A stretch of DNA of 64,000 bases from Diaphorobacter caeni (GTDB lineage Bacteria; Pseudomonadota; Gammaproteobacteria; Burkholderiales; Burkholderiaceae_C): positions 496,001-560,000 of the forward strand of contig NZ_JADKYZ010000002.1 of the NCBI RefSeq assembly GCF_015354245.1, written 5' to 3'. Below are positions 1-64,000 of this stretch, one piece after another. The position numbers and the translations under genes were made by a program. Under the pieces are notes generated by a model that did not search any database, was not told where the DNA came from, and saw only the letters and a list, made by a program, of their open reading frames with translations. Positions within the stretch are counted from its first letter, which is position 1, and each line of letters starts with the position of its first letter.

Positions 1-264
1 ATCGAAGATCTTCTGCAGCGTCTGCCAGGTCTTGTATTCCTCTCCGTCGGGGAGGATGACGGTGTGGACGGCGCGATATTGCCCCTTCAACGCGTCCTGC
101 AGCTTGCCGACATAGAGCGGCGCCACGGTTTCATTGGTGACGATCAGAGCCGACGTGCCCTTGGGCAAGGCACGGTTTGCATTCAGATCATTCAGCAGCC
201 CTTCGCCGATATCGATGAAGTAACTGCGCTCATCCAGAGGAATTTCGACGGAAACAAGGGACAT
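1..264 (-). CDS. aroB: 3-dehydroquinate synthase, N-terminal part (cut by window edge)
   Basis: The reverse strand reads an open 88-codon frame from an ATG at 264 to the window edge. The protein starts MSLVSVEIPLDERSYFIDIG and contains ALIVTNET and LPDGEEYKTW, the N-terminal NAD-binding signature of AroB. AroB makes 3-dehydroquinate from DAHP, the second step of the cytosolic shikimate pathway. Only the first quarter of the gene is present. aroB commonly follows pilMNOPQ and aroK in beta- and gammaproteobacteria, but no aroK lies between pilQ and aroB here. A terminator at 522-549 separates it from the pil operon, so it probably has its own promoter. Confidence 0.9.
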   Translation of the reverse strand, partial: MSLVSVEIPLDERSYFIDIGEGLLNDLNANRALPKGTSALIVTNETVAPLYVGKLQDALKGQYRAVHTVILPDGEEYKTWQTLQKIFD

Positions 265-314
265 ATGCGAAATGAGGTGTGTGAAAAAGGAAAAGTCAGG
301 GCAGCCTTCAACCT

Positions 315-479
315 TCAAGTGTAGGCCACCTCACGCTCGCTCCTATGCATCAAGGTTCCTATGAGCGTGTTGACGATCTCCACACGGTCTTGCAGGCGTA
401 TCCTCGGGCGCTCGTAAATCCTCGCAATAGCCTGAGCTATTGCTGCGGTTTGCGCCTCGCAGTCCATCCCGATCCGCAT
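315..479 (-). CDS. possible small protein, 54 aa, unknown
   Basis: On the minus strand an ATG at 479 opens a 54-codon frame ending in TGA at 315-317. The product (starts MRIGMDCEAQTAAIAQAIAR) would be mostly amphipathic helix, rich in Arg, Ile and Ala, with no signal peptide. I recognise no family. The frame is also open upstream of the ATG, so the start is uncertain. It lies where aroK is usually found but does not resemble shikimate kinase: there is no P-loop. It may be a chance frame; no clear ribosome binding site was seen. Confidence 0.25.
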   Translation of the reverse strand: MRIGMDCEAQTAAIAQAIARIYERPRIRLQDRVEIVNTLIGTLMHRSEREVAYT

Positions 480-521
480 CCTGCATACCTCGCGGTGAGA
501 TCGTAAACACGCCCTAAAAGA

Positions 522-549
522 AAAGCCCCGAAGATGACTTCGGGGCTTT
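522..549 (-). terminator. rho-independent terminator of the pil operon
   Basis: A perfect 12-bp stem (522-533 with 538-549) encloses the loop ATGA. Read on the minus strand it is followed by a T-rich stretch. It lies about 50 bases downstream of the lipoprotein gene stop and closes the pilMNOPQ-lipoprotein transcription unit. Confidence 0.85.
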
Positions 550-600
550 GGGTCAGAGAGTCAAGGCAGCCGCTCATTCAGAGCGGTGCCTTCAAGGCCG

Positions 601-2190
601 TCAAGGGCATGCCTGACTTGTACTGCCGTTCAGGCGGAATGTCACACGCTTGGTGGCCGTTGCGCTGCCACGGGTTGCCGTCACAAGGAAACCTTGCACA
701 CCGCATGCAGGACCCGTGGTCGTCACCACGCCCGTCGTCGCGTCCGTTGTAGTGACAGAGATTGGCGTACCGCTCACGAAACCAAATCCACCAGAAGTCG
801 ATCCCTCCAGCCAATCTGGCAGGCCATTGAAATTCCACTTCACTTCGGTAGACGGATCACCGCCGGTTGCAGAGAACGCATACTGGTAGACCGAGCCCAT
901 GGTGGCATTAGGGATCGTGCATGCATTGTTGATATCACCCGTGCAGCCGCCCAGATTGATCGCCAGTGCATCGGCTGTAGCCATGCCAGTCACGTTCAGT
1001 GTCATGTTCTTCTGAACGGTCTTGCCTGCAAAGTCAGTCACCTTGACCACGAGTGGGTAGCTGCCCACTGTCTTCACGGTAGGTGTGCCCGAGATCAATC
1101 CGACACTGTTCATTGTCAGGCCTGTGGGCATTCCGCTGGCGACGGACCATGTGTACGGTGCATCGCCGCCAGTTGCTTCCAGCGCAAAACTGTAGGGCAT
1201 ACCATTGACGGCATCAGGCAAGGCCTCGGTCACGAAGGCAAGGGCTTCGCTGGACGCCAGTCGGTCATACGCAGTCACGACCAGATAGGAAGTAATCGCG
1301 TCTTGAATGCCGTTCGCCACATTGTTGTCAGCACGATCCGTCACGAACTGCAGCAGGATCGGGCCTGGATTGACACCGCTTTGCAGCGAGAACAGCGCGG
1401 TACCGCCCACGCTCTGCACGCGGATGGACGAGCTCTTCTGCGACCCCGATGTCAACAGGGCTCCAATGCTGGCGTCCGTGGTGGCCGTCGTCAAAGGCAG
1501 AACGCTGACTTGCAGGTTGGCCGCCGTTGGATTGGGAATGGCCTGATTGGCATCGTCATACAGCGATGCCTGAACCGCGACGCTGTTGGCGAGGTTGGAC
1601 AGGTTGGTGCTGGTGCCCAGAGGACTTGTAGCCTGAGCCTGACCAATCACCCAAGCTGCCTTGCCCGTGGAGGCGCCAACCGTGATGTCCACGCTGGTAG
1701 CGATCTGCTTTCCATCACGCGGGTCCGTGACGGAACAGGTGATACGCGCCGTTCCGGCTTTTGTTCCAGAGTGGAAATGGAAGGAGTTCCCGCCCGAGTT
1801 GGATCCCAGCGTAATCGAGCGATAGGCATTGGGCACCTTGACGCCATCCACATCCGTCTCGTGCGAAGTGTCACCATCTAGATAATACAACGCGCCGGAA
1901 TCCAGACCGGCTGCGGTGTTGCAGCTGAAAATATCGGTCCCACCAGGGATTGGCTTTCCATCCGTCTCCGCACTCACATACAACGTGGTAGTGAACTGCG
2001 CATAGGCACCGATCGTGGCCGTATTTCTCGCGGGGTCAATATTCAATGGAAGCTGAGTTTTGTCAGCCCGCAGTGAAATCTTGTAGGGCTGATCCGATGT
2101 TCCCCCGCTACCACCACCGCCACCACATGCAGCAAGCGACGCCGCCATCACGAGCGACGACAGTCTCAAAATATTCTTCATCTCATTCAC
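601..2190 (-). CDS. Ig-repeat lipoprotein, last gene of the pil operon
   Basis: This 529-aa protein starts with a lipoprotein signal (LAAC lipobox near residues 19-22) followed by a Gly-rich linker, so it should be lipid-anchored. The C-terminal half has at least two putative-Ig (He_PIG/cadherin-like) modules with the typical 'PYTWSVASGMPTGL...GTP' pattern, around residues 310-400 and 410-520. The N-terminal half is beta-rich and unassigned. The start lies 8 bases after pilQ stops and a terminator follows, so it is cotranscribed with the secretin gene. A role in pilus or secretin function or adhesion is inferred from position only. The ATG four codons further in (MKN) is an alternative start. 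Confidence 0.75.
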   Translation of the reverse strand: MNEMKNILRLSSLVMAASLAACGGGGGSGGTSDQPYKISLRADKTQLPLNIDPARNTATIGAYAQFTTTLYVSAETDGKPIPGGTDIFSCNTAAGLDSGALYYLDGDTSHETDVDGVKVPNAYRSITLGSNSGGNSFHFHSGTKAGTARITCSVTDPRDGKQIATSVDITVGASTGKAAWVIGQAQATSPLGTSTNLSNLANSVAVQASLYDDANQAIPNPTAANLQVSVLPLTTATTDASIGALLTSGSQKSSSIRVQSVGGTALFSLQSGVNPGPILLQFVTDRADNNVANGIQDAITSYLVVTAYDRLASSEALAFVTEALPDAVNGMPYSFALEATGGDAPYTWSVASGMPTGLTMNSVGLISGTPTVKTVGSYPLVVKVTDFAGKTVQKNMTLNVTGMATADALAINLGGCTGDINNACTIPNATMGSVYQYAFSATGGDPSTEVKWNFNGLPDWLEGSTSGGFGFVSGTPISVTTTDATTGVVTTTGPACGVQGFLVTATRGSATATKRVTFRLNGSTSQACP

Positions 2191-2198
2191 CTTACAAA

Positions 2199-4358
2199 TT
2201 AACGGACCGGTCCACGATCGGAAATCACCTTGGGCGTAATAAAAACCAAGACTTCATTCTTGGTTGATTCGCGAGTGCGATTCTTGAAGAGGTTGCCCAG
2301 TACAGGAACATCACCAAGGAAGGGCACTTTGTTTTCCTGATTGGTTTCTTCCATGGTGAAAATACCGCCAATCACAACCGTGCCTCCATTTTCAACCAAC
2401 ACTTGCGTCTTGACGTGCTTGGTGTCGATGGCGACACCTTGAGTCGTTGTCTCGCCACGGCTGTCCTTGTTGACATCCAAATCGAGAATGATATTGCCCT
2501 CCGGGGTGATCTGGGGTGTCACTTCGAGCTTGAGAACCGCCTTCTTGAACGAAATGGTGGTCGCACCGTTGGGCGCAGTGACGGAGTACGGATACTCCGT
2601 ACCCTGCTCGATCAACGCTTTGGTCTGGTCAGCTGTAATCAGCCGCGGGCTTGACACGATCTTGCCTTGTCCATCTGCCTCCATGGCCGAGAGTTCGAGC
2701 GTGAGGAATCGATTTGCAGCAGAGTTGAAAATGGACAGGGCAAAACTGCCAGCGCCGCCTGCCATCGTAGACAAAGAAGCCGGTAAATTCACGAAATTCC
2801 CGCCAACGCCAGAATTGCTATATGAATAACCATTCACGCCAGCTGCAGCATTGGCATTCGTGGTGTTGGATCCCAAAGCGACTCGATTGCCACCTCCGAT
2901 ACCGTAGCCGCCGTCACCTCCATTCGAAGCACGCAAATCGCCACCACCAAGCTTCACCCCCAAGGAGCGACCAAAGGTATCACGAGCCTCAACAATACGC
3001 GCCTCAATGAGAACCTGACGAACAGGCACATCCAGGTTCATCAAGAGTTGTCGCACTTCTTCCAGCTTGCTTGGCGTATCCGTCACAAACAGCTGATTGG
3101 TGCGCGGTTCAGCGATGGCGTGACCGCGATTTGTCAAAAAGCGAGTGGTTGTACCTGCACCGCCGCCGCTGCCTCCGCCACTGGTTGTCAGCTGCGTGAG
3201 CATTTCCGTGGCCTTGGCATAGTTCAACTGATAAGACTGTGTTCTCAACGGCTCCAAGCGCTCGATCGCTTGGGCTGCCTCAAAATCCTTTTTGGTCCGC
3301 TCGTCAATTTCATCCTTGGGCGCAATCCACAGCACCGTGCCGGATTTGCGCATGCCCAGTCCCTTGGCGTCCATGATGATCTGCAATGCCTGATCCCACG
3401 GAACGTCCTTCAGACGCAGCGTCAGCGAACCCGTGACCGTGTCCGATGTGACGATATTGAAATTCGTGAAGTCCGCAATCACCTGAAGCAGGGAGCGCAC
3501 TTCGATGTTCTGGAAATTCAACGACAGCTTCTCACCGGTGTATCCCGGGCCTTGGGACAGCTTGTTCAGATCCACCTTCTTCTGGCGGACTTCCACCACG
3601 AACTGGTTGTCGCTCTGATACGCACTGTGGGTCCAGTCGCCGACGGAGTCGATCACCATCCGCACCCGCTCGCCATCCTGTGAGCTGCTGATCATCTGCA
3701 CTGGCGTGCCAAAATCCGACACATCTAGACGACGACGCAGACCTTCCGGCAACGATGAGCGCATGAATTCCACGATCAGCGACTTGTTCTGCTGCTTGAT
3801 GTCCACACCCACCTGACTGTTGGTCAGGCTGACGACCACGCGGCCTGCTCCATCCGCGCCACGGCGAAAGTCGACGTCCTTGAGTGGCAGCGAATCACGG
3901 TTATGGTCTTCCGCGAATTTGGTGGCCACCGGCATCGGCACGGACGCGTTTCCACCAACGGCACCCAGAATCACCAGCAGGCTGTTGCCCTGGATTTCCG
4001 TGGAATACGTGGTGGCCTGCTTCAGGTTGATGACCAGACGGGAGCGCGATGCGCCCTGAGCGATGTTGGCCGACTTGAGATTGCCCTGATTGATATCAAA
4101 GGTGCTCCTGCCGGTGCCATTGGAGACGTCGGGAAAGTCCAAAGCGATGCGCGCTGGTGACTGCACGACGAACCCGGCCGGCACTTCGGTCAGAGGTTCG
4201 GAGAGGTCAATCCGCACCACTTCGGCACCGCTTTGCGTGAAGCCAGAGACCGACTGAATGACGCCGCCAGCGTGTGCGAATGTCGTCCCCATCACTGCGA
4301 ACAACGCCATTCCCGCCGTCCACAGCTTCTCTCGAAGGTTGATTTTCTTGATGATCAT
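2199..4358 (-). CDS. pilQ: type IV pilus secretin PilQ
   Basis: This 719-aa outer-membrane secretin forms the channel through which the type IV pilus leaves the cell. A signal peptide (cleavage after THAHA-like 'FAHA') is followed by two AMIN domains (about 35-130 and 165-255), a secretin N-domain (about 285-340), a NolW-type domain with a Gly-rich loop, and the secretin beta-domain (about 500-715) ending VFITPKVI. The AMIN domains bind peptidoglycan in known PilQ proteins. The ATG overlaps the end of pilP by 4 bases, as expected in the pilMNOPQ operon. Length and domain order are normal for the family. Confidence 0.96.
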   Translation of the reverse strand: MIIKKINLREKLWTAGMALFAVMGTTFAHAGGVIQSVSGFTQSGAEVVRIDLSEPLTEVPAGFVVQSPARIALDFPDVSNGTGRSTFDINQGNLKSANIAQGASRSRLVINLKQATTYSTEIQGNSLLVILGAVGGNASVPMPVATKFAEDHNRDSLPLKDVDFRRGADGAGRVVVSLTNSQVGVDIKQQNKSLIVEFMRSSLPEGLRRRLDVSDFGTPVQMISSSQDGERVRMVIDSVGDWTHSAYQSDNQFVVEVRQKKVDLNKLSQGPGYTGEKLSLNFQNIEVRSLLQVIADFTNFNIVTSDTVTGSLTLRLKDVPWDQALQIIMDAKGLGMRKSGTVLWIAPKDEIDERTKKDFEAAQAIERLEPLRTQSYQLNYAKATEMLTQLTTSGGGSGGGAGTTTRFLTNRGHAIAEPRTNQLFVTDTPSKLEEVRQLLMNLDVPVRQVLIEARIVEARDTFGRSLGVKLGGGDLRASNGGDGGYGIGGGNRVALGSNTTNANAAAGVNGYSYSNSGVGGNFVNLPASLSTMAGGAGSFALSIFNSAANRFLTLELSAMEADGQGKIVSSPRLITADQTKALIEQGTEYPYSVTAPNGATTISFKKAVLKLEVTPQITPEGNIILDLDVNKDSRGETTTQGVAIDTKHVKTQVLVENGGTVVIGGIFTMEETNQENKVPFLGDVPVLGNLFKNRTRESTKNEVLVFITPKVISDRGPVR

Positions 4359-4909
4359 TTCTTTCCCTCTGGACCTTCCTGCAGGTCAAGCGTTGCCGGA
4401 CGTTCGATCCAATCGCCTGTCGGATCCTGGACAATTTCTCTCAACTGGACACTGGTTTCGGAGACCTTGGTCACCAAACCATAGTTCTGTCCTAGGTGAT
4501 TGCCCACCCGTACCTGATACAGCAATTTGTCGACTCTGATCAGGGCAATGGGCACACCGCTCTTGTTCATGCTGCCCACCATGCGAATGGCATCCAGCGG
4601 ATAGCTCTCAAGCGGTTCCTTGCGGCGCGCCAATTCCGGCGTGATCAAAGCAGAGTTGACAGCCGAATTGTTCGAGTCGCGCTTGAGCGCCTGGGTCAAG
4701 CGCATGGACTCAAACGGATTCAGCGTGGTGTCCAATCCATATTCCGCTGGAATGAACTGCTTGGGCTCCTCGATCGGGGTGATCTTGGGCTTGATGGTGC
4801 CACGCAACTCCGACATCCAGGTGCGCAACTCGGTTTCGTCATCCGAAGCGCAGCCCGACAGAAGCACCAAGCCGCACGCCATCACAATGGGGTAAAAATG
4901 CTGCTTCAT
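4355..4909 (-). CDS. pilP: type IV pilus inner-membrane lipoprotein PilP
   Basis: This 184-aa lipoprotein has the lipobox LSGC at about residues 17-20, then an extended linker and a C-terminal beta domain (about 105-180, 'RVGNHLGQNYGLV', 'LREIVQDPTGDW') typical of PilP. In known systems PilP binds the PilN/PilO heterodimer and the N-domains of PilQ, linking the inner-membrane complex to the secretin. It overlaps pilQ and pilO by 4 bases at each end, which suggests translational coupling. The length is usual for PilP. Confidence 0.95.
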   Translation of the reverse strand: MKQHFYPIVMACGLVLLSGCASDDETELRTWMSELRGTIKPKITPIEEPKQFIPAEYGLDTTLNPFESMRLTQALKRDSNNSAVNSALITPELARRKEPLESYPLDAIRMVGSMNKSGVPIALIRVDKLLYQVRVGNHLGQNYGLVTKVSETSVQLREIVQDPTGDWIERPATLDLQEGPEGKK

Positions 4910-5595
4910 TTTTTCTTCTTCCTTGCAGCGTCCGCGACCTTCTTCTGCTCCGCGATTTCTTCTGGATCGAGATAACGGAACGTCTTGGCGGTCGCATCCA
5001 TCGCCAGCACGCCATTGCCATCCTTCGCGTTCACTGTCGTGATCGAAAGATTGTTCAGCGTCACGATGCGCGAGAGGTTGGCCACATCAGAAGCAAACGA
5101 CCCGAAGTCCGGGAATTTTCCTGTCACGCGAACGGTGATGGGGAGTTCTGCATAGTAGTCACGCGCCACCACCTGTCCGGGGCGGAAGGTCTCGAACTGC
5201 AGACTGCGCCCCAGTCCGGCCTGGTTGATGTCGGACAAAAGCGCAGACATCTCTGACTTGCTTGGAAGCTGCTTTTCCAGCTGCGTCACGTACTGCTGCA
5301 CCTGTTCCCGCTGCTTTTTCAGCGCTTCAAGGCTCACGGCCTTCGTCAGCTTCTTCGTGTATTCGTCACGCAGAGTCAATTCCTTGGCTGTTTCCGCCTT
5401 CAATTGATCTTCGTAATCCTGAAGCCAGAAATACCATGCCAACCCCATCACGACCACAGCGATCAGCGCGCAAAGCAGGATCTTGGGCAGGATAGGCCAC
5501 AGAGACGGGTCCTTGGGATCCAGATTGGAGAACTGCCGCTGCAGCTTGTCCTGGACCTTCGCCATCTCAAATTTTGGAGCACGCTTACTTGCCAT
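4906..5595 (-). CDS. pilO: type IV pilus assembly protein PilO
   Basis: This is a 229-aa bitopic inner-membrane protein with one transmembrane segment (about residues 36-56), a coiled coil (60-110) and a ferredoxin-like periplasmic domain (about 120-215). PilO pairs with PilN to form the alignment subcomplex. I start at the ATG at 5595 (MASKRAPKFEMAK), which overlaps pilN by 11 bases. A longer frame reaching 5637 would place an Arg-rich stretch unlike the family inside pilN. The C-terminus is very Lys-rich. Confidence 0.94.
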   Translation of the reverse strand: MASKRAPKFEMAKVQDKLQRQFSNLDPKDPSLWPILPKILLCALIAVVVMGLAWYFWLQDYEDQLKAETAKELTLRDEYTKKLTKAVSLEALKKQREQVQQYVTQLEKQLPSKSEMSALLSDINQAGLGRSLQFETFRPGQVVARDYYAELPITVRVTGKFPDFGSFASDVANLSRIVTLNNLSITTVNAKDGNGVLAMDATAKTFRYLDPEEIAEQKKVADAARKKKK

Positions 5596-6211
5596 TCGCC
5601 GCTCCCTTCTTTTCGTTCTTCGGCGCCGCTTCGGCACCCTTCTTGAGATCGGAGCTGCGCACCAGCTGGAACCTCATCTTGAACGACGCGACGCGGCGCA
5701 CGTCCTTGGGAGAGACGGTTGCGTTGGCCGCGACGATTTCCAGCAGTTCAGGCTTGGCGAACCATGGTGTGTTGCCCGAGAGATTGCGCAGCAGTTCGGA
5801 CACACGCTCATTCGACTGGGCCATGCCTTGCATTTCAACCACTTGGTTGGTCTGCTTGACGGTCGTGATGTAGATGCCGTCCGGCAACTGCTGTGCCAGC
5901 TCCTTCAGCAGATACACGGGCAGATTGCGGTCGGCCTGCAGGTCTTCCACGGCCTTCTGGCGTGCGCGCAGAGCGGCAATCTCGTCTTCGATCGACGCGA
6001 TTTCCTTGATCTGCTCGTCCAGTTTCTTGATCTCGGTCTGCAGGAAAGCATTGCGCGCCTGCTGGTTCTCGATCTTGTTCTGATACCACATGTACACCGC
6101 GCCCGCGATGACCACGCCCAGCACGGCGGCCAGGAACATGGTGATCTGAAACGCCTCTTTCCGGCGCTTTCTGGCCGCCTCTCTATGAGGAAGCAGGTTG
6201 ATTAATATCAC
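5585..6211 (-). CDS. pilN: type IV pilus assembly protein PilN
   Basis: This 208-aa bitopic inner-membrane protein begins MILINLLPHRE, the conserved cytoplasmic INLLP motif that docks in the PilM groove. A transmembrane segment (about 23-43), a coiled coil (about 45-95) and a periplasmic domain that pairs with PilO follow. The ATG overlaps the pilM stop by 4 bases. The tail is Lys/Ala-rich. All features fit the family. Confidence 0.95.
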   Translation of the reverse strand: MILINLLPHREAARKRRKEAFQITMFLAAVLGVVIAGAVYMWYQNKIENQQARNAFLQTEIKKLDEQIKEIASIEDEIAALRARQKAVEDLQADRNLPVYLLKELAQQLPDGIYITTVKQTNQVVEMQGMAQSNERVSELLRNLSGNTPWFAKPELLEIVAANATVSPKDVRRVASFKMRFQLVRSSDLKKGAEAAPKNEKKGAANGK

Positions 6212-7287
6212 TGCAGAAACCTCCGCATCGCCAACCCACAGGACGTGAGATATGTCGGCGCCTCTCGTACCATTTTCTTGAGTCGGACCGAGCCCGCGAT
6301 CTCCATTCCGTCAAACGGATTGAGCGTCGAACAGACAAAGCCCGTGTTCTTGGTCACCGCTTCCGTCAGTCCGGCCAGCGGCGCCGATCCGCCCGCCAGC
6401 ATGATGTGGTCGACGCGGTTGTAGGGCGTGCTGGTGAAGAAGAACTGCAGTGCGCGCGCGACTTCCTGCGCGAGGCTGTCCACGAACGGGCGCTGCACGG
6501 CCGAGTTGTAGTCTTCCGGCAGATCGCCGCTGCGCTTCTTGGTCTCGGCCTCTTCCTGCGAAAAGCCATACTGGCGCACGATCAACTGCGTCAGTTGCGA
6601 GCCACCGAACGCCTGATCACGGTCATAGAGCACTTCGTCGTTGCGCAGGACCTGCATGCTGGTGGTCATGGCGCCGATCTCAAACAGCGCGACCACGGCG
6701 TCCTGCCCCTTGTTCGGCAGCGACTCCACAAGACGATTCGCGGCCATGCGGGCCGCGTTGGATTCGATGTCGACCACCACGGCCTTCAGGCCAGCGGCTT
6801 CGGCCAGACCCTGTCGGTCCTGGACTTTTTCCTTGCGTGATGCGGCGATCAGCACGTCCACATCATCGGGCGCAGACTTGTTCGGGCCGATCACGCAAAA
6901 ATCGAGACTCACCTCATCCAGAGAAAACGGGATGTACTGGTTGGCTTCGGACTCCACCTGCACTTCCATCTCCTGCTCGCTCAGGCCGCCGGGCAAGGTG
7001 ATGCGTTTGGTGATGACCGCGGAAGACGGCAAAGCCAAGGCCACATGCTTGGTCTTGGTGCCGCTTTTCTTGACGAGACGCTTGATGGCCTCGGCCACTT
7101 CGTCGAACTTTTCGACGTTGCCGTCGATGATCCAGCCGCGCTCCAATTGTTCCATTGCGCAACGCTCGAGCACGTACGCGCCGGCCTTGTCGCGCCCCAA
7201 CTCCACGAGCTTGACACTGGACGAGCTGATGTCTATCCCGAGCAACGGGGCAGACTGCCTACCAAAAAGTGACCCCATTGTTATCAA
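6208..7287 (-). CDS. pilM: type IV pilus assembly ATPase-like protein PilM
   Basis: PilM is an actin-like (FtsA-type) cytoplasmic protein that binds ATP and the N-terminus of PilN. The sequence has the phosphate-1 motif LLGIDISSSSVKLVEL, the 'FEIGAMTTS' phosphate-2 region and the 'MLAGGSAPLAG' adenosine motif. I place the start at TTG 7287 (MITMGSLFGRQ), because a GGGAGG ribosome binding site lies 5 bases upstream. The ATG at 7278 is 14 bases from that site, and a start at 7326 adds unconserved residues. It is the first gene of the operon and diverges from mrcA, a common arrangement in proteobacteria. Confidence 0.93.
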   Translation of the reverse strand: MITMGSLFGRQSAPLLGIDISSSSVKLVELGRDKAGAYVLERCAMEQLERGWIIDGNVEKFDEVAEAIKRLVKKSGTKTKHVALALPSSAVITKRITLPGGLSEQEMEVQVESEANQYIPFSLDEVSLDFCVIGPNKSAPDDVDVLIAASRKEKVQDRQGLAEAAGLKAVVVDIESNAARMAANRLVESLPNKGQDAVVALFEIGAMTTSMQVLRNDEVLYDRDQAFGGSQLTQLIVRQYGFSQEEAETKKRSGDLPEDYNSAVQRPFVDSLAQEVARALQFFFTSTPYNRVDHIMLAGGSAPLAGLTEAVTKNTGFVCSTLNPFDGMEIAGSVRLKKMVREAPTYLTSCGLAMRRFLQ

Positions 7288-7501
7288 GATCGCCTCCCAA
7301 AAATTCCCACTGATAGAGCGCAACAAAACTTAACACTTCACATGAATGCTATCAGTAAGGTTGTTATCCAGCAAAGAGATTTAGCCATTTCAGGCCCAAA
7401 CGCCGTTGTCAAAAGCAGACGCTCTCTCCGATCCGGATTCCCTGTGCCACCCGATAAATTCGATCAACACATGATGAAACGCCAAGCGGCAAGACAGTTT
7501 T

Positions 7502-7507
7502 TATAAT
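7502..7507 (+). promoter_or_regulatory. candidate -10 box for mrcA
   Basis: A perfect TATAAT lies 24 bases before the mrcA ATG, in the gap between divergent pilM and mrcA. No good -35 hexamer is present at 16-18 bases upstream, so the promoter call rests on the -10 alone. Confidence 0.4.
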
Positions 7508-7530
7508 GTGCCGCTAGCATCTGGATCCCT

Positions 7531-9921
7531 ATGCCTCGAACAGAAACATCTCCGCACTCCCCGCCTACGCCTCCCAAGTCCCATCGATCTCCACTGCGCT
7601 GGCTAGCCAAGGCCATCGCCTGGCTTCTGGGCATTGCAGCGGCTTGCGTGGTGGCCGGGGTCATCGTCGTGGCCATCGGTCTGGCCATGGCCTACCCCAA
7701 TCTGCCTGACATCTCGCAACTGGCTGACTATCGACCCAAGCTGCCTCTGAGAGTCTACTCACAGGAAGGCGCGTTGCTGGGCGAATTTGGGGAAGAACGC
7801 CGAAATTTGACACCAATCAACGAAATCCCGGACGTCATGAAAAACGCCGTGCTCGCCATTGAGGACTCACGCTTTTTCGAGCACGGTGGTGTCGACTACA
7901 AAGGCATGGTCCGCGCCATGCTCGCCAACCTCGGCAAGGTCAAGAGCCAGGGGGCATCGACGATTACCATGCAGGTGGCGCGAAATGTTTATCTCTCCTC
8001 CGAGAAGACATTTACCCGGAAGATTTACGAGATATTGCTGACATTCAAGCTCGAGCATTTGCTGAGCAAGAATCAGATTCTCGAAATCTACATGAACCAG
8101 ATTTATCTGGGCAATCGCGCATATGGATTTTCAGCCGCGAGCGAGGCCTATTTCGGCAAGCCGCTCAAATCCATCACCATCGCCGAAGCGGCCATGCTGG
8201 CAGGCCTGCCCAAGGCCCCTTCCGCCTACAACCCCATCGCCAATCCCAAGCGCGCCCGGATGCGCCAGCTCTACATCATCGAGCGCATGCAGGAGAACGG
8301 CTACATCACCGCCGAGCAAGCGGCCGAGGCGAAGAAGGAAGACCTGAAACTGCGCTCCGGCACGGACGACACCCGGGTCCACGCCGAATATGTCGCGGAA
8401 ATGGTCCGCCAGATGATCTTTGCCCAATATGGCAACGAGGCGTATACGCGCGGCCTGAACGTCTACACCACGCTGAATGCGGGGGACCAGGAAACGGCAT
8501 ACGCCGCGCTGCGCAAGGGCATCATGGATTACGAGCGCCGCCAGCATTACCGCGGGCCGGAGCGTTTTGTCGATCTGCCCAAGGATCCCGGCGAAACCGA
8601 AGACATGCTCGACGACGTGCTCGCCAATCACCCCGACAACGGCAATGTGCTGGCCGCCGTCGTGCTCGAAGCTTCGGCGAAGAAGGTCGTCGTGGCCCGC
8701 GCCAACGGAGAAGCGATCACGATCACCGGCGATGGCCTCAAGCCCGTCCAGTCGGGCTTGAGCGACAAGTCGCCGCCCAACATCAAGCTGCGCCGCGGCG
8801 CCATCGTGCGCATCGTGCAGATGCCCAAGCAGGGCTGGGAAATCACGCAACTGCCGGAAGTCGAAGGCGCTTTCGTTTCCGCCGATCCGCGTACCGGTGC
8901 CATCAAGGCGCTGGTAGGCGGCTTTGACTTCGACAAGAACAAATTCAATCACGTGACTCAGGCGTGGCGTCAGCCAGGTTCGAGCTTCAAGCCGTTCATC
9001 TACTCCGCGTCGCTGGAAAAGGGCTTCTCGCCATCCACCGTCGTCAATGATGCCCCGCTGTTCTTCAGCGCCGGCGTCACCGGTGGCCAGCCCTGGGAGC
9101 CCAAGAACTACGACGGCCGATACGATGGCCCGATGACCATGCGCACTGGTCTCGCGCGCTCCAAGAACGTGGTCTCCATCCGCATCCTGCAGGCCACCGG
9201 CACCAAGTTCACCCAGAACTGGGTGACCCGCTTCGGTTTCGATGCCGACAAGCACCCGGCGTATCTGACGATGGCGCTCGGGGCAGGCTCCGTGACGCCG
9301 ATGCAGATGGCGACCGCTTACTCCGTCTTTGCCAACGGCGGCTACCGCGTGAATCCCTACCTGATCACCCGCGTCACCGACCACCGTGGCCACGTGCTCT
9401 CCGAAGTGCCGCCTCCATCGCTCGCCGACATGGACCGCGTCATCGACGCGCGCAATGCCTTCATCACCAACAGCCTGCTGCAGGAAGTCGCCCGCTCAGG
9501 CACAGCGGCCAAGGCCCAGGCGACGCTCAAGCGCCCCGACATCTACGGCAAGACCGGCACGACCAACGACGCCTTCGACGCCTGGTTCACAGGGTTCCAG
9601 CCTACGGTCGTCGCCATCACCTGGATCGGCTACGACACCCCCCGCAACCTCGGCAGCCGCGAAACCGGCGGCGGCCTGAGCCTGCCGATCTGGATCAGCT
9701 ACATGGAGCGTGCTCTCAAGGGCGTCCCCGTTTCCGAGCCCACCGTTCCACCGGGCGTGGTGAACGTCGGCGGCGAATGGATGTATGAGGAATATGCCCG
9801 CAGCGGCGGCGTCTCCAATCTGGGCATGGATGCATCATCCGGCTCGTCATCCAGCGTGGCTCCCACTGCCCCACCGCCAAGCGAGGAGCGCAACAAGATT
9901 CTCGACCTGTTCAGAAACTGA
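7531..9921 (+). CDS. mrcA: penicillin-binding protein 1A (class A PBP)
   Basis: This 796-aa bifunctional peptidoglycan synthase has one N-terminal membrane anchor (about 33-58), a GT51 glycosyltransferase domain (catalytic Glu111 in EDSRFF; GASTITMQ; RKIYE; NQIYLGN) and a transpeptidase domain with SSFK (Ser484), SKN (544-546) and KTGT (674-677). It polymerises and crosslinks peptidoglycan at the outer face of the inner membrane. The N-terminal cytoplasmic tail is Pro/Ser-rich. A terminator follows directly. Length and motifs are normal for PBP1A. Confidence 0.97.
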   Translation: MPRTETSPHSPPTPPKSHRSPLRWLAKAIAWLLGIAAACVVAGVIVVAIGLAMAYPNLPDISQLADYRPKLPLRVYSQEGALLGEFGEERRNLTPINEIPDVMKNAVLAIEDSRFFEHGGVDYKGMVRAMLANLGKVKSQGASTITMQVARNVYLSSEKTFTRKIYEILLTFKLEHLLSKNQILEIYMNQIYLGNRAYGFSAASEAYFGKPLKSITIAEAAMLAGLPKAPSAYNPIANPKRARMRQLYIIERMQENGYITAEQAAEAKKEDLKLRSGTDDTRVHAEYVAEMVRQMIFAQYGNEAYTRGLNVYTTLNAGDQETAYAALRKGIMDYERRQHYRGPERFVDLPKDPGETEDMLDDVLANHPDNGNVLAAVVLEASAKKVVVARANGEAITITGDGLKPVQSGLSDKSPPNIKLRRGAIVRIVQMPKQGWEITQLPEVEGAFVSADPRTGAIKALVGGFDFDKNKFNHVTQAWRQPGSSFKPFIYSASLEKGFSPSTVVNDAPLFFSAGVTGGQPWEPKNYDGRYDGPMTMRTGLARSKNVVSIRILQATGTKFTQNWVTRFGFDADKHPAYLTMALGAGSVTPMQMATAYSVFANGGYRVNPYLITRVTDHRGHVLSEVPPPSLADMDRVIDARNAFITNSLLQEVARSGTAAKAQATLKRPDIYGKTGTTNDAFDAWFTGFQPTVVAITWIGYDTPRNLGSRETGGGLSLPIWISYMERALKGVPVSEPTVPPGVVNVGGEWMYEEYARSGGVSNLGMDASSGSSSSVAPTAPPPSEERNKILDLFRN

Positions 9922-9940
9922 GAATCGCGAAAGCACAAAC

Positions 9941-9971
9941 AAAAAGCAGCGCCCAAAGGCGCTGCTTTTTT
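9941..9971 (+). terminator. rho-independent terminator after mrcA
   Basis: An 11-bp perfect stem (9943-9953 with 9958-9968), loop CAAA, is followed by a run of six T. It starts about 20 bases after the mrcA stop. Confidence 0.9.
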
Positions 9972-10194
9972 ATGCAAATCGATCCTCTCAGATTGGGAAT
10001 CCCCAAACCTCGATCCCCAGAAGCGATCAGGGCTTGCGAGCAATCACCCCAACGGCAAGACAGGCCCTCAGGCGCGACGCGAAGCCGCAGACAGTATGTT
10101 CATACGTCAAGGCTTCGCAACAAAGCATGAGGGGCTGTATTGCCGCCCCCAAACGACCAGCGATCGAAGCCAAAGGCTTTGTAGAAACAAAAAA

Positions 10195-10521
10195 TCAAGC
10201 AAAAACCAAGGACAGACCGGATTGGGCGCTGGCGTCGCGGCTGAGTTCGGCAAAGAACTCGGCGCCGCCTTTGGTGTCCTGCCAGGCCGCGCCATCAAAT
10301 CGGTAGTGATACCCCCCGCTCTGCGCCGCCATCCACACCTCATGCAGCGGCTTTTGCAGGTTGATCACGATCTGGCTGCTGTTCGCGAACGTGATGGTCA
10401 CCATGCCGCCGGAGCGTTGGCTGTCCAGATCCGCGTCGGTGGTTTCGTTGATTTGGTCGCAGCGTTGCTCGATGGCCAGCAGCAGTTTCTCGGCGCGATC
10501 CATGAATTCGATGTCAGTCAT
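10195..10521 (-). CDS. cyaY: frataxin-like iron donor CyaY
   Basis: This 108-aa cytosolic protein (starts [14 protein letters not shown]) has the acidic first helix and the beta-sheet motifs '[25 protein letters not shown]' and 'YHYRF' that define frataxin/CyaY. It binds iron and modulates Fe-S cluster assembly with IscS. I start at the ATG at 10521; the longer frame to 10551 runs into the divergent lptM. cyaY facing lptM is a widespread proteobacterial arrangement. Confidence 0.95.
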
Positions 10522-10530
10522 TACAATTCG

Positions 10531-10779
10531 ATGATGTTGAAGTCTTCCCAAATTCTATTCAGGTCGATTGCCCTCGCAGGGATTGCGGTAGTCCTGCTGG
10601 GCTGCGGGCAGCGCGGTCCGCTGTTTTTGCCGACCGAACCGGCGGCCGCCAACCGCGCCACGCTGCCCCAGACGCTGGATCCGACCCGCAAGTCCACGAC
10701 GACCGCAACCGGTGAGGCCTCCGCCACGCCGACACCAGCCGCGCCCCCTTCAGGCACCGCCTCAGACGCTCAGCGCTGA
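10531..10779 (+). CDS. lptM: LPS-assembly lipoprotein LptM (YifL-like)
   Basis: This small 82-aa lipoprotein has the lipobox LLGC, immediately followed by GQRGPLFLP, the family hallmark (C-G-x-x-G-P-L). LptM helps mature the LptDE translocon of the outer membrane. The tail is a low-complexity Thr/Ala/Pro-rich linker. It diverges from cyaY with 9 bases between start codons. An ATG at 10534 is equally possible. In many betaproteobacteria lysA follows; here a diiron beta-lactamase-fold gene does. Confidence 0.85.
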
Positions 10780-10854
10780 ATTCGCTCTTGATTTCAATCA
10801 ATACCGGGATTTGATTTTGGACATAAATTGTTGCTTTCGATACGAAATTGCAAT

Positions 10855-11673
10855 ATGTCATTGGAACCCGTCGAACTTTACCGAGACAAGCGCCATATCT
10901 GCCTGATGTTCGCAGACCTCATCGAGGAGGATGGTGCCGCAGTGCAGGCGAATCAATTCCTGATTGTCGATGGGGACACCGGAGCGATCATCGATCCGGG
11001 CGGCAACCTCGCCTTCAACGAGCTGTTCATGGGCATGACCAAGTACTTCCCGCCGAACAAGCTGTCGTACCTCGTCGCCTCGCATGCCGATCCGGACATC
11101 ATCGCGTCGCTTGACCGCTGGATGACCAGCACCAAGGCGCAACTGGTGATCTCCCGCATCTGGGAGCGGTTCGCGCCGCACTTCACCAAGGTGGGCAAGA
11201 CGGAAAACCGCGTCATTGGCGTGCCGGACCAGGGCGCGCACCTGCCGCTAGGCCAGACCGAGTTGGTGATGCTGCCCGCGCACTTCATGCACGCGGAAGG
11301 CAATTTCCACTTCTACGACCCGATCAGCAAGATCCTGTTCAGCGGCGACCTCGGCGTCTCGATGATGTCCGGCACGGATGCCCGCAAGCCGATCACGGAC
11401 CTGATTGCCCACATCCCCCTCATGGAAGGGTTCCACCGCCGCTACATGGTCTCCAACAAGATCCTGCGCCTGTGGACCCGCATGGCCCGCCAGCTCGACG
11501 TGGCCATGATCGTGCCCCAGCACGGTGCTCCGATCATGGGCAAGAAGGCAATTCAGGACTTCTACAACTGGCTCGAGGGACTGAACTGCGGCATCGACCT
11601 CTTTGACGACCGGAACTACCAGTTCCCGACCGGCAGGATCGACCCGGTGGCACGCCGGTTCGTCCCGGCCTGA
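10855..11673 (+). CDS. diiron oxygen-binding-type beta-lactamase-fold protein (ODP family)
   Basis: This 272-aa single-domain protein resembles the metallo-beta-lactamase half of flavodiiron proteins, the oxygen-binding diiron protein (ODP) group. Candidate metal ligands are visible in order: His77-Ala-Asp79-Pro-Asp81, His143 (with His146 nearby), Asp165 in FSGDLG and His223 in VPQHGAP. There is no flavodoxin or rubredoxin domain, so an electron-transfer partner or a pure sensing role is open. I start at ATG 10855 (MSLEPVELYRD). It follows lptM by 75 bases, facing msrQ across a terminator. Cytosolic. Confidence 0.75.
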   Translation: MSLEPVELYRDKRHICLMFADLIEEDGAAVQANQFLIVDGDTGAIIDPGGNLAFNELFMGMTKYFPPNKLSYLVASHADPDIIASLDRWMTSTKAQLVISRIWERFAPHFTKVGKTENRVIGVPDQGAHLPLGQTELVMLPAHFMHAEGNFHFYDPISKILFSGDLGVSMMSGTDARKPITDLIAHIPLMEGFHRRYMVSNKILRLWTRMARQLDVAMIVPQHGAPIMGKKAIQDFYNWLEGLNCGIDLFDDRNYQFPTGRIDPVARRFVPA

Positions 11674-11684
11674 GTCGTCCCGGA

Positions 11685-11716
11685 GCCGCTTGATTGGGTC
11701 CATCAAGCGGCTTGTT
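11685..11716 (+). terminator. terminator after the ODP gene, overlapping the msrQ end
   Basis: A 10-bp stem (11685-11694 with 11702-11711), loop of seven bases, is followed by TTGTTT. The right arm overlaps the last codons of convergent msrQ. Confidence 0.7.
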
Positions 11717-12359
11717 TGCCGACACGCCCCCTCAGCTTCTTCCAGATGCGCGCGCCCAGCAGCACGCCGATGATCGCCGCGTAGACCATCACCTCGTCGA
11801 AGTTGTTCTTGCCTGCACGCATCCAGAAAAAATGCAGCAGCGCGAGACCCGCGATCAGATAGATCGCGCGGTGCAGCATCTGCCAGCGCCGCGCGCCCAT
11901 GGCTTTCAGAATGCGCTTGGGCGAAGTCACCGCCAGCGCGGCAAGCAGCACAAACGCGAGAAATCCCACGAGGATGAACGGCCGCTTGGCGATGTCGCGC
12001 AGCAGCTCATCGAACTCAAAGCCCATGTCCAGCCACGCGTAGCACAGCAGATGCAGCGCGGCGTAGAAGAACACAAACAGCCCCAGCATGCGGCGAAACC
12101 GCGCGAGCGATGGCGCTTGGAGCCACTGCCGCAGCGGCGTGACGGCCAGCACCACGCAGAGCATGCGCAGCGTCCAGTCGCCGGTCGAGCGAATCAGCGC
12201 CTCCGCAGGATTCGCTCCGAGCAGATCATTGAAGGCTGCGTAGATCAGCCACGCGAACGGCAACAGGCACAGCGTGAACACCACCGGCTTGGCCGCAGAC
12301 AGTCGCAGCGTGCTTTCCAACCCGTTGCTGCGCGAACGTTGCGCGAAAGTGCTCGCCAC
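11703..12359 (-). CDS. msrQ: MsrQ, haem-binding membrane subunit of methionine sulfoxide reductase
   Basis: This 218-aa polytopic protein has about six transmembrane segments and conserved His residues in 'FYAALHLLCY', 'WQMLHRAIYL' and 'LALLHFFW', as in the YedZ/MsrQ ferric-reductase-like family. It passes quinone-derived electrons to periplasmic MsrP. I choose the GTG at 12359, two bases after the msrP stop; the longer frame to 12638 lies inside msrP. The gene pair is translationally linked. Confidence 0.92.
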   Translation of the reverse strand: MASTFAQRSRSNGLESTLRLSAAKPVVFTLCLLPFAWLIYAAFNDLLGANPAEALIRSTGDWTLRMLCVVLAVTPLRQWLQAPSLARFRRMLGLFVFFYAALHLLCYAWLDMGFEFDELLRDIAKRPFILVGFLAFVLLAALAVTSPKRILKAMGARRWQMLHRAIYLIAGLALLHFFWMRAGKNNFDEVMVYAAIIGVLLGARIWKKLRGRVGKQAA

Positions 12360-12361
12360 AA

Positions 12362-13354
12362 TCAGTAGAACTTCTTGAGATCCATGCCTGCGTAGAGCTG
12401 GCCGACCTGCGCCTCGTAGCCGTTGAAGATCAACGTCTTGCGCTTCTTGGCGAACAGTCCGTCCTCGCCGATGCGCCGCTCGCTCGCCTGACTCCAGCGG
12501 GGATGATCGACCTCGGGGTTCACGTTGGAGTAGAAACCGTACTCGTTCTTCGCCGCCTTGTTCCACGCCGTGCCGGGCTCCTTGTCGGTCAGCACGATCT
12601 TGACGATGCTCTTGGCGCTCTTGAAGCCATATTTCCACGGAACCACCAGCCGCACCGGCGCGCCGTTCTGGTTCGGCAGCACTTCACCGTACATGCCAAA
12701 GGACAGCAGGGTCAGCGGGTGCATGGCCTCATCAAGCCTCAGGCCTTCGGTGTAGGGCCAGTCCAGCACGCGCGAGCCGATGAAGGGCATGGTCGCCTTG
12801 TCCGCCAGCGTGACGAATTCCACGTACTTGGCGGCAGGTGTCGGCTCCACGCGCTTGATCAATTCCGAGAGCGAGTAGCCGATCCATGGAATCACCATCG
12901 ACCAGCCTTCCACACAGCGCAGGCGGTACACCCGCTCCTCCTGCGCGCTGAGCTTGAGAAGCTCCTCGATGTCGAAGGTTCTGGGCTTGCCGACCAGTCC
13001 CGCCACCTCCACCTTCCAGGGCCGCGTTCGCAGCGTGCTCGCGTTGCGCGCGGGGTCGGCCTTGTCGGTGCCGAACTCATAGAAGTTGTTGTAGCTTGTC
13101 GCGTCCTTGTACGCGGTGATCTTTTCCATCGTGACCGCGCCCGCCGCCTTGGATCGGGTGAACGGCAGGGACGTCAGCTTGCCGGCGGGTGCGTATCCGG
13201 CCGATTGTGCAAAAGCACCACCGGCAGCCGCTCCCAGAGCGCCCGCCGCGAGGCCTTGCAACAAAAAACGCCGCCGCTGTTCATACACAGCGCGCGGCGT
13301 GATCTCGAAGGAATCAGGATGAATGAAGCCGTGGTCTTGGGTGCGAATCAACAT
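12362..13354 (-). CDS. msrP: MsrP, periplasmic molybdopterin methionine sulfoxide reductase
   Basis: This 330-aa protein has a Tat signal ([15 protein letters not shown], about residues 27-41) and the sulfite-oxidase-like molybdopterin fold. The Mo-ligand cysteine lies in '[15 protein letters not shown]', and '[14 protein letters not shown]' is also typical. MsrP repairs oxidised methionines of periplasmic proteins, including chlorine-damaged ones, with MsrQ as electron donor. It is followed directly by msrQ and lies downstream of the ccsB-resB cytochrome maturation genes, in the same direction. Confidence 0.95.
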
Positions 13355-13423
13355 GATGGATGCCTCTGCGTGGGAAGTTGCAGACTACGACAAAAGCATT
13401 CATGGTGGAGTCGGCAAACGCCC

Positions 13424-14755
13424 TCAAAGTTCACCGTAGCTGTGCAGGCCGCTCAGGAACATGTTCACGCCAAGGAACGCGAAGGTGGTGACAGCCAGGC
13501 CGACCAGCGCCCACCAGGCCGACATCGTGCCGCGCAGCCCCTTCATGAGGCGCATGTGCAGCCACGCCGCATAGTTCAGCCAGACGATCAGCGCCCAGGT
13601 TTCCTTCGGATCCCAGCTCCAGTAGCCGCCCCATGCCTCGGCCGCCCAGAGCGCGCCGAGCACGGTGGCGATGGTGAAAAAGGCGAAGCCGACGGCGATC
13701 GCCTTGTACATCACGTCGTCCAGCACTTCGAGCGCTGGCAGGCGCGCTGCGATCTTGCGGCGTGCAAGCAGAATGCCCGCGACGATCAGCGCCGAAATGC
13801 CGAAATAGACCATCCAGTACGAGCTGCCGGTCTGCTGCGTCTGGCGGAAGGCGAGCGGCTCAAAGCACAGCGCCACGCCCAGCAGCCACAGCGGCGCGAG
13901 CTTGTACCACTTGGTCTCGCTCGCCTGCTGCTTGATGAGGTAGGCAAAAGCCACCATCGCCGACAGCGCGAACGTGCCGTAGCCGACGAAGTTGGCAGGC
14001 ACGTGCAGCTTCATCCACCAGCTCTTGAGAGCCGGCACCAGCGGCTGGATCTGCTGCGCGTCACGCGCCACGGTGTACCAGAGCAGAAAGCCCACGGCCG
14101 CGCTCACCACCAGCATGACGAACCCGCCAAGCGCGCGCGTCTTGTACTGTGACTCAAAGTACAGATAGAACAGCGCCGTCATCCAGCAGAACATCACGAA
14201 CACTTCGTAGAGATTGCTGACCGGAATGTGGCCGATGTCGGGGCCGATCTGGTAGCTCTCGTACCAGCGCACCATCGTGCCGATCAGCGCCATCGTGACT
14301 GCGGCCCACGCGATGCGTGAGCCGAGCTTCATCATCGCGTCGCCCTCGCCCTTGACGAACATGCCCACCCAGTAGAACACCGTGCTGATGAAACACAGCA
14401 TGCTCATCCACAGAATCGCCGATTGGCTGGAGATGAAGTACTTGAGCAGAAAGACCTGGTCGGCGCGGGCCAGATCCCCGGAGCCATCCACTTGGTAGAG
14501 GCCGATCGCGCCGAGCGACACACCGGCCACCACGAGCATCAGCGTGGCCAAGGGCCGCCAGAACCAGCCCAGCCAGATCGTGCAGGGAATCGCGCCGATC
14601 AGGATGCCTTTTTCGTAGACGTCCATCGCGTGGCCGTAGCGCTGGAGCGCGAACAGACCTCCCCCGATCACGAGCGCGGCGAACAGCCAGTCAAGCCAGT
14701 TGCGCCGGGAGAAATACCCTTCGTTCAGGGTCATCGTAGTGGTTGCGGTGTTCAT
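13424..14755 (-). CDS. ccsB: cytochrome c biogenesis protein CcsB/ResC (haem handling)
   Basis: This 443-aa polytopic inner-membrane protein has the WWD-type signature WGGYWSWDPKETWALIVW (about residues 375-392) and conserved His residues. It is the CcsA/ResC half of the system II cytochrome c maturation machinery, which exports haem and ligates it to CxxCH apocytochromes. The ATG overlaps the resB stop by 4 bases. Length and topology fit the family. Confidence 0.94.
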   Translation of the reverse strand: MNTATTTMTLNEGYFSRRNWLDWLFAALVIGGGLFALQRYGHAMDVYEKGILIGAIPCTIWLGWFWRPLATLMLVVAGVSLGAIGLYQVDGSGDLARADQVFLLKYFISSQSAILWMSMLCFISTVFYWVGMFVKGEGDAMMKLGSRIAWAAVTMALIGTMVRWYESYQIGPDIGHIPVSNLYEVFVMFCWMTALFYLYFESQYKTRALGGFVMLVVSAAVGFLLWYTVARDAQQIQPLVPALKSWWMKLHVPANFVGYGTFALSAMVAFAYLIKQQASETKWYKLAPLWLLGVALCFEPLAFRQTQQTGSSYWMVYFGISALIVAGILLARRKIAARLPALEVLDDVMYKAIAVGFAFFTIATVLGALWAAEAWGGYWSWDPKETWALIVWLNYAAWLHMRLMKGLRGTMSAWWALVGLAVTTFAFLGVNMFLSGLHSYGEL

Positions 14756-16899
14756 GCTGCGTTGCCTCCGGGATCGCGCGCGATACCCAATAATTTTCCG
14801 CTCAATTGCTCAAACTCCTTGTCGCCGTCCATCGTCTTGCGGTTCGTGGACAGAGCCATGGTGGCCTTCGCCCCATGCTGGGCAGGCGTGAGCCAGATCC
14901 AGATTCTGCGCTCTCGCACATAAAGCATGGCGAACACCCCCAGAATCAACAATGCGCAACCAAGATATACGATGTTCTTGCCGGGAGCGCGCGCCACCTG
15001 GAACACGCTGGCCTGCACCTGATCGAAGTTCTTCAGTTCAAAGAACACAGGCACCGGATAGAGCTGCACGTCGCTGAGCGTCAGCACCGCCTGGGTCATG
15101 AAGTTCTGCGTCTTTTCGTCGGGAACCATGGCCTTGAGGCCGGCCTTCTCGCGCGAGACCTGCGCAAGCTCGTAGAGCACGCCATTCAGAATGCGCACCA
15201 GCACCTCGCCCGCGCGGGCGCGCTCGGCCTCGGGGACGTTCGCCTCGATGAAATCGGAGATTGCCTGCAGGCCGACCTGCTTCTGACCGTTCTTGCTGTC
15301 GCCCTCGGCAAACAGCGTGAGCGCGCGCAGCGCCGACTGCTGCAGCTGGCTGGACAGCTCGGGACGCTTGTCGTCAAGCGCGAGCCGGGTATAGCGCTGC
15401 ACCGCCTGTTCGCGCAGCGCGGAATCGGCCAGCGCCTCGCGCAGATGCAGGAAGCCATCAATGCCGCCTTCGGGGTCCACCGGCACGCGCAGGTAGCGGA
15501 ACGGCTCGGCAGGCGTCTCGCGCACACCGAGCAGATAGACCGGCTGGCCATCGCCCGTGTCCACCGGCAGCATGTAGTTCACGAATTCACGGGCCTGACC
15601 CGACGCGTCGCGCAGCTTGTAGGTGATGCTGGGGCCGACATTGCGCAGATCGCGCTTGGTCGCACTCTTGTTGCCTGCGCCGAGACGCGATTCGATCGTG
15701 TGCTTGAGGTCGACCTTGCGCACGTCGACCTCGGAGCCCGCGCCGCTCAGATTCTCGACGTTGAGCACGCGCAGCGCGGTGAACTCCAGCGTCGCGGGTT
15801 GACCGCCGATGTCGCTCGCAGGCAGCTTGAGCGATCCGCCGATCTCGCCCGAGACCATGAAGGGCTTGACGCCCTGCTGGAACGAGCGCGCCTGCAGCTG
15901 CACCTTGGAGCCGCCATCGTCAAAGCTCGACTGGTAGATCTCGATGCCCTTGTAGCTCGCGGGATGGTTCACCTCGACGCGCGCTTCCTTCTTCTCGCCG
16001 GTTTCCTTGTCGTGAATGACGATGTCGCTCGCGAACAGCTTGGGCATGCCGGTGGAGTAATACTCGACGATGAACTTCTTGAGCTCGATCGCGAACGGCA
16101 ACTCCTGCAGCAGTACGCCGTCGGACTGGTTCAGGATCGCCGTGCTCGACTGCGTGCCCTCGGCCACCAGCAGGTTGGCGCGGAAGGTGGGATTGCGATC
16201 CGAGAGGCGGTGCTCGGGCGCCACCTCGGAGATCAGACCGCCGCCCGTATAGGGCGACTTGCCGCCCAGCAGCATCTGCGCGCGCACGATCAGATCGCCG
16301 TCAAACAGACCACCCAGACAGATCAGCACGATGGAGGTATGGGCCGCAATGTAGCCAATCTTGTTGGCCGCGCCCGCCTTGGCCGCCAGCATCCAGCCGG
16401 TGCCCGGACCGGCTTCGGTGTCACGCTGCTGGAGCTTGACCTTCCAGCCACCAGATACCAGCATCTTCCCAAGGCGCTGCGCCTCGTCAGCCGGAGCGCC
16501 TGCAAGGTCCGCCTTGGCCTTGTGATGAAAGGCGTTCAGGCTTTTTTCGCGAATGTTTTCCTTGTAGTTGCGAATGTCCGCCAGATATTTGGGTGCATGC
16601 CGCGCCACGCACAGCGATGTGCTCACCACCAGAAACGCCAGAATCAACAGAAACCACCAGGCGCTGTAGACCGCGTTGAGCTTGAGCGACAGAAACAGGT
16701 CCGCCCAGAAGGGACCGAACTGGTTCACATAGTTCACCGCCGGCTCGTGCTGCTTGAGCACGGTGCCGATCACCGAGGCGATGCAGATCACCGTGAGCAG
16801 TGAAATGGCGAATCGCATCGACGCCAGCAGTTCGGTCAGGGATCGCCAGTTCGGAGAGCTGGGCGACGCGTTGGAGGCGTCTAGAGTGGCGTCGGACAT
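14752..16899 (-). CDS. resB: cytochrome c biogenesis protein ResB
   Basis: This 715-aa membrane protein has four predicted transmembrane segments (about 30-50, 80-105, 165-190 and near 640-660) and a large periplasmic domain, as in ResB/Ccs1. It works with CcsB in system II haem attachment. I start at ATG 16899 (MSDATLDASN), because the longer frame runs into the terminator hairpin at 16921-16959. It lies just downstream of a cytochrome c4 gene, a likely client, but a terminator separates the two. Confidence 0.94.
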   Translation of the reverse strand: MSDATLDASNASPSSPNWRSLTELLASMRFAISLLTVICIASVIGTVLKQHEPAVNYVNQFGPFWADLFLSLKLNAVYSAWWFLLILAFLVVSTSLCVARHAPKYLADIRNYKENIREKSLNAFHHKAKADLAGAPADEAQRLGKMLVSGGWKVKLQQRDTEAGPGTGWMLAAKAGAANKIGYIAAHTSIVLICLGGLFDGDLIVRAQMLLGGKSPYTGGGLISEVAPEHRLSDRNPTFRANLLVAEGTQSSTAILNQSDGVLLQELPFAIELKKFIVEYYSTGMPKLFASDIVIHDKETGEKKEARVEVNHPASYKGIEIYQSSFDDGGSKVQLQARSFQQGVKPFMVSGEIGGSLKLPASDIGGQPATLEFTALRVLNVENLSGAGSEVDVRKVDLKHTIESRLGAGNKSATKRDLRNVGPSITYKLRDASGQAREFVNYMLPVDTGDGQPVYLLGVRETPAEPFRYLRVPVDPEGGIDGFLHLREALADSALREQAVQRYTRLALDDKRPELSSQLQQSALRALTLFAEGDSKNGQKQVGLQAISDFIEANVPEAERARAGEVLVRILNGVLYELAQVSREKAGLKAMVPDEKTQNFMTQAVLTLSDVQLYPVPVFFELKNFDQVQASVFQVARAPGKNIVYLGCALLILGVFAMLYVRERRIWIWLTPAQHGAKATMALSTNRKTMDGDKEFEQLSGKLLGIARDPGGNAA

Positions 16900-16914
16900 G
16901 AAAACTAAAGCGAA

Positions 16915-16959
16915 AAAAGAAAAAGGGCGGCCCATCCATCAAGATGCGCCCGCCCTTTT
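16915..16959 (-). terminator. rho-independent terminator after cytochrome c4 gene
   Basis: A 10-bp stem (16921-16930 with 16950-16959) is followed, on the minus strand, by a T-rich tract (TTTTTCTTTTTT). It lies between the cytochrome gene stop and the resB start. Confidence 0.75.
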
Positions 16960-17026
16960 GGGTGTGATTATCGGCGGATGGTTCCGTCAATATGCCTTGC
17001 GGAACCGGAGTTGGCCTTGAAATACT

Positions 17027-17656
17027 TTAACGCAGACCGGCAATGTAATCAGCAACCGCCTTGATTTCACGGTCATTCATCTTGGCGACTTCCTGCGTCA
17101 TGATCGCGTTGTTTCCACGCTTTCCATCACGGAAATCGGTGAGCTGCTTGGCGGTGTAATCCGCATGCTGCCCGCCCAGACGGGGATATTGCGAGGGAAT
17201 GCCGGCCCCATTGGGGCTGTGGCAACCGGCGCAGGCCGCGATATTGCGATCCTGAATGCCGCCGCGGTAGATCTTCTCGCCGAGAGAGACCAGTTCCTTG
17301 TCCTTGGAGAAGCCCGTCTTGGCCTTCTTGGAGGCCAGCCACCACGAGACATTGCGCATGTCGTCGTCGGACAGCATGGCGGCCATGCCCTTCATCACGG
17401 GATCATTGCGCTTGCCGGACTTGAACTCCTGCAGCTGCTTGACCAGATATTCCGGATGCTGCTGCGCCAGCACGGGATTGGCCACAATGCTGGAATTGCC
17501 ATCGGCCGCGTGACAGGCCACGCAGACGGCATAACTGGCCTCGCCCTTGGCGAGGTCCGGCTTGGGTGCTTTGGCTGCGGATTCGCCCGCAGCCCATGAA
17601 GGAACAGCGGTCGCTGCGACCGCAAAAGCCATCAACAAAGAGGCAAGCAACTTCAT
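17027..17656 (-). CDS. periplasmic dihaem cytochrome c4
   Basis: This 209-aa protein starts MKLLASLLMAFAVAATAVPSWA, a Sec signal peptide. Two similar class I cytochrome domains follow, with haem sites CVACH and CAGCH and distal Met in 'VMKGMAAML' and 'NAIMTQEV'. Cytochrome c4 carries electrons from the bc1 complex to terminal oxidases. It diverges from engB, an arrangement repeated in many betaproteobacteria. The start at 17656 is chosen because the longer frame adds a non-signal-like N-terminus. Confidence 0.9.
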   Translation of the reverse strand: MKLLASLLMAFAVAATAVPSWAAGESAAKAPKPDLAKGEASYAVCVACHAADGNSSIVANPVLAQQHPEYLVKQLQEFKSGKRNDPVMKGMAAMLSDDDMRNVSWWLASKKAKTGFSKDKELVSLGEKIYRGGIQDRNIAACAGCHSPNGAGIPSQYPRLGGQHADYTAKQLTDFRDGKRGNNAIMTQEVAKMNDREIKAVADYIAGLR

Positions 17657-17740
17657 ATCGAGGGTTCTTTTCTTATGAGTGCAAAACCGAGCCATTCTAC
17701 AATGAGGGGCTTTTTGCGCCATCCCTTGGAAACCCGATAT

Positions 17741-18487
17741 ATGTCAATAAATCAGCAAGTGTCTATGACTGACGCTTCAAGTTCAGTACCCGACGCAAAG
17801 ACGGCAATGGGGTGGATGCACACAGCGCGCTTTTTCACCACCGCCGCCCAACTGGACCAACTGCCTCAGGTGGACGTGCCAGAAATCGCGTTCGTGGGCC
17901 GCTCCAACGCGGGCAAATCCACCTGCATCAATACCCTCACGCAACAGAAGCAACTGGCCTTCGCCTCGAAGAAGCCCGGACGCACGCAGCACATCAACTT
18001 GTTCTCTCTGGGCAGACAAGGCGTGACCGACGCGGTGCTCGCCGACCTTCCCGGTTATGGCTACGCCGCCGTCTCGCGCACCGACAAGCAGCGCTGGCAG
18101 CGCGTGATGCTCAACTACCTGGTGAGCCGCCCCAGCCTGACCGGCATCGTGCTGCTGTGCGACCCGCGCCTCGGCCTGACCGAGCTCGACGAAGCCCTGC
18201 TCGAAGCCGTGCGCCCACGCGTGGAAGCGGGCCTGAAGTTCCTCGTGATCCTGACCAAGGCCGACAAGCTCACCCGCAGCGAACAGGCCAAGGTGCTGTC
18301 CATCACCAAGCTGAACGCGGGCGGCGGCGAAGTGCGCCTGTTCTCGGCCCTCAAGAAGCAGGGCGTGGACGACGTCGCCAAGCTCCTCTGGCAGTGGGCC
18401 CATCCGCCCGTGAGCGAGCAGGCGGCAAGCGACGCGGAACAGGACAGTGCCGACGCAGAGCCGCCATCGGAAGACTCGGACGACTGA
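17741..18487 (+). CDS. engB: ribosome-biogenesis GTPase EngB (YihA/YsxC)
   Basis: This 248-aa GTPase has G1 GRSNAGKST, G3 DLPGYGYA, G4 TKAD and the conserved KKPGRTQHIN switch. EngB is needed for assembly of the large ribosomal subunit. I start at ATG 17741; 17765 is an alternative. The C-terminal tail is acidic (about 25 residues of Asp, Glu, Ser) and not part of the fold. A strong terminator follows. Confidence 0.93.
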   Translation: MSINQQVSMTDASSSVPDAKTAMGWMHTARFFTTAAQLDQLPQVDVPEIAFVGRSNAGKSTCINTLTQQKQLAFASKKPGRTQHINLFSLGRQGVTDAVLADLPGYGYAAVSRTDKQRWQRVMLNYLVSRPSLTGIVLLCDPRLGLTELDEALLEAVRPRVEAGLKFLVILTKADKLTRSEQAKVLSITKLNAGGGEVRLFSALKKQGVDDVAKLLWQWAHPPVSEQAASDAEQDSADAEPPSEDSDD

Positions 18488-18508
18488 GCCCCACACCCTG
18501 GCAAGCAA

Positions 18509-18547
18509 AAGAGCAGCGGATGAAAAGTCCGCTGCTCTTCTTTTTTC
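18509..18547 (+). terminator. strong terminator between engB and the acyltransferase genes
   Basis: A 12-bp perfect stem (18509-18520 with 18528-18539) is followed by CTTTTTT on the plus strand. The minus side has only four T, so it may also serve the convergent acyltransferase genes, but less strongly. Confidence 0.88.
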
Positions 18548-18553
18548 GTATGG

Positions 18554-19426
18554 TCAGTACAGCGAGGGCTCGCCAGCCGGGCGCGTCTTGAACCGCTTGT
18601 GCACCCAGTAGTACTGGGACGGCATCTTCATGATCGCTGCCTCGAGCTCCCGGTTCATGCGCGCCGTGTCGGCCACATGGTCGTCGGTCGGAAAATGCTC
18701 CCACGCGGGCGTGAGGTGGGCGACATAGCCCGTCGGCGTCATCTCGTTGTAGAGCGCCACGACCTTGGCCTTGCCCAGACGCGCGAACCGCGAGAGCGAG
18801 GGAATCGTCGCCGTGTTCTGCACCGCAAAGAACGGTACGAACACCGAGTCGTTCTTGCCGTAATCCATGTCGGGCAGCAGATACAGCAAGCCGCCTTTGC
18901 GCAGACACTGGATGATCGGCTTCACGCCGTCCGCCCGATTGAGCATGCGCACATGGCCAAAACGCTGACGCCCGGTCATGAACCAGTCATCGAGCACCGG
19001 GTCCGGATTCGTGGCGAAGATCGAAGTGAACTCGCGCGTGGTGTTCAGCGGCAACGCGAGGCCGCCCGCATCCATGCTGTAGAAATGCGGCGCGAACACG
19101 ATGGTCGGCGTGTCGCCCTCCAGCTCATGAACGGCCCCCTCGAGCTTCACGCGGCTGCGCACCAACGCTTCCGAGCCGAACCAGAGCCAGCTGCGATCCA
19201 GAAACGTCTGGCAGAACGCCTCGAAGGTCTTTTTGGCCAACGCCCGGCGCTCGGCCTCAGGCATGTCAGGAAAGCACAGCTGCAGATTGCGCAGCGCGAT
19301 CTTGCGGCGCTTGCCGGCGAGCACGAACAGCACCCGTCCCACAAAGGCGCCCAACCCGCGCAGCATCGGCAGCGGCAGCTTCGCGAGCAGATGCATCATG
19401 CCCACACCCAGCTTGCTCCAGTTCAT
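18554..19426 (-). CDS. lipid A acyltransferase of the LpxL/LpxM family (second copy)
   Basis: This 290-aa protein (starts MNWSKLGVGMMHLL) has an N-terminal hydrophobic anchor and the acyltransferase motif HFYSMD (H-x4-D) in 'APHFYSMDAGG', with 'LLYLLPDMDYG' further on. Family members transfer an acyl chain from ACP to lipid A at the inner membrane. Its ATG overlaps the preceding acyltransferase gene by 4 bases. The acyl chain and position cannot be read from sequence. Confidence 0.88.
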   Translation of the reverse strand: MNWSKLGVGMMHLLAKLPLPMLRGLGAFVGRVLFVLAGKRRKIALRNLQLCFPDMPEAERRALAKKTFEAFCQTFLDRSWLWFGSEALVRSRVKLEGAVHELEGDTPTIVFAPHFYSMDAGGLALPLNTTREFTSIFATNPDPVLDDWFMTGRQRFGHVRMLNRADGVKPIIQCLRKGGLLYLLPDMDYGKNDSVFVPFFAVQNTATIPSLSRFARLGKAKVVALYNEMTPTGYVAHLTPAWEHFPTDDHVADTARMNRELEAAIMKMPSQYYWVHKRFKTRPAGEPSLY

Positions 19427-20289
19427 GCCGACTCCTTGGTGTCGGCAGGCGACATCTGCGGATCCACGCGCGGCTGCTTGTAGCGGCCATAGCCCCAGAG
19501 GTATTGCTTTGGACACTGCCGGATGGTGTTTTCCATGGCCACGTTGATGTCGCGCACCGCGTCCTCCAAGGTGGGTGACAGCGGCGTCGCCAGTTCCTCC
19601 AAGTACAGGATGAAGCCACGCCCCCACGACTTGCGCTCGCAACGCGCGGTGATGATGGTCGCTCCGGTCTGCAGCGCCAGACGCGCCGCCAGCGTCATCG
19701 TGTAAGCGTCGCGTCCAAAGAACGGCGACCACATTCCGAGCCCCTGCGGCGGCACCTGATCGGGCAGCAGCCCCACGGCCGCGCCCTTGCGCAGCGTCTT
19801 GATCATCTGGCGCACACCGGCCAGCGTCGTCGGCACCGCCTGCACGCCCGGGCGGTTGCGCGCCGTCTCGAGAATCTTGGCCAGCCATGCCTGACGCGCC
19901 GGCCGATACAGCACCGTGATGTCGCCATGTTGCGCCGCCCAGCGCTGCGCCGCCGCATGCACCGAGAGCTCGAAACAACCGATGTGCGGCGTGAGAAACA
20001 CCAGTCCCTTGCCCTGCGCAAACACCCGCTCCACGCACTCGCCATTGACGATCGTGCAGTGCGGCAGCGAGCGCCCCAGCCAGATGCGCGGCATTTCGAA
20101 CACCATGCGCCCCGCATGCCCGACGGCGGCACGCACCTGAGCGAACGAATAGCCCGCCTGTTTCGCGTTGTCGACAAAGCGCCGGCGATAGGTCGGCGAG
20201 AGCGCAAAGGTCACCCAGCCCATGATCGCCCCCAGGCTGTGCAACAGGCCTATCGGCAACACGGATAAAAGACGAAAGAATGAATGCAT
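19423..20289 (-). CDS. lpxL: lipid A acyltransferase LpxL (HtrB-like)
   Basis: This 288-aa protein (starts MHSFFRLLSVLPIGLLHSLG) has an N-terminal membrane anchor, the motif H-IGCF-E in 'LTPHIGCFELS' (H-x4-E, as in E. coli LpxL) and 'VGLLPDQVPPQG'. It should add a secondary acyl chain to the lipid A precursor at the inner membrane. It is the first gene of a two-gene unit and diverges from metK. The ATG at 20289 is preferred; the frame extends to 20397 without signal-like sequence. Confidence 0.88.
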   Translation of the reverse strand: MHSFFRLLSVLPIGLLHSLGAIMGWVTFALSPTYRRRFVDNAKQAGYSFAQVRAAVGHAGRMVFEMPRIWLGRSLPHCTIVNGECVERVFAQGKGLVFLTPHIGCFELSVHAAAQRWAAQHGDITVLYRPARQAWLAKILETARNRPGVQAVPTTLAGVRQMIKTLRKGAAVGLLPDQVPPQGLGMWSPFFGRDAYTMTLAARLALQTGATIITARCERKSWGRGFILYLEELATPLSPTLEDAVRDINVAMENTIRQCPKQYLWGYGRYKQPRVDPQMSPADTKESA

Positions 20290-20301
20290 TAGAATGTGAG
20301 C

Positions 20302-20337
20302 TGTCGCTGAGTTAAATGAGCAACTTGCAGAGCGACA
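20302..20337. promoter_or_regulatory. inverted repeat in the lpxL/metK divergent gap
   Basis: TGTCGCT (20302-20308) and AGCGACA (20331-20337) form a perfect 7-bp dyad with 22 bases between arms. It lies 13 bases upstream of lpxL and about 85 bases upstream of metK. It could be an operator or a stem in an RNA leader; no known factor is assigned. Confidence 0.35.
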
Positions 20338-20377
20338 TAAAACAAATCTGCTAAAGCGTTCGCCAAGGCTTCTATTG

Positions 20378-20403
20378 CAGCTTGGGCAGCGCCCCAAAAG
20401 CTG
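20378..20403 (+). promoter_or_regulatory. hairpin in the metK leader
   Basis: CAGCTTGGGC (20378-20387) can pair with GCCCCAAAAGCTG (20391-20403), with a small bulge, just upstream of the AGGAG ribosome binding site (about 20410) of metK. No poly-T follows, so it is not a terminator. A leader control function is possible but unproven. Confidence 0.35.
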
Positions 20404-20421
20404 AACACAGGAGTTTATTCA

Positions 20422-21606
20422 ATGGCGAGCGACTTTCTCTTCACATCGGAATCCGTATCCGAAGGTCACCCGGACAAGGTGGCCGATCAGATCTCCGATG
20501 CAATTCTGGACGCTATTTTCGCGCAAGACCCGCACAGCCGCGTAGCGGCCGAAACACTGACCAACACCGGTCTGGTGGTATTGGCCGGTGAAATCACCAC
20601 CGGCGCGAACGTGGACTACATCCAGGTGGCCCGCGACACCATCAAGCGCATCGGCTACGACAACACCGAATACGGCATCGACTACAAGGGCTGTGCAGTC
20701 CTCGTGGCCTATGACAAGCAAAGCCAGGACATCGCCCAGGGCGTGGACGCGGCCAGCGACGACCAGCTCAACATCGGCGCCGGCGACCAGGGCCTGATGT
20801 TCGGCTACGCCTGCGACGAAACGCCCGAGCTGATGCCCGCGCCGATCTACTACGCGCACCGCCTCGTCGAGCGCCAGGCGCAGCTGCGCAAGGACGGCCG
20901 TCTGCCGTTCCTGCGCCCCGACGCCAAGAGCCAGGTGACGATGCGTTATGTGGACGGCAAGCCCCACAGCATCGACACCGTCGTGCTGTCCACGCAGCAC
21001 AGCCCCGACCAGTCGGAATCGGCCACCAAGATGAAGGCCAGCTTCACCGAAGCCATCATCGAGGAAATCATCAAGCCCGTGCTGCCCAAGGAATGGCTGC
21101 TGGACACCAAATTCCTGATCAACCCGACCGGCCGCTTCGTCGTCGGCGGCCCTCAGGGCGACTGCGGCCTGACCGGTCGCAAGATCATCGTTGACACCTA
21201 CGGCGGCGCATGCCCTCACGGCGGCGGCGCGTTCTCCGGCAAGGACCCAACGAAGGTGGACCGCTCCGCCGCCTACGCCGCACGCTATGTGGCGAAGAAC
21301 GTGGTGGCTGCTGGTCTGGCACGCCAATGCCAGGTGCAGGTGGCCTACGCCATCGGCGTGGCCCGTCCGATGAACATCACCGTCTACACCGAAGGCACTG
21401 GCGTGATCCCTGATGCGGAAATCGCCAAGATCGTCGCCGCGAACTTCGATCTGCGCCCACGCGGCATCATCGAGATGCTCGATCTGCGCCGTCCGATCTA
21501 CCAGAAGACCGCCGCCTACGGCCACTTCGGTCGTGAAGAGCCCGAGTTCACATGGGAGCGCACCGACAGGATCGCCGCCCTGCGCGCCGCGGCCGGCCTG
21601 AAGTAA
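20422..21606 (+). CDS. metK: S-adenosylmethionine synthetase
   Basis: This 394-aa enzyme makes SAM from methionine and ATP in the cytosol. Motifs are [20 protein letters not shown] near the N-terminus, [12 protein letters not shown] and [23 protein letters not shown]. Length and motifs match MetK throughout. A ribosome binding site (AGGAG) lies about 7 bases upstream, and a terminator follows. Confidence 0.98.
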
Positions 21607-21628
21607 TCAGCGCCTCACGCCCCAACAG

Positions 21629-21656
21629 AAAGCCAGATCTCCGGATCTGGCTTTTT
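21629..21656 (+). terminator. rho-independent terminator after metK
   Basis: An 11-bp stem (21629-21639 with 21644-21654), loop TCCG, is followed by TT within a T-rich tract. It begins about 22 bases after the metK stop. Confidence 0.9.
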
Positions 21657-21785
21657 GCTTTGCGCGGCTGACTTGGCGATTGTCATATTTTGCCTACGCG
21701 CACTGTCCGCGTGCACCCACCGCCGCTCACCTGCCCCTCACCTAAGCTCAAGGCATTCCAATCGATTCAGCTCAAGGATTCAGCC

Positions 21786-21959
21786 ATGCTCAAGTGGGCC
21801 ATCATTTTCGCCATCATCTCGCTGGTTGCCGGCGTCTTCGGCTTCACGGGCGTCGCCGCAGGCGCTGCCAGCATCGCCAAGGTGCTGTTCTTCATCTTCC
21901 TCGTGATCGCGGTGATCTTCATCGTGCTGGCCGTTCTGGGCATAGGCGCGGTTACTTGA
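21786..21959 (+). CDS. DUF1328 (YtjA) small membrane protein
   Basis: This 57-aa hydrophobic protein starts [28 protein letters not shown] and has two transmembrane helices, the YtjA/DUF1328 pattern. An AAGGA site lies 8 bases upstream of the ATG. Family members are small inner-membrane proteins of unknown function, often stress induced. It stands alone between metK and nrtR. Confidence 0.88.
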
Positions 21960-21969
21960 TCACCTCCTG

Positions 21970-22013
21970 AGGCGCTTCGCGCCTTCCCCGCTCTCGAAAC
22001 GCGCTGCGTTTCG
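21970..22013. repeat. two adjacent GC-rich hairpins
   Basis: AGGCG/CGCCT (21970-21984) and CGAAACGC/GCGTTTCG (21995-22013) form two close stems between the convergent DUF1328 and nrtR genes. No T-run follows on either strand. They may mark a weak bidirectional end or an mRNA-stabilising element. Confidence 0.4.
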
Positions 22014-22122
22014 GGCAGGGGACGCAGCCAGCGCGGCGGGGCGGCCCTTGCGCGGCTGCCCTCGCTTAGGCCGTGCCAGTTTCATGCGCTGCTGGAGGTG
22101 CAACGCAGCATGGGCGACTTGA

Positions 22123-22854
22123 TTACAGCCCGCGCGCGAGCAAGGACAGGCTGCGGCGATATTCCGGGCGCAGCCGGTACAGCTGCGCGGGCCGGTGCGC
22201 CGCACCGCCGCGCACCGCGCCGGGCACCGCCTCGAGCATGTCGAGCTCGTCCATCTTGCGGCGAAAGCTCACCTTGTTCACCGCCTCGCCCAGCACCGCC
22301 TCGTAGGTCTGCTGCAACTGCGGCAAGGTGAACTCAGGCCCGCACAGAAACACCGGCAGCGACGAATACAGGCTCTTGCCGCGCACCCGCGCGACAGCGG
22401 CCTCCACGATGCGAGCGTGATCGAAGGGCAATTGCGGCAAGGCCGCCACATCGAACAGCTGCAAATGCGACCGCGCCCGTGACGGTGACTGCGACTGGAC
22501 CGATCCCTCTATGTTCGCTGCCAGCGCCGCCTGCAAAGCATCGTGCGACACCAGTGCGCAATACGTCACCGCAATCGACCAGCCACGCGGATCGCGCGCC
22601 AGCCCCGAGAACGTCGCGAGCTGCTCGAGATAGGGGCTCGCGATGCCCACCTTGCTCTGCAACACCCGCGCCGCGCTCGCCTCGGTATCCGCATCTTCAT
22701 CGGCATGCACAAAGCCACCGGGCAGCGCCCACGCGCCCTCGAACGGCGCCTGCTCGCGCCTGAGCAGCAGCACCTGCAGCACGGACTCCCGCAGCGTCAG
22801 CAGCACCACATCCACCGTGCAGACAATGGGCGTTGGGGAACTGCGATCTTTCAT
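22123..22854 (-). CDS. nrtR: NUDIX-family transcriptional regulator of NAD metabolism, NrtR
   Basis: This 243-aa protein has an N-terminal Nudix fold (about 8-140: 'VDVVLLTL', 'WALPGGFVHADEDADTEASAARVL') in which the catalytic Nudix glutamates are degenerate. A C-terminal winged-helix-like domain follows (about 150-240, 'LPQLQQTYEAVLGEAVNKVSFRRKMDEL'). NrtR is a repressor that responds to ADP-ribose. It diverges from an NAD salvage operon with two inverted repeats between them. I choose ATG 22854 with AGGA 9 bases upstream; 22893 is the alternative. Confidence 0.85.
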   Translation of the reverse strand: MKDRSSPTPIVCTVDVVLLTLRESVLQVLLLRREQAPFEGAWALPGGFVHADEDADTEASAARVLQSKVGIASPYLEQLATFSGLARDPRGWSIAVTYCALVSHDALQAALAANIEGSVQSQSPSRARSHLQLFDVAALPQLPFDHARIVEAAVARVRGKSLYSSLPVFLCGPEFTLPQLQQTYEAVLGEAVNKVSFRRKMDELDMLEAVPGAVRGGAAHRPAQLYRLRPEYRRSLSLLARGL

Positions 22855-22894
22855 GGCGGGATATCCTGTGGTGCGACGTGTCGCTTGGTTCATT

Positions 22895-22921
22895 GTTTGT
22901 TCATTGCAATCTAAAACAAAC
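22895..22921. promoter_or_regulatory. candidate NrtR operator upstream of nrtR
   Basis: GTTTGTT (22895-22901) and AACAAAC (22915-22921) form a perfect 7-bp inverted repeat with a 13-base spacer, just upstream of nrtR. Its position suits autoregulation. The assignment to NrtR is inferred from context. Confidence 0.45.
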
Positions 22922-23004
22922 TCTAACCCATTCCAGTTGAGCCACCAACAGTACTTGCAACAAAGCCACTCTCCCCCATATCACTCCGCATTCATTTCCG
23001 AAAT

Positions 23005-23038
23005 GTTAGTTGCAAAATTAAATTAACAAGATTAGACT
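23005..23038 (+). promoter_or_regulatory. candidate promoter and NrtR operator of the NAD salvage operon
   Basis: GTTAGTT (23005-23011) and AATTAAC (23021-23027) form a near-perfect inverted repeat. It overlaps a possible promoter: -35 TTGCAA at 23010-23015, 17 bases, -10 TAGACT at 23033-23038. Start of the first gene is at 23073. Overlap of dyad and promoter fits repression. Confidence 0.45.
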
Positions 23039-23072
23039 GAGCCCATCATGCAATCTCTGGAGGCTTTGGAAC

Positions 23073-23939
23073 ATGTCCCGGAACACCCTCAACACGCAGC
23101 TGCTTCTCATCGATCCGCAGAACGATTTCTGCGATCTGCCCGGCGACTGGTGTCCCACAGATCCTCTTGGTGGCCAACGGATGGCGCCCGCCCTGCCAGT
23201 CCAGGGTGCTCATGCCGACATGCAGCGCCTTGCGCGCTTCATCCGCACCAACGAGTCGCGCATCGACCGCATCACGGTCACGCTCGATTCGCACCAGCGC
23301 TACGACGTGGCTCACCCCGGTTTCTGGCGCAAGGGCGACGGCACGGATATGCCACCGTTCACCCCGATTCTCGCGAAGGAGGTGCGCGCCGGAGCCTATG
23401 CGCCGCGAGACCCACATGCCTTGGATCGCGTTCTGCATTACATGGACACGCTGGAATCCCAGGGCCGCTACGTGCTGATGGTCTGGCCCGTGCACTGCGA
23501 GATCGGCAGCTGGGGCCATGGCGTGCATGGCGATGTGCTGGCCGCCTGCGATGAATGGCAGATCAGCCAGCGCCGCGCCGTGCGCAACGTCTTCAAGGGC
23601 ATGAATCCATGGACGGAACACTACAGCGCCATCCGCGCCGAAGTGCCCGATGACGACGATCCCGAGACCCTCGTGAACGAGCGCCTGCTGCGCGAACTCG
23701 CCACGGCCGAGCGCCTGATCGTCGCGGGCGAAGCCGGCAGCCACTGCGTGCGCTCCACGGTCGAAGACATCGTGAACCATCTGCCCGCCCTGGTGCCCGG
23801 CTGGACGCCTTCGCGGATCGTGCTGCTCGTCGACTGCATGAGCCCCGTGGGCGGCTTCGAACGCGAGCAGACGGCGTTTCTCGAATCCATGCACACTCGG
23901 GGCGTGCGGTTGGCACAATCAACCGAACTGGCACTCTGA
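23073..23939 (+). CDS. pncA: nicotinamidase-related isochorismatase-fold hydrolase
   Basis: This 288-aa protein has the cysteine-hydrolase fold of PncA: Asp14 in LLLIDPQNDF, zinc-ligand-type 'LDSHQRYD', a 'VWPVHCE' segment and the nucleophile Cys225 in AGEAGSHCVRS. In this context it most likely hydrolyses nicotinamide to nicotinate for pncB, the next gene. It is longer than classical PncA (about 210 aa), so substrate identity should be held as probable. A GGAGG site lies about 11 bases upstream. Confidence 0.8.
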   Translation: MSRNTLNTQLLLIDPQNDFCDLPGDWCPTDPLGGQRMAPALPVQGAHADMQRLARFIRTNESRIDRITVTLDSHQRYDVAHPGFWRKGDGTDMPPFTPILAKEVRAGAYAPRDPHALDRVLHYMDTLESQGRYVLMVWPVHCEIGSWGHGVHGDVLAACDEWQISQRRAVRNVFKGMNPWTEHYSAIRAEVPDDDDPETLVNERLLRELATAERLIVAGEAGSHCVRSTVEDIVNHLPALVPGWTPSRIVLLVDCMSPVGGFEREQTAFLESMHTRGVRLAQSTELAL

Positions 23940-23975
23940 CCACTTCGTCGGCGTTCAAGGAAGCGATCACACACC

Positions 23976-25199
23976 ATGCGAACACAGGACAAGCCCGTCA
24001 TCACCAGCCTGCTGGACACCGACCTCTACAAATTCACCATGTGGCAGGCGCTGCTGCACCGGCATCCGCAGACGCAGGTCGAATACCGCTTCGTCTGCCG
24101 CAACCGGCCCGAGTATCCGCTCACCGAGCTGCTCGACGAGGTGAACGCCGAGCTCGACGCGCTGTGCCGGCTGCGCTTCGCGCCGGACGAGCTCGACTAC
24201 ATCGGTTCACTGCGCTTCATGCGCAGCGACTTCATCGACTTTCTGCGCATCTTCCAGTTCCAGCGCAGCTTCATCCGCGCATGGGCCGATGGCGAGACGC
24301 TCAACATCGTCGCGACCGGCCCGCAGGTGCACGTCATGGCGTTCGAGATCTTCGTGCTGGCCATCGTCAATGAGCTGTATTTCCGCCGTTTCGACCAGGT
24401 CGCCGCTATGGACGAAGGCCGCAAGCGGCTGGCCGCCAAGATCACCGAAGTGCAGGCGCTGGCAAGCGAAGCCAAGCCGATGCGCAACCCGTTCGAGCTC
24501 TTCGACTTCGGCGTGCGCCGACGTTTCAGCGCGCCGTGGCAGCGCGAGGTGGTCACCGCGTTCGCCGAACAGACATCGCAATGGTTCAAGGGCACAAGCA
24601 ACGTGCTGCTCGCGCGCGACCTGAACCTCGTGCCCATCGGCACCATGGCGCACGAATATCTGCAGACCTATCAGGCGCTCGGCGTGCGGCTGCGCGACTT
24701 CCAGAAGCAGGCGCTGGAAGACTGGGTGCAGGAATACCGCGGCGACCTCGGGATCGCGCTCACGGACACGGTCGGCATGGATGCCTTCCTCGCCGATTTC
24801 GATCTCTACTTCGCCAAGCTGTTCGATGGCCTGCGTCACGATTCCGGCGATCCCTACGTCTGGGGCGAAAAGGCGCTCGCGCACTACCGCAAGCTGCGCA
24901 TCGACGCGAACACCAAGCGTTTCGTGTTCTCCGACGGTCTGAACGTCGACAGCGCGCTCGCGCTCTATCACCACTTCGGCGACCACGTGCAGCTCGGCTT
25001 CGGCATCGGCACGCAGCTCACCAACGACATGGGCCTCAAGCAGCTCAACATCGTCATGAAGATCGTGCACGCCAACGGCCAGCCCGTGGCCAAGCTCTCC
25101 GACAGCCCCGGCAAGACCATGTGCGACGACGAAACCTTTCTCGCCTATCTGCGCCAGGTCTTCAACGTGCCCGATCCGGTCCTCACGCCAAAGGAATGA
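23976..25199 (+). CDS. pncB: nicotinate phosphoribosyltransferase
   Basis: This 407-aa cytosolic enzyme makes nicotinate mononucleotide from nicotinate and PRPP, with ATP. Motifs: '[17 protein letters not shown]' at the N-terminus, '[23 protein letters not shown]' with the phosphorylatable His, and '[11 protein letters not shown]'. It lies between the nicotinamidase-like gene and nadE, which starts 6 bases after its stop, so the genes form an operon. Normal length. Confidence 0.96.
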
Positions 25200-25205
25200 C
25201 ACGCC

Positions 25206-26906
25206 ATGTTCCGCATCACGCTCGCGCAACTGAACTTCACCGTCGGTGACATCGAAGGCAACGTCAAGGCCATGATCGCCGCCGCGCACAAGGCGGCGCA
25301 GGACGACTCGGAGATGATCGTCTTCTCCGAGCTCGCGCTGTGCGCCTACTACCCCGGCGACATGCTCGACGACAAGCACTTTCTCGACCGCATCGAAGAA
25401 GGCATCGCCGCACTCAAGCGCGCCTCCACCACCCTGCCCGAGCTGCACTGGGTGATCGGCACCCCCACGCTGCGAAGCGGTCCGGGCAAGCATCTGCACA
25501 ACAGCCTGCTGGTGCTCAAGAACGGTCAGATCCGCCTCAAGTACGACAAACAACTGCTGCCCACCTACAACATCTTCGACGAGCGCCGCCACTTCGAGCC
25601 CGGCCCCGACGTCGCCAAGGTGCTGCGCATCGGTGAGACCCAGGTCGGTTTTCTGATCTGCGAGGACGGCTGGAACGATGACGGCGACGACTACAGCGCC
25701 AACCCCTTCATGCGCATGGCCGACGCCGCACCCGAAGTGGTCGTGAGCATCAACGCCAGCCCCAGCAACGTGGGCAAGCGCGAACAGCGCCACCAGGTGT
25801 TCGCCGACGCGGCCAAGCGCCACGACCTCACCATCCTCTACGTCAACCAGATCGGCGGCCACGACCAGATCGTCTACGACGGCGCTTCGTTCGCGGTCGA
25901 GCCCGAGCGCGGCGTGGTGTTCGAAGCCAGCCGCTTCGTCGAGGACGTGCGCACGCTGCAGCTGAGCAACGGCCGCTTCAGCCTGCCGGGTGGAGAGCCC
26001 CTGTCGTCGGTGCCCAGAGAAGGCCTTCCGACCATGAGCTTCTACCGCGAGCAGATCGTGCTCGGCCTGCGCGACTATGCGCGGCGCTGCGGCTTCAGCA
26101 AGGTGGTGGTCGGCAGCTCCGGCGGCATCGACAGCGCGCTCACCCTGGCGCTGGCGACCGAGGCCATGGGAGCGGACAACGTGATCGCCGTGACCATGCC
26201 ATCGCACTTCTCCAGCAGCGGCTCGGTCGACGATTCAAAGACGCTCTGCCAGAACCTCGGCATCCAGCTCTTCACGCATCCGATCGCCGAACTCGTGCAC
26301 CAGTACGCCCAGCAGTTTCTCGGCGCGTTCTCTCAGCCGCTCGTCGGCCTGCCGCTCGAGAACCTGCAGGCACGCGTGCGCGGCACCATCCTGATGGAAT
26401 ACTCGAACGCCTTCGGCAACCTGCTGCTCACCACGGGCAACAAGTCGGAGATCTCCGTCGGCTACTGCACGCTCTACGGCGACACCAACGGCGGCCTCGG
26501 CCTGATCGGCGATCTCTACAAGACCGAGGTCTTCGCGCTCTCGCAGCACATCAACGAGCACGCGGGCCGCGAGCTGATTCCCCAGACCATCATCAGCAAG
26601 GAACCCTCCGCCGAACTCGCGCCCGACCAGCGTGACGCCGACAGCCTGCCGCCCTATCCCGTGCTCGACGAAATCCTCAAGCTGCTGATCGAGGGCGAAG
26701 GCCTGTCCACCGGCGAGTACGAACATGCTCGCCAGTTCATGCAGCGCCAGCGCGCCAGCAAAAAGGGCCGCGAGCTCATCCAGCGCGTGCGCATGATGGT
26801 GGCGAAAAGCGAATACAAGCGCCGTCAGGCCCCGCCCATCATCCGCGTGCGCGCCAAGGCCTTCGGCTCCGGCCGCCAGATGCCGATTGCCGCGCGCTAC
26901 ATTTGA
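25206..26906 (+). CDS. nadE: glutamine-dependent NAD+ synthetase
   Basis: This 566-aa two-domain enzyme amidates deamido-NAD. The N-terminal nitrilase-type glutaminase domain carries Glu42 (FSELAL), Lys115 (KYDKQLLPTY) and Cys152 (LICEDGW). The C-terminal synthetase domain has the P-loop GSSGGIDSALT (about residue 300) and 'TTGNKSEISVGYCTLYGD'. It completes the deamidated salvage route begun by pncA and pncB. It sits 6 bases after pncB. Length and motifs are complete. Confidence 0.96.
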   Translation: MFRITLAQLNFTVGDIEGNVKAMIAAAHKAAQDDSEMIVFSELALCAYYPGDMLDDKHFLDRIEEGIAALKRASTTLPELHWVIGTPTLRSGPGKHLHNSLLVLKNGQIRLKYDKQLLPTYNIFDERRHFEPGPDVAKVLRIGETQVGFLICEDGWNDDGDDYSANPFMRMADAAPEVVVSINASPSNVGKREQRHQVFADAAKRHDLTILYVNQIGGHDQIVYDGASFAVEPERGVVFEASRFVEDVRTLQLSNGRFSLPGGEPLSSVPREGLPTMSFYREQIVLGLRDYARRCGFSKVVVGSSGGIDSALTLALATEAMGADNVIAVTMPSHFSSSGSVDDSKTLCQNLGIQLFTHPIAELVHQYAQQFLGAFSQPLVGLPLENLQARVRGTILMEYSNAFGNLLLTTGNKSEISVGYCTLYGDTNGGLGLIGDLYKTEVFALSQHINEHAGRELIPQTIISKEPSAELAPDQRDADSLPPYPVLDEILKLLIEGEGLSTGEYEHARQFMQRQRASKKGRELIQRVRMMVAKSEYKRRQAPPIIRVRAKAFGSGRQMPIAARYI

Positions 26907-26953
26907 ACGTTCCACGACCGCCCCAAGTCTGCTTCACCCAGCCTCCCCGCCCC

Positions 26954-27997
26954 ATGTACGACACCGCCATCCTCATCGGCCGCTTCGAGCCGGTTCACAC
27001 CGGTCACCTCGCCCTGCTCAACCGCGCGCTGCAGGAGGCCCGCAAGGTCATCGTCATCGTCGGATCGGCCTTTCAGGCACGCTCGCCCAAGAACCCGTTC
27101 ACCTGGAAGGAGCGCGCGGAGATGCTGCTCGGCAGCCTGAGCGATGCCGACCGCGGGCGTGTCGACGTCGTGCCGGTCCGCGACTACTACGACGAGGCGC
27201 GCTGGGTGAAAGCCGTGCAGAAAGCGGTCAGCGAGCGCACGCAGTCCGGTGCGCGCATCGGCCTCGTCGGGCATTTCAAGGACGCGAGCAGCAGCTACCT
27301 CGCCTCGTTCCCCGGCTGGGAACTCATCCCGCTCGCACGCCAGGGCGAGATCGACGCCACGATGATCCGCAACGCCTATTTCGGCGCCACGGCGGACACC
27401 ATTCCGATTGCGCTCTCGCCATTTCACGACGTGCTGCCCAAATCGACACGCACGCTGCTCGAGCAGTTCGCGACCCGACCCGAATTCGGCGAACTGCAAA
27501 ACGAATGGCGCATGCTGCGCGGCTACCGCGAGGCCTGGGCAAGTGCGCCCTATCCTCCGGTCTTCGTCACCGTAGACACCGTGCTGCGCTGCCAGAACCA
27601 GATCCTGCTGATCCGCCGCGCCCACGCCCCCGGCAAAGGCCTGCTCGCCCTGCCCGGCGGCTTCATCGAGCCCCGCGAAAGCATCTGGCAGTCCTGCCTG
27701 CGCGAGCTGGTTGAGGAAACCCATTGCGACGTGACGCCCGAGCGTCTGCAGCAGGCCCTGCAGTCGGTCCATGTCTTTGACCACCCCGACCGCAGCCAGC
27801 GCGGCCGCACGATCACGCACGCGCACTACTTCGATCTCGGCGATTCACCGCTGCCGTCAGTGCAAGCGGACGACGATGCCGCGCAGGTTCTGTGGATGCC
27901 GATTCCGGAAATCGCGAACAACGAAGAAATGCTGTTCGAGGATCACTTTCAGATACTCAATCATTTCCTGAGAAACCAGATTCTCGGCGATCGCTGA
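26954..27997 (+). CDS. nadM: bifunctional NMN adenylyltransferase / Nudix hydrolase NadM
   Basis: This 347-aa fusion has an N-terminal nucleotidyltransferase (about 1-175, 'ILIGRFEPVHTGHLALL' with the HxGH-type motif; ISTR-like segment absent or altered) and a C-terminal Nudix domain (about 200-340) with the full box GGFIEPRESIWQSCLRELVEE. NadM makes NAD from NMN; the Nudix part of known homologues hydrolyses ADP-ribose, the effector of NrtR. I start at ATG 26954. It is the last gene of the NAD operon. Confidence 0.93.
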   Translation: MYDTAILIGRFEPVHTGHLALLNRALQEARKVIVIVGSAFQARSPKNPFTWKERAEMLLGSLSDADRGRVDVVPVRDYYDEARWVKAVQKAVSERTQSGARIGLVGHFKDASSSYLASFPGWELIPLARQGEIDATMIRNAYFGATADTIPIALSPFHDVLPKSTRTLLEQFATRPEFGELQNEWRMLRGYREAWASAPYPPVFVTVDTVLRCQNQILLIRRAHAPGKGLLALPGGFIEPRESIWQSCLRELVEETHCDVTPERLQQALQSVHVFDHPDRSQRGRTITHAHYFDLGDSPLPSVQADDDAAQVLWMPIPEIANNEEMLFEDHFQILNHFLRNQILGDR

Positions 27998-28057
27998 TTT
28001 GCCCGCCGTTATGATGTGCCGCAATTCACTGAATGCAGCACATCAAATCTCGCGGCA

Positions 28058-29362
28058 ATGAAGCTGTTATTTCCCCGGTCCGTCTGGATCAAAGCCTTTT
28101 GGACCGCGCTGATCTTCACGATTTGCGCGATCGTCGTTCGCCTGTTCTGGGAATATCCGCGCTGCCAGAACGATGAGCTCAACTGGGTGGCGATCGCCCG
28201 CAATATCGATGCGGGACATGACTGGCCGGTCTCAGGCCCATTCTTCATGTATGTGCTGCGCGAGTTGAAATCACTCACCGCAATGGGTTATGTGCACCTG
28301 ATTTCCGGACTGGGTGTTTTCAGCGTTTTCGTGGGAACGCTGCTCATCATTCTGGGATATTCACGCCTGCGCATCACGCGGCCCGGAATCACACTGGCGA
28401 CGCTGGCTCTTTCCAGCTATTTCTGGGTGCCGCTGCTGGAAGCCCGGCCGCAGCAATGGGGGCAGATTCTCGTATTCATCGGCACCATCTCCGCATGGCT
28501 CTGGCTGCACCGCCGCGGTGGCTGGCTGATTTTCCCAGTGCTGGCGCTTGTCTCGATTTCGCACATCCTGAGCCATGCGATTCTGGTTTTCATCTGCACC
28601 GCGCTCACTCTCGCGGATTATTTTGAGAATCGTCCACTGACCAAACGCCACGCGATTCTGCCGGCCTGCACGCTGCTGAGCCTCGTGGTCTATGTCCTGC
28701 CCAACGGCCCCTACCAGACCATGTTGCGCGACATCGCACAGAACCATTTGCACCGCTTGCTCGTGGTCGCGCCCTATCTGGCGGCGGGGACGATTGCGGC
28801 AATCCTCGCCATCATGGCGCTCAAGCCCAAACTCCATTGGCGCGCGCACTGGTCAAGGCACGCGATGGAGTACGCACTGACTCACCAGACCGTCATCTGC
28901 GCGGGCTTGCTCGCCGTCTTCTTCATCGCCATGGCCGCTCAGGCCAGCGTTCTGCCGAGCGCCTCCTGGCATCCGTATGGAGGGTCGATCTGGACATTCT
29001 TCATCTTTCAAACCGGCAATCTGGTGTTCGCATCCCTGTTCGTGATCGGACTGTTCGCGTTTTTCAAAGCCACATCAGATCAGGAAATCGAAACCTCCCA
29101 CGCGCGCCTTGTGACCTGGACACTGCTGTCCTTTGGCGTTCTGGGACTTCTCACGCTGATCGGTTCTTTCTGGATGCGGGATACCAACTGGCTGCTGCGA
29201 CTGATCAACTACGCCATTCTGTTCGCCGCCCCCATCGCGGCGATGGGCCTGGGCAGCATCCGCGTTCTCAGGCAGTACCCGGCCCTCTACCTCCTGCTGG
29301 TGCCGCTGTTTGTTGTAAGCATCTGTCAGGCCGTTCGACCGGACGGCTATCTGGGCTGTTGA
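28058..29362 (+). CDS. polytopic membrane protein, putative GT-C-type glycosyltransferase
   Basis: This 434-aa protein has about ten transmembrane segments. The first periplasmic loop contains an acidic pair in 'CQNDELNWVAIARNI', the place where GT-C enzymes carry their catalytic Asp/Glu motif. There is no confident family match. It lies directly upstream of a TPR-bearing GT-C-like gene and a glycosyltransferase fusion, suggesting a role in glycan assembly or transfer. I start at ATG 28058, which gives a positively charged N-terminus followed by a membrane helix. Confidence 0.6.
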   Translation: MKLLFPRSVWIKAFWTALIFTICAIVVRLFWEYPRCQNDELNWVAIARNIDAGHDWPVSGPFFMYVLRELKSLTAMGYVHLISGLGVFSVFVGTLLIILGYSRLRITRPGITLATLALSSYFWVPLLEARPQQWGQILVFIGTISAWLWLHRRGGWLIFPVLALVSISHILSHAILVFICTALTLADYFENRPLTKRHAILPACTLLSLVVYVLPNGPYQTMLRDIAQNHLHRLLVVAPYLAAGTIAAILAIMALKPKLHWRAHWSRHAMEYALTHQTVICAGLLAVFFIAMAAQASVLPSASWHPYGGSIWTFFIFQTGNLVFASLFVIGLFAFFKATSDQEIETSHARLVTWTLLSFGVLGLLTLIGSFWMRDTNWLLRLINYAILFAAPIAAMGLGSIRVLRQYPALYLLLVPLFVVSICQAVRPDGYLGC

Positions 29363-29478
29363 AACCTGTTGTTTTGCGATTCGGGCCATTTCACATCCGG
29401 ATACACGCCTGCGATTTGTCTCCCGTGGTTTGATAGACTCATCGGCTGCAGCCGTTCCGCCCATCACATCCACCTCCA

Positions 29479-31488
29479 ATGGCAAAACTCTCCAAGACTT
29501 CCGTCATTTTTGCGATCCTTTTGATCGCTGCCATTTTGTGCGTCTATGTCCCTGGGCTGAACAACCAGTTGATCTTCGATGACCTTCGACTGGCGGAGGG
29601 CGACTTCTTCGGCAGTTACGGTAGCCTGCTGCAGTTCAAACAGCGCATGCTGTCCTACGGAAGCTTCGTCTGGGTACAGAACCTGTTTGGTGAAGGCTGG
29701 TGGAAGCAGCATCTGTTCAACGTCTTCCTGCACGTTCTGACTGTGGGCGCGCTGTACGCGCTGTTCAAATCGCTGCTCGAGCGCACCCAATTCCCGCACG
29801 ACATCGAGCAGCAGGAACACTTCAAGTCCTCGCGCATGGCGGCGCTGCGTGTCGGCCTGATCGTCTTTGCCCTCAATCCGGTGGCCGTCTACGTCGTGGG
29901 CTATCTGATCCAGCGCTCCATCCTCATGGCCACGCTGTTCGCCGTGCTCGCCTGCTTCGCCTACGTGCGCGGACTGGTCAAAGGCGGCATCGGCTGGTTC
30001 ATCGCAGCCACCGTCTTCTACGTCGCGGCAGCCCTGTCCAAGGAGCAATCCGCGCTGACCGTGGCGATGGCCGTGCCGCTGTACATCTACGTGCGCCGCC
30101 CCTCGTGGAAAAAGATCGTCATGGTGTCGGCCGCCACCGCCGTCGTGCTGGTGCTCGCGGTGGGTGCAGTGCTCAGCATCTACGGCAACCTCATCGGCAA
30201 CCTCATCGACAACCAGTCCGTCGCCTACCTCAAGCAACTGCAGGCCATCGACCCCAACGTCGGCGGCAAGGTCTACGCGCTCAGCATCCTGAATCAAGCG
30301 GCGCTGTTCTTCGTCTACGGCTTTCTGTGGATGATTCCCTACGTGGGAGCCATGTCCATCGACATGCGCCCCGCCTTCCCCATGTCCTTCGGCTCCGGTC
30401 TGCATCTGTTGGGCGCCGTGGCCTTCGTCGCCCTGCTCGCGGCGTCGATCTGGGCCGTGCTGCGCAAGGACGGCGTGCTGCGCTTCGCTGCGCTGTGCCT
30501 GCTGTTTCCGATGCTGTGGTTCTTCAGCGAATTCGCCGTCGTCTGGCTGCAGGACCCACTGGTGCTGTATCGCAGCTACCTCTGGGCGGTCGGCATTCCC
30601 GGTCTGGTCGCCATCGCGCTGACGGGCTTCAAGCCGCGCACCATCTACATCATCGGCGTGCTGCTGGCCCTGCTGTTCGGCGGCCTCGCGGCCGAGCGCG
30701 TGATGTCCATGCGCGACGCCGAAACCGTCTGGGAAGACGCGGCCAGCAAGATCGATCTCAAGGCCCCCGCCAACGCCGTGGGCCGCTATCGCCCGTATCT
30801 GAACCTCGGCACCGAGCGCATGGAGCGCGGTCGCTATGCACAGGCCGAACGCGACTTCATGACCGCCGATGCGCTCAATGACCTGAACGGCAATGCCCGC
30901 TTCAGCATCGGTGTCGCACTGCTCCAGCAGAAAAAATACCCCGATGCCATCCGCGCCTTCAAGGCTGCGGAAGAAAAAGGCTACACCGGCCAGACACTGT
31001 GGTTCCAGCGCGCGGAGGCCTATGCGGCGCTCGGACACCCCAAGGAAGCCTTCGACGCCTTCAGCACGGCGCTGCAGACCGGTGGTTCCGACGTGAACGA
31101 CAGCGCCGGAGCCAAGCAGCTCACCGAGCAGACCCACCTGCGCCGCGCCGAAATGGGCATGACCATCCAAAAGTACGACGAAGCTGTGAAGGACTACGAG
31201 GCCGTGTTGCAAACATCGCCCAACAGCTCCCGCGCGGCCGTCGGCCTCGCCATGGCGCTCACCGGCAAGGGCGAATCCGCCAAGGCCAAGGAACAGATGG
31301 ACGCACTCATCACCCGCACCCCCAGTGGCCCCGCGTTCTACGCCCGCGCCATGGCGCACTACGGCATGAAGAACACGGCCGAGGCGCTCAAGGACCTCGA
31401 CCAGGCCACTCAGGCCGATCCCGCCAACGCCCAGCGCTACGCCATGGCCAAGGCCCAGATCAGCGCCCCTCCAGCCCCCAAGCAGTAA
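29479..31488 (+). CDS. membrane protein with C-terminal TPR repeats, TMTC-like (putative protein O-glycosyltransferase)
   Basis: This 669-aa protein has an N-terminal multispanning part (about ten helices, residues 1-410) and a C-terminal TPR region (about 430-665, for example 'AERDFMTADALNDLNGNARFSIGVALLQQKKYPDAIRAF'). The first loop has 'NNQLIFDDLRLAEG', an acidic DD motif of GT-C enzymes, and 'NPVAVYVVGYLIQRSILMATLFA' and 'LSKEQSA' recall eukaryotic TMTC proteins. This architecture suggests a lipid-linked-sugar transferase acting on periplasmic or secreted protein. Substrate unknown. Confidence 0.65.
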   Translation: MAKLSKTSVIFAILLIAAILCVYVPGLNNQLIFDDLRLAEGDFFGSYGSLLQFKQRMLSYGSFVWVQNLFGEGWWKQHLFNVFLHVLTVGALYALFKSLLERTQFPHDIEQQEHFKSSRMAALRVGLIVFALNPVAVYVVGYLIQRSILMATLFAVLACFAYVRGLVKGGIGWFIAATVFYVAAALSKEQSALTVAMAVPLYIYVRRPSWKKIVMVSAATAVVLVLAVGAVLSIYGNLIGNLIDNQSVAYLKQLQAIDPNVGGKVYALSILNQAALFFVYGFLWMIPYVGAMSIDMRPAFPMSFGSGLHLLGAVAFVALLAASIWAVLRKDGVLRFAALCLLFPMLWFFSEFAVVWLQDPLVLYRSYLWAVGIPGLVAIALTGFKPRTIYIIGVLLALLFGGLAAERVMSMRDAETVWEDAASKIDLKAPANAVGRYRPYLNLGTERMERGRYAQAERDFMTADALNDLNGNARFSIGVALLQQKKYPDAIRAFKAAEEKGYTGQTLWFQRAEAYAALGHPKEAFDAFSTALQTGGSDVNDSAGAKQLTEQTHLRRAEMGMTIQKYDEAVKDYEAVLQTSPNSSRAAVGLAMALTGKGESAKAKEQMDALITRTPSGPAFYARAMAHYGMKNTAEALKDLDQATQADPANAQRYAMAKAQISAPPAPKQ

Positions 31489-31503
31489 CCCGACAAGCCA
31501 GCC

Positions 31504-33354
31504 GTGACCCTGCGCGTACTTCACATCGGCAAGTTCTATCCCCCCTACCGAGGCGGCATGGAGGTGTTTCTTGCCGACCTGCTGAACGAACAGCGCAAGC
31601 AAGGCATCGACGCACATGCGCTGGTCCACGGCGATCCCGAACCCGACGATCCAGCGTGGATTCAACGGGTGCCGGTGCAGTTCAGTCTGGTCTACGCGCC
31701 CATGGCCGCAGGCTTTCGCAGTGCCATGGCCAGGGCCATAGAACGTATCCGGCCCGACGTCCTCCATCTGCACCTGCCCAACAATTCTGCGCTCTGGGCG
31801 CTCACCCTGCCCAGCGCCCGCAAGGTGCCGTGGGTGATCCATTGGCAGTCCGACATCGTCTTCTCGGACATCAAATGGTCCGTGGCTTTGGCCTACATGA
31901 TCTACAAGCCCTTCGAGCAGGCACTGCTTGAGCGCACGGCACAGATCATCGCCACTTCACCGCCCTATCTTGAAGCCAGCAAGGCGCTGCGCAATTGGCA
32001 CGACAAGACTGCCATCATCCCACTGGGCATCAACGTGGAGGCCACACCGGCACCCGTGGACATCCCGGCCGAAATGCAATGGCGCGGAGACGCCCAGCTC
32101 AAACTCCTGTCGATCGGACGCCTCACCTACTACAAGGGCTTCGAGACCCTGATCGAGGCCGTGAGCACCATGCCCGGCGTGGAACTGCTCATCGTGGGAG
32201 AAGGTGAACAGCGCCCCGAACTGGAAGCCAAGATCAAAGCAACGACACGCCCCGGACAAGCACCCAACGTCCGTCTCGTGGGTGCCGTCGACGATGCCCA
32301 GAAGCACGCCCTGCTCGCCCGATGCGACATCTTCTGCCTTGCATCCTGTGAGCGCACCGAGGCCTTCGGCATCGTCGTACTCGAAGCCATGATGCACGGC
32401 CGCCCCTGCGTGGTCACCGACCTTCCCGGCTCCGGCATGCCGTGGATCGTCGCCCAAGCCAAGAGCGGCCTGCGCGTGCCCTATGAGGACGTGCACGCAT
32501 GGCGCAGCCACATCGCGCGCATGCAGCATGATCTCGAACTGCGCAAACGCACTGGCGAGGCTGGTGTGCAAGCCATCAAGCGCATGTTCAGTATCGGCCC
32601 CTGCGAACGCGAGATCAATCGCTACTACAGAGGCATGGTGCCCGAGTCGGTGGCCGTTCCGCGGCAAAACGGCCTCATGATCGTGATTAGTGCGCGCAAT
32701 CAGGAAGCGCATATCGCTCACATCATCCAACGCGTCAAAGAATTGGCACCAGGAGCCGCTGTAGTGGTCGTCGACAATCGCAGCACCGATGCCACCAGCC
32801 ACCTCGCCGAAGTGAGCGGAGCCATCGTTCTGCGTCCCCTGCTTGCAATGACGACCTGGGGCACGCTTCAAACCGGTCTGCGCTATGCGCAGGCACACGG
32901 ATATGAAACGGTGGTCACCATCGATGCCGACAGCTACTATGAGGTGGAAGAATTGCCAACGCTGCTGCAAGCCGCGCGGCAGAACCCCACTGCTGACCTC
33001 TCCGTGGCTTTCTTTCGTGCCCAGCACAGTTTGGTTCGCCGTCTAGCATGGAAGTGGTATCGCCTGCTCACCGGATTCGATCTGCAGGATTTCGTCTCAG
33101 GTTTTCGCGTCTACCGCCGCCAAGCAATCGATGTGGCGATCTCCTCGGAGGCTACTTTGCTGGACTATCAAGACGTGGGTACCTACCTGTTGATGCGCCA
33201 GCACCGAGTAAAAATTCTGGAAGTGCCATTGATGATGGTGACAGCGAAAGTGGACAATTCAAGCATTTTCCGATCTTGGGGCAAAGCCTTGCGCTACTTC
33301 GCCACCTCGACATTGCTGGCACTTGCTCACGGCCGCAAGCAATCCAAGGCATAG
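31504..33354 (+). CDS. fused GT4 and GT2 glycosyltransferases
   Basis: This 616-aa protein with a GTG start has two enzyme domains. Residues 1-385 are a GT4 (GT-B) transferase ('LHIGKFYPPYRGGMEVFLADLL', 'SIGRLTYYKGFETLIEAV', E-x7-E in 'TEAFGIVVLEAM'). Residues 390-616 are a GT2 (GT-A) transferase ('VVVVDNRSTDAT', DxD as 'TIDADSYYE', 'QDFVSGFRVYRR'). No transmembrane segment is visible. It starts 15 bases after the TPR membrane protein. Probably it builds part of a lipid-linked glycan in the cytosol with two successive additions. The single frame is continuous. Confidence 0.82.
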   Translation: MTLRVLHIGKFYPPYRGGMEVFLADLLNEQRKQGIDAHALVHGDPEPDDPAWIQRVPVQFSLVYAPMAAGFRSAMARAIERIRPDVLHLHLPNNSALWALTLPSARKVPWVIHWQSDIVFSDIKWSVALAYMIYKPFEQALLERTAQIIATSPPYLEASKALRNWHDKTAIIPLGINVEATPAPVDIPAEMQWRGDAQLKLLSIGRLTYYKGFETLIEAVSTMPGVELLIVGEGEQRPELEAKIKATTRPGQAPNVRLVGAVDDAQKHALLARCDIFCLASCERTEAFGIVVLEAMMHGRPCVVTDLPGSGMPWIVAQAKSGLRVPYEDVHAWRSHIARMQHDLELRKRTGEAGVQAIKRMFSIGPCEREINRYYRGMVPESVAVPRQNGLMIVISARNQEAHIAHIIQRVKELAPGAAVVVVDNRSTDATSHLAEVSGAIVLRPLLAMTTWGTLQTGLRYAQAHGYETVVTIDADSYYEVEELPTLLQAARQNPTADLSVAFFRAQHSLVRRLAWKWYRLLTGFDLQDFVSGFRVYRRQAIDVAISSEATLLDYQDVGTYLLMRQHRVKILEVPLMMVTAKVDNSSIFRSWGKALRYFATSTLLALAHGRKQSKA

Positions 33355-33900
33355 CCAAGCGACTCATCCTCTTTGCAAGTGTCCACCACGTCTGTATACG
33401 GATCCACGCCGAGTCAACGCAGCACTTCCAACAGGTCTATCGCTAGCATTCGATACGGGGGAACTCGGCGATCTCAAGCTTAGGTGAACTTAGTGAACGG
33501 GGTATGGCGCTCAACCTTCATACAGTCTGACTCAAGTGCGCCTAGCAATGATCCGATCACGGAGGCATGATTGGCACCGCCAGTCACACAACCCTGCAAA
33601 ACTCCACTTCGGTTGTAGCACTTCAAACGCCGAAGAGCCCGTGCATAGCGAGATGACTGACTGAGTGTGCGTGTACTCAAGGCAAAGCGGTAGCGATGCC
33701 TCAATTGTAGTGACGTTTGCTATCCAATAAATTAAAATACACCGGACATCAAAGTCAAATTGACTGAAATGACTCGGTATAGGCATCAGTTTATCTACTG
33801 CACCCACTTTCACCGCCACATCCAACAACAGCGTTACGCCTTTACCGCAGGATTTTTCGAAAGACACATCAAACATCATCAAAGAAGGTAAATTCAATTC
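33355..33900. other. gap at the GC/AT boundary, no gene recognised
   Basis: No convincing gene is visible in these 546 bases. Short frames on both strands match no family. Composition changes here from GC-rich to AT-rich, the left edge of the gtr-like block. No tRNA, direct repeat or transposase end was seen. A promoter for the methyltransferase gene must lie near its right end. Confidence 0.6.
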
Positions 33901-34611
33901 ATGCCATCTGATTTGCACAACAAGAAATTGAAAGCAGAGTTTGATTTACTCGCCGACAATTACTACCAAGAGCATAAAGCCAATATTTCCATTACTGGCG
34001 AAAACCCCGAATATTTCTCCGAATACAAGATTTCTGATTTTAGTGAATATTTCAAAAATCACACACTTCCCATCGATATATTAGACTTTGGATCTGGAAT
34101 TGGAAATTCCATACCCCACTTTAGAAAATACTTCTCCAACTCCAAACTATGCTGCGCCGATGTTTCATCAAGAAGCATGGAAATTTCCCAGGAAAGATTC
34201 CCTGGAAATGAGAAATATCTACAAATTGATGATTCAATACCTGCCGAAGACAATAGGTTTGATGCCATTTTCACAGCATGCGTATTTCATCACATACCAC
34301 ATATTGACCACAAAAAATGGCTTGCCGAATTAAATAGAGTTACAAAACCAAACGGCGTACTTGCCATATTTGAACACAATCCATTAAACCCACTCACTGT
34401 TCATGCAGTCAACACCTGCCCTATTGACGCAAACGCCAAATTGATTCGCGCTAAATCAATGAAGGAACTACTAATTTCCACCGGATGGAGAAATGTAGAA
34501 ATAGAGTACAAACTATTTTTTCCAAAGGCTCTTAAAAAACTTCGCTTTCTAGAAGCACACATGAAAACAATATTTCTAGGAGCTCAATGGAGAATTACGG
34601 CAGTTAAATGA
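33901..34611 (+). CDS. class I SAM-dependent methyltransferase
   Basis: This 236-aa soluble protein has motif I 'ILDFGSGIGNSIPHF' (about 60-74), an acidic loop (CCADVSSR) and 'FTACVFHHI', typical of Rossmann-fold methyltransferases. The substrate is unknown. Its coding DNA is visibly AT-rich, unlike the genes to the left. It overlaps gtrA by 4 bases, so it is part of the same operon and probably methylates the sugar or lipid carrier handled by the gtr genes. Confidence 0.85.
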   Translation: MPSDLHNKKLKAEFDLLADNYYQEHKANISITGENPEYFSEYKISDFSEYFKNHTLPIDILDFGSGIGNSIPHFRKYFSNSKLCCADVSSRSMEISQERFPGNEKYLQIDDSIPAEDNRFDAIFTACVFHHIPHIDHKKWLAELNRVTKPNGVLAIFEHNPLNPLTVHAVNTCPIDANAKLIRAKSMKELLISTGWRNVEIEYKLFFPKALKKLRFLEAHMKTIFLGAQWRITAVK

Positions 34612-35012
34612 AATCACCCAAAAACATTGCAATATATAAATTTCTGACCGTCGGAACACTAAACACCGCATTTGGTCTCAGTATTATTTATTTTTCAATG
34701 TATTACTTAAAATGGAGCCCGGTACTATCAAACTTGACTGGCTACATTTTCGGACTAGTGCTAGGATATATCTTAAACAAAAATTGGACGTTCAAATCAA
34801 AAGAATCCAGTTATAGCGAGATGCTCCGCTATGCAGTCGTAATTGTAACATCCTATATAGCAAACGTTGGTTTAGTATACCTAAGCACGACACATCTTCA
34901 ATTGAGTCCCTACCTCGCTCAACCACTCGGCATGGTTACATATACTGGACTTACATTTATTGGATGCAAAATATTTGTATTCAAAAGCTCAAAAAATATT
35001 ATTTATGAATAG
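34608..35012 (+). CDS. gtrA: GtrA-family flippase-like membrane protein
   Basis: This 134-aa protein has four transmembrane helices and the family pattern 'YKFLTVGTLNTAFGLSIIYF', 'GYIFGLVLGYILNKNWTF' and 'GLTFIGCKIFVF'. GtrA-type proteins are proposed to flip undecaprenyl-phosphate-linked sugars made by GtrB. It overlaps the methyltransferase by 4 bases and gtrB by 8 bases. AT-rich codon use. Confidence 0.9.
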   Translation: MKSPKNIAIYKFLTVGTLNTAFGLSIIYFSMYYLKWSPVLSNLTGYIFGLVLGYILNKNWTFKSKESSYSEMLRYAVVIVTSYIANVGLVYLSTTHLQLSPYLAQPLGMVTYTGLTFIGCKIFVFKSSKNIIYE

Positions 35013-36006
35013 ATCAAACGACACAGCAACAGTCCCCATCCGCATCGGCATTGTTGTTCCATGCTTCAATGAAGAAGACGTAATACGAGAAACAAATGAT
35101 CGCCTCATTATGCTGATCAATCAGCTGCAAAGTAATGGACTAATCTCACATGAAAGCTCCATTATTTATATCGATGATGGCAGTCGAGATGCAACATGGA
35201 GCATCATTGAGGCACTCTCCCAATCCCACCCCACAGTCAGTGGAATCAAGCTTTCACGTAATCAAGGCCATCAAAATGCTTTGCTTTGTGGCCTTATGAC
35301 ATCTCCTGGGGATGCGCTAATCAGTGTGGATGCCGATCTGCAGGATGACCTCAATGTGATACCTCAAATGATTCATCACTTTCTCAAAGGTAACGAGATA
35401 GTTTATGGCGTAAGAAAGAGTCGAGAAACTGATACATATTTTAAACGATTTACAGCCGAGGGATACTACAAGTTGATGTCGATAATGAAAGTCGACATTA
35501 TATTCAATCATGCCGATTATCGCTTGCTAAGCAGGCGTGCCATAAATGCACTTTCGGAGTATCGAGAGATCAATCTATTTCTACGCGGCCTAGTTCGTCT
35601 TCTCGGATTTAAAAGTGAAGTGGTTGAATATGATCGCGCAGAACGATTTGCCGGAGAATCCAAATACCCTTTACGCAAAATGCTCTCCTTTGCCTGGCAA
35701 GGTATTACCTCTTTCTCAACAGCCCCATTGAGATTAATTACCTTTTTAGGCATAACCGTTTCAATTGTAAGCATTGCGCTTGCCGCCTGGGGATTCCTTT
35801 CCACGCTTTTCACTGATAGTACATTACCAGGTTGGGCCTCCACGGTAATCCCCATGTACTTCCTTGGGGGGGTTCAGTTGTTTAGCCTAGGCATAATTGG
35901 CGAATATATTTCAAAAATCTATATGGAAAACAAAAGCAGACCTCGATTTCATGTGGATCAAAAAATTGGAACCTCATTCTCCAAAAATAAAAAAAACCAC
36001 GAATGA
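35005..36006 (+). CDS. gtrB: GtrB-type bactoprenol glycosyltransferase
   Basis: This 333-aa protein has a GT2 domain ('IGIVVPCFNEEDVI', 'IYIDDGSRDATW', 'ISVDADLQDDL') and two C-terminal transmembrane helices (about 232-255 and 270-290), as in GtrB/dolichol-phosphate-mannose synthases. It transfers a hexose to undecaprenyl phosphate. I start at ATG 35005, overlapping gtrA by 8 bases. The sugar cannot be told. Confidence 0.9.
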   Translation: MNRSNDTATVPIRIGIVVPCFNEEDVIRETNDRLIMLINQLQSNGLISHESSIIYIDDGSRDATWSIIEALSQSHPTVSGIKLSRNQGHQNALLCGLMTSPGDALISVDADLQDDLNVIPQMIHHFLKGNEIVYGVRKSRETDTYFKRFTAEGYYKLMSIMKVDIIFNHADYRLLSRRAINALSEYREINLFLRGLVRLLGFKSEVVEYDRAERFAGESKYPLRKMLSFAWQGITSFSTAPLRLITFLGITVSIVSIALAAWGFLSTLFTDSTLPGWASTVIPMYFLGGVQLFSLGIIGEYISKIYMENKSRPRFHVDQKIGTSFSKNKKNHE

Positions 36007-36080
36007 AGTATTCGACACTAACCCAGATAGTGGTAACAGCCAGTTTTCTTTGGCGTACGCCAGACACGCCTTAAAAGTAT

Positions 36081-38027
36081 ATGGAAACCCCATTCAGACC
36101 TGGAAAAGAGTTTCTTTTCAAAGTTGCAATTATATTGTTCGCCGCATTACATGCGATCCCCTTTTTGGCGGGCTACAGACTTTCAGCGGATGATGTCGCA
36201 TACCACTGGTTTGCGATGAACGGCATTGATGAATCTATAAGATTTATAAAAGAGGCCGCCATCGGCCAAGGGAGAATAGTTCACTTCCCTGATTTAATAA
36301 CCTCTTTAATAGGTGCATACTACGCTGACATACTAGGATTTAGAATATTTTATGTACTTCTATTTTTTTCAACATTCTTTTTATTCTCCACCTATATCAA
36401 TAAGGCTTTTGGATTAAATCTAACTTGGTATGTTTTTTTTATATTACTCGCCCTTCATCCACTGGATTACTTCCATACATCACCCGGCGCATACCCATTC
36501 AAAATCTCTTTTCCAATATTTTTTATATTAATCTCGCGAATAAAAATATTATCAATTAGATCCGACCCCCAAGGCTCATTACTTTCAAGAGAGTTTCCTT
36601 GGCTATGCCTATGTCTCGCAGGCATGCTTTTTAGCGAATATGCATTTGCATTCGCAACCTCCTTAATATTAATAGAATTAATAAGCCGGATCACAATTTC
36701 GATCGCCAAAGAATCAAATACAAGCCCAGTAAAACGACTCTCACAACAAATCCTCTCCAACAAGACTTTTCGCGATTGCTTTCTAATTGCTCTATTTTTA
36801 TTGCTATACATTGGTTTTCGCTTAGTTTTCCCTTCGACATACGATGGCAACAAACTACCACAGAGTTTTGATTTACGATTATTCTCCAAAACGCTAGTAG
36901 CTCATATTGTTGGAGGATCCACCATATCCTCATATATGAGAACCCCCTCCTGGGATATACTCACCAATAACTCAATAAGACCACATCAGTTTATAGAGTT
37001 AGCAACTACCTGCGCACTATCATTTTACATCTCACTAAAGTCAATTGAGCATGTTATTCAATCTCAGAAAAACAGTCGAACCGCGTTGACCGTCGTAACT
37101 TCCGGGTGTTGCGCATTAGCCCTCTCCGTCATCATTACACTCCCTGTCGCCATCACAACAAAATATCAATCTTGGTGCACATCGTTTTCAAACTGCATAT
37201 TCCTCGACAGCAGCCTATCATATATTGGCTTTGGTACGTTTATTGCTTTTTCTTCAATACTAATAATAAACACCAAAAGCAAAGTCACGACGATTTACCC
37301 GTATGTTTTCGCATCCATCATCTCATTGATTGCCACCACCTCAAGTCTCAATAATCTACATATAGAGACTTCAATGCGAAACTATGTCACCGGTTGGGAT
37401 CGGGTAAATTTGATAGCGTGCAACCCTAGCATTGCTTCCAAGACAACTTCCCTATCCAATTTCATAGATCCATCACACCAAATCAGCATGCATCCAAATT
37501 TTGATCATGATAGATATTGGTCCTTACTCGTAGAGCAACAGAAAAAGAAGATATCTCAAGTTGAGTGCGATATCAAAAACAGCACGGCATTCATTGGAGT
37601 GACAAAACACGAGAGAGTCACATTCTCACAAAATGACAAAGGAAGGCAGCTTTTAATCAACGGATGGGCGAATCCGGAAAGCTGGGGAGTATGGTCCAAC
37701 TCCAATCAGGCAAGTCTCTTGATTCCAGTAACTCAGTCGCATGCAGCGATAGAAATCGAAGCAAATGCACTAATCACACCTTCGCATTCTTCTCAAACAG
37801 TTGACATCTTCATTAATGATGAGTTTTTTGAATCATTCAAACTATATAAATCCACTGCCAATTTTATAAACATTGACACGGACAAAATTCGCCAAAGATT
37901 CTCACCAAAAGGAGGCAGCCTCATATTATCATTTTATTTTCATGACGCAAAAAGCCCATCAGCATTAGGAATTAATGCTGACGAGCGAAATTTGGCAATC
38001 GGACTGGTAGCAATTACTATAAATTAA
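36081..38027 (+). CDS. GtrC-like large membrane glycosyltransferase
   Basis: This 648-aa protein has about nine to eleven transmembrane segments, followed by a soluble periplasmic domain (about 480-648). The first loop contains 'GYRLSADDVAYHW', an acidic motif like that of GT-C enzymes. Position after gtrA/gtrB and the size fit a GtrC-type (serotype-specific) transferase, which moves the sugar from the lipid carrier to a glycan. Such proteins are poorly conserved, so no named subtype is given. AT-rich. A bidirectional terminator follows. Confidence 0.75.
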   Translation: METPFRPGKEFLFKVAIILFAALHAIPFLAGYRLSADDVAYHWFAMNGIDESIRFIKEAAIGQGRIVHFPDLITSLIGAYYADILGFRIFYVLLFFSTFFLFSTYINKAFGLNLTWYVFFILLALHPLDYFHTSPGAYPFKISFPIFFILISRIKILSIRSDPQGSLLSREFPWLCLCLAGMLFSEYAFAFATSLILIELISRITISIAKESNTSPVKRLSQQILSNKTFRDCFLIALFLLLYIGFRLVFPSTYDGNKLPQSFDLRLFSKTLVAHIVGGSTISSYMRTPSWDILTNNSIRPHQFIELATTCALSFYISLKSIEHVIQSQKNSRTALTVVTSGCCALALSVIITLPVAITTKYQSWCTSFSNCIFLDSSLSYIGFGTFIAFSSILIINTKSKVTTIYPYVFASIISLIATTSSLNNLHIETSMRNYVTGWDRVNLIACNPSIASKTTSLSNFIDPSHQISMHPNFDHDRYWSLLVEQQKKKISQVECDIKNSTAFIGVTKHERVTFSQNDKGRQLLINGWANPESWGVWSNSNQASLLIPVTQSHAAIEIEANALITPSHSSQTVDIFINDEFFESFKLYKSTANFINIDTDKIRQRFSPKGGSLILSFYFHDAKSPSALGINADERNLAIGLVAITIN

Positions 38028-38041
38028 ATATCAATCAGCCG

Positions 38042-38090
38042 ACCCTAAAAAATCCTCAAGCTCAGCAACAGGTTAGAGGATTTTTTGGGT
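38042..38090. terminator. bidirectional terminator between the gtr-like and O-polysaccharide genes
   Basis: Arms 38042-38057 and 38076-38090 pair (about 15 bp, one bulge), with A/T runs on both sides. It separates the plus-strand gtr-like operon from the minus-strand GT4 gene. Confidence 0.85.
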
Positions 38091-38125
38091 GATTTTTTCA
38101 TCTATACATTGTTCAAAACTGCCAC

Positions 38126-39280
38126 CTACAAATGGGAGTAAATCGCACTTGTACTGCTGGCACATTGCGCCCATGTGAAGGCCAGAGATCGATTCACACC
38201 ATTGGCAGAGACCTGAGCACGCCACACCTCATCCTGCAACGCATGCCCAAGCGCATAGGCAATCGAGGCCTCATCCTCTGGCTGCACCTTCAACCCCACA
38301 TCACCCACCACTTCCGGCAGCGACGAGGTACTTGACGTCAGCACAGGTATCCCCGACGCCATCGCCTCCAGTGGAGGCAAGCCGAACCCTTCATACAAAG
38401 AAGGAAAGCAGAACAGTCGCGCGCCTGCATACAGAAAGGGCAAGTCCTCCTGTGGCACGAAATCCAGATACCTGAGCCACCCCGCGTTAGCTCCGAGCAT
38501 CATTAGATCGTGAATCTCCTCTGCCTGCCAGCCACGAGATCCCGCCAACACCAAAGGCACGTTCATACGCAGCGATTCGGGCAACCGCGCATATGCCCGA
38601 ATCAATCGTGCAAGATTCTTGCGCGGTTCAATGGTCCCTACATACAGCGAATAGCCGCCATGCACCAGTCCATAGCGATGCATTACGGCAGAGGTTTCTT
38701 CGGATGTACGCGGATGAAACGACGTGTCCACACCCAAGGGAACTGCGCAGATCCGATCCTCAGGCCAGTCAAAATGTTCTATCACCTCACGGCGTACGGA
38801 TTCCGCATCGGTGATAAGGAAATCAGCCCGCTCCATTGTTTTCGGCAAGTCTCTCTTCAGCAATTCCACTCGCGCTGCTGGATGAAACTGGGGGCAGACG
38901 ATGTGCGACAAGTCGTGGATCGTCGCCACCGACTTGCCCGGAAACGGAGGCAGAAAATAGTTGGGCGAGTGAAACAACGCATGCCGCTCCTTCTGCATGC
39001 GCCAGCGCGACCAGATGGGCATGAGAGTTGAATAGGCTCGCACCGCCAGCTTGTTGCCGGCAAGCACTCGTCTAAGCGTGGGTCTGTTCAGCTCTTCTGT
39101 GGATACCGTCTTGGCGCGAGCCTGCACCGCCTCACTGCTGATCCATTGCCCGAGGGAGTAGAACCGCAGTGATTCCACGCCTTCGCACTGAGGCAGTCGC
39201 GTCGCCAGTTCATAGGCATAGCGACCAATGCCCGTCAATGGCGCATGAATGGCATCAGCGCCCAGAATGACATGTGCCAC
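38126..39280 (-). CDS. GT4 glycosyltransferase (WbpY-like)
   Basis: This 384-aa GT-B protein has 'TGIGRYAYELATRL' at the N-terminus, 'SLYVGTIEPRKNLARLIRAY' (donor domain) and E-x7-E in 'SLYEGFGLPPLEAM'. These features match mannosyl/rhamnosyltransferases of the WbpY/WbdB type. It is the last gene of the O-polysaccharide operon, one base after rmd. It probably adds D-rhamnose or mannose in the cytosol. A Ser/Thr-rich tail follows the catalytic fold. Confidence 0.85.
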   Translation of the reverse strand: MAHVILGADAIHAPLTGIGRYAYELATRLPQCEGVESLRFYSLGQWISSEAVQARAKTVSTEELNRPTLRRVLAGNKLAVRAYSTLMPIWSRWRMQKERHALFHSPNYFLPPFPGKSVATIHDLSHIVCPQFHPAARVELLKRDLPKTMERADFLITDAESVRREVIEHFDWPEDRICAVPLGVDTSFHPRTSEETSAVMHRYGLVHGGYSLYVGTIEPRKNLARLIRAYARLPESLRMNVPLVLAGSRGWQAEEIHDLMMLGANAGWLRYLDFVPQEDLPFLYAGARLFCFPSLYEGFGLPPLEAMASGIPVLTSSTSSLPEVVGDVGLKVQPEDEASIAYALGHALQDEVWRAQVSANGVNRSLAFTWAQCASSTSAIYSHL

Positions 39281-39281
39281 G

Positions 39282-40184
39282 TCACTGGACTCCTGGCTGG
39301 TCCGACAACATCCAGGTCAGCGTCTCATTCAACGGACGAGGCTCCCATGCGCCTATCAGCTGGCTCAATCGTGACGCGTCACCACACAAGGTCTTCACTT
39401 CATTCGCACGCACGAATGCGGGGTTGGTGACCGCCTTGATCGACTGCCCGGAAATACTTTCGGCCATCTGCAGCACTTCACGCAATGACACCAGCCGACC
39501 CGAGCACACATTCACGGTTTCATCCACGGCCGCATCAGAATCCAGCAAACGGCGATAGGCAGCTGCAACATCGCGGACGTCCGAAAAGTCGCGCCAAACC
39601 TCCATGTTGCCCAGCTCGATCACATCCGCCCGGCGTAAAAAATGACTCACTATCTTCGGCAACAAAAAGCTCTCAGATTGCCCGACGCCCGTGTAATTGA
39701 AAGGGCGCGTAATCGTGATCGGGAGCTTGTCCATCCACAGTCGCGCCATGTACTCCATCGCCAACTTGCTGACCGCATAGTCATTGGCCGGATTGGCGGG
39801 AGTGTGCTCGTTCAGCGCACCCTCGGTCGTGTTGCCATAGATGTTGGCGCTGCTGGCGAGCAACACATGTTCTGGCGATTGAGCAAGCGCAGCCAAAGCG
39901 GAAAGCAGATTGCGTGTACCCACCACATTCACGTCGTAGAAGGCACGTGCGTTGCTGTGCCCCACGAAAGCGATTGCAGCCAGATGAATCACCGCTTGGG
40001 GCTGCACCTGCTGCACCCAATCATCCAAAGCATTCGCGTCCAGCAAGTCCACGTGCCGGTAACGAACCCGCTCCGGTTCAGGATGCGAGCCAAGTCCCCA
40101 GACTTCCCAGCCATGTTGCTCCAACTCACGAGTCAAAAAATGACCCGTGAACCCATTGACACCTGTGATCAGAGCTCGCCGCAC
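39282..40184 (-). CDS. rmd: GDP-4-keto-6-deoxy-D-mannose reductase (GDP-D-rhamnose synthase)
   Basis: This 300-aa short-chain dehydrogenase has the NAD(P) motif GVNGFTGHF (residues 8-16) and the Tyr-x3-Lys catalytic pair in 'DYAVSKLAME', plus 'TRPFNYTGVGQSESFLLPKI' and 'NVCSG', as in RMD. It reduces the 4-keto product of Gmd to GDP-D-rhamnose. It is placed between gmd and a GT4. The L-fucose route (Fcl) is less likely, because length and motifs fit RMD better. Confidence 0.85.
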   Translation of the reverse strand: MRRALITGVNGFTGHFLTRELEQHGWEVWGLGSHPEPERVRYRHVDLLDANALDDWVQQVQPQAVIHLAAIAFVGHSNARAFYDVNVVGTRNLLSALAALAQSPEHVLLASSANIYGNTTEGALNEHTPANPANDYAVSKLAMEYMARLWMDKLPITITRPFNYTGVGQSESFLLPKIVSHFLRRADVIELGNMEVWRDFSDVRDVAAAYRRLLDSDAAVDETVNVCSGRLVSLREVLQMAESISGQSIKAVTNPAFVRANEVKTLCGDASRLSQLIGAWEPRPLNETLTWMLSDQPGVQ

Positions 40185-40196
40185 TTGTGAAGCACC

Positions 40197-41258
<1,062 letters not shown>

Positions 41259-41359
41259 TTAATACCATTCCAGACAGATGGGTGGTCTAACACCAGCTAA
41301 TCTCAAAAACCATCACCTAGAATCAACCCAAGAGCCTCAACTTCAATAAACCCGATTCA

Positions 41360-42295
41360 TCAAACCAATTGATCCGAAGGATAGCTTCTATACAGCCACG
41401 CAGGCCTTCGCCCCTCATTAATCACATTTTTTTTGATTGATTTGGAGAAAATATACTGCCCCAAATCAAATTTTCTAAAATCCAGCAACCCTCCAAACTT
41501 AGACAAATCGAAGTAATTCCCCGAGCCATTCGCATGGACATCAGCAGTAAAATTCCAAACAGGCTCAAACCCTTCGAAGCGCAAAAGTTTATCAAGCTCA
41601 TGGAGATTATATTCGCGATTATGACGCCCATAAGGCCCATAGCCGCTATAAGGATCATAAATATTAACCCCAGCCAACATTCGAGCAACATTCTCCAAAC
41701 GAGAAACATTTGGAGTGGTAAGAACCAAAACCCCTTCCGGCTTCAATACCCTAAAAATCTCCCGAAGCACTCCGCAAGGGTCATTTTGCATATGTTCGAG
41801 AATTTCAGCAAATATCACCACTTCAAACTGCTCATCTTCGAATGGAAACCTATCATTCTCAACATTGAAGTGATGATATGAATAGGGCTCCGAAGACCTC
41901 ACACCGTCTAAATCAGTAAAGTCCACTTGCTGCTCATAGACTCCATTTTTCTCCAAGGAAAAATAATTGGCAAAGGTAACCTCGAGATTCGTAAATTTCC
42001 TTAGCAATGCCGAAGTAAAATAAGGATTTGCCCCCAATTCAAGGCAACGCCCATTCAGGTCCTGCACCATACCCCATGTGTATGCGAATCGCCTAAAGTC
42101 GGTTTCTGCATATGCACGCATTTCAGCCTCAGGAGCCCCCCTCACCCGAACAGATGTTATGAATTCGTACAACATCTTTTCAGAAACCCCATCTGGCAAC
42201 GGTAATTTTGGCGACAAAGGAAATCTATCAACTGAACTGACAATCGGTATTCTCTTTGCGGCGCGGAGTATTTTTTCAAGCACTGGGTTACCCAA
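41360..42295 (-). CDS. SAM-dependent methyltransferase of the O-polysaccharide operon
   Basis: This 311-aa protein has a Methyltransf-11-type core: 'CLELGANPYFTSALLRKF', 'FEVVIFAEILEHMQNDP' and 'VLKPEGVLVLTTPNVSRLENVARML'. The start is uncertain: TTG at 42295 gives the full frame, 4 bases after the big transferase gene; the next in-frame start is a GTG at 42283. The DNA is more AT-rich than the operon's other end. It may methylate a sugar of the chain. The 128 bases up to gmd hold no gene. Confidence 0.75.
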   Translation of the reverse strand: MGNPVLEKILRAAKRIPIVSSVDRFPLSPKLPLPDGVSEKMLYEFITSVRVRGAPEAEMRAYAETDFRRFAYTWGMVQDLNGRCLELGANPYFTSALLRKFTNLEVTFANYFSLEKNGVYEQQVDFTDLDGVRSSEPYSYHHFNVENDRFPFEDEQFEVVIFAEILEHMQNDPCGVLREIFRVLKPEGVLVLTTPNVSRLENVARMLAGVNIYDPYSGYGPYGRHNREYNLHELDKLLRFEGFEPVWNFTADVHANGSGNYFDLSKFGGLLDFRKFDLGQYIFSKSIKKNVINEGRRPAWLYRSYPSDQLV

Positions 42296-42299
42296 TCAT

Positions 42300-45200
42300 T
42301 TAGTTAATTACCTTCTTCAGAAGGATTTCCGAACTTTTCGCCCAACTCAGCCATGGCATTTCTTCTACGGAAACATGTTCATTTTTTTTATACCTCTCCA
42401 TCCATTCACGAAAAAAAATCGCCAATGAATCGACACCCGAATCACTGAAGTATTCAGCATTTATTCCCGCCACCTCACGAAACACTGGAATATCCCGTGC
42501 GACTATCGGCAGGTTGTGCTGAGCTGCCTCGATGAGAGGCAAACCAAAACCCTCCCCATAAGAGGCCGCAATCAAGCAATTGCAGGCTGCATAAATTTTC
42601 TCCAAATACTCATCACTAATCGACTGAAGCCAAAATAGCCTCTCACCCAGTCGATCATGCCCTTTGATCCTGGCGATCAATTGATCGGTCAACCATCCAG
42701 ACTTACCAACAATCACCAGATTTGCATCAGTTCCAACAGCCCAGAGTTGATCAAACACATCAAGCATTTGAAGATGCCCCTTCCGAGGCTCCAGCGTACC
42801 AACCATGAGAAAGCTGAGACTATTATTCAACTTGGACAAAATCTGTCCCGCCCCCTCAGGCAGCCCGATGCTTGGTATAGAATTATCAATATCAGCCCCG
42901 ATGTGCGCCCAATTTATTATTGGCATATACTCATCAGAATCTATCACCCTCTCTTCAACCCATTTAGACAACTCATCAGCAACTGTCTTACTTATACAAA
43001 TCATCTCATTCGATCGAACAACCACATTCAACCAAGCAAGAAATGCGTCAGAAGCTCCCGGAGGGAAAAATTGAGGCATCGTGATGCTGAGCAAATCGTA
43101 AATCAGAAACTTGACCGCGACCCCATCATCTCTCATACGCTGATAAATGGCAGCGTTAGAGACAACTATTTGAGGATGGAAATCTAAACCGAAGAATATA
43201 TCCCCTGCAGAATACTCCACGATTTCATCGACTTGATTCGTTGAAGAGCATCCCAAAAAGCTTGCTGTAAATGTACGTGCGTACCTGTATCCCTCCTCTA
43301 ACGACGCCTTTACTGGCAAAACGTTAAAACCGGGTGGCGGATTCGAAAGCCATTGTTGCAAAACGCTTCTGACTACACGCTGGATTCCGCTGCGAGCATC
43401 CACACGTACGAGCTCTGATACATCAACCAGCAACTGCCGCGGGTTATAGTTTTCATGCGTCAATGCTTTTTTCAGACGCTCTGCACTTTGAGCCCAAGTC
43501 AACCATCGCATGCCATCGGAGGCAATGTACTGCCCTTGTTCACTCCCAGTTAGCCAATCATGCATGGTATTGGCCAGGGCCTGCGCAGTCTGTCCATGGA
43601 AATAACTGGCGTTCTCACCTGCAATCTCGTGAAAGACTGGGATATCACGAGCGATCACAGGAATTCCAGCTCGTGCCGCTTCGATCAACGGGAGCCCGAA
43701 GCCCTCATTCAGACTGCTGATGATCAAGCAACTTGAACGCTGATATATCTGTGCGAGATATTCATCACTAATGCCCTTAAGCCAAAAAAGCCTGTGCTGG
43801 CTTTCTACATGTCGACCCAAGCGGTCCACCAACTGTTCAACCTTCCAGCCTTGCTTACCAACCAATACCAAGTTGCAATCGACACCTTGCTGCCAAAGCA
43901 GTTCTACAGCGGAAAGAACTTGATCCTGCGCCTTGCGCGGCTCAATCGTCGATACCACAAGAAAAGTAGGTCTGGATGCCAATGCCGAGTACACAGCATT
44001 CGCGCTCGACGGTATTCCACTGGAAGGCTGCGAACCTTCCAGATCAGCACCAATATGCACCCAACTGGTTCTGAATTTCGTGGATGTCTCTATTTCTTTT
44101 GCTTCAATCCATTCATTCAGCGAATCCGCAGTCGCCTTGGATATACAGATAGCCTCATCTTGGCGAGCTATCAAACGAAGCAAATTCTCATGCAACTGAC
44201 TTGCGTGAGGATCTGCAAAGCAATGAGGCAACTGAATCGCCAGCAAGTCGTATACAAGAAACTTGACTGTCACACTCTGCTGACGCAATCTATCAAAGAA
44301 CGACGCATGTTTCAGTTGAACATGATGCTGCATGTCCAATCCGAAGAATAGATCACCACGTTTAAACTGGATGGGTGCATCGTCCAACCTTGCAGCCAAT
44401 GCCTGACCAATAAAGCGTGCTGCGAAGTTTCTCGCGTAGCAATATCCATGCTCAAGAGTTGCAAACACGGGCTCAACCCGAAATCCCTTTGGGGGATTAT
44501 TCAACAGTTGATTCAAATAGGCACGTACAACACGCTGAACTCCTGTTGCAGCATCATTGTGATATAACTCTGAGACATCCACGAACAGTTGGCGCTCCAT
44601 CCCATTGAGCGAGCTCTGAGCAATATCGTGCGACAGGCCTATTAACTCATCGCACGAGAAATCCAAGGGAGAACTCCTCAGTGTAGCAACCAATGGTTTC
44701 CACATATCTTGCCAAGGTGCCGTCAATTGCTGGAGCGGAACTCCGCGACTTGTACCTAGCGCATTTTCCCAAGCTTTAATCGCCTTGGCCGCAGTCACAT
44801 TCCAATCGAATTTTTTCACCTGCACGTGAGAATGTTCACGCAAACGTCCCAGATACTTCTCATCGGTCAGGGCTTGTTGCAAACGGGAACGCATCGATCC
44901 CACATCGAAGGGGTTGAACAGTGCCTCTGCCAGTCCAATCACTTCAGGCAAACTGGTCGTGTTAGATCCAATCACCGGAGATCCACAGGCCATTGCCTCC
45001 GCTACTGGTAACCCAAACCCTTCGTGCCACGACGGAAACACAAACAGCTTACACAGATTATAGAGCAGCACCAATTCATCATGGCTGACATAGCCGGATA
45101 TCAATAATTGCTTTTCCGGCAACTTCAACTCCGTTGCCAAATCATGTAAACCTCGAGCAATGGCTTCGGGCATTCTCCCAGCCAATACCAATTGGTGCTG

Positions 45201-45971
45201 TTCACGTACGGCCGTTGGTAACTCAGCCCACGCTCTCAGCAAGGCAGGCAGATTCTTGCGCTCATCACCACCGCCTGTATAGAGTACAAATGGATGCTGC
45301 AACCCAAGGCGCTGACGCAGCAATTGGGCTTCAGGTGTTTGCGTATCCACCAAGTGGAAGCTGTCATCGACACCCAACAAGGTATTGGTTATAAGCTCCG
45401 GCGCTATCTGCAGCGTCTCTCGCGCTTCATTCTTAGAGAACTCCGAAATTGCAAGAAAGACTTGCGCCTGTTTCAAGAAGCCTATTTGACGGCGGTAATA
45501 GGTTGCATAAAGTGGATTGATATCCAGATACTTTTCAGGAGACACCAATGGAATCAAGTCAAACAACGTGACGCTGGAAATTCCACGAGTGTTCAAACGC
45601 CCCAAACTGATCACTGCATCGTCACCGAAACCTTCGAATAGACTTGTTACATGAACCACATCTGGCTCAAGGCTATCCAGAAATGCCTCACGAATCAACT
45701 CCGCCGCGTGCGCACGATGAGTGTTCCGCGAGTTGCTGGCGTGCACGCTAGTTGGTGCGTGCCATACACGGATATTTGCTTGCGGTAACAGGTCATCGAA
45801 TGCACGCCTAATACTCGCAATGGTCTCTGGCAAAAAGCTGCTCAATGCCAAATAGACCTCATGTTCTCCCCGATTGCGCACTACGGCTTTTGCAAATTCC
45901 ATCGCATAGCGGCCAATCCCCCGGAATCGGCTTTCGGTTTGGGCACCCTGCATATCAATGACAATTCGCAT
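42300..45971 (-). CDS. three-domain GT4 glycosyltransferase (putative polysaccharide polymerase)
   Basis: This 1223-aa protein carries three GT-B/GT4 transferase units: residues about 1-410, 470-835 and 850-1215. Each has a donor-domain signature ('GGGDERKNLPALL', 'STIEPRKAQDQVL', 'GTLEPRKGHLQML') and an E-x7-E motif (EGFGLPVAE, EGFGLPLIE, EGFGLPLIE). Units two and three are clearly homologous to each other ('LFVDVSELYHNDAATGVQRVVR' and 'LLVDVSELVRVDARSGIQRVVR'), pointing to an internal duplication. Its ATG overlaps the upstream stop as TGATG; a GTG at 45974 is possible. It probably builds the O-chain repeat in the cytosol. Confidence 0.87.
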   Translation of the reverse strand: MRIVIDMQGAQTESRFRGIGRYAMEFAKAVVRNRGEHEVYLALSSFLPETIASIRRAFDDLLPQANIRVWHAPTSVHASNSRNTHRAHAAELIREAFLDSLEPDVVHVTSLFEGFGDDAVISLGRLNTRGISSVTLFDLIPLVSPEKYLDINPLYATYYRRQIGFLKQAQVFLAISEFSKNEARETLQIAPELITNTLLGVDDSFHLVDTQTPEAQLLRQRLGLQHPFVLYTGGGDERKNLPALLRAWAELPTAVREQHQLVLAGRMPEAIARGLHDLATELKLPEKQLLISGYVSHDELVLLYNLCKLFVFPSWHEGFGLPVAEAMACGSPVIGSNTTSLPEVIGLAEALFNPFDVGSMRSRLQQALTDEKYLGRLREHSHVQVKKFDWNVTAAKAIKAWENALGTSRGVPLQQLTAPWQDMWKPLVATLRSSPLDFSCDELIGLSHDIAQSSLNGMERQLFVDVSELYHNDAATGVQRVVRAYLNQLLNNPPKGFRVEPVFATLEHGYCYARNFAARFIGQALAARLDDAPIQFKRGDLFFGLDMQHHVQLKHASFFDRLRQQSVTVKFLVYDLLAIQLPHCFADPHASQLHENLLRLIARQDEAICISKATADSLNEWIEAKEIETSTKFRTSWVHIGADLEGSQPSSGIPSSANAVYSALASRPTFLVVSTIEPRKAQDQVLSAVELLWQQGVDCNLVLVGKQGWKVEQLVDRLGRHVESQHRLFWLKGISDEYLAQIYQRSSCLIISSLNEGFGLPLIEAARAGIPVIARDIPVFHEIAGENASYFHGQTAQALANTMHDWLTGSEQGQYIASDGMRWLTWAQSAERLKKALTHENYNPRQLLVDVSELVRVDARSGIQRVVRSVLQQWLSNPPPGFNVLPVKASLEEGYRYARTFTASFLGCSSTNQVDEIVEYSAGDIFFGLDFHPQIVVSNAAIYQRMRDDGVAVKFLIYDLLSITMPQFFPPGASDAFLAWLNVVVRSNEMICISKTVADELSKWVEERVIDSDEYMPIINWAHIGADIDNSIPSIGLPEGAGQILSKLNNSLSFLMVGTLEPRKGHLQMLDVFDQLWAVGTDANLVIVGKSGWLTDQLIARIKGHDRLGERLFWLQSISDEYLEKIYAACNCLIAASYGEGFGLPLIEAAQHNLPIVARDIPVFREVAGINAEYFSDSGVDSLAIFFREWMERYKKNEHVSVEEMPWLSWAKSSEILLKKVIN

Positions 45972-47422
45972 CACTTTTCTTTCGAGGCGTTCTGCTTATC
46001 CAGCTCAGTATTAAGCACAATATATATCTGCTGCCCAAAGTTGCCCAAGCTTTCCACCGACTTGGGTAAATTAATCGCACCCATTCGATTCTCTAGCGAC
46101 GCCCCAAGCGCAGGATTCCAACGCTGAGATATCTGCATAAGATGTTGATGCAATGCGGGAAATCGTGCAAGCTTCTGATTGATGCGAGCACTCCACAGGG
46201 GATTCCGTAAAACGGGACGCATCACTACAGCCAACGGCCGCTGAAACAGATTGATCGAATGCGTCAGCGTGGAATTGGCGACGCCGCGAACGGTTGCACC
46301 AGGATGCATCACACATCCAACAACGAAGCGCACTGGAGCCATTACTCTCCATGAAAAGCTACGACGCAATGCATCACGCTCTTGCTCAAGTAATTTCAAG
46401 CGTTCCGTCATTTGCGCCTCAAACTCCTGAGCAGTTTGAACGCGCAACAACGCTTCATCACGCTCGCGTTGAACGATGTGCAGTCGTTCTATCAATCCGT
46501 CCTGCTCTTGCTGTCGAGAACGGATTTGAGCAATATTAAGTAGATCCCTGCTCATCTGCTCCTGCATACGAGCAATATCTTGCTGCATCAGGGATACACG
46601 ATCAAGCAATCCCGCGTGACGTGCTTCATAGTCACTTTGGAGCGCCGTGATTTCCGTACTACTCCGACCCACATGCTGAGTCTCAAACAGGTTTGCCAGT
46701 TGTCGTAGATCGAGACCATAATCTCTCTGAAAAGCCACATCAAAATCTCTGGCCAGTGACGCATCACTGACCTTTTGAGCGATGATCCCGTAGTCGGGAC
46801 TTACCCCTTCCAGTACATCGGACAGACTAATTTTGGCGCCCTCTTCATGAAGTGCTGCTGATTCCTGCATGCGCAGGATCTTGACGCGAGCGAACTCGTG
46901 GAACTGTGCTAAAAAACTCAACAGAAGCGGAGGGATCGGACGCTGATGTGTAGGGTCGAGATAAAAATTGCAACTTCCCACAACCAAGTTTTCTGGGTTG
47001 GGAGTTTCCAATATCAGAAGACCACCTGGCTTCAGGACCCTTCGTGCCTGCGTCATCAATTCATCCAGCGCTTCAAATGGTATGTGCTCGATGAAATGAA
47101 AGCCTGAGACGATATTTAGCGTATTGTCTGGCAGTGCCCGCAGAAACGCCAACGCATCTCCTTGCTCGACCGTTAGCCCACGCTCTAGGCATGCTGCCAA
47201 CATCCCAGTATCCTTGTCGATGCCGCGCACGCGAAAGCCCTGATCCCTTAGAAGTTCAAGCCATTCACCACGTCCACACCCCAAGTCCAAAATTTCCGCC
47301 TCAGGATACATAGTCAGCAACGGCCTTACGAATGGCAAATAAGCCTCCAGTCGTTCGCGGATCAATTCACGCGAGCCTCGGTAACGATCTTCAAAGGCTC
47401 TATAAAAACTTTCCGTGCTCAT
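45971..47422 (-). CDS. methyltransferase with coiled coil, WbdD-like chain terminator
   Basis: This 483-aa protein has an N-terminal SAM methyltransferase ('ILDLGCGRGEWLELLRDQG' at about 43-61, 'SGFHFIEHIPFEAL') and a long C-terminal coiled coil (about 255-365) followed by a basic, membrane-apposed-looking tail. The layout resembles WbdD, the chain-length terminator of ABC-exported O-antigens, but no kinase domain lies between. In WbdD systems the terminal methyl/phosphate is read by the Wzt C-domain. It overlaps wzt by 4 bases (start ATG 47422) and the three-domain transferase at its other end. Confidence 0.72.
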   Translation of the reverse strand: MSTESFYRAFEDRYRGSRELIRERLEAYLPFVRPLLTMYPEAEILDLGCGRGEWLELLRDQGFRVRGIDKDTGMLAACLERGLTVEQGDALAFLRALPDNTLNIVSGFHFIEHIPFEALDELMTQARRVLKPGGLLILETPNPENLVVGSCNFYLDPTHQRPIPPLLLSFLAQFHEFARVKILRMQESAALHEEGAKISLSDVLEGVSPDYGIIAQKVSDASLARDFDVAFQRDYGLDLRQLANLFETQHVGRSSTEITALQSDYEARHAGLLDRVSLMQQDIARMQEQMSRDLLNIAQIRSRQQEQDGLIERLHIVQRERDEALLRVQTAQEFEAQMTERLKLLEQERDALRRSFSWRVMAPVRFVVGCVMHPGATVRGVANSTLTHSINLFQRPLAVVMRPVLRNPLWSARINQKLARFPALHQHLMQISQRWNPALGASLENRMGAINLPKSVESLGNFGQQIYIVLNTELDKQNASKEK

Positions 47423-48633
47423 CTCTGCATTTCCACTTGAGGCGGTAGCCAACTAACACCGACAAAAGATCCTTTGTTCACATTGATCACATTGAACATC
47501 AATGCCAAATCGCGCCATTCATAGTTGGCAGCAACGTGAGTCGCGCCTTGATGCAGCCCTGTCGTAACAGAGTAGGAACCAACCCCCATATTGGCCGCAA
47601 AATCAAAAATCAAAACGAGCTTCTCGCCTTTTCGCAGTTCATTGATCTCCAGCCCCATATGGTGCGTGTTGGTTCCAAAAATCGGCTGCCCCAACCGATC
47701 TTTGAACATATATCCAAATGCCAAGGAAGACAGGTCTGTCTTTATATCAATCGTGACTCTAAGGCGTACTCTGTCACCCACATTCACATAGTCGACCAAA
47801 TCACCCCGTTCATTGAACAACTCAACTGAATGCACGCGCGCTTCACCCGTACCGGATGTGGTTTGTGCTCGTCCGTCCTCCAAGCGAGTAACTTGAACGG
47901 TAGAATTTTCGCGCTCAGCAATCAATGCATTATAAAAATCCATCACCTCTTCGGGAGGTCCATCCTTTATTACATGCCCATTTTCCAACAGGATTGCACG
48001 GCTGCACAGACTTTGAATGGCTGCGCGATCATGCGAGACAATCAACAGTGTCGTGCCTTGTGATCGGAAATCCCTGATCTTATTGAAACTCTTGTGCTGA
48101 AAATATGCATCGCCGACCGACAGCGCTTCATCAACAATCAGCACATCAGGCCGAACAGCTGTTGCCACACTGAATGCCAGACGCATCTGCATGCCACTGG
48201 AGTAGGTACGCACAGGACGATCAATGTAATCGCCAATTTCAGCAAACTCTTCAATTGTCGGCATACACCGTCCGATCTCATCCGAGCGTAGCCCCAGCAA
48301 TTGACCGGCCATGAAGACGTTCTGGCGCCCCGTGAAATCCGGATGGAAGCCCATGCCCAGTTCCAACAGTGCTGCCACCCGTCCATGCGACTGTACTCGA
48401 CCATCTGTCGGCTGCGTTGTGCCAGTAATGATCTTTAGCAAGGTGCTTTTCCCCGCACCATTCACACCGACAAGCCCTACAGCCTCACCAGGAGCAATCG
48501 TAAAATTGACGTCCCGAAGAATCCATTTTTTCTCGTGACCCGACTTACCCGTCAGCCACTCGACAACACGACTCCATTTGCTGCGATAGCGTTTATAGGC
48601 CTTACTGACATTGGAGACAACAAGCGTGCCCAT
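47419..48633 (-). CDS. wzt: O-polysaccharide ABC transporter ATPase Wzt with carbohydrate-binding domain
   Basis: This 404-aa protein has an ABC ATPase (Walker A 'GVNGAGKST', signature 'YSSGMQMRLAFS', Walker B 'VLIVDEALSVGD') and a C-terminal beta-sandwich (about 255-395, 'ANMGVGSYSVTTGLH') of the Wzt carbohydrate-binding type. The C-domain of known homologues recognises the terminated, modified chain end. Its ATG overlaps the wzm stop as TGATG. Confidence 0.94.
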   Translation of the reverse strand: MGTLVVSNVSKAYKRYRSKWSRVVEWLTGKSGHEKKWILRDVNFTIAPGEAVGLVGVNGAGKSTLLKIITGTTQPTDGRVQSHGRVAALLELGMGFHPDFTGRQNVFMAGQLLGLRSDEIGRCMPTIEEFAEIGDYIDRPVRTYSSGMQMRLAFSVATAVRPDVLIVDEALSVGDAYFQHKSFNKIRDFRSQGTTLLIVSHDRAAIQSLCSRAILLENGHVIKDGPPEEVMDFYNALIAERENSTVQVTRLEDGRAQTTSGTGEARVHSVELFNERGDLVDYVNVGDRVRLRVTIDIKTDLSSLAFGYMFKDRLGQPIFGTNTHHMGLEINELRKGEKLVLIFDFAANMGVGSYSVTTGLHQGATHVAANYEWRDLALMFNVINVNKGSFVGVSWLPPQVEMQR

Positions 48634-49436
48634 CAGAGTTCATCCACCAGTTCGCCAACTCGCGAAAGAAAAAACCAAGCACCGATCAACAAAAAGCATA
48701 CCGTCACAACACACACAGGCAGAAGGCTGCGCCAATCTGGAAGAAGCCCATCCAAGAAAAGCCGTTGATAGGAAGAGATCAATGCATGCATGGGATTGAA
48801 TTTCAGCAGTCGCTGAGCGGTTTCTGGTAGAGCCGAAAACGTATAGACAATCGGTGTCAACCAAAACCAGAATTGCAACACCACCCCCGTCAGTTGGCCC
48901 ACATCACGAAAAAAAACATTAAGCGTTCCAAGAAAAACCCCCAGCCCCAGTGCAAACAGAATCTGCAGTGCCAGCAAAGGGATAAATGCCAGCAATGTGA
49001 GCCCACCCCAATGTCCTACGGCCAGCAAAAAAACCAAGTAGATGACCATTAAAATACCGAAATTAATCAGTGCAGACAAAGTCACAATCACCGGGAGACA
49101 GATCCGCGGGAAATTTGATTTTTTAATCAAATTTCCATTTTCAACAAATACATTATTGAGTCGACTCAACATCTCCGAAAACAGATTCCAGGTAATGACG
49201 CCGGAGCAAAGATAGATGCTAAATGCATAGGGTGTTTGCTCATGACCAGCAAGAGTGTTGCCCATCAACTGCCCGAAAATCACCGTATAAATCACAATCA
49301 TGGTCAGTGGATTCGCCACCGACCAGAACGCACCCAACAGCGACTCTCGGTACTTGCCATGGAACTCGCGCATGACGCTGCTCCATACAAATCCGCGATA
49401 CGCCCACAGCGCACGAAACATGGCTAACCCAGGCAT
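48633..49436 (-). CDS. wzm: O-polysaccharide ABC transporter permease Wzm
   Basis: This 267-aa integral membrane protein has six transmembrane helices and the ABC-2 pattern 'KYRESLLGAFWSVANPLTMIVIYTVIFG', 'FFRDVGQLTGVVLQFWFWLTPIVY' and 'NPMHALISSYQ'. With Wzt it exports the finished undecaprenyl-linked polysaccharide across the inner membrane. Six bases separate it from manC. ATG 49436 is chosen; 49421 is the alternative. Confidence 0.94.
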   Translation of the reverse strand: MPGLAMFRALWAYRGFVWSSVMREFHGKYRESLLGAFWSVANPLTMIVIYTVIFGQLMGNTLAGHEQTPYAFSIYLCSGVITWNLFSEMLSRLNNVFVENGNLIKKSNFPRICLPVIVTLSALINFGILMVIYLVFLLAVGHWGGLTLLAFIPLLALQILFALGLGVFLGTLNVFFRDVGQLTGVVLQFWFWLTPIVYTFSALPETAQRLLKFNPMHALISSYQRLFLDGLLPDWRSLLPVCVVTVCFLLIGAWFFLSRVGELVDEL

Positions 49437-49442
49437 CTGAAA

Positions 49443-50912
49443 TCAGGCTCCTGCAGACTCGTTAGCGACACGTCCATACGTATCTTCGAAACGAACAATA
49501 TCGTCTTCGCCCAAATAGCTCCCAGACTGCACTTCCACGATCTCCAGCGGCAACTTGCCTGGATTGCGCAGCCTGTGCACATGGCCAAGAGGAATGAACG
49601 TCGATTCGTTTTCCCCCAGCAGCAGCACCTGATCACCGTTCGTGACCTCGGCGGTCCCTTTGACCACCACCCAGTGTTCCGCGCGATGGTGGTGCATTTG
49701 CAGGCTCAGACTGGCACCTGGATTCACCACAATGCGCTTGACCTGGAAGCGCTCTCCGTAGTCGATGCTGTCGTACCAGCCCCAGGGGCGATGGACCTTG
49801 CGGTGCGAATGGGCCAGATCCTTGCCGTGCTTTTGAAGGTGGGCGACGATCTGTTTGACTTCCTGAGTACGGCGCAAGTCGGCGACGAGGATGGCGTCAG
49901 GGGTTTCGACTACGGCGATGTGCTCGAGGCCCACACCGGCGACGAGGCGGCTGCTCGACAGGAACAGGGAGTTCTTGCAGCCATGTTGCACGGCGTTGCC
50001 GATGATGGCATTGCCGTTTTCGTCATGTTCTCGCACGCTCCAGAGGGCGTCCCATGCACCGACGTCGGACCATCCCGCCTGGAGCGGGATGACGCGTGCG
50101 GCGATGCCTAGTTCCGGCAATTTGGGCAGGCGCTCCATCACTGCGTAGTCAATGGAGTCGGAAGGACTGGCCTTGAAGGCTGCGGCTTCAGGACGCACGA
50201 AGTCGGCGTCTCGCTGGGCATCGTTCATCGATTGTTCGCACGCGGCAAGAATGTCCGGGCGACATTGCTGCATGGCCTTGAGCCAGACGCTGGCACGGAC
50301 GACGAACAGGCCGCTGTTCCACAGATAGTTGCCTGCTGCAAGATAGCTTTGAGCACGCTCGCGATCAGGCTTTTCGACGAAACTCTGGACTTCAAACGTG
50401 CCGCCCTGCTCGGTCGTGCCGTGCTGGATGTAACCATAGCCGGTTTCGGGACGATCCGCGACGATGCCGAAGGTGACCATGTCGCCTTTGCTTGCAGCGC
50501 AGAAGGCGCTTTGGACGGCTGCGTGGAAAGCAGCCTTGTCGGCGATCACGTGGTCTGCGGGCATTGCCAGCATCACGGGGTCGGCACCATCAACTCGCGC
50601 CTGAAGCGCAGCGATGGTGAGTGCAGGAGCGGTATTGCGACCCGTCGGCTCCAGCAGAATGCGGGCGTTGTCGATGTTTGACTGCTGCAGTTGGCTGGCA
50701 ACAAGAAAGCGGTGCTCGACATTGCAGACCAGCAGCGGAGCCGAAAGCTCCACGTTCGGCGCAATGCCCTGCAATCTGGTTGCAGTGTCCTGCAGCATGC
50801 TGGCAGTGCCTGCCAAGGCATGGAACTGCTTGGGATAGGTTTCGCGCGAAAGCGGCCACAGACGTGTGCCCGAGCCACCGCAGAGAATGACGGGAAGAAG
50901 CTGATCAGTCAT
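49443..50912 (-). CDS. manC: mannose-1-phosphate guanylyltransferase / mannose-6-phosphate isomerase
   Basis: This 489-aa bifunctional enzyme has an N-terminal pyrophosphorylase (LCGGSGTRLWPLSRE near residues 10-24, 'FVEKP') and a C-terminal type II PMI cupin ('RPWGWYDSIDYGERFQVKRI', 'LSLQMHHHRAEHWVVVKG'). It supplies GDP-mannose for gmd/rmd. I start at ATG 50912 (MTDQLLPVILCGG), which overlaps the upstream DUF2304 gene by 8 bases. The longer frame to 50987 is not conserved-like. Confidence 0.94.
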   Translation of the reverse strand: MTDQLLPVILCGGSGTRLWPLSRETYPKQFHALAGTASMLQDTATRLQGIAPNVELSAPLLVCNVEHRFLVASQLQQSNIDNARILLEPTGRNTAPALTIAALQARVDGADPVMLAMPADHVIADKAAFHAAVQSAFCAASKGDMVTFGIVADRPETGYGYIQHGTTEQGGTFEVQSFVEKPDRERAQSYLAAGNYLWNSGLFVVRASVWLKAMQQCRPDILAACEQSMNDAQRDADFVRPEAAAFKASPSDSIDYAVMERLPKLPELGIAARVIPLQAGWSDVGAWDALWSVREHDENGNAIIGNAVQHGCKNSLFLSSSRLVAGVGLEHIAVVETPDAILVADLRRTQEVKQIVAHLQKHGKDLAHSHRKVHRPWGWYDSIDYGERFQVKRIVVNPGASLSLQMHHHRAEHWVVVKGTAEVTNGDQVLLLGENESTFIPLGHVHRLRNPGKLPLEIVEVQSGSYLGEDDIVRFEDTYGRVANESAGA

Positions 50913-51291
50913 GGTAGGAGGAGATGACAGACGATGCGGAGGCGGTATTGCGCGGAAGGCTTTCCATATCCGCCTCAAGCATCGCAAGACGTTGATTCAA
51001 TCGGCGCACATCGCGCTCGATGCGCGTGTTCACCATGTCCGCGTGCAGTGCCTTGACGAACAGCACAATGCAGGCAAAAAGCAAAAGCAAGGCAGGCGGG
51101 TAGGAGATACCCACGGAATAGGCGATGCGGTCGACCAGTCCTGGCCAGGCGCCAAGCAGCGCGGCGGCGGCGGCGACGGCGACCCAGAACAGGCCGTGCA
51201 TCAAGTAAAGATGATCGCGGCGAATCAGATACAAAATCAGAATCGCCAGCCCCACGCCCAAGAGCATGGTGGTGGTTTGCAAAGACGCCAT
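50905..51291 (-). CDS. DUF2304 membrane protein, first gene of the O-polysaccharide operon
   Basis: This 128-aa protein has three transmembrane helices, 'YLIRRDHLYLMHGLFWVAV' and a short C-terminal coiled coil ('RIERDVRRLNQRLAMLEADME'). This is the DUF2304 pattern, common beside polysaccharide genes but without assigned function. It overlaps manC by 8 bases. I start at ATG 51291 (MASLQTTTML); the frame reaches 51351. Its place at the operon head suggests a role in lipid-linked precursor formation, by inference. Confidence 0.75.
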   Translation of the reverse strand: MASLQTTTMLLGVGLAILILYLIRRDHLYLMHGLFWVAVAAAAALLGAWPGLVDRIAYSVGISYPPALLLLFACIVLFVKALHADMVNTRIERDVRRLNQRLAMLEADMESLPRNTASASSVISSYHD

Positions 51292-51362
51292 ATCAGCCTG
51301 TGATTTCAGCAGGAGCAGTGCACGACGAACCTGAGACACCGCTCGAATCACGCTGTGAATGG

Positions 51363-51380
51363 CTTGCTTATATAAGCAAG
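51363..51380. promoter_or_regulatory. 18-base perfect palindrome upstream of the O-polysaccharide operon
   Basis: CTTGCTTATATAAGCAAG is a perfect palindrome, 72 bases upstream of the DUF2304 ATG. The centre TATATA could be part of a -10 box. It looks like a repressor or activator operator; the factor is unknown. Confidence 0.5.
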
Positions 51381-51611
51381 ACCCACCGCAATATCGTCAG
51401 TGCAATACTCCCCCAAATACCCAATTGAAACCCACTAATGGGTCGACAAAGCTGCCAATTGTAGGCGGAACGCCCCTTCTTCAGAATCGCCATGATGATG
51501 GATAGTCGTCTGCTATTGAATATGCAGCGCCGGGAAGCTTTCCGGAAGCAACAATGGCAACGAGTTCAGATTGCATTTCAAGTCAATCAACCCTAAATCA
51601 ACGAACAAAAC

Positions 51612-51635
51612 GGCAGTCTGCGCAAGCAGATTGCC
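51612..51635 (-). terminator. probable terminator of sbcDC
   Basis: A 10-bp stem (51612-51621 with 51626-51635, one G-T pair), loop GCAA, is followed on the minus strand by GTTTTGTT. It lies about 190 bases beyond the sbcC stop. Confidence 0.6.
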
Positions 51636-51824
51636 AATCCGACGGTTGACAATTGCAATCTATTACGTGAGTAACGCGGACATACTACATGGCGCTTGAA
51701 GGGTACTGGGGCGTTTCTGTTTCCCTCATATTGCTGCGGCGCGCGCCATCTGCGATCTGTGGAAAACCGTCCAGGTGTTCAGCGCGCCCTGTCTTGCGTC
51801 TTCAGCGCAGATCCTCCCGCGGAC

Positions 51825-54800
51825 TCATGGATGAATGCTCAATCGCGAGTGCCCCACGCCGCCACCCTTCTCCACACGGATCTGGGTGGCGATGCGGTCT
51901 TTCAGGCCTTCGACGTGGCTGATGATGCCGACCATCTTGCCGCTGGCGTTCAGCGTGTCGAGCGCATTGAGCGCGACGTCCAGCGTTTCCGCGTCGAGCG
52001 TGCCGAAGCCTTCGTCGAGGAACAGCGAGTCGATGGATGTCCTGTGGCTGACCAAGTCGGACAGCGCGAGCGCGAGTGCCAGGCTGACGAGAAAGCTTTC
52101 GCCGCCCGACAGCGTGCGCGTGTCGCGCGCCGCGTCGGCCTGCCACTGATCGACGATTTCGAGTTCCAGTTCGCCTGAGGATTTGCGGCGCAGCAGGTAG
52201 CGGCCGTGCAGGCGCTCGAGTTGCCGGTTGGCGAGCGTGAGCAAATGATCCAGCGTCAGTCCTTGTGCGAACTTGCGGAACTTGTCGCCCTTGGCCGAGC
52301 CGACCAGTGCGTCAAGGCGCTGCCAGGTGTCGGATTCGCCAGCCTGCGAGCTGATCAGCGCGAGCAGTTCCTGCTGGCTGCCGCGCAAGGCGTTGTCGCG
52401 CTCCAGCGTGGCGAGCCTGCCGCCCAGTTGCTGGCTCAATCCGGTGGATTCGGTCTCCATCCGCGCGATATCCTGCTCCAGCGCTTCGCGGCTCGCTTCA
52501 GTGGCGTTGCGCGCTTGCAGGGCTGTCAGTTGTGTCTGCTGCGTGTGCAGCAGTTCTGCGGCGACCTGTCGCTCCTGCTCGCGCCGCTGTTTGGCGGTCT
52601 GCAGCTGGTTGCGCTCTTCGGGTGCGAGGCGCGCGTCGAAAAACGCGGCTTCGTCTGCGAACGGACTGCGCTGCATCGCATCGTGCCAGTGTTGCTCGGC
52701 CGTCTGTTGATCCTCACGCAGTCGGGCCAGCGCATTCTCCAGTTCGCTCACGCTGCCGGCCAGTTGCTCGGTGCGGGCGGTGATGGCGTCGATGCGCGCG
52801 GCGCAGTCGGAGAGCGCCTGCGCCGCGTTCAGATCGCTGGTGATGTCGGCGATTTCGTCCGTCACATCCGCAGCCCGCGTGCTCCAGTGATCGCACTGTG
52901 CACGCACCTGCTCGCAGGTGGCGCGCTGGCGTTCGATGTCGATGCCGAGACCCTGAAGGCGCTCCTGCGTCTGCTGCCATGCGCGACGCTCCTCGTCGCG
53001 CTCGCGCAGCCAGGCGTTCGCGTCGGAGGGCAACCCGGCAAGGTCGGCAAAACCCGCGCTGCACAGAGCCGCCAGCATCTGCTCCTGCCGGGACTGCAGG
53101 CTCGTGCGCTGCTGCGAAAGCAGCGCCGTGGCTTCCGCCGACTTCTGCAGCAGGCTTTCCACCTGCTGCTGCAGGCGCAGGGCTTCTTCGCGCGCGGCAT
53201 GCACCGTTTGGGTCAGTTCAGTCTGACGCTTGCCCGCTTCATGCAGATGCTGATCGATGGCTTCGACGGATTGCAGTTGATCTCGCAGCGCCGTGGCCTG
53301 CGACTGCGCGGATGACAGCGCCTGGGCCAGCCGCTCGGCCAGTTCCCAGTCCTTGGCCTGCAGCGGTTCGTCGTGCCGGATCTGCTCTCGCAGTTCGTCC
53401 CATGCGATTTGATTGGCGCGGCCTTCCTCGATCAGTTGCTGTTCGCGCGTGAGCAGATTGTGGGCCTGTGCCTGCAGTGTGGCGAGCTGCGCGTCGCCAT
53501 CACGCCGTTGCTTCTCACCTTGCTGCTGCGCATGCTTCAAGCGGTCCAGCTCGGCGCGCGTGGCCGTGCTGTCCAGTTGAGCGTAGTGCTCGATGGCCGG
53601 ATGCTCGTGCGCGCCGCACAAGGGGCAGGCCTCGCCGGGTTGCAGGTTGGTACGGTGCTCCGCGAGGCTGCGGATGATCTGCTCCTGCTCCAGCATGCGC
53701 TGCTTGTCGGCCACGCGCTCGTTCAGGATGCTCTGCGCTGCTTGCGCTTCGAGCTGCAGGGACTGTTGCGCGTCGGCCTTCTGACCGGCATCGACGCGCT
53801 GCTCGCGCACGTCAAAGAACTTCGCCTTCATCTCGCGTTGGCGACGGGCGCTTTCATCGAGCCGCTCGGTGATGGAGAGATTCTTCTCGGCTCGCTGCGA
53901 CTGCTCGCGCAAGGCGGCCAGCGTGTGCGTACCCAGCAGCAGGGCTTGCTTATCCTGCAGCGACTGCAGTTGCGCCTGGCCCTCGGCATGGGCCTTGGCT
54001 GTCGCTTCGCTGCGCTGGGAGTGCTGCGCCGAACGCGTGCGCGCTTCGTCAAGTTTTGCCGTCGTGTCGTTGGCGATCCGCTCGTTCGCGCGGATGTCGG
54101 CCTCCGCCCTCGCCTGCTGCGCGAACTGTTCGCGCCACGCGCCCAGATGCTCGGCCAGATGCGCATGGTGAGCGTGCGCACTCGACCAATCGATCAGAGT
54201 CGCCCGTTCGTCTTCAAGTCGCTTCAGTTGCGTTGCGGCCTGTTCGTCCAGCAGCCTCGCGAAGGCGAACGCCAGCGCATGTTCGCGCCGTTGCGCCGCG
54301 CCTTGCGCAGCGAGTTCGCTCTGCCGTTCACCCAGTTGCAGGACTGCATTCCGGACGGCGGTATGCGCCGCCTGCCACACGGTGTGAACAGGCTCCAGCG
54401 CCTGCGCCGGTTCGCTCGCCGCGAGCCTTTGCATGTCCGGCGCGGCGTGCTCGATGGCGGTGTCGGCCAGCTGCAGACGCTGCTGTGCGGCCTCCACGGC
54501 CGCCTCGCCCTCCGCGACGTCCACGCGCCACTGCAGCTGGTCGCGCAGCACATGCGTTCTGGACGACAGCTCCGCGTGTTGAACGCCAATCGCCGCGACC
54601 TCCTCCTGGATCGCCGCGCGTTGCTCGTCGCTGAGCAGCTCCATGCCATCGGCGCGCGATTGCATGAGCGCGAGCTTGTCGCGCTCGTCGCGTGCCCGTT
54701 CATAGACGCGCTGCGAAATCTCGCCGTAGATCTCGGTGCCGGTCAGCTCTTCCAGCAGCTCGGCGCGGTCGTTGGCGTTGGCGTTGAGAAAGGCCGCAAA

Positions 54801-55268
54801 GCCGCCCTGCGCAAGCAGCATGGAGCGGGTGAAGCGCGGGAAATCCAGACGCGTGATGTCGGTGATCTGCTTGAGCTTCTCGCTCACATGGCGGGTGATG
54901 ACGGTGCCGTCGCCCTTGGCCAGTTCGACCTGTGGCGACTGCAGCGCGCCGTCCACCTTGTCGCGCGCGCGGCGCTGGCTCCAGGACGCGCGGTAGACCT
55001 CGCCGCGCACCTCGAATTCCAGCTCGGCGCTGCAGTCCGCCGTGTGGCGCGTCATGATGTCGTTGACCGACTTGGACTGCGTGCCCAGACGCGGCGTCTC
55101 GTGATAGAGCGCGAGACAGATGGCGTCGAGCAGCGTGGACTTGCCCGCGCCCGTCGGCCCGGTGATCGCGAACAGGCTGCTTTCCGAGAGCGGCGGCGCG
55201 GTGAAATCGATGGTCCACTCGCCCTTGAGCGAGTTGAGGTTCTTGAGCTTCAGGCGTCGGATCTTCAT
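51825..55268 (-). CDS. sbcC: exonuclease subunit SbcC (Rad50-like)
   Basis: This 1147-aa SMC-like ATPase has Walker A GPTGAGKST near residue 37, long coiled coils, the zinc-hook CxxC (CPLC, about residue 547), the signature 'TLSGGESFLVSLALALALSDL' and Walker B 'LFLDEGFGTLD'. With SbcD it cleaves hairpins and processes DNA ends in the cytosol. Its ATG overlaps the sbcD stop by 4 bases. Length is normal. Confidence 0.96.
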   Translation of the reverse strand: MKIRRLKLKNLNSLKGEWTIDFTAPPLSESSLFAITGPTGAGKSTLLDAICLALYHETPRLGTQSKSVNDIMTRHTADCSAELEFEVRGEVYRASWSQRRARDKVDGALQSPQVELAKGDGTVITRHVSEKLKQITDITRLDFPRFTRSMLLAQGGFAAFLNANANDRAELLEELTGTEIYGEISQRVYERARDERDKLALMQSRADGMELLSDEQRAAIQEEVAAIGVQHAELSSRTHVLRDQLQWRVDVAEGEAAVEAAQQRLQLADTAIEHAAPDMQRLAASEPAQALEPVHTVWQAAHTAVRNAVLQLGERQSELAAQGAAQRREHALAFAFARLLDEQAATQLKRLEDERATLIDWSSAHAHHAHLAEHLGAWREQFAQQARAEADIRANERIANDTTAKLDEARTRSAQHSQRSEATAKAHAEGQAQLQSLQDKQALLLGTHTLAALREQSQRAEKNLSITERLDESARRQREMKAKFFDVREQRVDAGQKADAQQSLQLEAQAAQSILNERVADKQRMLEQEQIIRSLAEHRTNLQPGEACPLCGAHEHPAIEHYAQLDSTATRAELDRLKHAQQQGEKQRRDGDAQLATLQAQAHNLLTREQQLIEEGRANQIAWDELREQIRHDEPLQAKDWELAERLAQALSSAQSQATALRDQLQSVEAIDQHLHEAGKRQTELTQTVHAAREEALRLQQQVESLLQKSAEATALLSQQRTSLQSRQEQMLAALCSAGFADLAGLPSDANAWLRERDEERRAWQQTQERLQGLGIDIERQRATCEQVRAQCDHWSTRAADVTDEIADITSDLNAAQALSDCAARIDAITARTEQLAGSVSELENALARLREDQQTAEQHWHDAMQRSPFADEAAFFDARLAPEERNQLQTAKQRREQERQVAAELLHTQQTQLTALQARNATEASREALEQDIARMETESTGLSQQLGGRLATLERDNALRGSQQELLALISSQAGESDTWQRLDALVGSAKGDKFRKFAQGLTLDHLLTLANRQLERLHGRYLLRRKSSGELELEIVDQWQADAARDTRTLSGGESFLVSLALALALSDLVSHRTSIDSLFLDEGFGTLDAETLDVALNALDTLNASGKMVGIISHVEGLKDRIATQIRVEKGGGVGHSRLSIHP

Positions 55269-56533
55269 TGCGCGCCCTCGCCTTCTTCGTGAGACGCGCC
55301 CACCACCACCTTGTCCACGATCTGCCGGTAGCGCTGCGACAGGGCGCCGCGCAGTGCGGCATCCATGCCCTCCTCCAGACTCAGGCGGCGCTCGAACACG
55401 TCGTGCGGATCGAGCTCGTCGAGCGTCACGCCACTGTTGTCGAACAGCTGCGCCATGGTCTGCCCGCGTTCGCGGCGAATGCGCAGCACCTCCAGCGGCT
55501 GGCCTTCGACCAGCTTTTGAATGCGCGCCGGAAGATCGGCCAGATAGTCATCGGTGCTCACCGTGATCTCGAGCCAGACCGTCTTGCCCGCCTCGGCCTG
55601 CGCGGCCAGGCGCGGCAGCGTCTCGGAGATGTAGCCCAGATCGCCGCGCACGCTCATCATCGGCTGGAAGACCGGCACGGACAGCTCCGTCACGGCCTGC
55701 AGCCCGGACGCGTTCAGATCGACCAGCAGCATCTGCTTGTGCTGGCCCAGCTCGTCAAAGCTCAGCGCGATCGGCGAGCCACAATAGCGGATGTGCTCGT
55801 GGCCGCCGACCTTCTGCGGCTTGTGGATATGTCCGAGCGCGAGGTAGTCGACCGGAGGGAACGCCGTGGTCGGGAACGCTTCCAGCGTGCCCACATAGAT
55901 CTCGCGCACCGACTCGCTGCTGCTCGCGCCGACGGTGGTCAGATGCCCCGTGGCGATGATGGGCAGACGCCTGCCGGTCTGTTGCTCCAGCTCGTCGCGT
56001 CTGGCGCAGGCCGCGTCATACACGCTCTGGTAATACTGCTGGATGGCTGCGAGCAGCTGCTGCTGGCGGTCCTGCGCGCTCTGGCCGAACTCGGACGTGA
56101 CGACATCTCGCGGACGGATGAACGGAATCGCGCAGACGATGCAGCCCGGCTGGGCCGGCTCACCCGCCACATGCGTTGACAGCACGCGGACATGGGAGGC
56201 CGGATCGGTGGCGGCCGGGTAGACATGGGTGTCGAGCACGGACAGCAGCTCGCGGCTTTCGCGCAGCGTGGCGACGGAATCATGATTGCCCGCAAGCAGC
56301 AGCAGGCCCACGCCCGCGGTATGCAGACGCACGACCAGATCGCTGTACATCTCGCGCGCGTAGCTCGGCGGCGCGCCGGTATCGAAAATGTCCCCCGCGA
56401 TCAGCACCGCGTCCACCGCGTGCTGCTGCACTTGGGTGAGCAGCCAGTCGATCAGAGCCTGATGCTCCGCCTGACGGGACTTGCCCATGAAGTTCTGGCC
56501 CAGATGCCAGTCAGAAGTATGAAGAATTCGCAT
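55265..56533 (-). CDS. sbcD: exonuclease subunit SbcD (Mre11-like)
   Basis: This 422-aa metallophosphoesterase has the manganese-site motifs 'SDWHLGQ' (Asp7, His9), 'GDIFDTGAPPS', 'LAGNHDS', 'IATGHLTT' and 'LALGHIHKPQ'. It is the nuclease subunit of SbcCD. It is the first gene of the sbcDC pair. The region upstream to 56708 holds no gene. Confidence 0.96.
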   Translation of the reverse strand: MRILHTSDWHLGQNFMGKSRQAEHQALIDWLLTQVQQHAVDAVLIAGDIFDTGAPPSYAREMYSDLVVRLHTAGVGLLLLAGNHDSVATLRESRELLSVLDTHVYPAATDPASHVRVLSTHVAGEPAQPGCIVCAIPFIRPRDVVTSEFGQSAQDRQQQLLAAIQQYYQSVYDAACARRDELEQQTGRRLPIIATGHLTTVGASSSESVREIYVGTLEAFPTTAFPPVDYLALGHIHKPQKVGGHEHIRYCGSPIALSFDELGQHKQMLLVDLNASGLQAVTELSVPVFQPMMSVRGDLGYISETLPRLAAQAEAGKTVWLEITVSTDDYLADLPARIQKLVEGQPLEVLRIRRERGQTMAQLFDNSGVTLDELDPHDVFERRLSLEEGMDAALRGALSQRYRQIVDKVVVGASHEEGEGAQ

Positions 56534-56677
56534 TGCTTGGAAAGAGGGGTTGCGCGGCCTGCCATGCGGCGGCGGGGCAACCGGAATTCGGGTTCAGCAT
56601 GAATTCTGCCCCGACACTGCGTCCTCTTTGGGCTTTGCGAATATTTTTCTCGCCCGTTCTCCGCGAGTGGAGAGCGC

Positions 56678-56699
56678 CATGCGCCGATGTCGGCGCATG
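56678..56699 (-). terminator. GC-rich hairpin after the Bug receptor gene
   Basis: A 10-bp perfect inverted repeat (56678-56687 with 56690-56699) lies 9 bases beyond the receptor stop codon. The loop would be short and no T-run follows on the minus strand, so termination strength is doubtful. Confidence 0.35.
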
Positions 56700-56708
56700 T
56701 GCTTGCGT

Positions 56709-57686
56709 TCAGTTCGCGTAGTTTCCGGTTTTGGCCGCCAGCGCCTTCCAGCGCACGATCTCGTCGCGCATGCGCTTTTGCAATTGTTCCGTGGTGGCGT
56801 CGGAGAACGTCAGGTCAATGCCCTGGCGCTGCAGCTTCTCGCGCAACTCGGGTTGCTTGAGCACCTGCGCCAACTCCGTATTCAAGCGGGTGACCACCTC
56901 CGCCGGAGTGCCCTTGGGCGCGAACACGCCGAACCACATGCCCACGTCATACCCGGGCACGGTCTGGATGAACGGCGCCACATCCGGCAAATCCGGAATG
57001 CGCCGCGAGCTGCCAAGACCAAGGGCCCGCACCTTGCCCTCCTTGACCAGCGGAACGAGTTGCAGGCTCGGTCCCACCACAACGTCCAGGCGCTCGCCGA
57101 TCAGATCCTGCAGCGCCTCCCCCACCCCCTTGTACGGAATGAACTGAATGTCTCCACCCATCTGCATCTTCAGCAGATCGGTGGAGAAACTCGTGGTGCT
57201 GCCCATCTGCACCTTGCCGGGATGGGTCTTGACGTATTGGACGAACTCCGGGGCGTTGGCATAGGGCGTCTTCAGGCCGGTGACGATGAGCACTGCGGAT
57301 TCACCGACGGCCTTCACCGGCACGAAATCGGTTTCCAGATTGAACGGGATCTTGCGATAAAAGCCCATGTTGGCCGTATGCACGCCGCTGAGCAACCCCA
57401 GCGTGTAGCCATCCGGTGCGGCCTTGGCGACGACATCCGCCCCCAGGTTGCCGGCCGCGCCGCCCCGGTTCTCAATCACGATCGCCTGCTTGAGCCTTGC
57501 TCCCAACGGCTCCGCGATCAGCCGCATGAGCACGTCCTGCGTGCCGCCCGCAGGAAACGGCACCACCACCCGGATCGGCTTGGCCGGGTAGCTCTGCGCG
57601 AAGGCGGTCGCGGTGGCCAGGCACATCGCCCCCGCCAGCGTCGCACCGAACACCACTGAACGTTTGAACCACGAATTTGTCTGCAT
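56709..57686 (-). CDS. Bug-family periplasmic solute-binding protein (TTT type)
   Basis: This 325-aa protein has a Sec signal (MQTNSWFKRSVVFGATLAG... AFAQS) and the family motifs 'YPAKPIRVVVPFPAGG', 'VIENRGGAAGNLGADVVAKAAPDGYTL' and 'KTHPGKVQMGS'. Bug proteins bind carboxylic or aromatic compounds in the periplasm; many are orphan, without their own tctAB genes, as here. I choose ATG 57686, with GGAG 7-8 bases upstream. It diverges from the porin gene, suggesting uptake of one substrate by both. Confidence 0.92.
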   Translation of the reverse strand: MQTNSWFKRSVVFGATLAGAMCLATATAFAQSYPAKPIRVVVPFPAGGTQDVLMRLIAEPLGARLKQAIVIENRGGAAGNLGADVVAKAAPDGYTLGLLSGVHTANMGFYRKIPFNLETDFVPVKAVGESAVLIVTGLKTPYANAPEFVQYVKTHPGKVQMGSTTSFSTDLLKMQMGGDIQFIPYKGVGEALQDLIGERLDVVVGPSLQLVPLVKEGKVRALGLGSSRRIPDLPDVAPFIQTVPGYDVGMWFGVFAPKGTPAEVVTRLNTELAQVLKQPELREKLQRQGIDLTFSDATTEQLQKRMRDEIVRWKALAAKTGNYAN

Positions 57687-57979
57687 GCATGTCTCCTTGA
57701 GCAGGTTGCAGGGTTGCGATCGCCACGTTCGGCCGCACCCGTCTGCAGCCAGTTTATGAAGGATGCGTCCACCGGGCAAACGCGCCAATCCCGCCGTTTA
57801 CCCAATCGTCCGGAATTGCAGCAACGACGCAAATTCCGGACGAAATGGTAAGAGGCCGGAGCCTGCGGTTCTGTGATTTCAAAGCCTCGCCACTAATCTT
57901 TCCAGCACTCGACGCCCCGATCTGCCGGTGCACATCGAGCCCAACGATCTCAACAAAAACCGCACTGGAGACAATTCGA

Positions 57980-59020
57980 ATGACACTCAAAATCATCGCA
58001 ACCGCGTTGACCGCGGGACTGCTCGCTCCCACGGCTTTCGCTCAAAGCCAGGTATCCATCTACGGCGTGGTGGACGAATACGTCGGCACCGTCCGCACCG
58101 CCAATGACAAAGGCCCGGCCACCTCGACGCAGGTCGTCAACTCGGGCGGCATGACCACCTCGTTCATCGGCTTCAAGGGTTCGGAAAACCTTGGAGGCGG
58201 ACTGAAGACGGTGTTCGGCATCGAGAGCTTCATCCGCCTCGATACCGGCGTGTACGGTCGCAATGACGCCGACTCGTTCTGGGGACGGCTCGCCATCGTG
58301 GGCCTGTCCTCCGATCAATGGGGCACTCTCACCGTGGGACGCCACGTCACTCCCTACGCCCTCGCGACCGGCAACTTCTCGCCGCTCACCGGCTCGACCA
58401 CCTTCAGCCCCTCGTTCGCCACCGTGTTCAAGGGCAATGTGCAGGGCGACACGCGCCACAACAACAGCCTTCGCTACGTCACGCCCAAGATGGGTGGCCT
58501 GGTGGTCGATGCGCTCTACTCCTTTGGTGCAGAAATCAATGACGGCCCCAACGCCAAACAGGCGCGCTCCGTCGACGCCGTCATCCGCTACGAAGGTGAC
58601 CGCTGGGCGGCGGCGGTGGGCACGCGGCAGATCAACCTGAACGCCAACGACAACGGCCGCAAGCAAAAGTCCTACATGGCGGGACTGTCCTACGACTTCA
58701 CTGTGGCGCAGATCTATGCACAGGTCCACGATGGCCGCGAGACCTTCCGCAGCAATCCGAATCTGGAAGTCAAACGCCGCGTCTACGAACTGAGCGGTGC
58801 CGTCCCCCTTGGCGCCGGGCGCATCACCGCCGCCTACGCCTATTCAAGCATCGACGACCGCAACCCCGCAACGCCCGACCAGCGCCGCGTCTGGTCAGTG
58901 GGATACATGTACGCGCTCTCCAAGCGCACCGACCTCTACGCCGTCACCTACCGCGATCTGCAACGCAACGTGCTGATCGAGCAGCGCATTCTCGCGGCCG
59001 GCGTGCGCCACCGCTTCTGA
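57980..59020 (+). CDS. outer-membrane porin (Gram-negative Porin_4 type)
   Basis: This 346-aa protein has a signal peptide (MTLKIIATALTAGLLAPTAFAQ), then 'SQVSIYGVVDEYVG' and 'SFIGFKGSENLGGGLKTVFGIES', typical of 16-strand betaproteobacterial porins, and ends with Phe (GVRHRF), the outer-membrane targeting residue. GGAG lies 9 bases upstream of ATG 57980. It opens the plus-strand catabolic unit and diverges from the Bug receptor. Confidence 0.92.
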   Translation: MTLKIIATALTAGLLAPTAFAQSQVSIYGVVDEYVGTVRTANDKGPATSTQVVNSGGMTTSFIGFKGSENLGGGLKTVFGIESFIRLDTGVYGRNDADSFWGRLAIVGLSSDQWGTLTVGRHVTPYALATGNFSPLTGSTTFSPSFATVFKGNVQGDTRHNNSLRYVTPKMGGLVVDALYSFGAEINDGPNAKQARSVDAVIRYEGDRWAAAVGTRQINLNANDNGRKQKSYMAGLSYDFTVAQIYAQVHDGRETFRSNPNLEVKRRVYELSGAVPLGAGRITAAYAYSSIDDRNPATPDQRRVWSVGYMYALSKRTDLYAVTYRDLQRNVLIEQRILAAGVRHRF

Positions 59021-59037
59021 ACCGAAAGGACCCAACC

Positions 59038-59586
59038 ATGACTTCCCTGCTTTCCACTCGTGCCGTAGCAACTGCGCGTCGGGCGACGCTTGCCGGTTTC
59101 CTCAGCCTCGTCGGTGCCAACGCCGCCTTCGCCGCCCCGCCCGAAGGCACGCTCGCCGTGGCCAACATCTCGCTCGCACAGGCTACGAAGGTGGTTGAAG
59201 GAGCCATTGCCCATGCGCGCACCCACAAGGTCGGAATCTCGGTCGTCGTGGTCGACACGTCGGGCTACGTCGTCGCCGCTGCGCGCATGGATGGCGTGCC
59301 GTTCGGAAGTTTCGATGTAGCGCGCGGCAAGGCGATCGCGAGCGTCGCCACCGGCGGGGTCTCGGGCAAGGACCTGATGGACCGGTACAAGGCCAACCCC
59401 ATCGTGTTCGGGCAGATCAGCTCGCTCTCCTACGGCGGGCCGATGTTCCCCTCGCAAGGCTCCCTGCCCATCTTCAAGGACGGCGTACTCATCGGGGCGG
59501 TAGGTGCAAGCGCCGCCTCATCGCAGATGGATGAAGACGCGGGCCGCTCCGGCATTCAGGCCATCGGCGCCACCGAAAAGCGCTGA
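59038..59586 (+). CDS. exported GlcG/HbpS-family protein
   Basis: This 182-aa protein has a Sec-like signal (about 1-33, ending 'GANAAFAAPPEG') and the GlcG/HbpS (DUF336) fold: 'AIAHARTHKVGISVVVVDTSGYVVAAARMDG', 'KAIASVATG', 'GSLPIFKDGVLIGAVGASAASSQMDED'. Family members bind haem or cobalamin or act beside diol and glycolate enzymes. It starts 18 bases after the porin stop, so cotranscription is likely. Confidence 0.85.
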   Translation: MTSLLSTRAVATARRATLAGFLSLVGANAAFAAPPEGTLAVANISLAQATKVVEGAIAHARTHKVGISVVVVDTSGYVVAAARMDGVPFGSFDVARGKAIASVATGGVSGKDLMDRYKANPIVFGQISSLSYGGPMFPSQGSLPIFKDGVLIGAVGASAASSQMDEDAGRSGIQAIGATEKR

Positions 59587-59628
59587 CCCCGTTCATCTCC
59601 ACATTCGCATCCATTCGAGGACATTCAC

Positions 59629-60933
59629 ATGACGACCTTCAACGACAACTCCAGCCAACCCCTGCAATACAGCTGCTGCGTGGGCCTGACGCAATGCATT
59701 CACCAACTGCCCTGCGACAACCGCATGCCGCAGGGCGATGGCGTCAGTGCCGACCGCGTGCGGGAAATCGCCGACTCGCGCGGCACCACGCTGCGCTCGC
59801 CATCGCGCCGCTCGGCGCTCAACTGGGGCGCGCTGCTGGGTCTGAGCTCGCTCGTGCCGCTGGCAGGCTGCGCGAGCACGGAAAAGGCAGCGGCCACCGC
59901 TTCGGCAGGAGGCGCGTCCGACAACGCTCCGCCGCTCGGCAAGCGACACGAGCTGCCATCCACCAAGGAAACCGTGCGGGTGGGCGCCATGGACCCGTCC
60001 GCGCCCGCGGCCGTCACCGTGGATTCCGGCGACTGGGTGCACTATCCCAACACCTGGGTCAACTGGGCCAACGAAGCCAAGTACGGCATGGGTTTCGACG
60101 AGCGTGAGCCCATCCGCAAGCGCTACCCGGCAGGCCCCTACTCGCTGGTCGGCCCGGTGGCCGTGCGCGGCGCCGAACCGGGCGACTGGATCGAATGCCG
60201 CATGCTCCGACTCAAGCCCATTGAATGGGGATGGAACAGCGCACCGATGGGCGTCGGCGCATTGCCCACCGAGTTCAAGCAGCCCTTTCTGCACTACTTC
60301 AAATTCGACGACAGCCGCAAGCGCGCCGTCTTCAAGAACGGCATCTCCTACGATCTGGCGCCCACGCAAGGCGTCATTGCGGCCATGCCAGCCACCGATG
60401 AGCCGGTCAGCGGCATCCTGAGCGGTGACTACGGCGGCAACATCTCGCTGCGCGAACTCTCCGAGGGCACCTCCATCTTTCTGCCCGTGCAACGTGCGGG
60501 CGGCATGATCTGGACAGGCGATTCGCACGCCGCCCAAGGGGACGGCGTGGTCAATCAGACGGCCATCGAAACCGCGATGGAAGACATGCGGATCCAATAC
60601 ATCCTGCACAAGCGTTCGCCGCTCAAATCGATCATCGCCGAGACGCCCACGCACTGGATCAGCCTCGGCCATGGCGACACGCTGGAGAAGGCGCTCACCA
60701 CGTCGGTCCTCCATACGCTGGACTGGCTGACTCCGGCCGCGCAGATGGAGCGCATCGATGCGTACTCCATGCTCAGCGTCGCGGGCAGCGTGCGCGTCAC
60801 GCACTACGCGCACCAGCTGCGCACCGTCTACAAGAACACCCCCGCCAAGGGCGTGCACGTGATGGTTCCGAAGAGCGTCTTTTCGCCGGACCAGGTGGCC
60901 TCCATCTCACGCCGCACAAGGACCGGCTCATGA
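59629..60933 (+). CDS. acetamidase/formamidase-family enzyme with Tat-lipoprotein-like signal
   Basis: This 434-aa protein has the FmdA/AmdA beta-fold ('SGDWVHYPNTWVNW', 'GPVAVRGAEPGDWIE', 'LSGDYGGNISLRELSEGTSIFLPVQRAGGMIWTGDSHAAQGDG'). Around residues 60-81 there is a twin-Arg stretch (SRRSALNWG) followed by a lipobox (LAGC, Cys81), as in Tat lipoproteins, but about 58 residues precede the twin Arg, which is unusual. The GAGGA site fits the ATG at 59629. Known members hydrolyse short amides in the cytosol; an exported form suggests an unusual substrate. Confidence 0.8.
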   Translation: MTTFNDNSSQPLQYSCCVGLTQCIHQLPCDNRMPQGDGVSADRVREIADSRGTTLRSPSRRSALNWGALLGLSSLVPLAGCASTEKAAATASAGGASDNAPPLGKRHELPSTKETVRVGAMDPSAPAAVTVDSGDWVHYPNTWVNWANEAKYGMGFDEREPIRKRYPAGPYSLVGPVAVRGAEPGDWIECRMLRLKPIEWGWNSAPMGVGALPTEFKQPFLHYFKFDDSRKRAVFKNGISYDLAPTQGVIAAMPATDEPVSGILSGDYGGNISLRELSEGTSIFLPVQRAGGMIWTGDSHAAQGDGVVNQTAIETAMEDMRIQYILHKRSPLKSIIAETPTHWISLGHGDTLEKALTTSVLHTLDWLTPAAQMERIDAYSMLSVAGSVRVTHYAHQLRTVYKNTPAKGVHVMVPKSVFSPDQVASISRRTRTGS

Positions 60934-61274
60934 TCATCGAACAGCGCACCTACACGCTGCAGCCCGGGGCGCTGCCCCGGTTTCTCGCCGCCTACGAAAG
61001 CCATGGTCTGCCCGCGCATCGCGACATCTACGAGCGGCTGATCGGCTACTTCACCAGCGACAGCGGAACGCTCAACCAGATCGTTCAGATCTGGGCGTTC
61101 GACAGCTTCGAGTCCCGCGCCGAGCGTCGACAGCGGCTGCAGAGCGACCCGCGCTGGCAGCAGTACATGAAGCTGGTCAAGGGCCTCGTGGCGACGCAGG
61201 AAAACCGCTTTCTCACGGCGCTCCCCTGGACGCCCGAGGTGCGGCGCATGAACGATGCGGCACCCGCGCACTGA
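60930..61274 (+). CDS. NIPSNAP-family protein
   Basis: This 114-aa protein (starts MIIEQRTYTLQPGALPRFL) has the NIPSNAP/dimeric alpha-beta barrel pattern 'YTLQPGALPRFLAAYESHGLP', 'GYFTSDSGTLNQIVQIWAFDSF'. Members often act with monooxygenases or in catabolic clusters; their biochemistry is little known. It overlaps the formamidase-family gene by 4 bases (ATGA), so the two are coupled. No signal peptide is visible, in contrast to its partner. Confidence 0.88.
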   Translation: MIIEQRTYTLQPGALPRFLAAYESHGLPAHRDIYERLIGYFTSDSGTLNQIVQIWAFDSFESRAERRQRLQSDPRWQQYMKLVKGLVATQENRFLTALPWTPEVRRMNDAAPAH

Positions 61275-61294
61275 CGTTGAAAGCGATCACGGCC

Positions 61295-61960
61295 ATGTCA
61301 TCACTGCCATCCCGAACTTCCCTCACGCTGCACAGCGCCGCACTCGCCGCAGCCTTCGCGCTCACAGCGCAAGGTGCGCTCGCGCAAGCGCCAGCCTCAC
61401 CGCTTCAGGGCCACGCCGACGCCGGTGCCGTCCTCGCCCGTCAGACTTGCGCGGCCTGCCATGGCGCCGACGGCAACCCCACGGCGCCGAGCTATCCGCG
61501 ACTGGCGGGGCAGTTCCCTGAATACATCGCCAAGCAGCTGCGCTCGTTCAAAGCCCCGGCGGGACAGCGCGCGCATCGCGCAAGCGCGATCATGCAGCCG
61601 TTGGCCGCGACGCTGAGCGAGCAGCAGATCGTTGATCTTGCGGCCTACTACGTCAAGCAGAAACCGGGGACGTTCGCGTCCGTCAACACGGAGCTGGTGG
61701 AGGCGGGCCGCAAGATCTACTTCCAGGGCAATCCATCCAACGACCTGCCTGCCTGCGTCTCCTGCCACCGCCCGGATGGCTCGGGCATTGCGCCCGACTT
61801 CCCGCGCCTGACGGCCCAGGACCCGACCTACGTCGCCGAGCAGCTGCGCAACTGGGAAGCGCAGCGCGGCGGGCGCGGAAAGCTCATGACGATGATCGTG
61901 CCCCACATGCGGCCGGCGGACATCGACGCGGTCGCGCAGTTCATCGCGCAGATGAAGTGA
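61295..61960 (+). CDS. periplasmic dihaem cytochrome c (c4-like)
   Basis: This 221-aa protein has a signal peptide (ending 'QGALAQAP') and two haem sites, CAACH and CVSCH, each in a class I cytochrome domain ('GNPTAPSYPRLAGQFPEYIAKQLRSFK', 'GSGIAPDFPRLTAQDPTYVAEQL'). It resembles the cytochrome c4 at 17027-17656 but is divergent. It probably takes electrons from a periplasmic oxidation in this locus. ATG 61295 is chosen; a TTG at 61277 would add six residues. Confidence 0.85.
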   Translation: MSSLPSRTSLTLHSAALAAAFALTAQGALAQAPASPLQGHADAGAVLARQTCAACHGADGNPTAPSYPRLAGQFPEYIAKQLRSFKAPAGQRAHRASAIMQPLAATLSEQQIVDLAAYYVKQKPGTFASVNTELVEAGRKIYFQGNPSNDLPACVSCHRPDGSGIAPDFPRLTAQDPTYVAEQLRNWEAQRGGRGKLMTMIVPHMRPADIDAVAQFIAQMK

Positions 61961-61978
61961 GGGAACGCATGGCGGGCG

Positions 61979-62824
61979 CTACTCGTCCTCGACGATCACG
62001 CCCCGCCGGTAGTCGCTGGGCGGCACGCCCATGTGCTGCACGAAAAAGCGCGCGAAGTGCGACGGTGCGGCAAAGCCCAGCTCGTCGGACACTTCGGCGA
62101 GGCTCTTGTCGCTTTGCGCCAGCAGCTCGGTGGCAACCGCCATGCGCGCCCAGTCAAGGTACTGCTGCGGCGGCACGCCCACGCAGAGCTTGAACTGTTC
62201 AAAAAAGCGCGATCGCGACAGCCCCACCTGACTCGCGATCCACTCCAGCCCCGGGTTCTCGCGCGCCTTCGCGCGAATCAGCGCGAGTGACTTCTGCACG
62301 CGCGCGTCCATGGGCCGCTCGGCCTTGTGGAAGTTCGCGCGCATGGACTGGTCCACATGCGTATCCACCACTTCGCGAACCAGATTCAAGACCAGCGGCT
62401 CGAAGTGCTGCTCGACCTGCGCGGCGCCGGCCTGCAGCGTGGCGGCCAGCCGCTGAAGGCACAGGCGCAGCGGCTCGGTCAACACCATCTGCGGATGCTG
62501 GAAAAGGCGCAGCAGCGGCAGGTCCATCATCCCCAGCGCGTTCCCCAGCCACTGCGTGTTGGGCAGCACGGTCAGCACTTGCGTTTCGCGCTCGCCGTCG
62601 CTTGCGAGCTTGCGGTGCGGCAGCCATGGATTCACCAGCACCGCATGCGTCTCGTCGAGCCGGTATTCCTCATGCGCGACCTGAAAGCCACAGGGCGCAC
62701 CGCCGATGTAGAAGATGAAGTTGAACTCCAGATGCGAGTGCTCGACCAGCGCGCGCGCAGTGGAATGCACGGCTATCCGGCCAAACGAACCTTGAATCGC
62801 GACGGACGATGTTTCAATGCTCAA
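61979..62824 (-). CDS. AraC-family transcriptional regulator
   Basis: This 281-aa protein has an N-terminal cupin-like sensor ('EHSHLEFNFIFYIGG', 'HAVLVNPWLPHR') and a C-terminal AraC double helix-turn-helix (about 178-275: 'LEWIASQVGLSRSRFFEQFKLCVGVPPQQYLDWARMAVA', 'LAEVSDELGFAAPSHFARFFVQHMGVPPSDYRRG'). I use a TTG start at 62824, 5-8 bases after a strong GGAGA site. It is convergent with the cytochrome gene and diverges from the hydrolase gene, which it may control along with the operon. Confidence 0.87.
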   Translation of the reverse strand: MSIETSSVAIQGSFGRIAVHSTARALVEHSHLEFNFIFYIGGAPCGFQVAHEEYRLDETHAVLVNPWLPHRKLASDGERETQVLTVLPNTQWLGNALGMMDLPLLRLFQHPQMVLTEPLRLCLQRLAATLQAGAAQVEQHFEPLVLNLVREVVDTHVDQSMRANFHKAERPMDARVQKSLALIRAKARENPGLEWIASQVGLSRSRFFEQFKLCVGVPPQQYLDWARMAVATELLAQSDKSLAEVSDELGFAAPSHFARFFVQHMGVPPSDYRRGVIVEDE

Positions 62825-63027
62825 GAGAGTTCTCCTTCTCCTTGCTGTCGACTGTGGTGGGCCTTGCTGAGCCCCAGTGCTTCGCACGCCACAGCATACC
62901 CAACTATGGGTCCAGGAAATATTCGGACGATCCGGTAAGCCTTCGGATGGAGTGGCTGCGGGCAAGCGAGCCTGCAGGCCTACATTGAACGTCATATCGA
63001 CACACCCCAACGAAAGGCAGGACATCC

Positions 63028-63783
63028 ATGGGCAATCATCCCCTTGTGGCTGGGCATGGACCGCGCCATGTGCTGGTCGTGCATGGCTGGTTTGGAAGCG
63101 CTCAAAGCTGGCGTTCCTTCATCCCGGAAATCGACCCCGAGCAGTTCACCTACGCATTCATCGACTGCAGGGGATACGGAGCACGCCAGCACGAAGACGG
63201 CCCCTACGACATGCAGACCGTGGCGGGCGACGTGCTCGCCGTGGCGGACCAGCTCGGCTGGAAGGAGTTCGACCTGATCGGCCACTCGATGGGCGGCAAG
63301 GCCATCCAGCACGCTCTGCGGCTGGCGCCCGGGCGCGTGCGCCGACTGGTGGCGATCACGCCGGTGCCTGCGGTCGGCGTGCCGTTCGACGACGAGACCT
63401 GGACGCTTTTCAGCAACGCGGCGGGCGATGCCGACGCGCGCACCGCCATCGTGAGCCACAGCACCGGGGGACGCATGTCCGCATCGCTGGTGCAGCACAT
63501 CGTCGCGCATTCGCTGGAGCAATCGCGCACGGATGCGTTCGCTGCCTATCTTCCCTCCTGGGCCCGCACGGATCTCTCTGACGGTCTTCAGGGACTTCCG
63601 CATCCCATGCTCGTGGTCGTCGGGGCACATGACCCCGGCCTGACCGTGCAGGCGATGCAGGCCACGTTTTCAACCCTCTACCCACAGGCGCGCATCGAAG
63701 TGCTCGCCGACGCCGGCCACTATCCGATGGACGAAACGCCCCGGGAACTGGTCACGCTCGTCGAGCGCTTTCTCAGCGCGTGA
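63028..63783 (+). CDS. alpha/beta hydrolase
   Basis: This 251-aa protein has the alpha/beta fold: oxyanion 'VVHGWFGSAQSW', nucleophile elbow GHSMGG (Ser about residue 90), Asp in 'VVGAHDPG' and His in 'DAGHYPMDE'. Substrate unknown; esters or C-C bond cleavage products are typical. It lies divergent from araC-type regulator and before a second hydrolase gene, so it may belong to the same pathway. GAAAGG about 13 bases upstream of the ATG is a possible ribosome binding site. Confidence 0.88.
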   Translation: MGNHPLVAGHGPRHVLVVHGWFGSAQSWRSFIPEIDPEQFTYAFIDCRGYGARQHEDGPYDMQTVAGDVLAVADQLGWKEFDLIGHSMGGKAIQHALRLAPGRVRRLVAITPVPAVGVPFDDETWTLFSNAAGDADARTAIVSHSTGGRMSASLVQHIVAHSLEQSRTDAFAAYLPSWARTDLSDGLQGLPHPMLVVVGAHDPGLTVQAMQATFSTLYPQARIEVLADAGHYPMDETPRELVTLVERFLSA

Positions 63784-63829
63784 ACCGCGCCCTCTTTCTC
63801 TCTTTCTTTCACACACCCACGAGACCCGT

Positions 63830-64000
63830 ATGGACACCCCCATCACCTTTCCATCCGACGGCCTGAAGCTGTCGGCCATCCTCAACGTTCCGTCGGAACT
63901 GTCGGCTTCTGAAAAGCGCCCGGCCATCGTCGTGCTGCATGGCTTCGGCAGCAACAAGGAAGACGGCATGGTGCAACTGGCCTGCCGGCTGTTCGAGCGC
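63830..64000 (+). CDS. alpha/beta hydrolase, N-terminal part (cut by window edge)
   Basis: An open frame of 57 codons from ATG 63830 to the window end reads MDTPITFPSDGLKLSAILNV and 'RPAIVVLHGFGSNKED', the oxyanion-hole region of dienelactone-hydrolase- or peptidase-like alpha/beta hydrolases. The rest lies outside the window. It starts 46 bases after the previous hydrolase, probably in one transcription unit. Confidence 0.75.
   Translation, partial: MDTPITFPSDGLKLSAILNVPSELSASEKRPAIVVLHGFGSNKEDGMVQLACRLFER

Follow-up and report, generated by a model that had tools for sequence, protein, structure and literature searches.

Within the 64,000-nt stretch of Diaphorobacter caeni DNA analyzed here (the window), one reading frame on the reverse strand encodes a protein of 1224 amino acids if translation begins at a GTG codon; an ATG one codon further in gives the identical frame (42300-45971) and 1223 amino acids. 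The protein carries three glycosyltransferase modules:

42300..45974, minus strand: predicted three-module GT4 polymerase of the WbdA type, 1223-1224 aa (open reading frame list, PF00534, E-x7-E)
44730..45971, minus strand: module 1 (Dn type), residues 2-415, like module 1 of O8 WbdA (identity to the O8-type WbdA N-terminal module)
43452..44600, minus strand: module 2 (Dsel type), residues 459-841 (HMM and tree)
42303..43445, minus strand: module 3 (Dsel type), residues 844-1224 (HMM and tree)
44997..45023, minus strand: E-x7-E of module 1, EGFGLPVAE, residues 318-326
43680..43706, minus strand: E-x7-E of module 2, EGFGLPLIE, residues 757-765
42528..42554, minus strand: E-x7-E of module 3, EGFGLPLIE, residues 1141-1149

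The original prediction had read three complete GT4 signatures, each with E-x7-E, in this frame and had proposed a profile search and structure prediction of the domains; both bore it out. Pfam detected three PF00534 stretches (E = 5.3e-78 for the whole protein), which in a profile search of the genome scored 96.6, 94.6 and 82.4 bits against a cut-off of 26.4, well above chance. Structure models spanning all three modules were confident inside the modules (mean pLDDT 87.2 and 89.6), and GT-B enzymes headed the 50 PDB matches that Foldseek listed per model, the module covered by each match not being given. Pfam, motif and models thus assign to each module a GT4/GT-B fold with the catalytic E-x7-E. 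The repeated opening noticed earlier in domains two and three, VDVSEL, was found at residues 465 and 850 and is part of full-length homology, since the two modules show 46% identity across 381 aligned amino acids.

The polymerase gene belongs to a single gene run that includes manC, wzm, wzt, gmd and an rmd-like gene, and a further candidate gene lies apart from it:

49443..50987, minus strand: ManC, GDP-mannose synthesis (TIGR01479, 672 bits)
48633..49436, minus strand: Wzm, ABC-2 permease (PF01061)
47419..48633, minus strand: Wzt with C-terminal carbohydrate-binding domain (61% over 404 aa to O8 Wzt; PF14524 Wzt_C)
45971..47452, minus strand: putative chain-terminating methyltransferase, WbdD(O8)-like, 493 aa (47% over 283 aa to the O8-type methyltransferase; PF13489)
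41360..42295, minus strand: second methyltransferase (PF13489)
40197..41249, minus strand: Gmd, GDP-mannose 4,6-dehydratase (TIGR01472 above cut-off; 85% to E. coli O99 Gmd)
39282..40184, minus strand: Rmd-like GDP-4-keto-6-deoxymannose reductase (58% to the gene in the rmd position of E. coli O99)
38126..39280, minus strand: WbdB-like adaptor GT4 (39% over 381 aa to the O8 WbdB position)
31504..33354, plus strand: WbdC-like GT4 fused to a GT2 domain (27% over 373 aa to O8 WbdC; PF00534, PF00535)

The stop codon of the WbdD-like methyltransferase gene overlaps the start of the polymerase gene, and no manB was found beside manC. The second methyltransferase, for which no match at E <= 1e-10 was obtained across the 8 loci compared, falls outside the mechanism proposed below, as does a gtr-like island. 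PDB matches of the Rmd-like protein were 4lw8, a putative epimerase, and 6x3b and 2pk3, which are named reductases. The Gmd and Rmd pair of a D-rhamnan locus is present by homology of the predicted enzymes, and gmd and rmd point to GDP-D-rhamnose. Primer addition had been ascribed to the glycosyltransferase at 38126, an assignment that we revise: its nearest E. coli O8 protein is WbdB, which makes it an adaptor enzyme by homology, and the WbdC-like gene at 31504 is the better candidate for adding the first adaptor residue and probably encodes the first adaptor enzyme. Lipid priming requires a WecA/WbpL-type enzyme, for which the genome holds two candidates (PF00953), both outside the window.

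The original prediction had taken the A-band (CPA) locus of Pseudomonas aeruginosa as its yardstick of novelty. That locus combines a GDP-D-rhamnose pathway and ABC export with three separate transferases, WbpX, WbpY and WbpZ, which by description set it apart from the window with its one fused protein. A fusion of WbpX, WbpY and WbpZ as the origin of the protein was rejected, as WbdA modules were the nearest relatives among the proteins compared. The idea of a fused chain enzyme in a GDP-D-rhamnose locus held in that the protein has three GT modules and is most likely a chain polymerase; its A-band comparison gave way to a closer parallel already in print, WbdA of E. coli O8 and Klebsiella pneumoniae O5, described as having a GDP-mannose-dependent module for each linkage type, three in all (PMC11231755). 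This published O8/O5 WbdA arrangement, in which a three-module GT4 polymerase is accompanied by wzm, a long wzt and a methyltransferase that terminates the chain, is also that of the window. The locus of E. coli IAI1 (O8-family) has the order wzm-wzt-methyltransferase-1213-aa GT-GT4-wbdC, and in both loci a single protein (1213 aa in IAI1, 1223-1224 aa in the window) has the three modules and lies next to Wzm, a Wzt with carbohydrate-binding domain and a methyltransferase, with a WbdB relative in the locus. Three features of a WbdA-type system are present in the window, namely at least two GT modules per polypeptide, a first module homologous to the WbdA N module, and a WbdD-type terminator and a Wzt with carbohydrate-binding domain adjoining the polymerase. 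However, the O8 wb genes are without gmd and rmd, the window adaptor glycosyltransferases sit in other places than those of O8, and modules 2 and 3 of O8 belong to other lineages than those of the window. The window polymerase is a further case of a protein kind known from E. coli, with an unusual mix of modules.

Module 1 is 46.8% identical over 417 aa to the N-terminal module of E. coli O8-type WbdA. Module HMMs were built from one to four seeds (the generic HMM from twelve), window and E. coli proteins included; modules 2 and 3 reached 655 and 658 bits with the Dsel HMM, which has a window module among its seeds, and are of the same type as the C-terminal module of E. coli O9 WbdA. BLASTP, independent of the HMM seeds, aligned the C modules of E. 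coli O99 and NT1N31 to the window Dsel modules with 40-43% identity over 378-384 aa, whereas the matches of O8 module 2 to window modules 2/3 were confined to 42 aa (38%) and 118 aa (30%), and O8 module 3 gave no match to them at E <= 1e-3. The protein therefore falls outside O8-type WbdA in the narrow sense, both modules being called Dsel and not O8_2/O8_3. In the tree, module 2 was the sister of a Paraburkholderia module 2 (support 100/99) and module 3 clustered with terminal modules of other polymerases, so that, judged from sequence, modules 2 and 3 are separate old lineages. A recent tandem duplication in the own genome was rejected on the same placement.

At some conserved positions, module 2 stands apart from almost every other Dsel domain: N756, directly before its first Glu, is G in 90% of the other 81 Dsel domains, T615 is V in all others compared, and L598 is W in 91% of them. 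Such deviations would be expected had module 2 ceased to be a transferase and become a scaffold or regulator, which we consider improbable: at 49 positions the residue of window module 3 is common to at least 95% of 84 Dsel domains, and module 2 has it at 47 of these, E-x7-E and R-K included; the changes of module 2 are also present in two Paraburkholderia proteins, which argues for a selected function.

Relatives were surveyed in 80 loci, the best 80 of at least 542 confirmed methyltransferase relatives, with counts that lean to close methyltransferase relatives. The best-scoring reading frame that was 600 aa or longer and had no strong match to a methyltransferase was taken as the polymerase of each locus, methyltransferase-polymerase fusions being uncounted, and flanks ended at 10 kb. 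Among these best 80, exactly three assigned modules (some of them partial, e.g. in L038, L054 and L097) was the commonest form with 46 loci; one locus had four, and 12 gave no clear module call. The window make-up, Dn+Dsel+Dsel, recurred in two of the 80, both from Paraburkholderia (L099, L108), in whose fetched flanks gmd was present and rmd was not found. Their predicted polymerases are 50% identical to that of the window over the full length and equally long, and a frameshift or assembly artefact was rejected on this ground. Of 41 Dn+NT2+Dsel loci, 30 lacked both gmd and rmd in the 10-kb flanks fetched; the 21 Dn+Dsel rows include L083 and L091 with an unassigned middle of about 417 aa, which in L083 matches GT9. 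Across 40 genomes, the own included, the best alignments to relatives never exceeded about one module, and the best match outside the own genome covered query residues 826-1220. A plasmid search listed 33 records, five of which were fetched; modules were called in four (Novosphingobium, Rhizobium, Jannaschia, Azospirillum), all Dn+NT2+Dsel. An Rmd search of 99 Pseudomonas genomes gave matches at E <= 1e-60 in 12, whose loci had rmd and gmd in every case, a WbdB- or WbdC-like gene in nine and a short Wzt plus further glycosyltransferases in two.

Our reading of the locus, at a probability of about 0.6, is that the protein polymerises a methyl-capped D-rhamnan in the manner of WbdA, with one module for 1,2 and two for 1,3 linkages. 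The gene context of related polymerases bears on the donor. In E. coli O99 (CU42ET-1; 831 aa, Dn+Dsel) and NT1N31 (1241 aa, Dn+NT2+Dsel), a multi-module polymerase is directly followed by gmd and an rmd-like gene and then by WbdB- and WbdC-like glycosyltransferases. The window shares the succession of these genes after the polymerase; O99 has two modules and NT1N31 has NT2 where the window has a Dsel. The order reported for Yersinia enterocolitica O:10, manC-manB-wzm-wzt-MTase-GT-gmd-rmd-GT-GT, belongs to an O-antigen whose backbone is described as D-rhamnose alone and which is lost on wzm deletion (PMC11380512); this likeness is one of gene order, and the window differs in having no manB beside manC, an additional methyltransferase and the WbdC-like gene 7 kb off on the opposite strand. 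Against these two contexts stands a less probable alternative, in which the donor of the polymerase is GDP-mannose, alone or together with GDP-D-rhamnose, the product is a mannan or a mixed chain, and GDP-D-rhamnose serves the adaptor made by the WbdB- and WbdC-like enzymes. Four loci of the same genus (five genomes, the fifth represented by a 3.1-kb contig) have gmd, rmd, wbdB-like and wbdC-like genes at 77-96% identity but a different or unrecognised polymerase, and because these genes stay constant while polymerases change, D-rhamnose could belong to the adaptor. The Massilia species examined in one study are all said to carry gmd-rmd-wbaX-wbaY (PMC9834719), and a literature search for Massilia, O-antigen and D-rhamnose together found no paper. 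A mixed rhamnose/mannose O-antigen is reported for Aquifex (PMC9445017). Finally, WbdA of E. coli HS O9, annotated as a mannan polymerase, is Dn+Dsel by the module HMMs; it shares both types with the window protein but has a single Dsel instead of two. Dsel as a marker of D-rhamnose was rejected on this ground. O9 also differs in its WbdD, a kinase-methyltransferase (PMC3482155), the window terminator being an O8-type methyltransferase. WsaE of Geobacillus stearothermophilus, a multi-domain S-layer glycan protein described as having two GT domains and a methyltransferase (PMC2943079), is more distant, with just two GT domains, L-rhamnose and the methyltransferase inside the same protein.

For the D-rhamnan polymerase we propose the following course. 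A WecA/WbpL-type enzyme would prime undecaprenol, and the WbdC-like (31504) and the WbdB-like (38126) enzymes would add the adaptor. The WbdD-like methyltransferase, whose counterparts in WbdA-type systems carry a coiled-coil ruler and recruit the polymerase, would hold the three-module protein at the membrane, where the chain would be extended on the cytoplasmic side from GDP-D-rhamnose with retention of configuration. The methyltransferase would cap the chain end, Wzt would read the cap and Wzm-Wzt would export the chain by the ABC-transporter pathway. Module 1 may form 1,2 linkages and modules 2 and 3 1,3 linkages, by homology to O9 WbdA, in which these are ascribed to the N and C modules, respectively (PMC5529442). 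No chemistry of the source strain's O-antigen was found. The predicted linkages would suit an A-band-like D-rhamnan.

The original prediction had the order of residues set by the order of domains. A strict assembly line of this kind, with one residue per module per repeat, would fit the distinct ancestries of modules 2 and 3 and the one module per linkage type described for O3/O5 WbdA (PMC11231755). We regard it as unlikely, however: O9-type WbdA is reported to add two residues from one domain and two or three from the other (PMC11231755), and no sequence feature ties chain order to protein order. In K. pneumoniae O3b, a WbdA with two transferase domains, N and C, is described alongside a trisaccharide repeat (PMC5529442), and module number therefore does not set the repeat.

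A more speculative possibility is that a polymerase of the O9 type acquired its second 1,3 module long ago and that the two modules became specialised, one placing 1,3-linked D-rhamnose onto a 1,2-linked and the other onto a 1,3-linked residue. If so, one module would serve each residue and a single protein would make an A-band-type trisaccharide, unlike O9 WbdA, in which one module is responsible for two residues, and the specialisation would be readable in the few positions specific to module 2 (L598, T615, N756). According to PMC11231755, the way in which a single WbdA module comes to add several sugars has yet to be explained, and polymerases with Dsel once (E. coli O9, O99 and several Pseudomonas) or twice (the window and Paraburkholderia) offer a natural comparison for this question. 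The conserved ends and different polymerases of the same-genus loci suggest that O-antigen types may be swapped through replacement of the central genes.

The putative WbdA-type polymerase is encoded in a frame that is uninterrupted from start to end and is surrounded by the following genes (positions in the window).

49443-50987, minus strand, ManC
48633-49436, minus strand, Wzm
47419-48633, minus strand, Wzt, with a Wzt_C domain
45971-47452, minus strand, first methyltransferase
42300-45974, minus strand, three-module polymerase (1224 aa from GTG, 1223 aa from the ATG one codon on)
41360-42295, minus strand, second methyltransferase, between the polymerase and Gmd genes
40197-41249, minus strand, Gmd
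39282-40184, minus strand, Rmd-like reductase
38126-39280, minus strand, WbdB-like GT4
34960-36006, GT2, in the stretch 33901-38027
34608-35012, GtrA protein (PF04138)
31504-33354, plus strand, 616-aa protein that joins a WbdC-like GT4 to a GT2 domain

By their coordinates, the first methyltransferase gene and the polymerase gene overlap where the former stops and the latter starts; the 1223-aa protein at 42300-45971 of the original prediction is the same ORF begun at ATG. Pfam revealed three Glycos_transf_1 stretches (whole-protein E = 5.3e-78) and E-x7-E begins at residues 318, 757 and 1141, bearing out the claim of three GT4 modules in one frame, each carrying this motif. The profile search proposed with that claim, run over the whole genome, placed all three (96.6, 94.6 and 82.4 bits) far above the cut-off of 26.4 bits. 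Module 2 (residues 459-841) and module 3 (844-1224) share 46% identity over 381 aa; module 1 (2-415) is distant from both (24-27% over 96-161 aa). Structure prediction, also proposed, of residues 1-845 (mean pLDDT 87.2, pTM 0.70) and 456-1224 (mean pLDDT 89.6, pTM 0.56) modelled each module confidently but not the placement of one module against another. Among the 50 PDB matches listed per model, which are not resolved by module, were the GT-B enzymes MshA, BshA, HepE and GlgM as well as the capsule multienzyme 8qoy, and a sequence-only PDB search with the polymerase returned two chains at E <= 1e-8, 6kih and 7qsg, and no more.

The original prediction had set this protein against the A-band locus with its separate WbpX, WbpY and WbpZ, and this yardstick overstated its strangeness, as E. 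coli O8-type loci have a three-module polymerase in the same setting. The order in E. coli IAI1, whose transporter RefSeq labels O8 family, is manC, rfbK, wzm, wzt, methyltransferase, 1213-aa glycosyltransferase, GT4 and wbdC. Identity to IAI1 is 61% over 404 aa for Wzt, 47% over 283 aa for the first methyltransferase, 47% over 417 aa for module 1 against the 1213-aa protein, 39% over 381 aa for the GT at 38126 against the GT4 in the WbdB position, and 27% over 373 aa for the N-terminal part of the GT at 31504 against WbdC. Since WbdA of O5 (= E. coli O8) is described as having three GDP-mannose-dependent modules, each with its own linkage type (PMC11231755), a three-module polymerase in this gene setting is already known. 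The reductase was assigned as Rmd because it is 58% identical to the gene at that position in the E. coli O99 locus and because its PDB matches, headed by 4lw8 (named only a putative epimerase), continue with the GDP-6-deoxy-mannose reductases 6x3b and 2pk3. No phosphomannomutase gene was found among the neighbours of manC, and the second methyltransferase had no match at E <= 1e-10 in eight compared loci. Candidate lipid-priming (PF00953) and ligase-family (PF04932) genes each occur at two places in the genome away from this locus. The stretch 33901-38027, low in G+C (37-42%) and holding a methyltransferase, the GtrA protein, the GT2 and a 648-aa protein with no Pfam match, resembles a gtr cassette for an O-antigen side chain, inserted between the WbdC-like gene and the WbdB-like one; in the sister locus L028 these two genes adjoin each other.

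Modules were typed with small HMMs built from few seeds, taken from the window and E. coli. By these models, which include its own modules as seeds, the window polymerase is Dn+Dsel+Dsel (Dn, the module 1 type; Dsel, the C-terminal type of O9 WbdA), whereas E. coli O8 WbdA combines Dn with two types other than Dsel. WbdA of E. coli HS O9, not a seed, was called Dn+Dsel, as was the 831-aa polymerase of E. coli O99, behind which lie gmd and an rmd-like gene. E. coli NT1N31 (L035:2496-16742) likewise has gmd and an rmd-like gene after a three-module polymerase of 1241 aa (Dn+NT2+Dsel), and possibly makes a D-rhamnose O-antigen. In O3/O9-type WbdA the N domain is reported to form 1,2 and the C domain 1,3 linkages (PMC5529442); by homology the window polymerase would have one 1,2-type and two 1,3-type modules. 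Three modules in one protein stood, but a residue order set by domain order is not supported: O3b is reported to make a trisaccharide repeat with the same two WbdA domains (PMC5529442), so the number of modules does not give the number of residues in the repeat.

Genome contigs were scanned with a methyltransferase alignment and the best 80 of 542 relatives were kept. Among these 80, with some modules partial, the neighbouring polymerase was called Dn+NT2+Dsel in 41, Dn+Dsel in 21, Dn+O8_2+O8_3 in three, Dn+NT2+Dsel+Dsel in one and unclear or absent in 12; the make-up of the window was found in two, L099 and L108, both Paraburkholderia. Three-module polymerases are therefore the commonest form in this sample, and that of the window is rare. 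Two of the 21 Dn+Dsel rows have an unassigned middle stretch, which in Paraburkholderia nodosa (L083:11729-15385, 1218 aa) matches GT9, a heptosyltransferase type. A 1461-aa Crenothrix polymerase (L090:4606-8991) apparently has four GT modules, the first partial, and a Dn+Dsel polymerase with a methyltransferase on a contig labelled Methanosaeta (L114:11158-13695) would reflect either gene transfer into an archaeon or mis-binning. Both gmd and rmd lay in the flanks (<= 10 kb) of 8/41 Dn+NT2+Dsel and 9/21 Dn+Dsel loci; Pseudomonas ceruminis (L047) has neither there, yet its genome carries an rmd-gmd block elsewhere, on a contig equal in length (140,955 bases) to that of the locus.

A tree built from 84 Dsel domains (399 columns) makes window module 2 the sister of the two Paraburkholderia module 2 copies (100/99). 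Window module 3 belongs to a group of seven (99/85), together with the two Paraburkholderia module 3 copies and four modules that are terminal in other polymerases. Because each groups with its counterparts, the two-Dsel state predates the split between the window and Paraburkholderia polymerases. Support is weak (80/75 and 89/80) for the deeper branches that link module 2 with module 3, so that the second Dsel may have arisen by duplication or been acquired from elsewhere. Module 2 retains 47 of 49 positions conserved at >= 95%, and L598, T615 and N756 are changes common to all three module 2 copies, which suggests that the modules have been retained for distinct functions.

Four same-genus loci (L026-L029) share with the window gmd (94-96%), rmd (77-91%), the WbdB-like gene (80-87%), the WbdC-like gene (82-89%; split over two overlapping ORFs in L026) and manC (86-95%; incomplete in three of these loci, which end within it), whereas Wzm (69-75%) and Wzt (63-70%) are less conserved. 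Their polymerases differ: Dn+NT2 in L026 (1001 aa), only an ORF of 342 aa that matches Dsel weakly in L027, and FkbM-methyltransferase+O8_2+O8_3+Dsel in L028:11953-16725 (1590 aa) and L029:11588-16606 (1672 aa), in which terminator and polymerase are apparently fused. The window Wzt is nearer to that of Thiocapsa (L036, 73%) than to the same-genus Wzt, and G+C rises from 43-51% at 41-49 kb to 53-58% across the WbdB-like, rmd and gmd genes and to 62-68% at the more distant 30-33 and 52-55 kb. Together, the conserved ends, differing polymerases, Wzt relationship and G+C profile fit replacement of the central genes. As one study reports gmd-rmd-wbaX-wbaY in every Massilia species that it covered, most of which also have wzm, wzt, an unannotated gene and wbaX (PMC9834719), such layouts are already published.

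The locus is best accounted for by the polymerase-terminator model established in E. coli O8/O9 (PMC3482155; PMC11231755), under which the WbdC- and WbdB-like enzymes would make the adaptor, the fused polymerase would extend the chain, and a methyl cap would be put on it, which Wzt would recognise before export. Recognition of a 3-O-methyl mannose cap is reported for the Aquifex Wzt domain (PMC9445017). The main doubt concerns the sugar donor: all four same-genus loci keep gmd and rmd, whichever polymerase they carry, so D-rhamnose might go into the adaptor. The nearest chemical parallel, Y. enterocolitica O:10, with a similar gene order, is reported to have a backbone of D-rhamnose only (PMC11380512). 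Judged from its sequence, the window protein is a putative WbdA-type polymerase, a known kind, with a rare module make-up.
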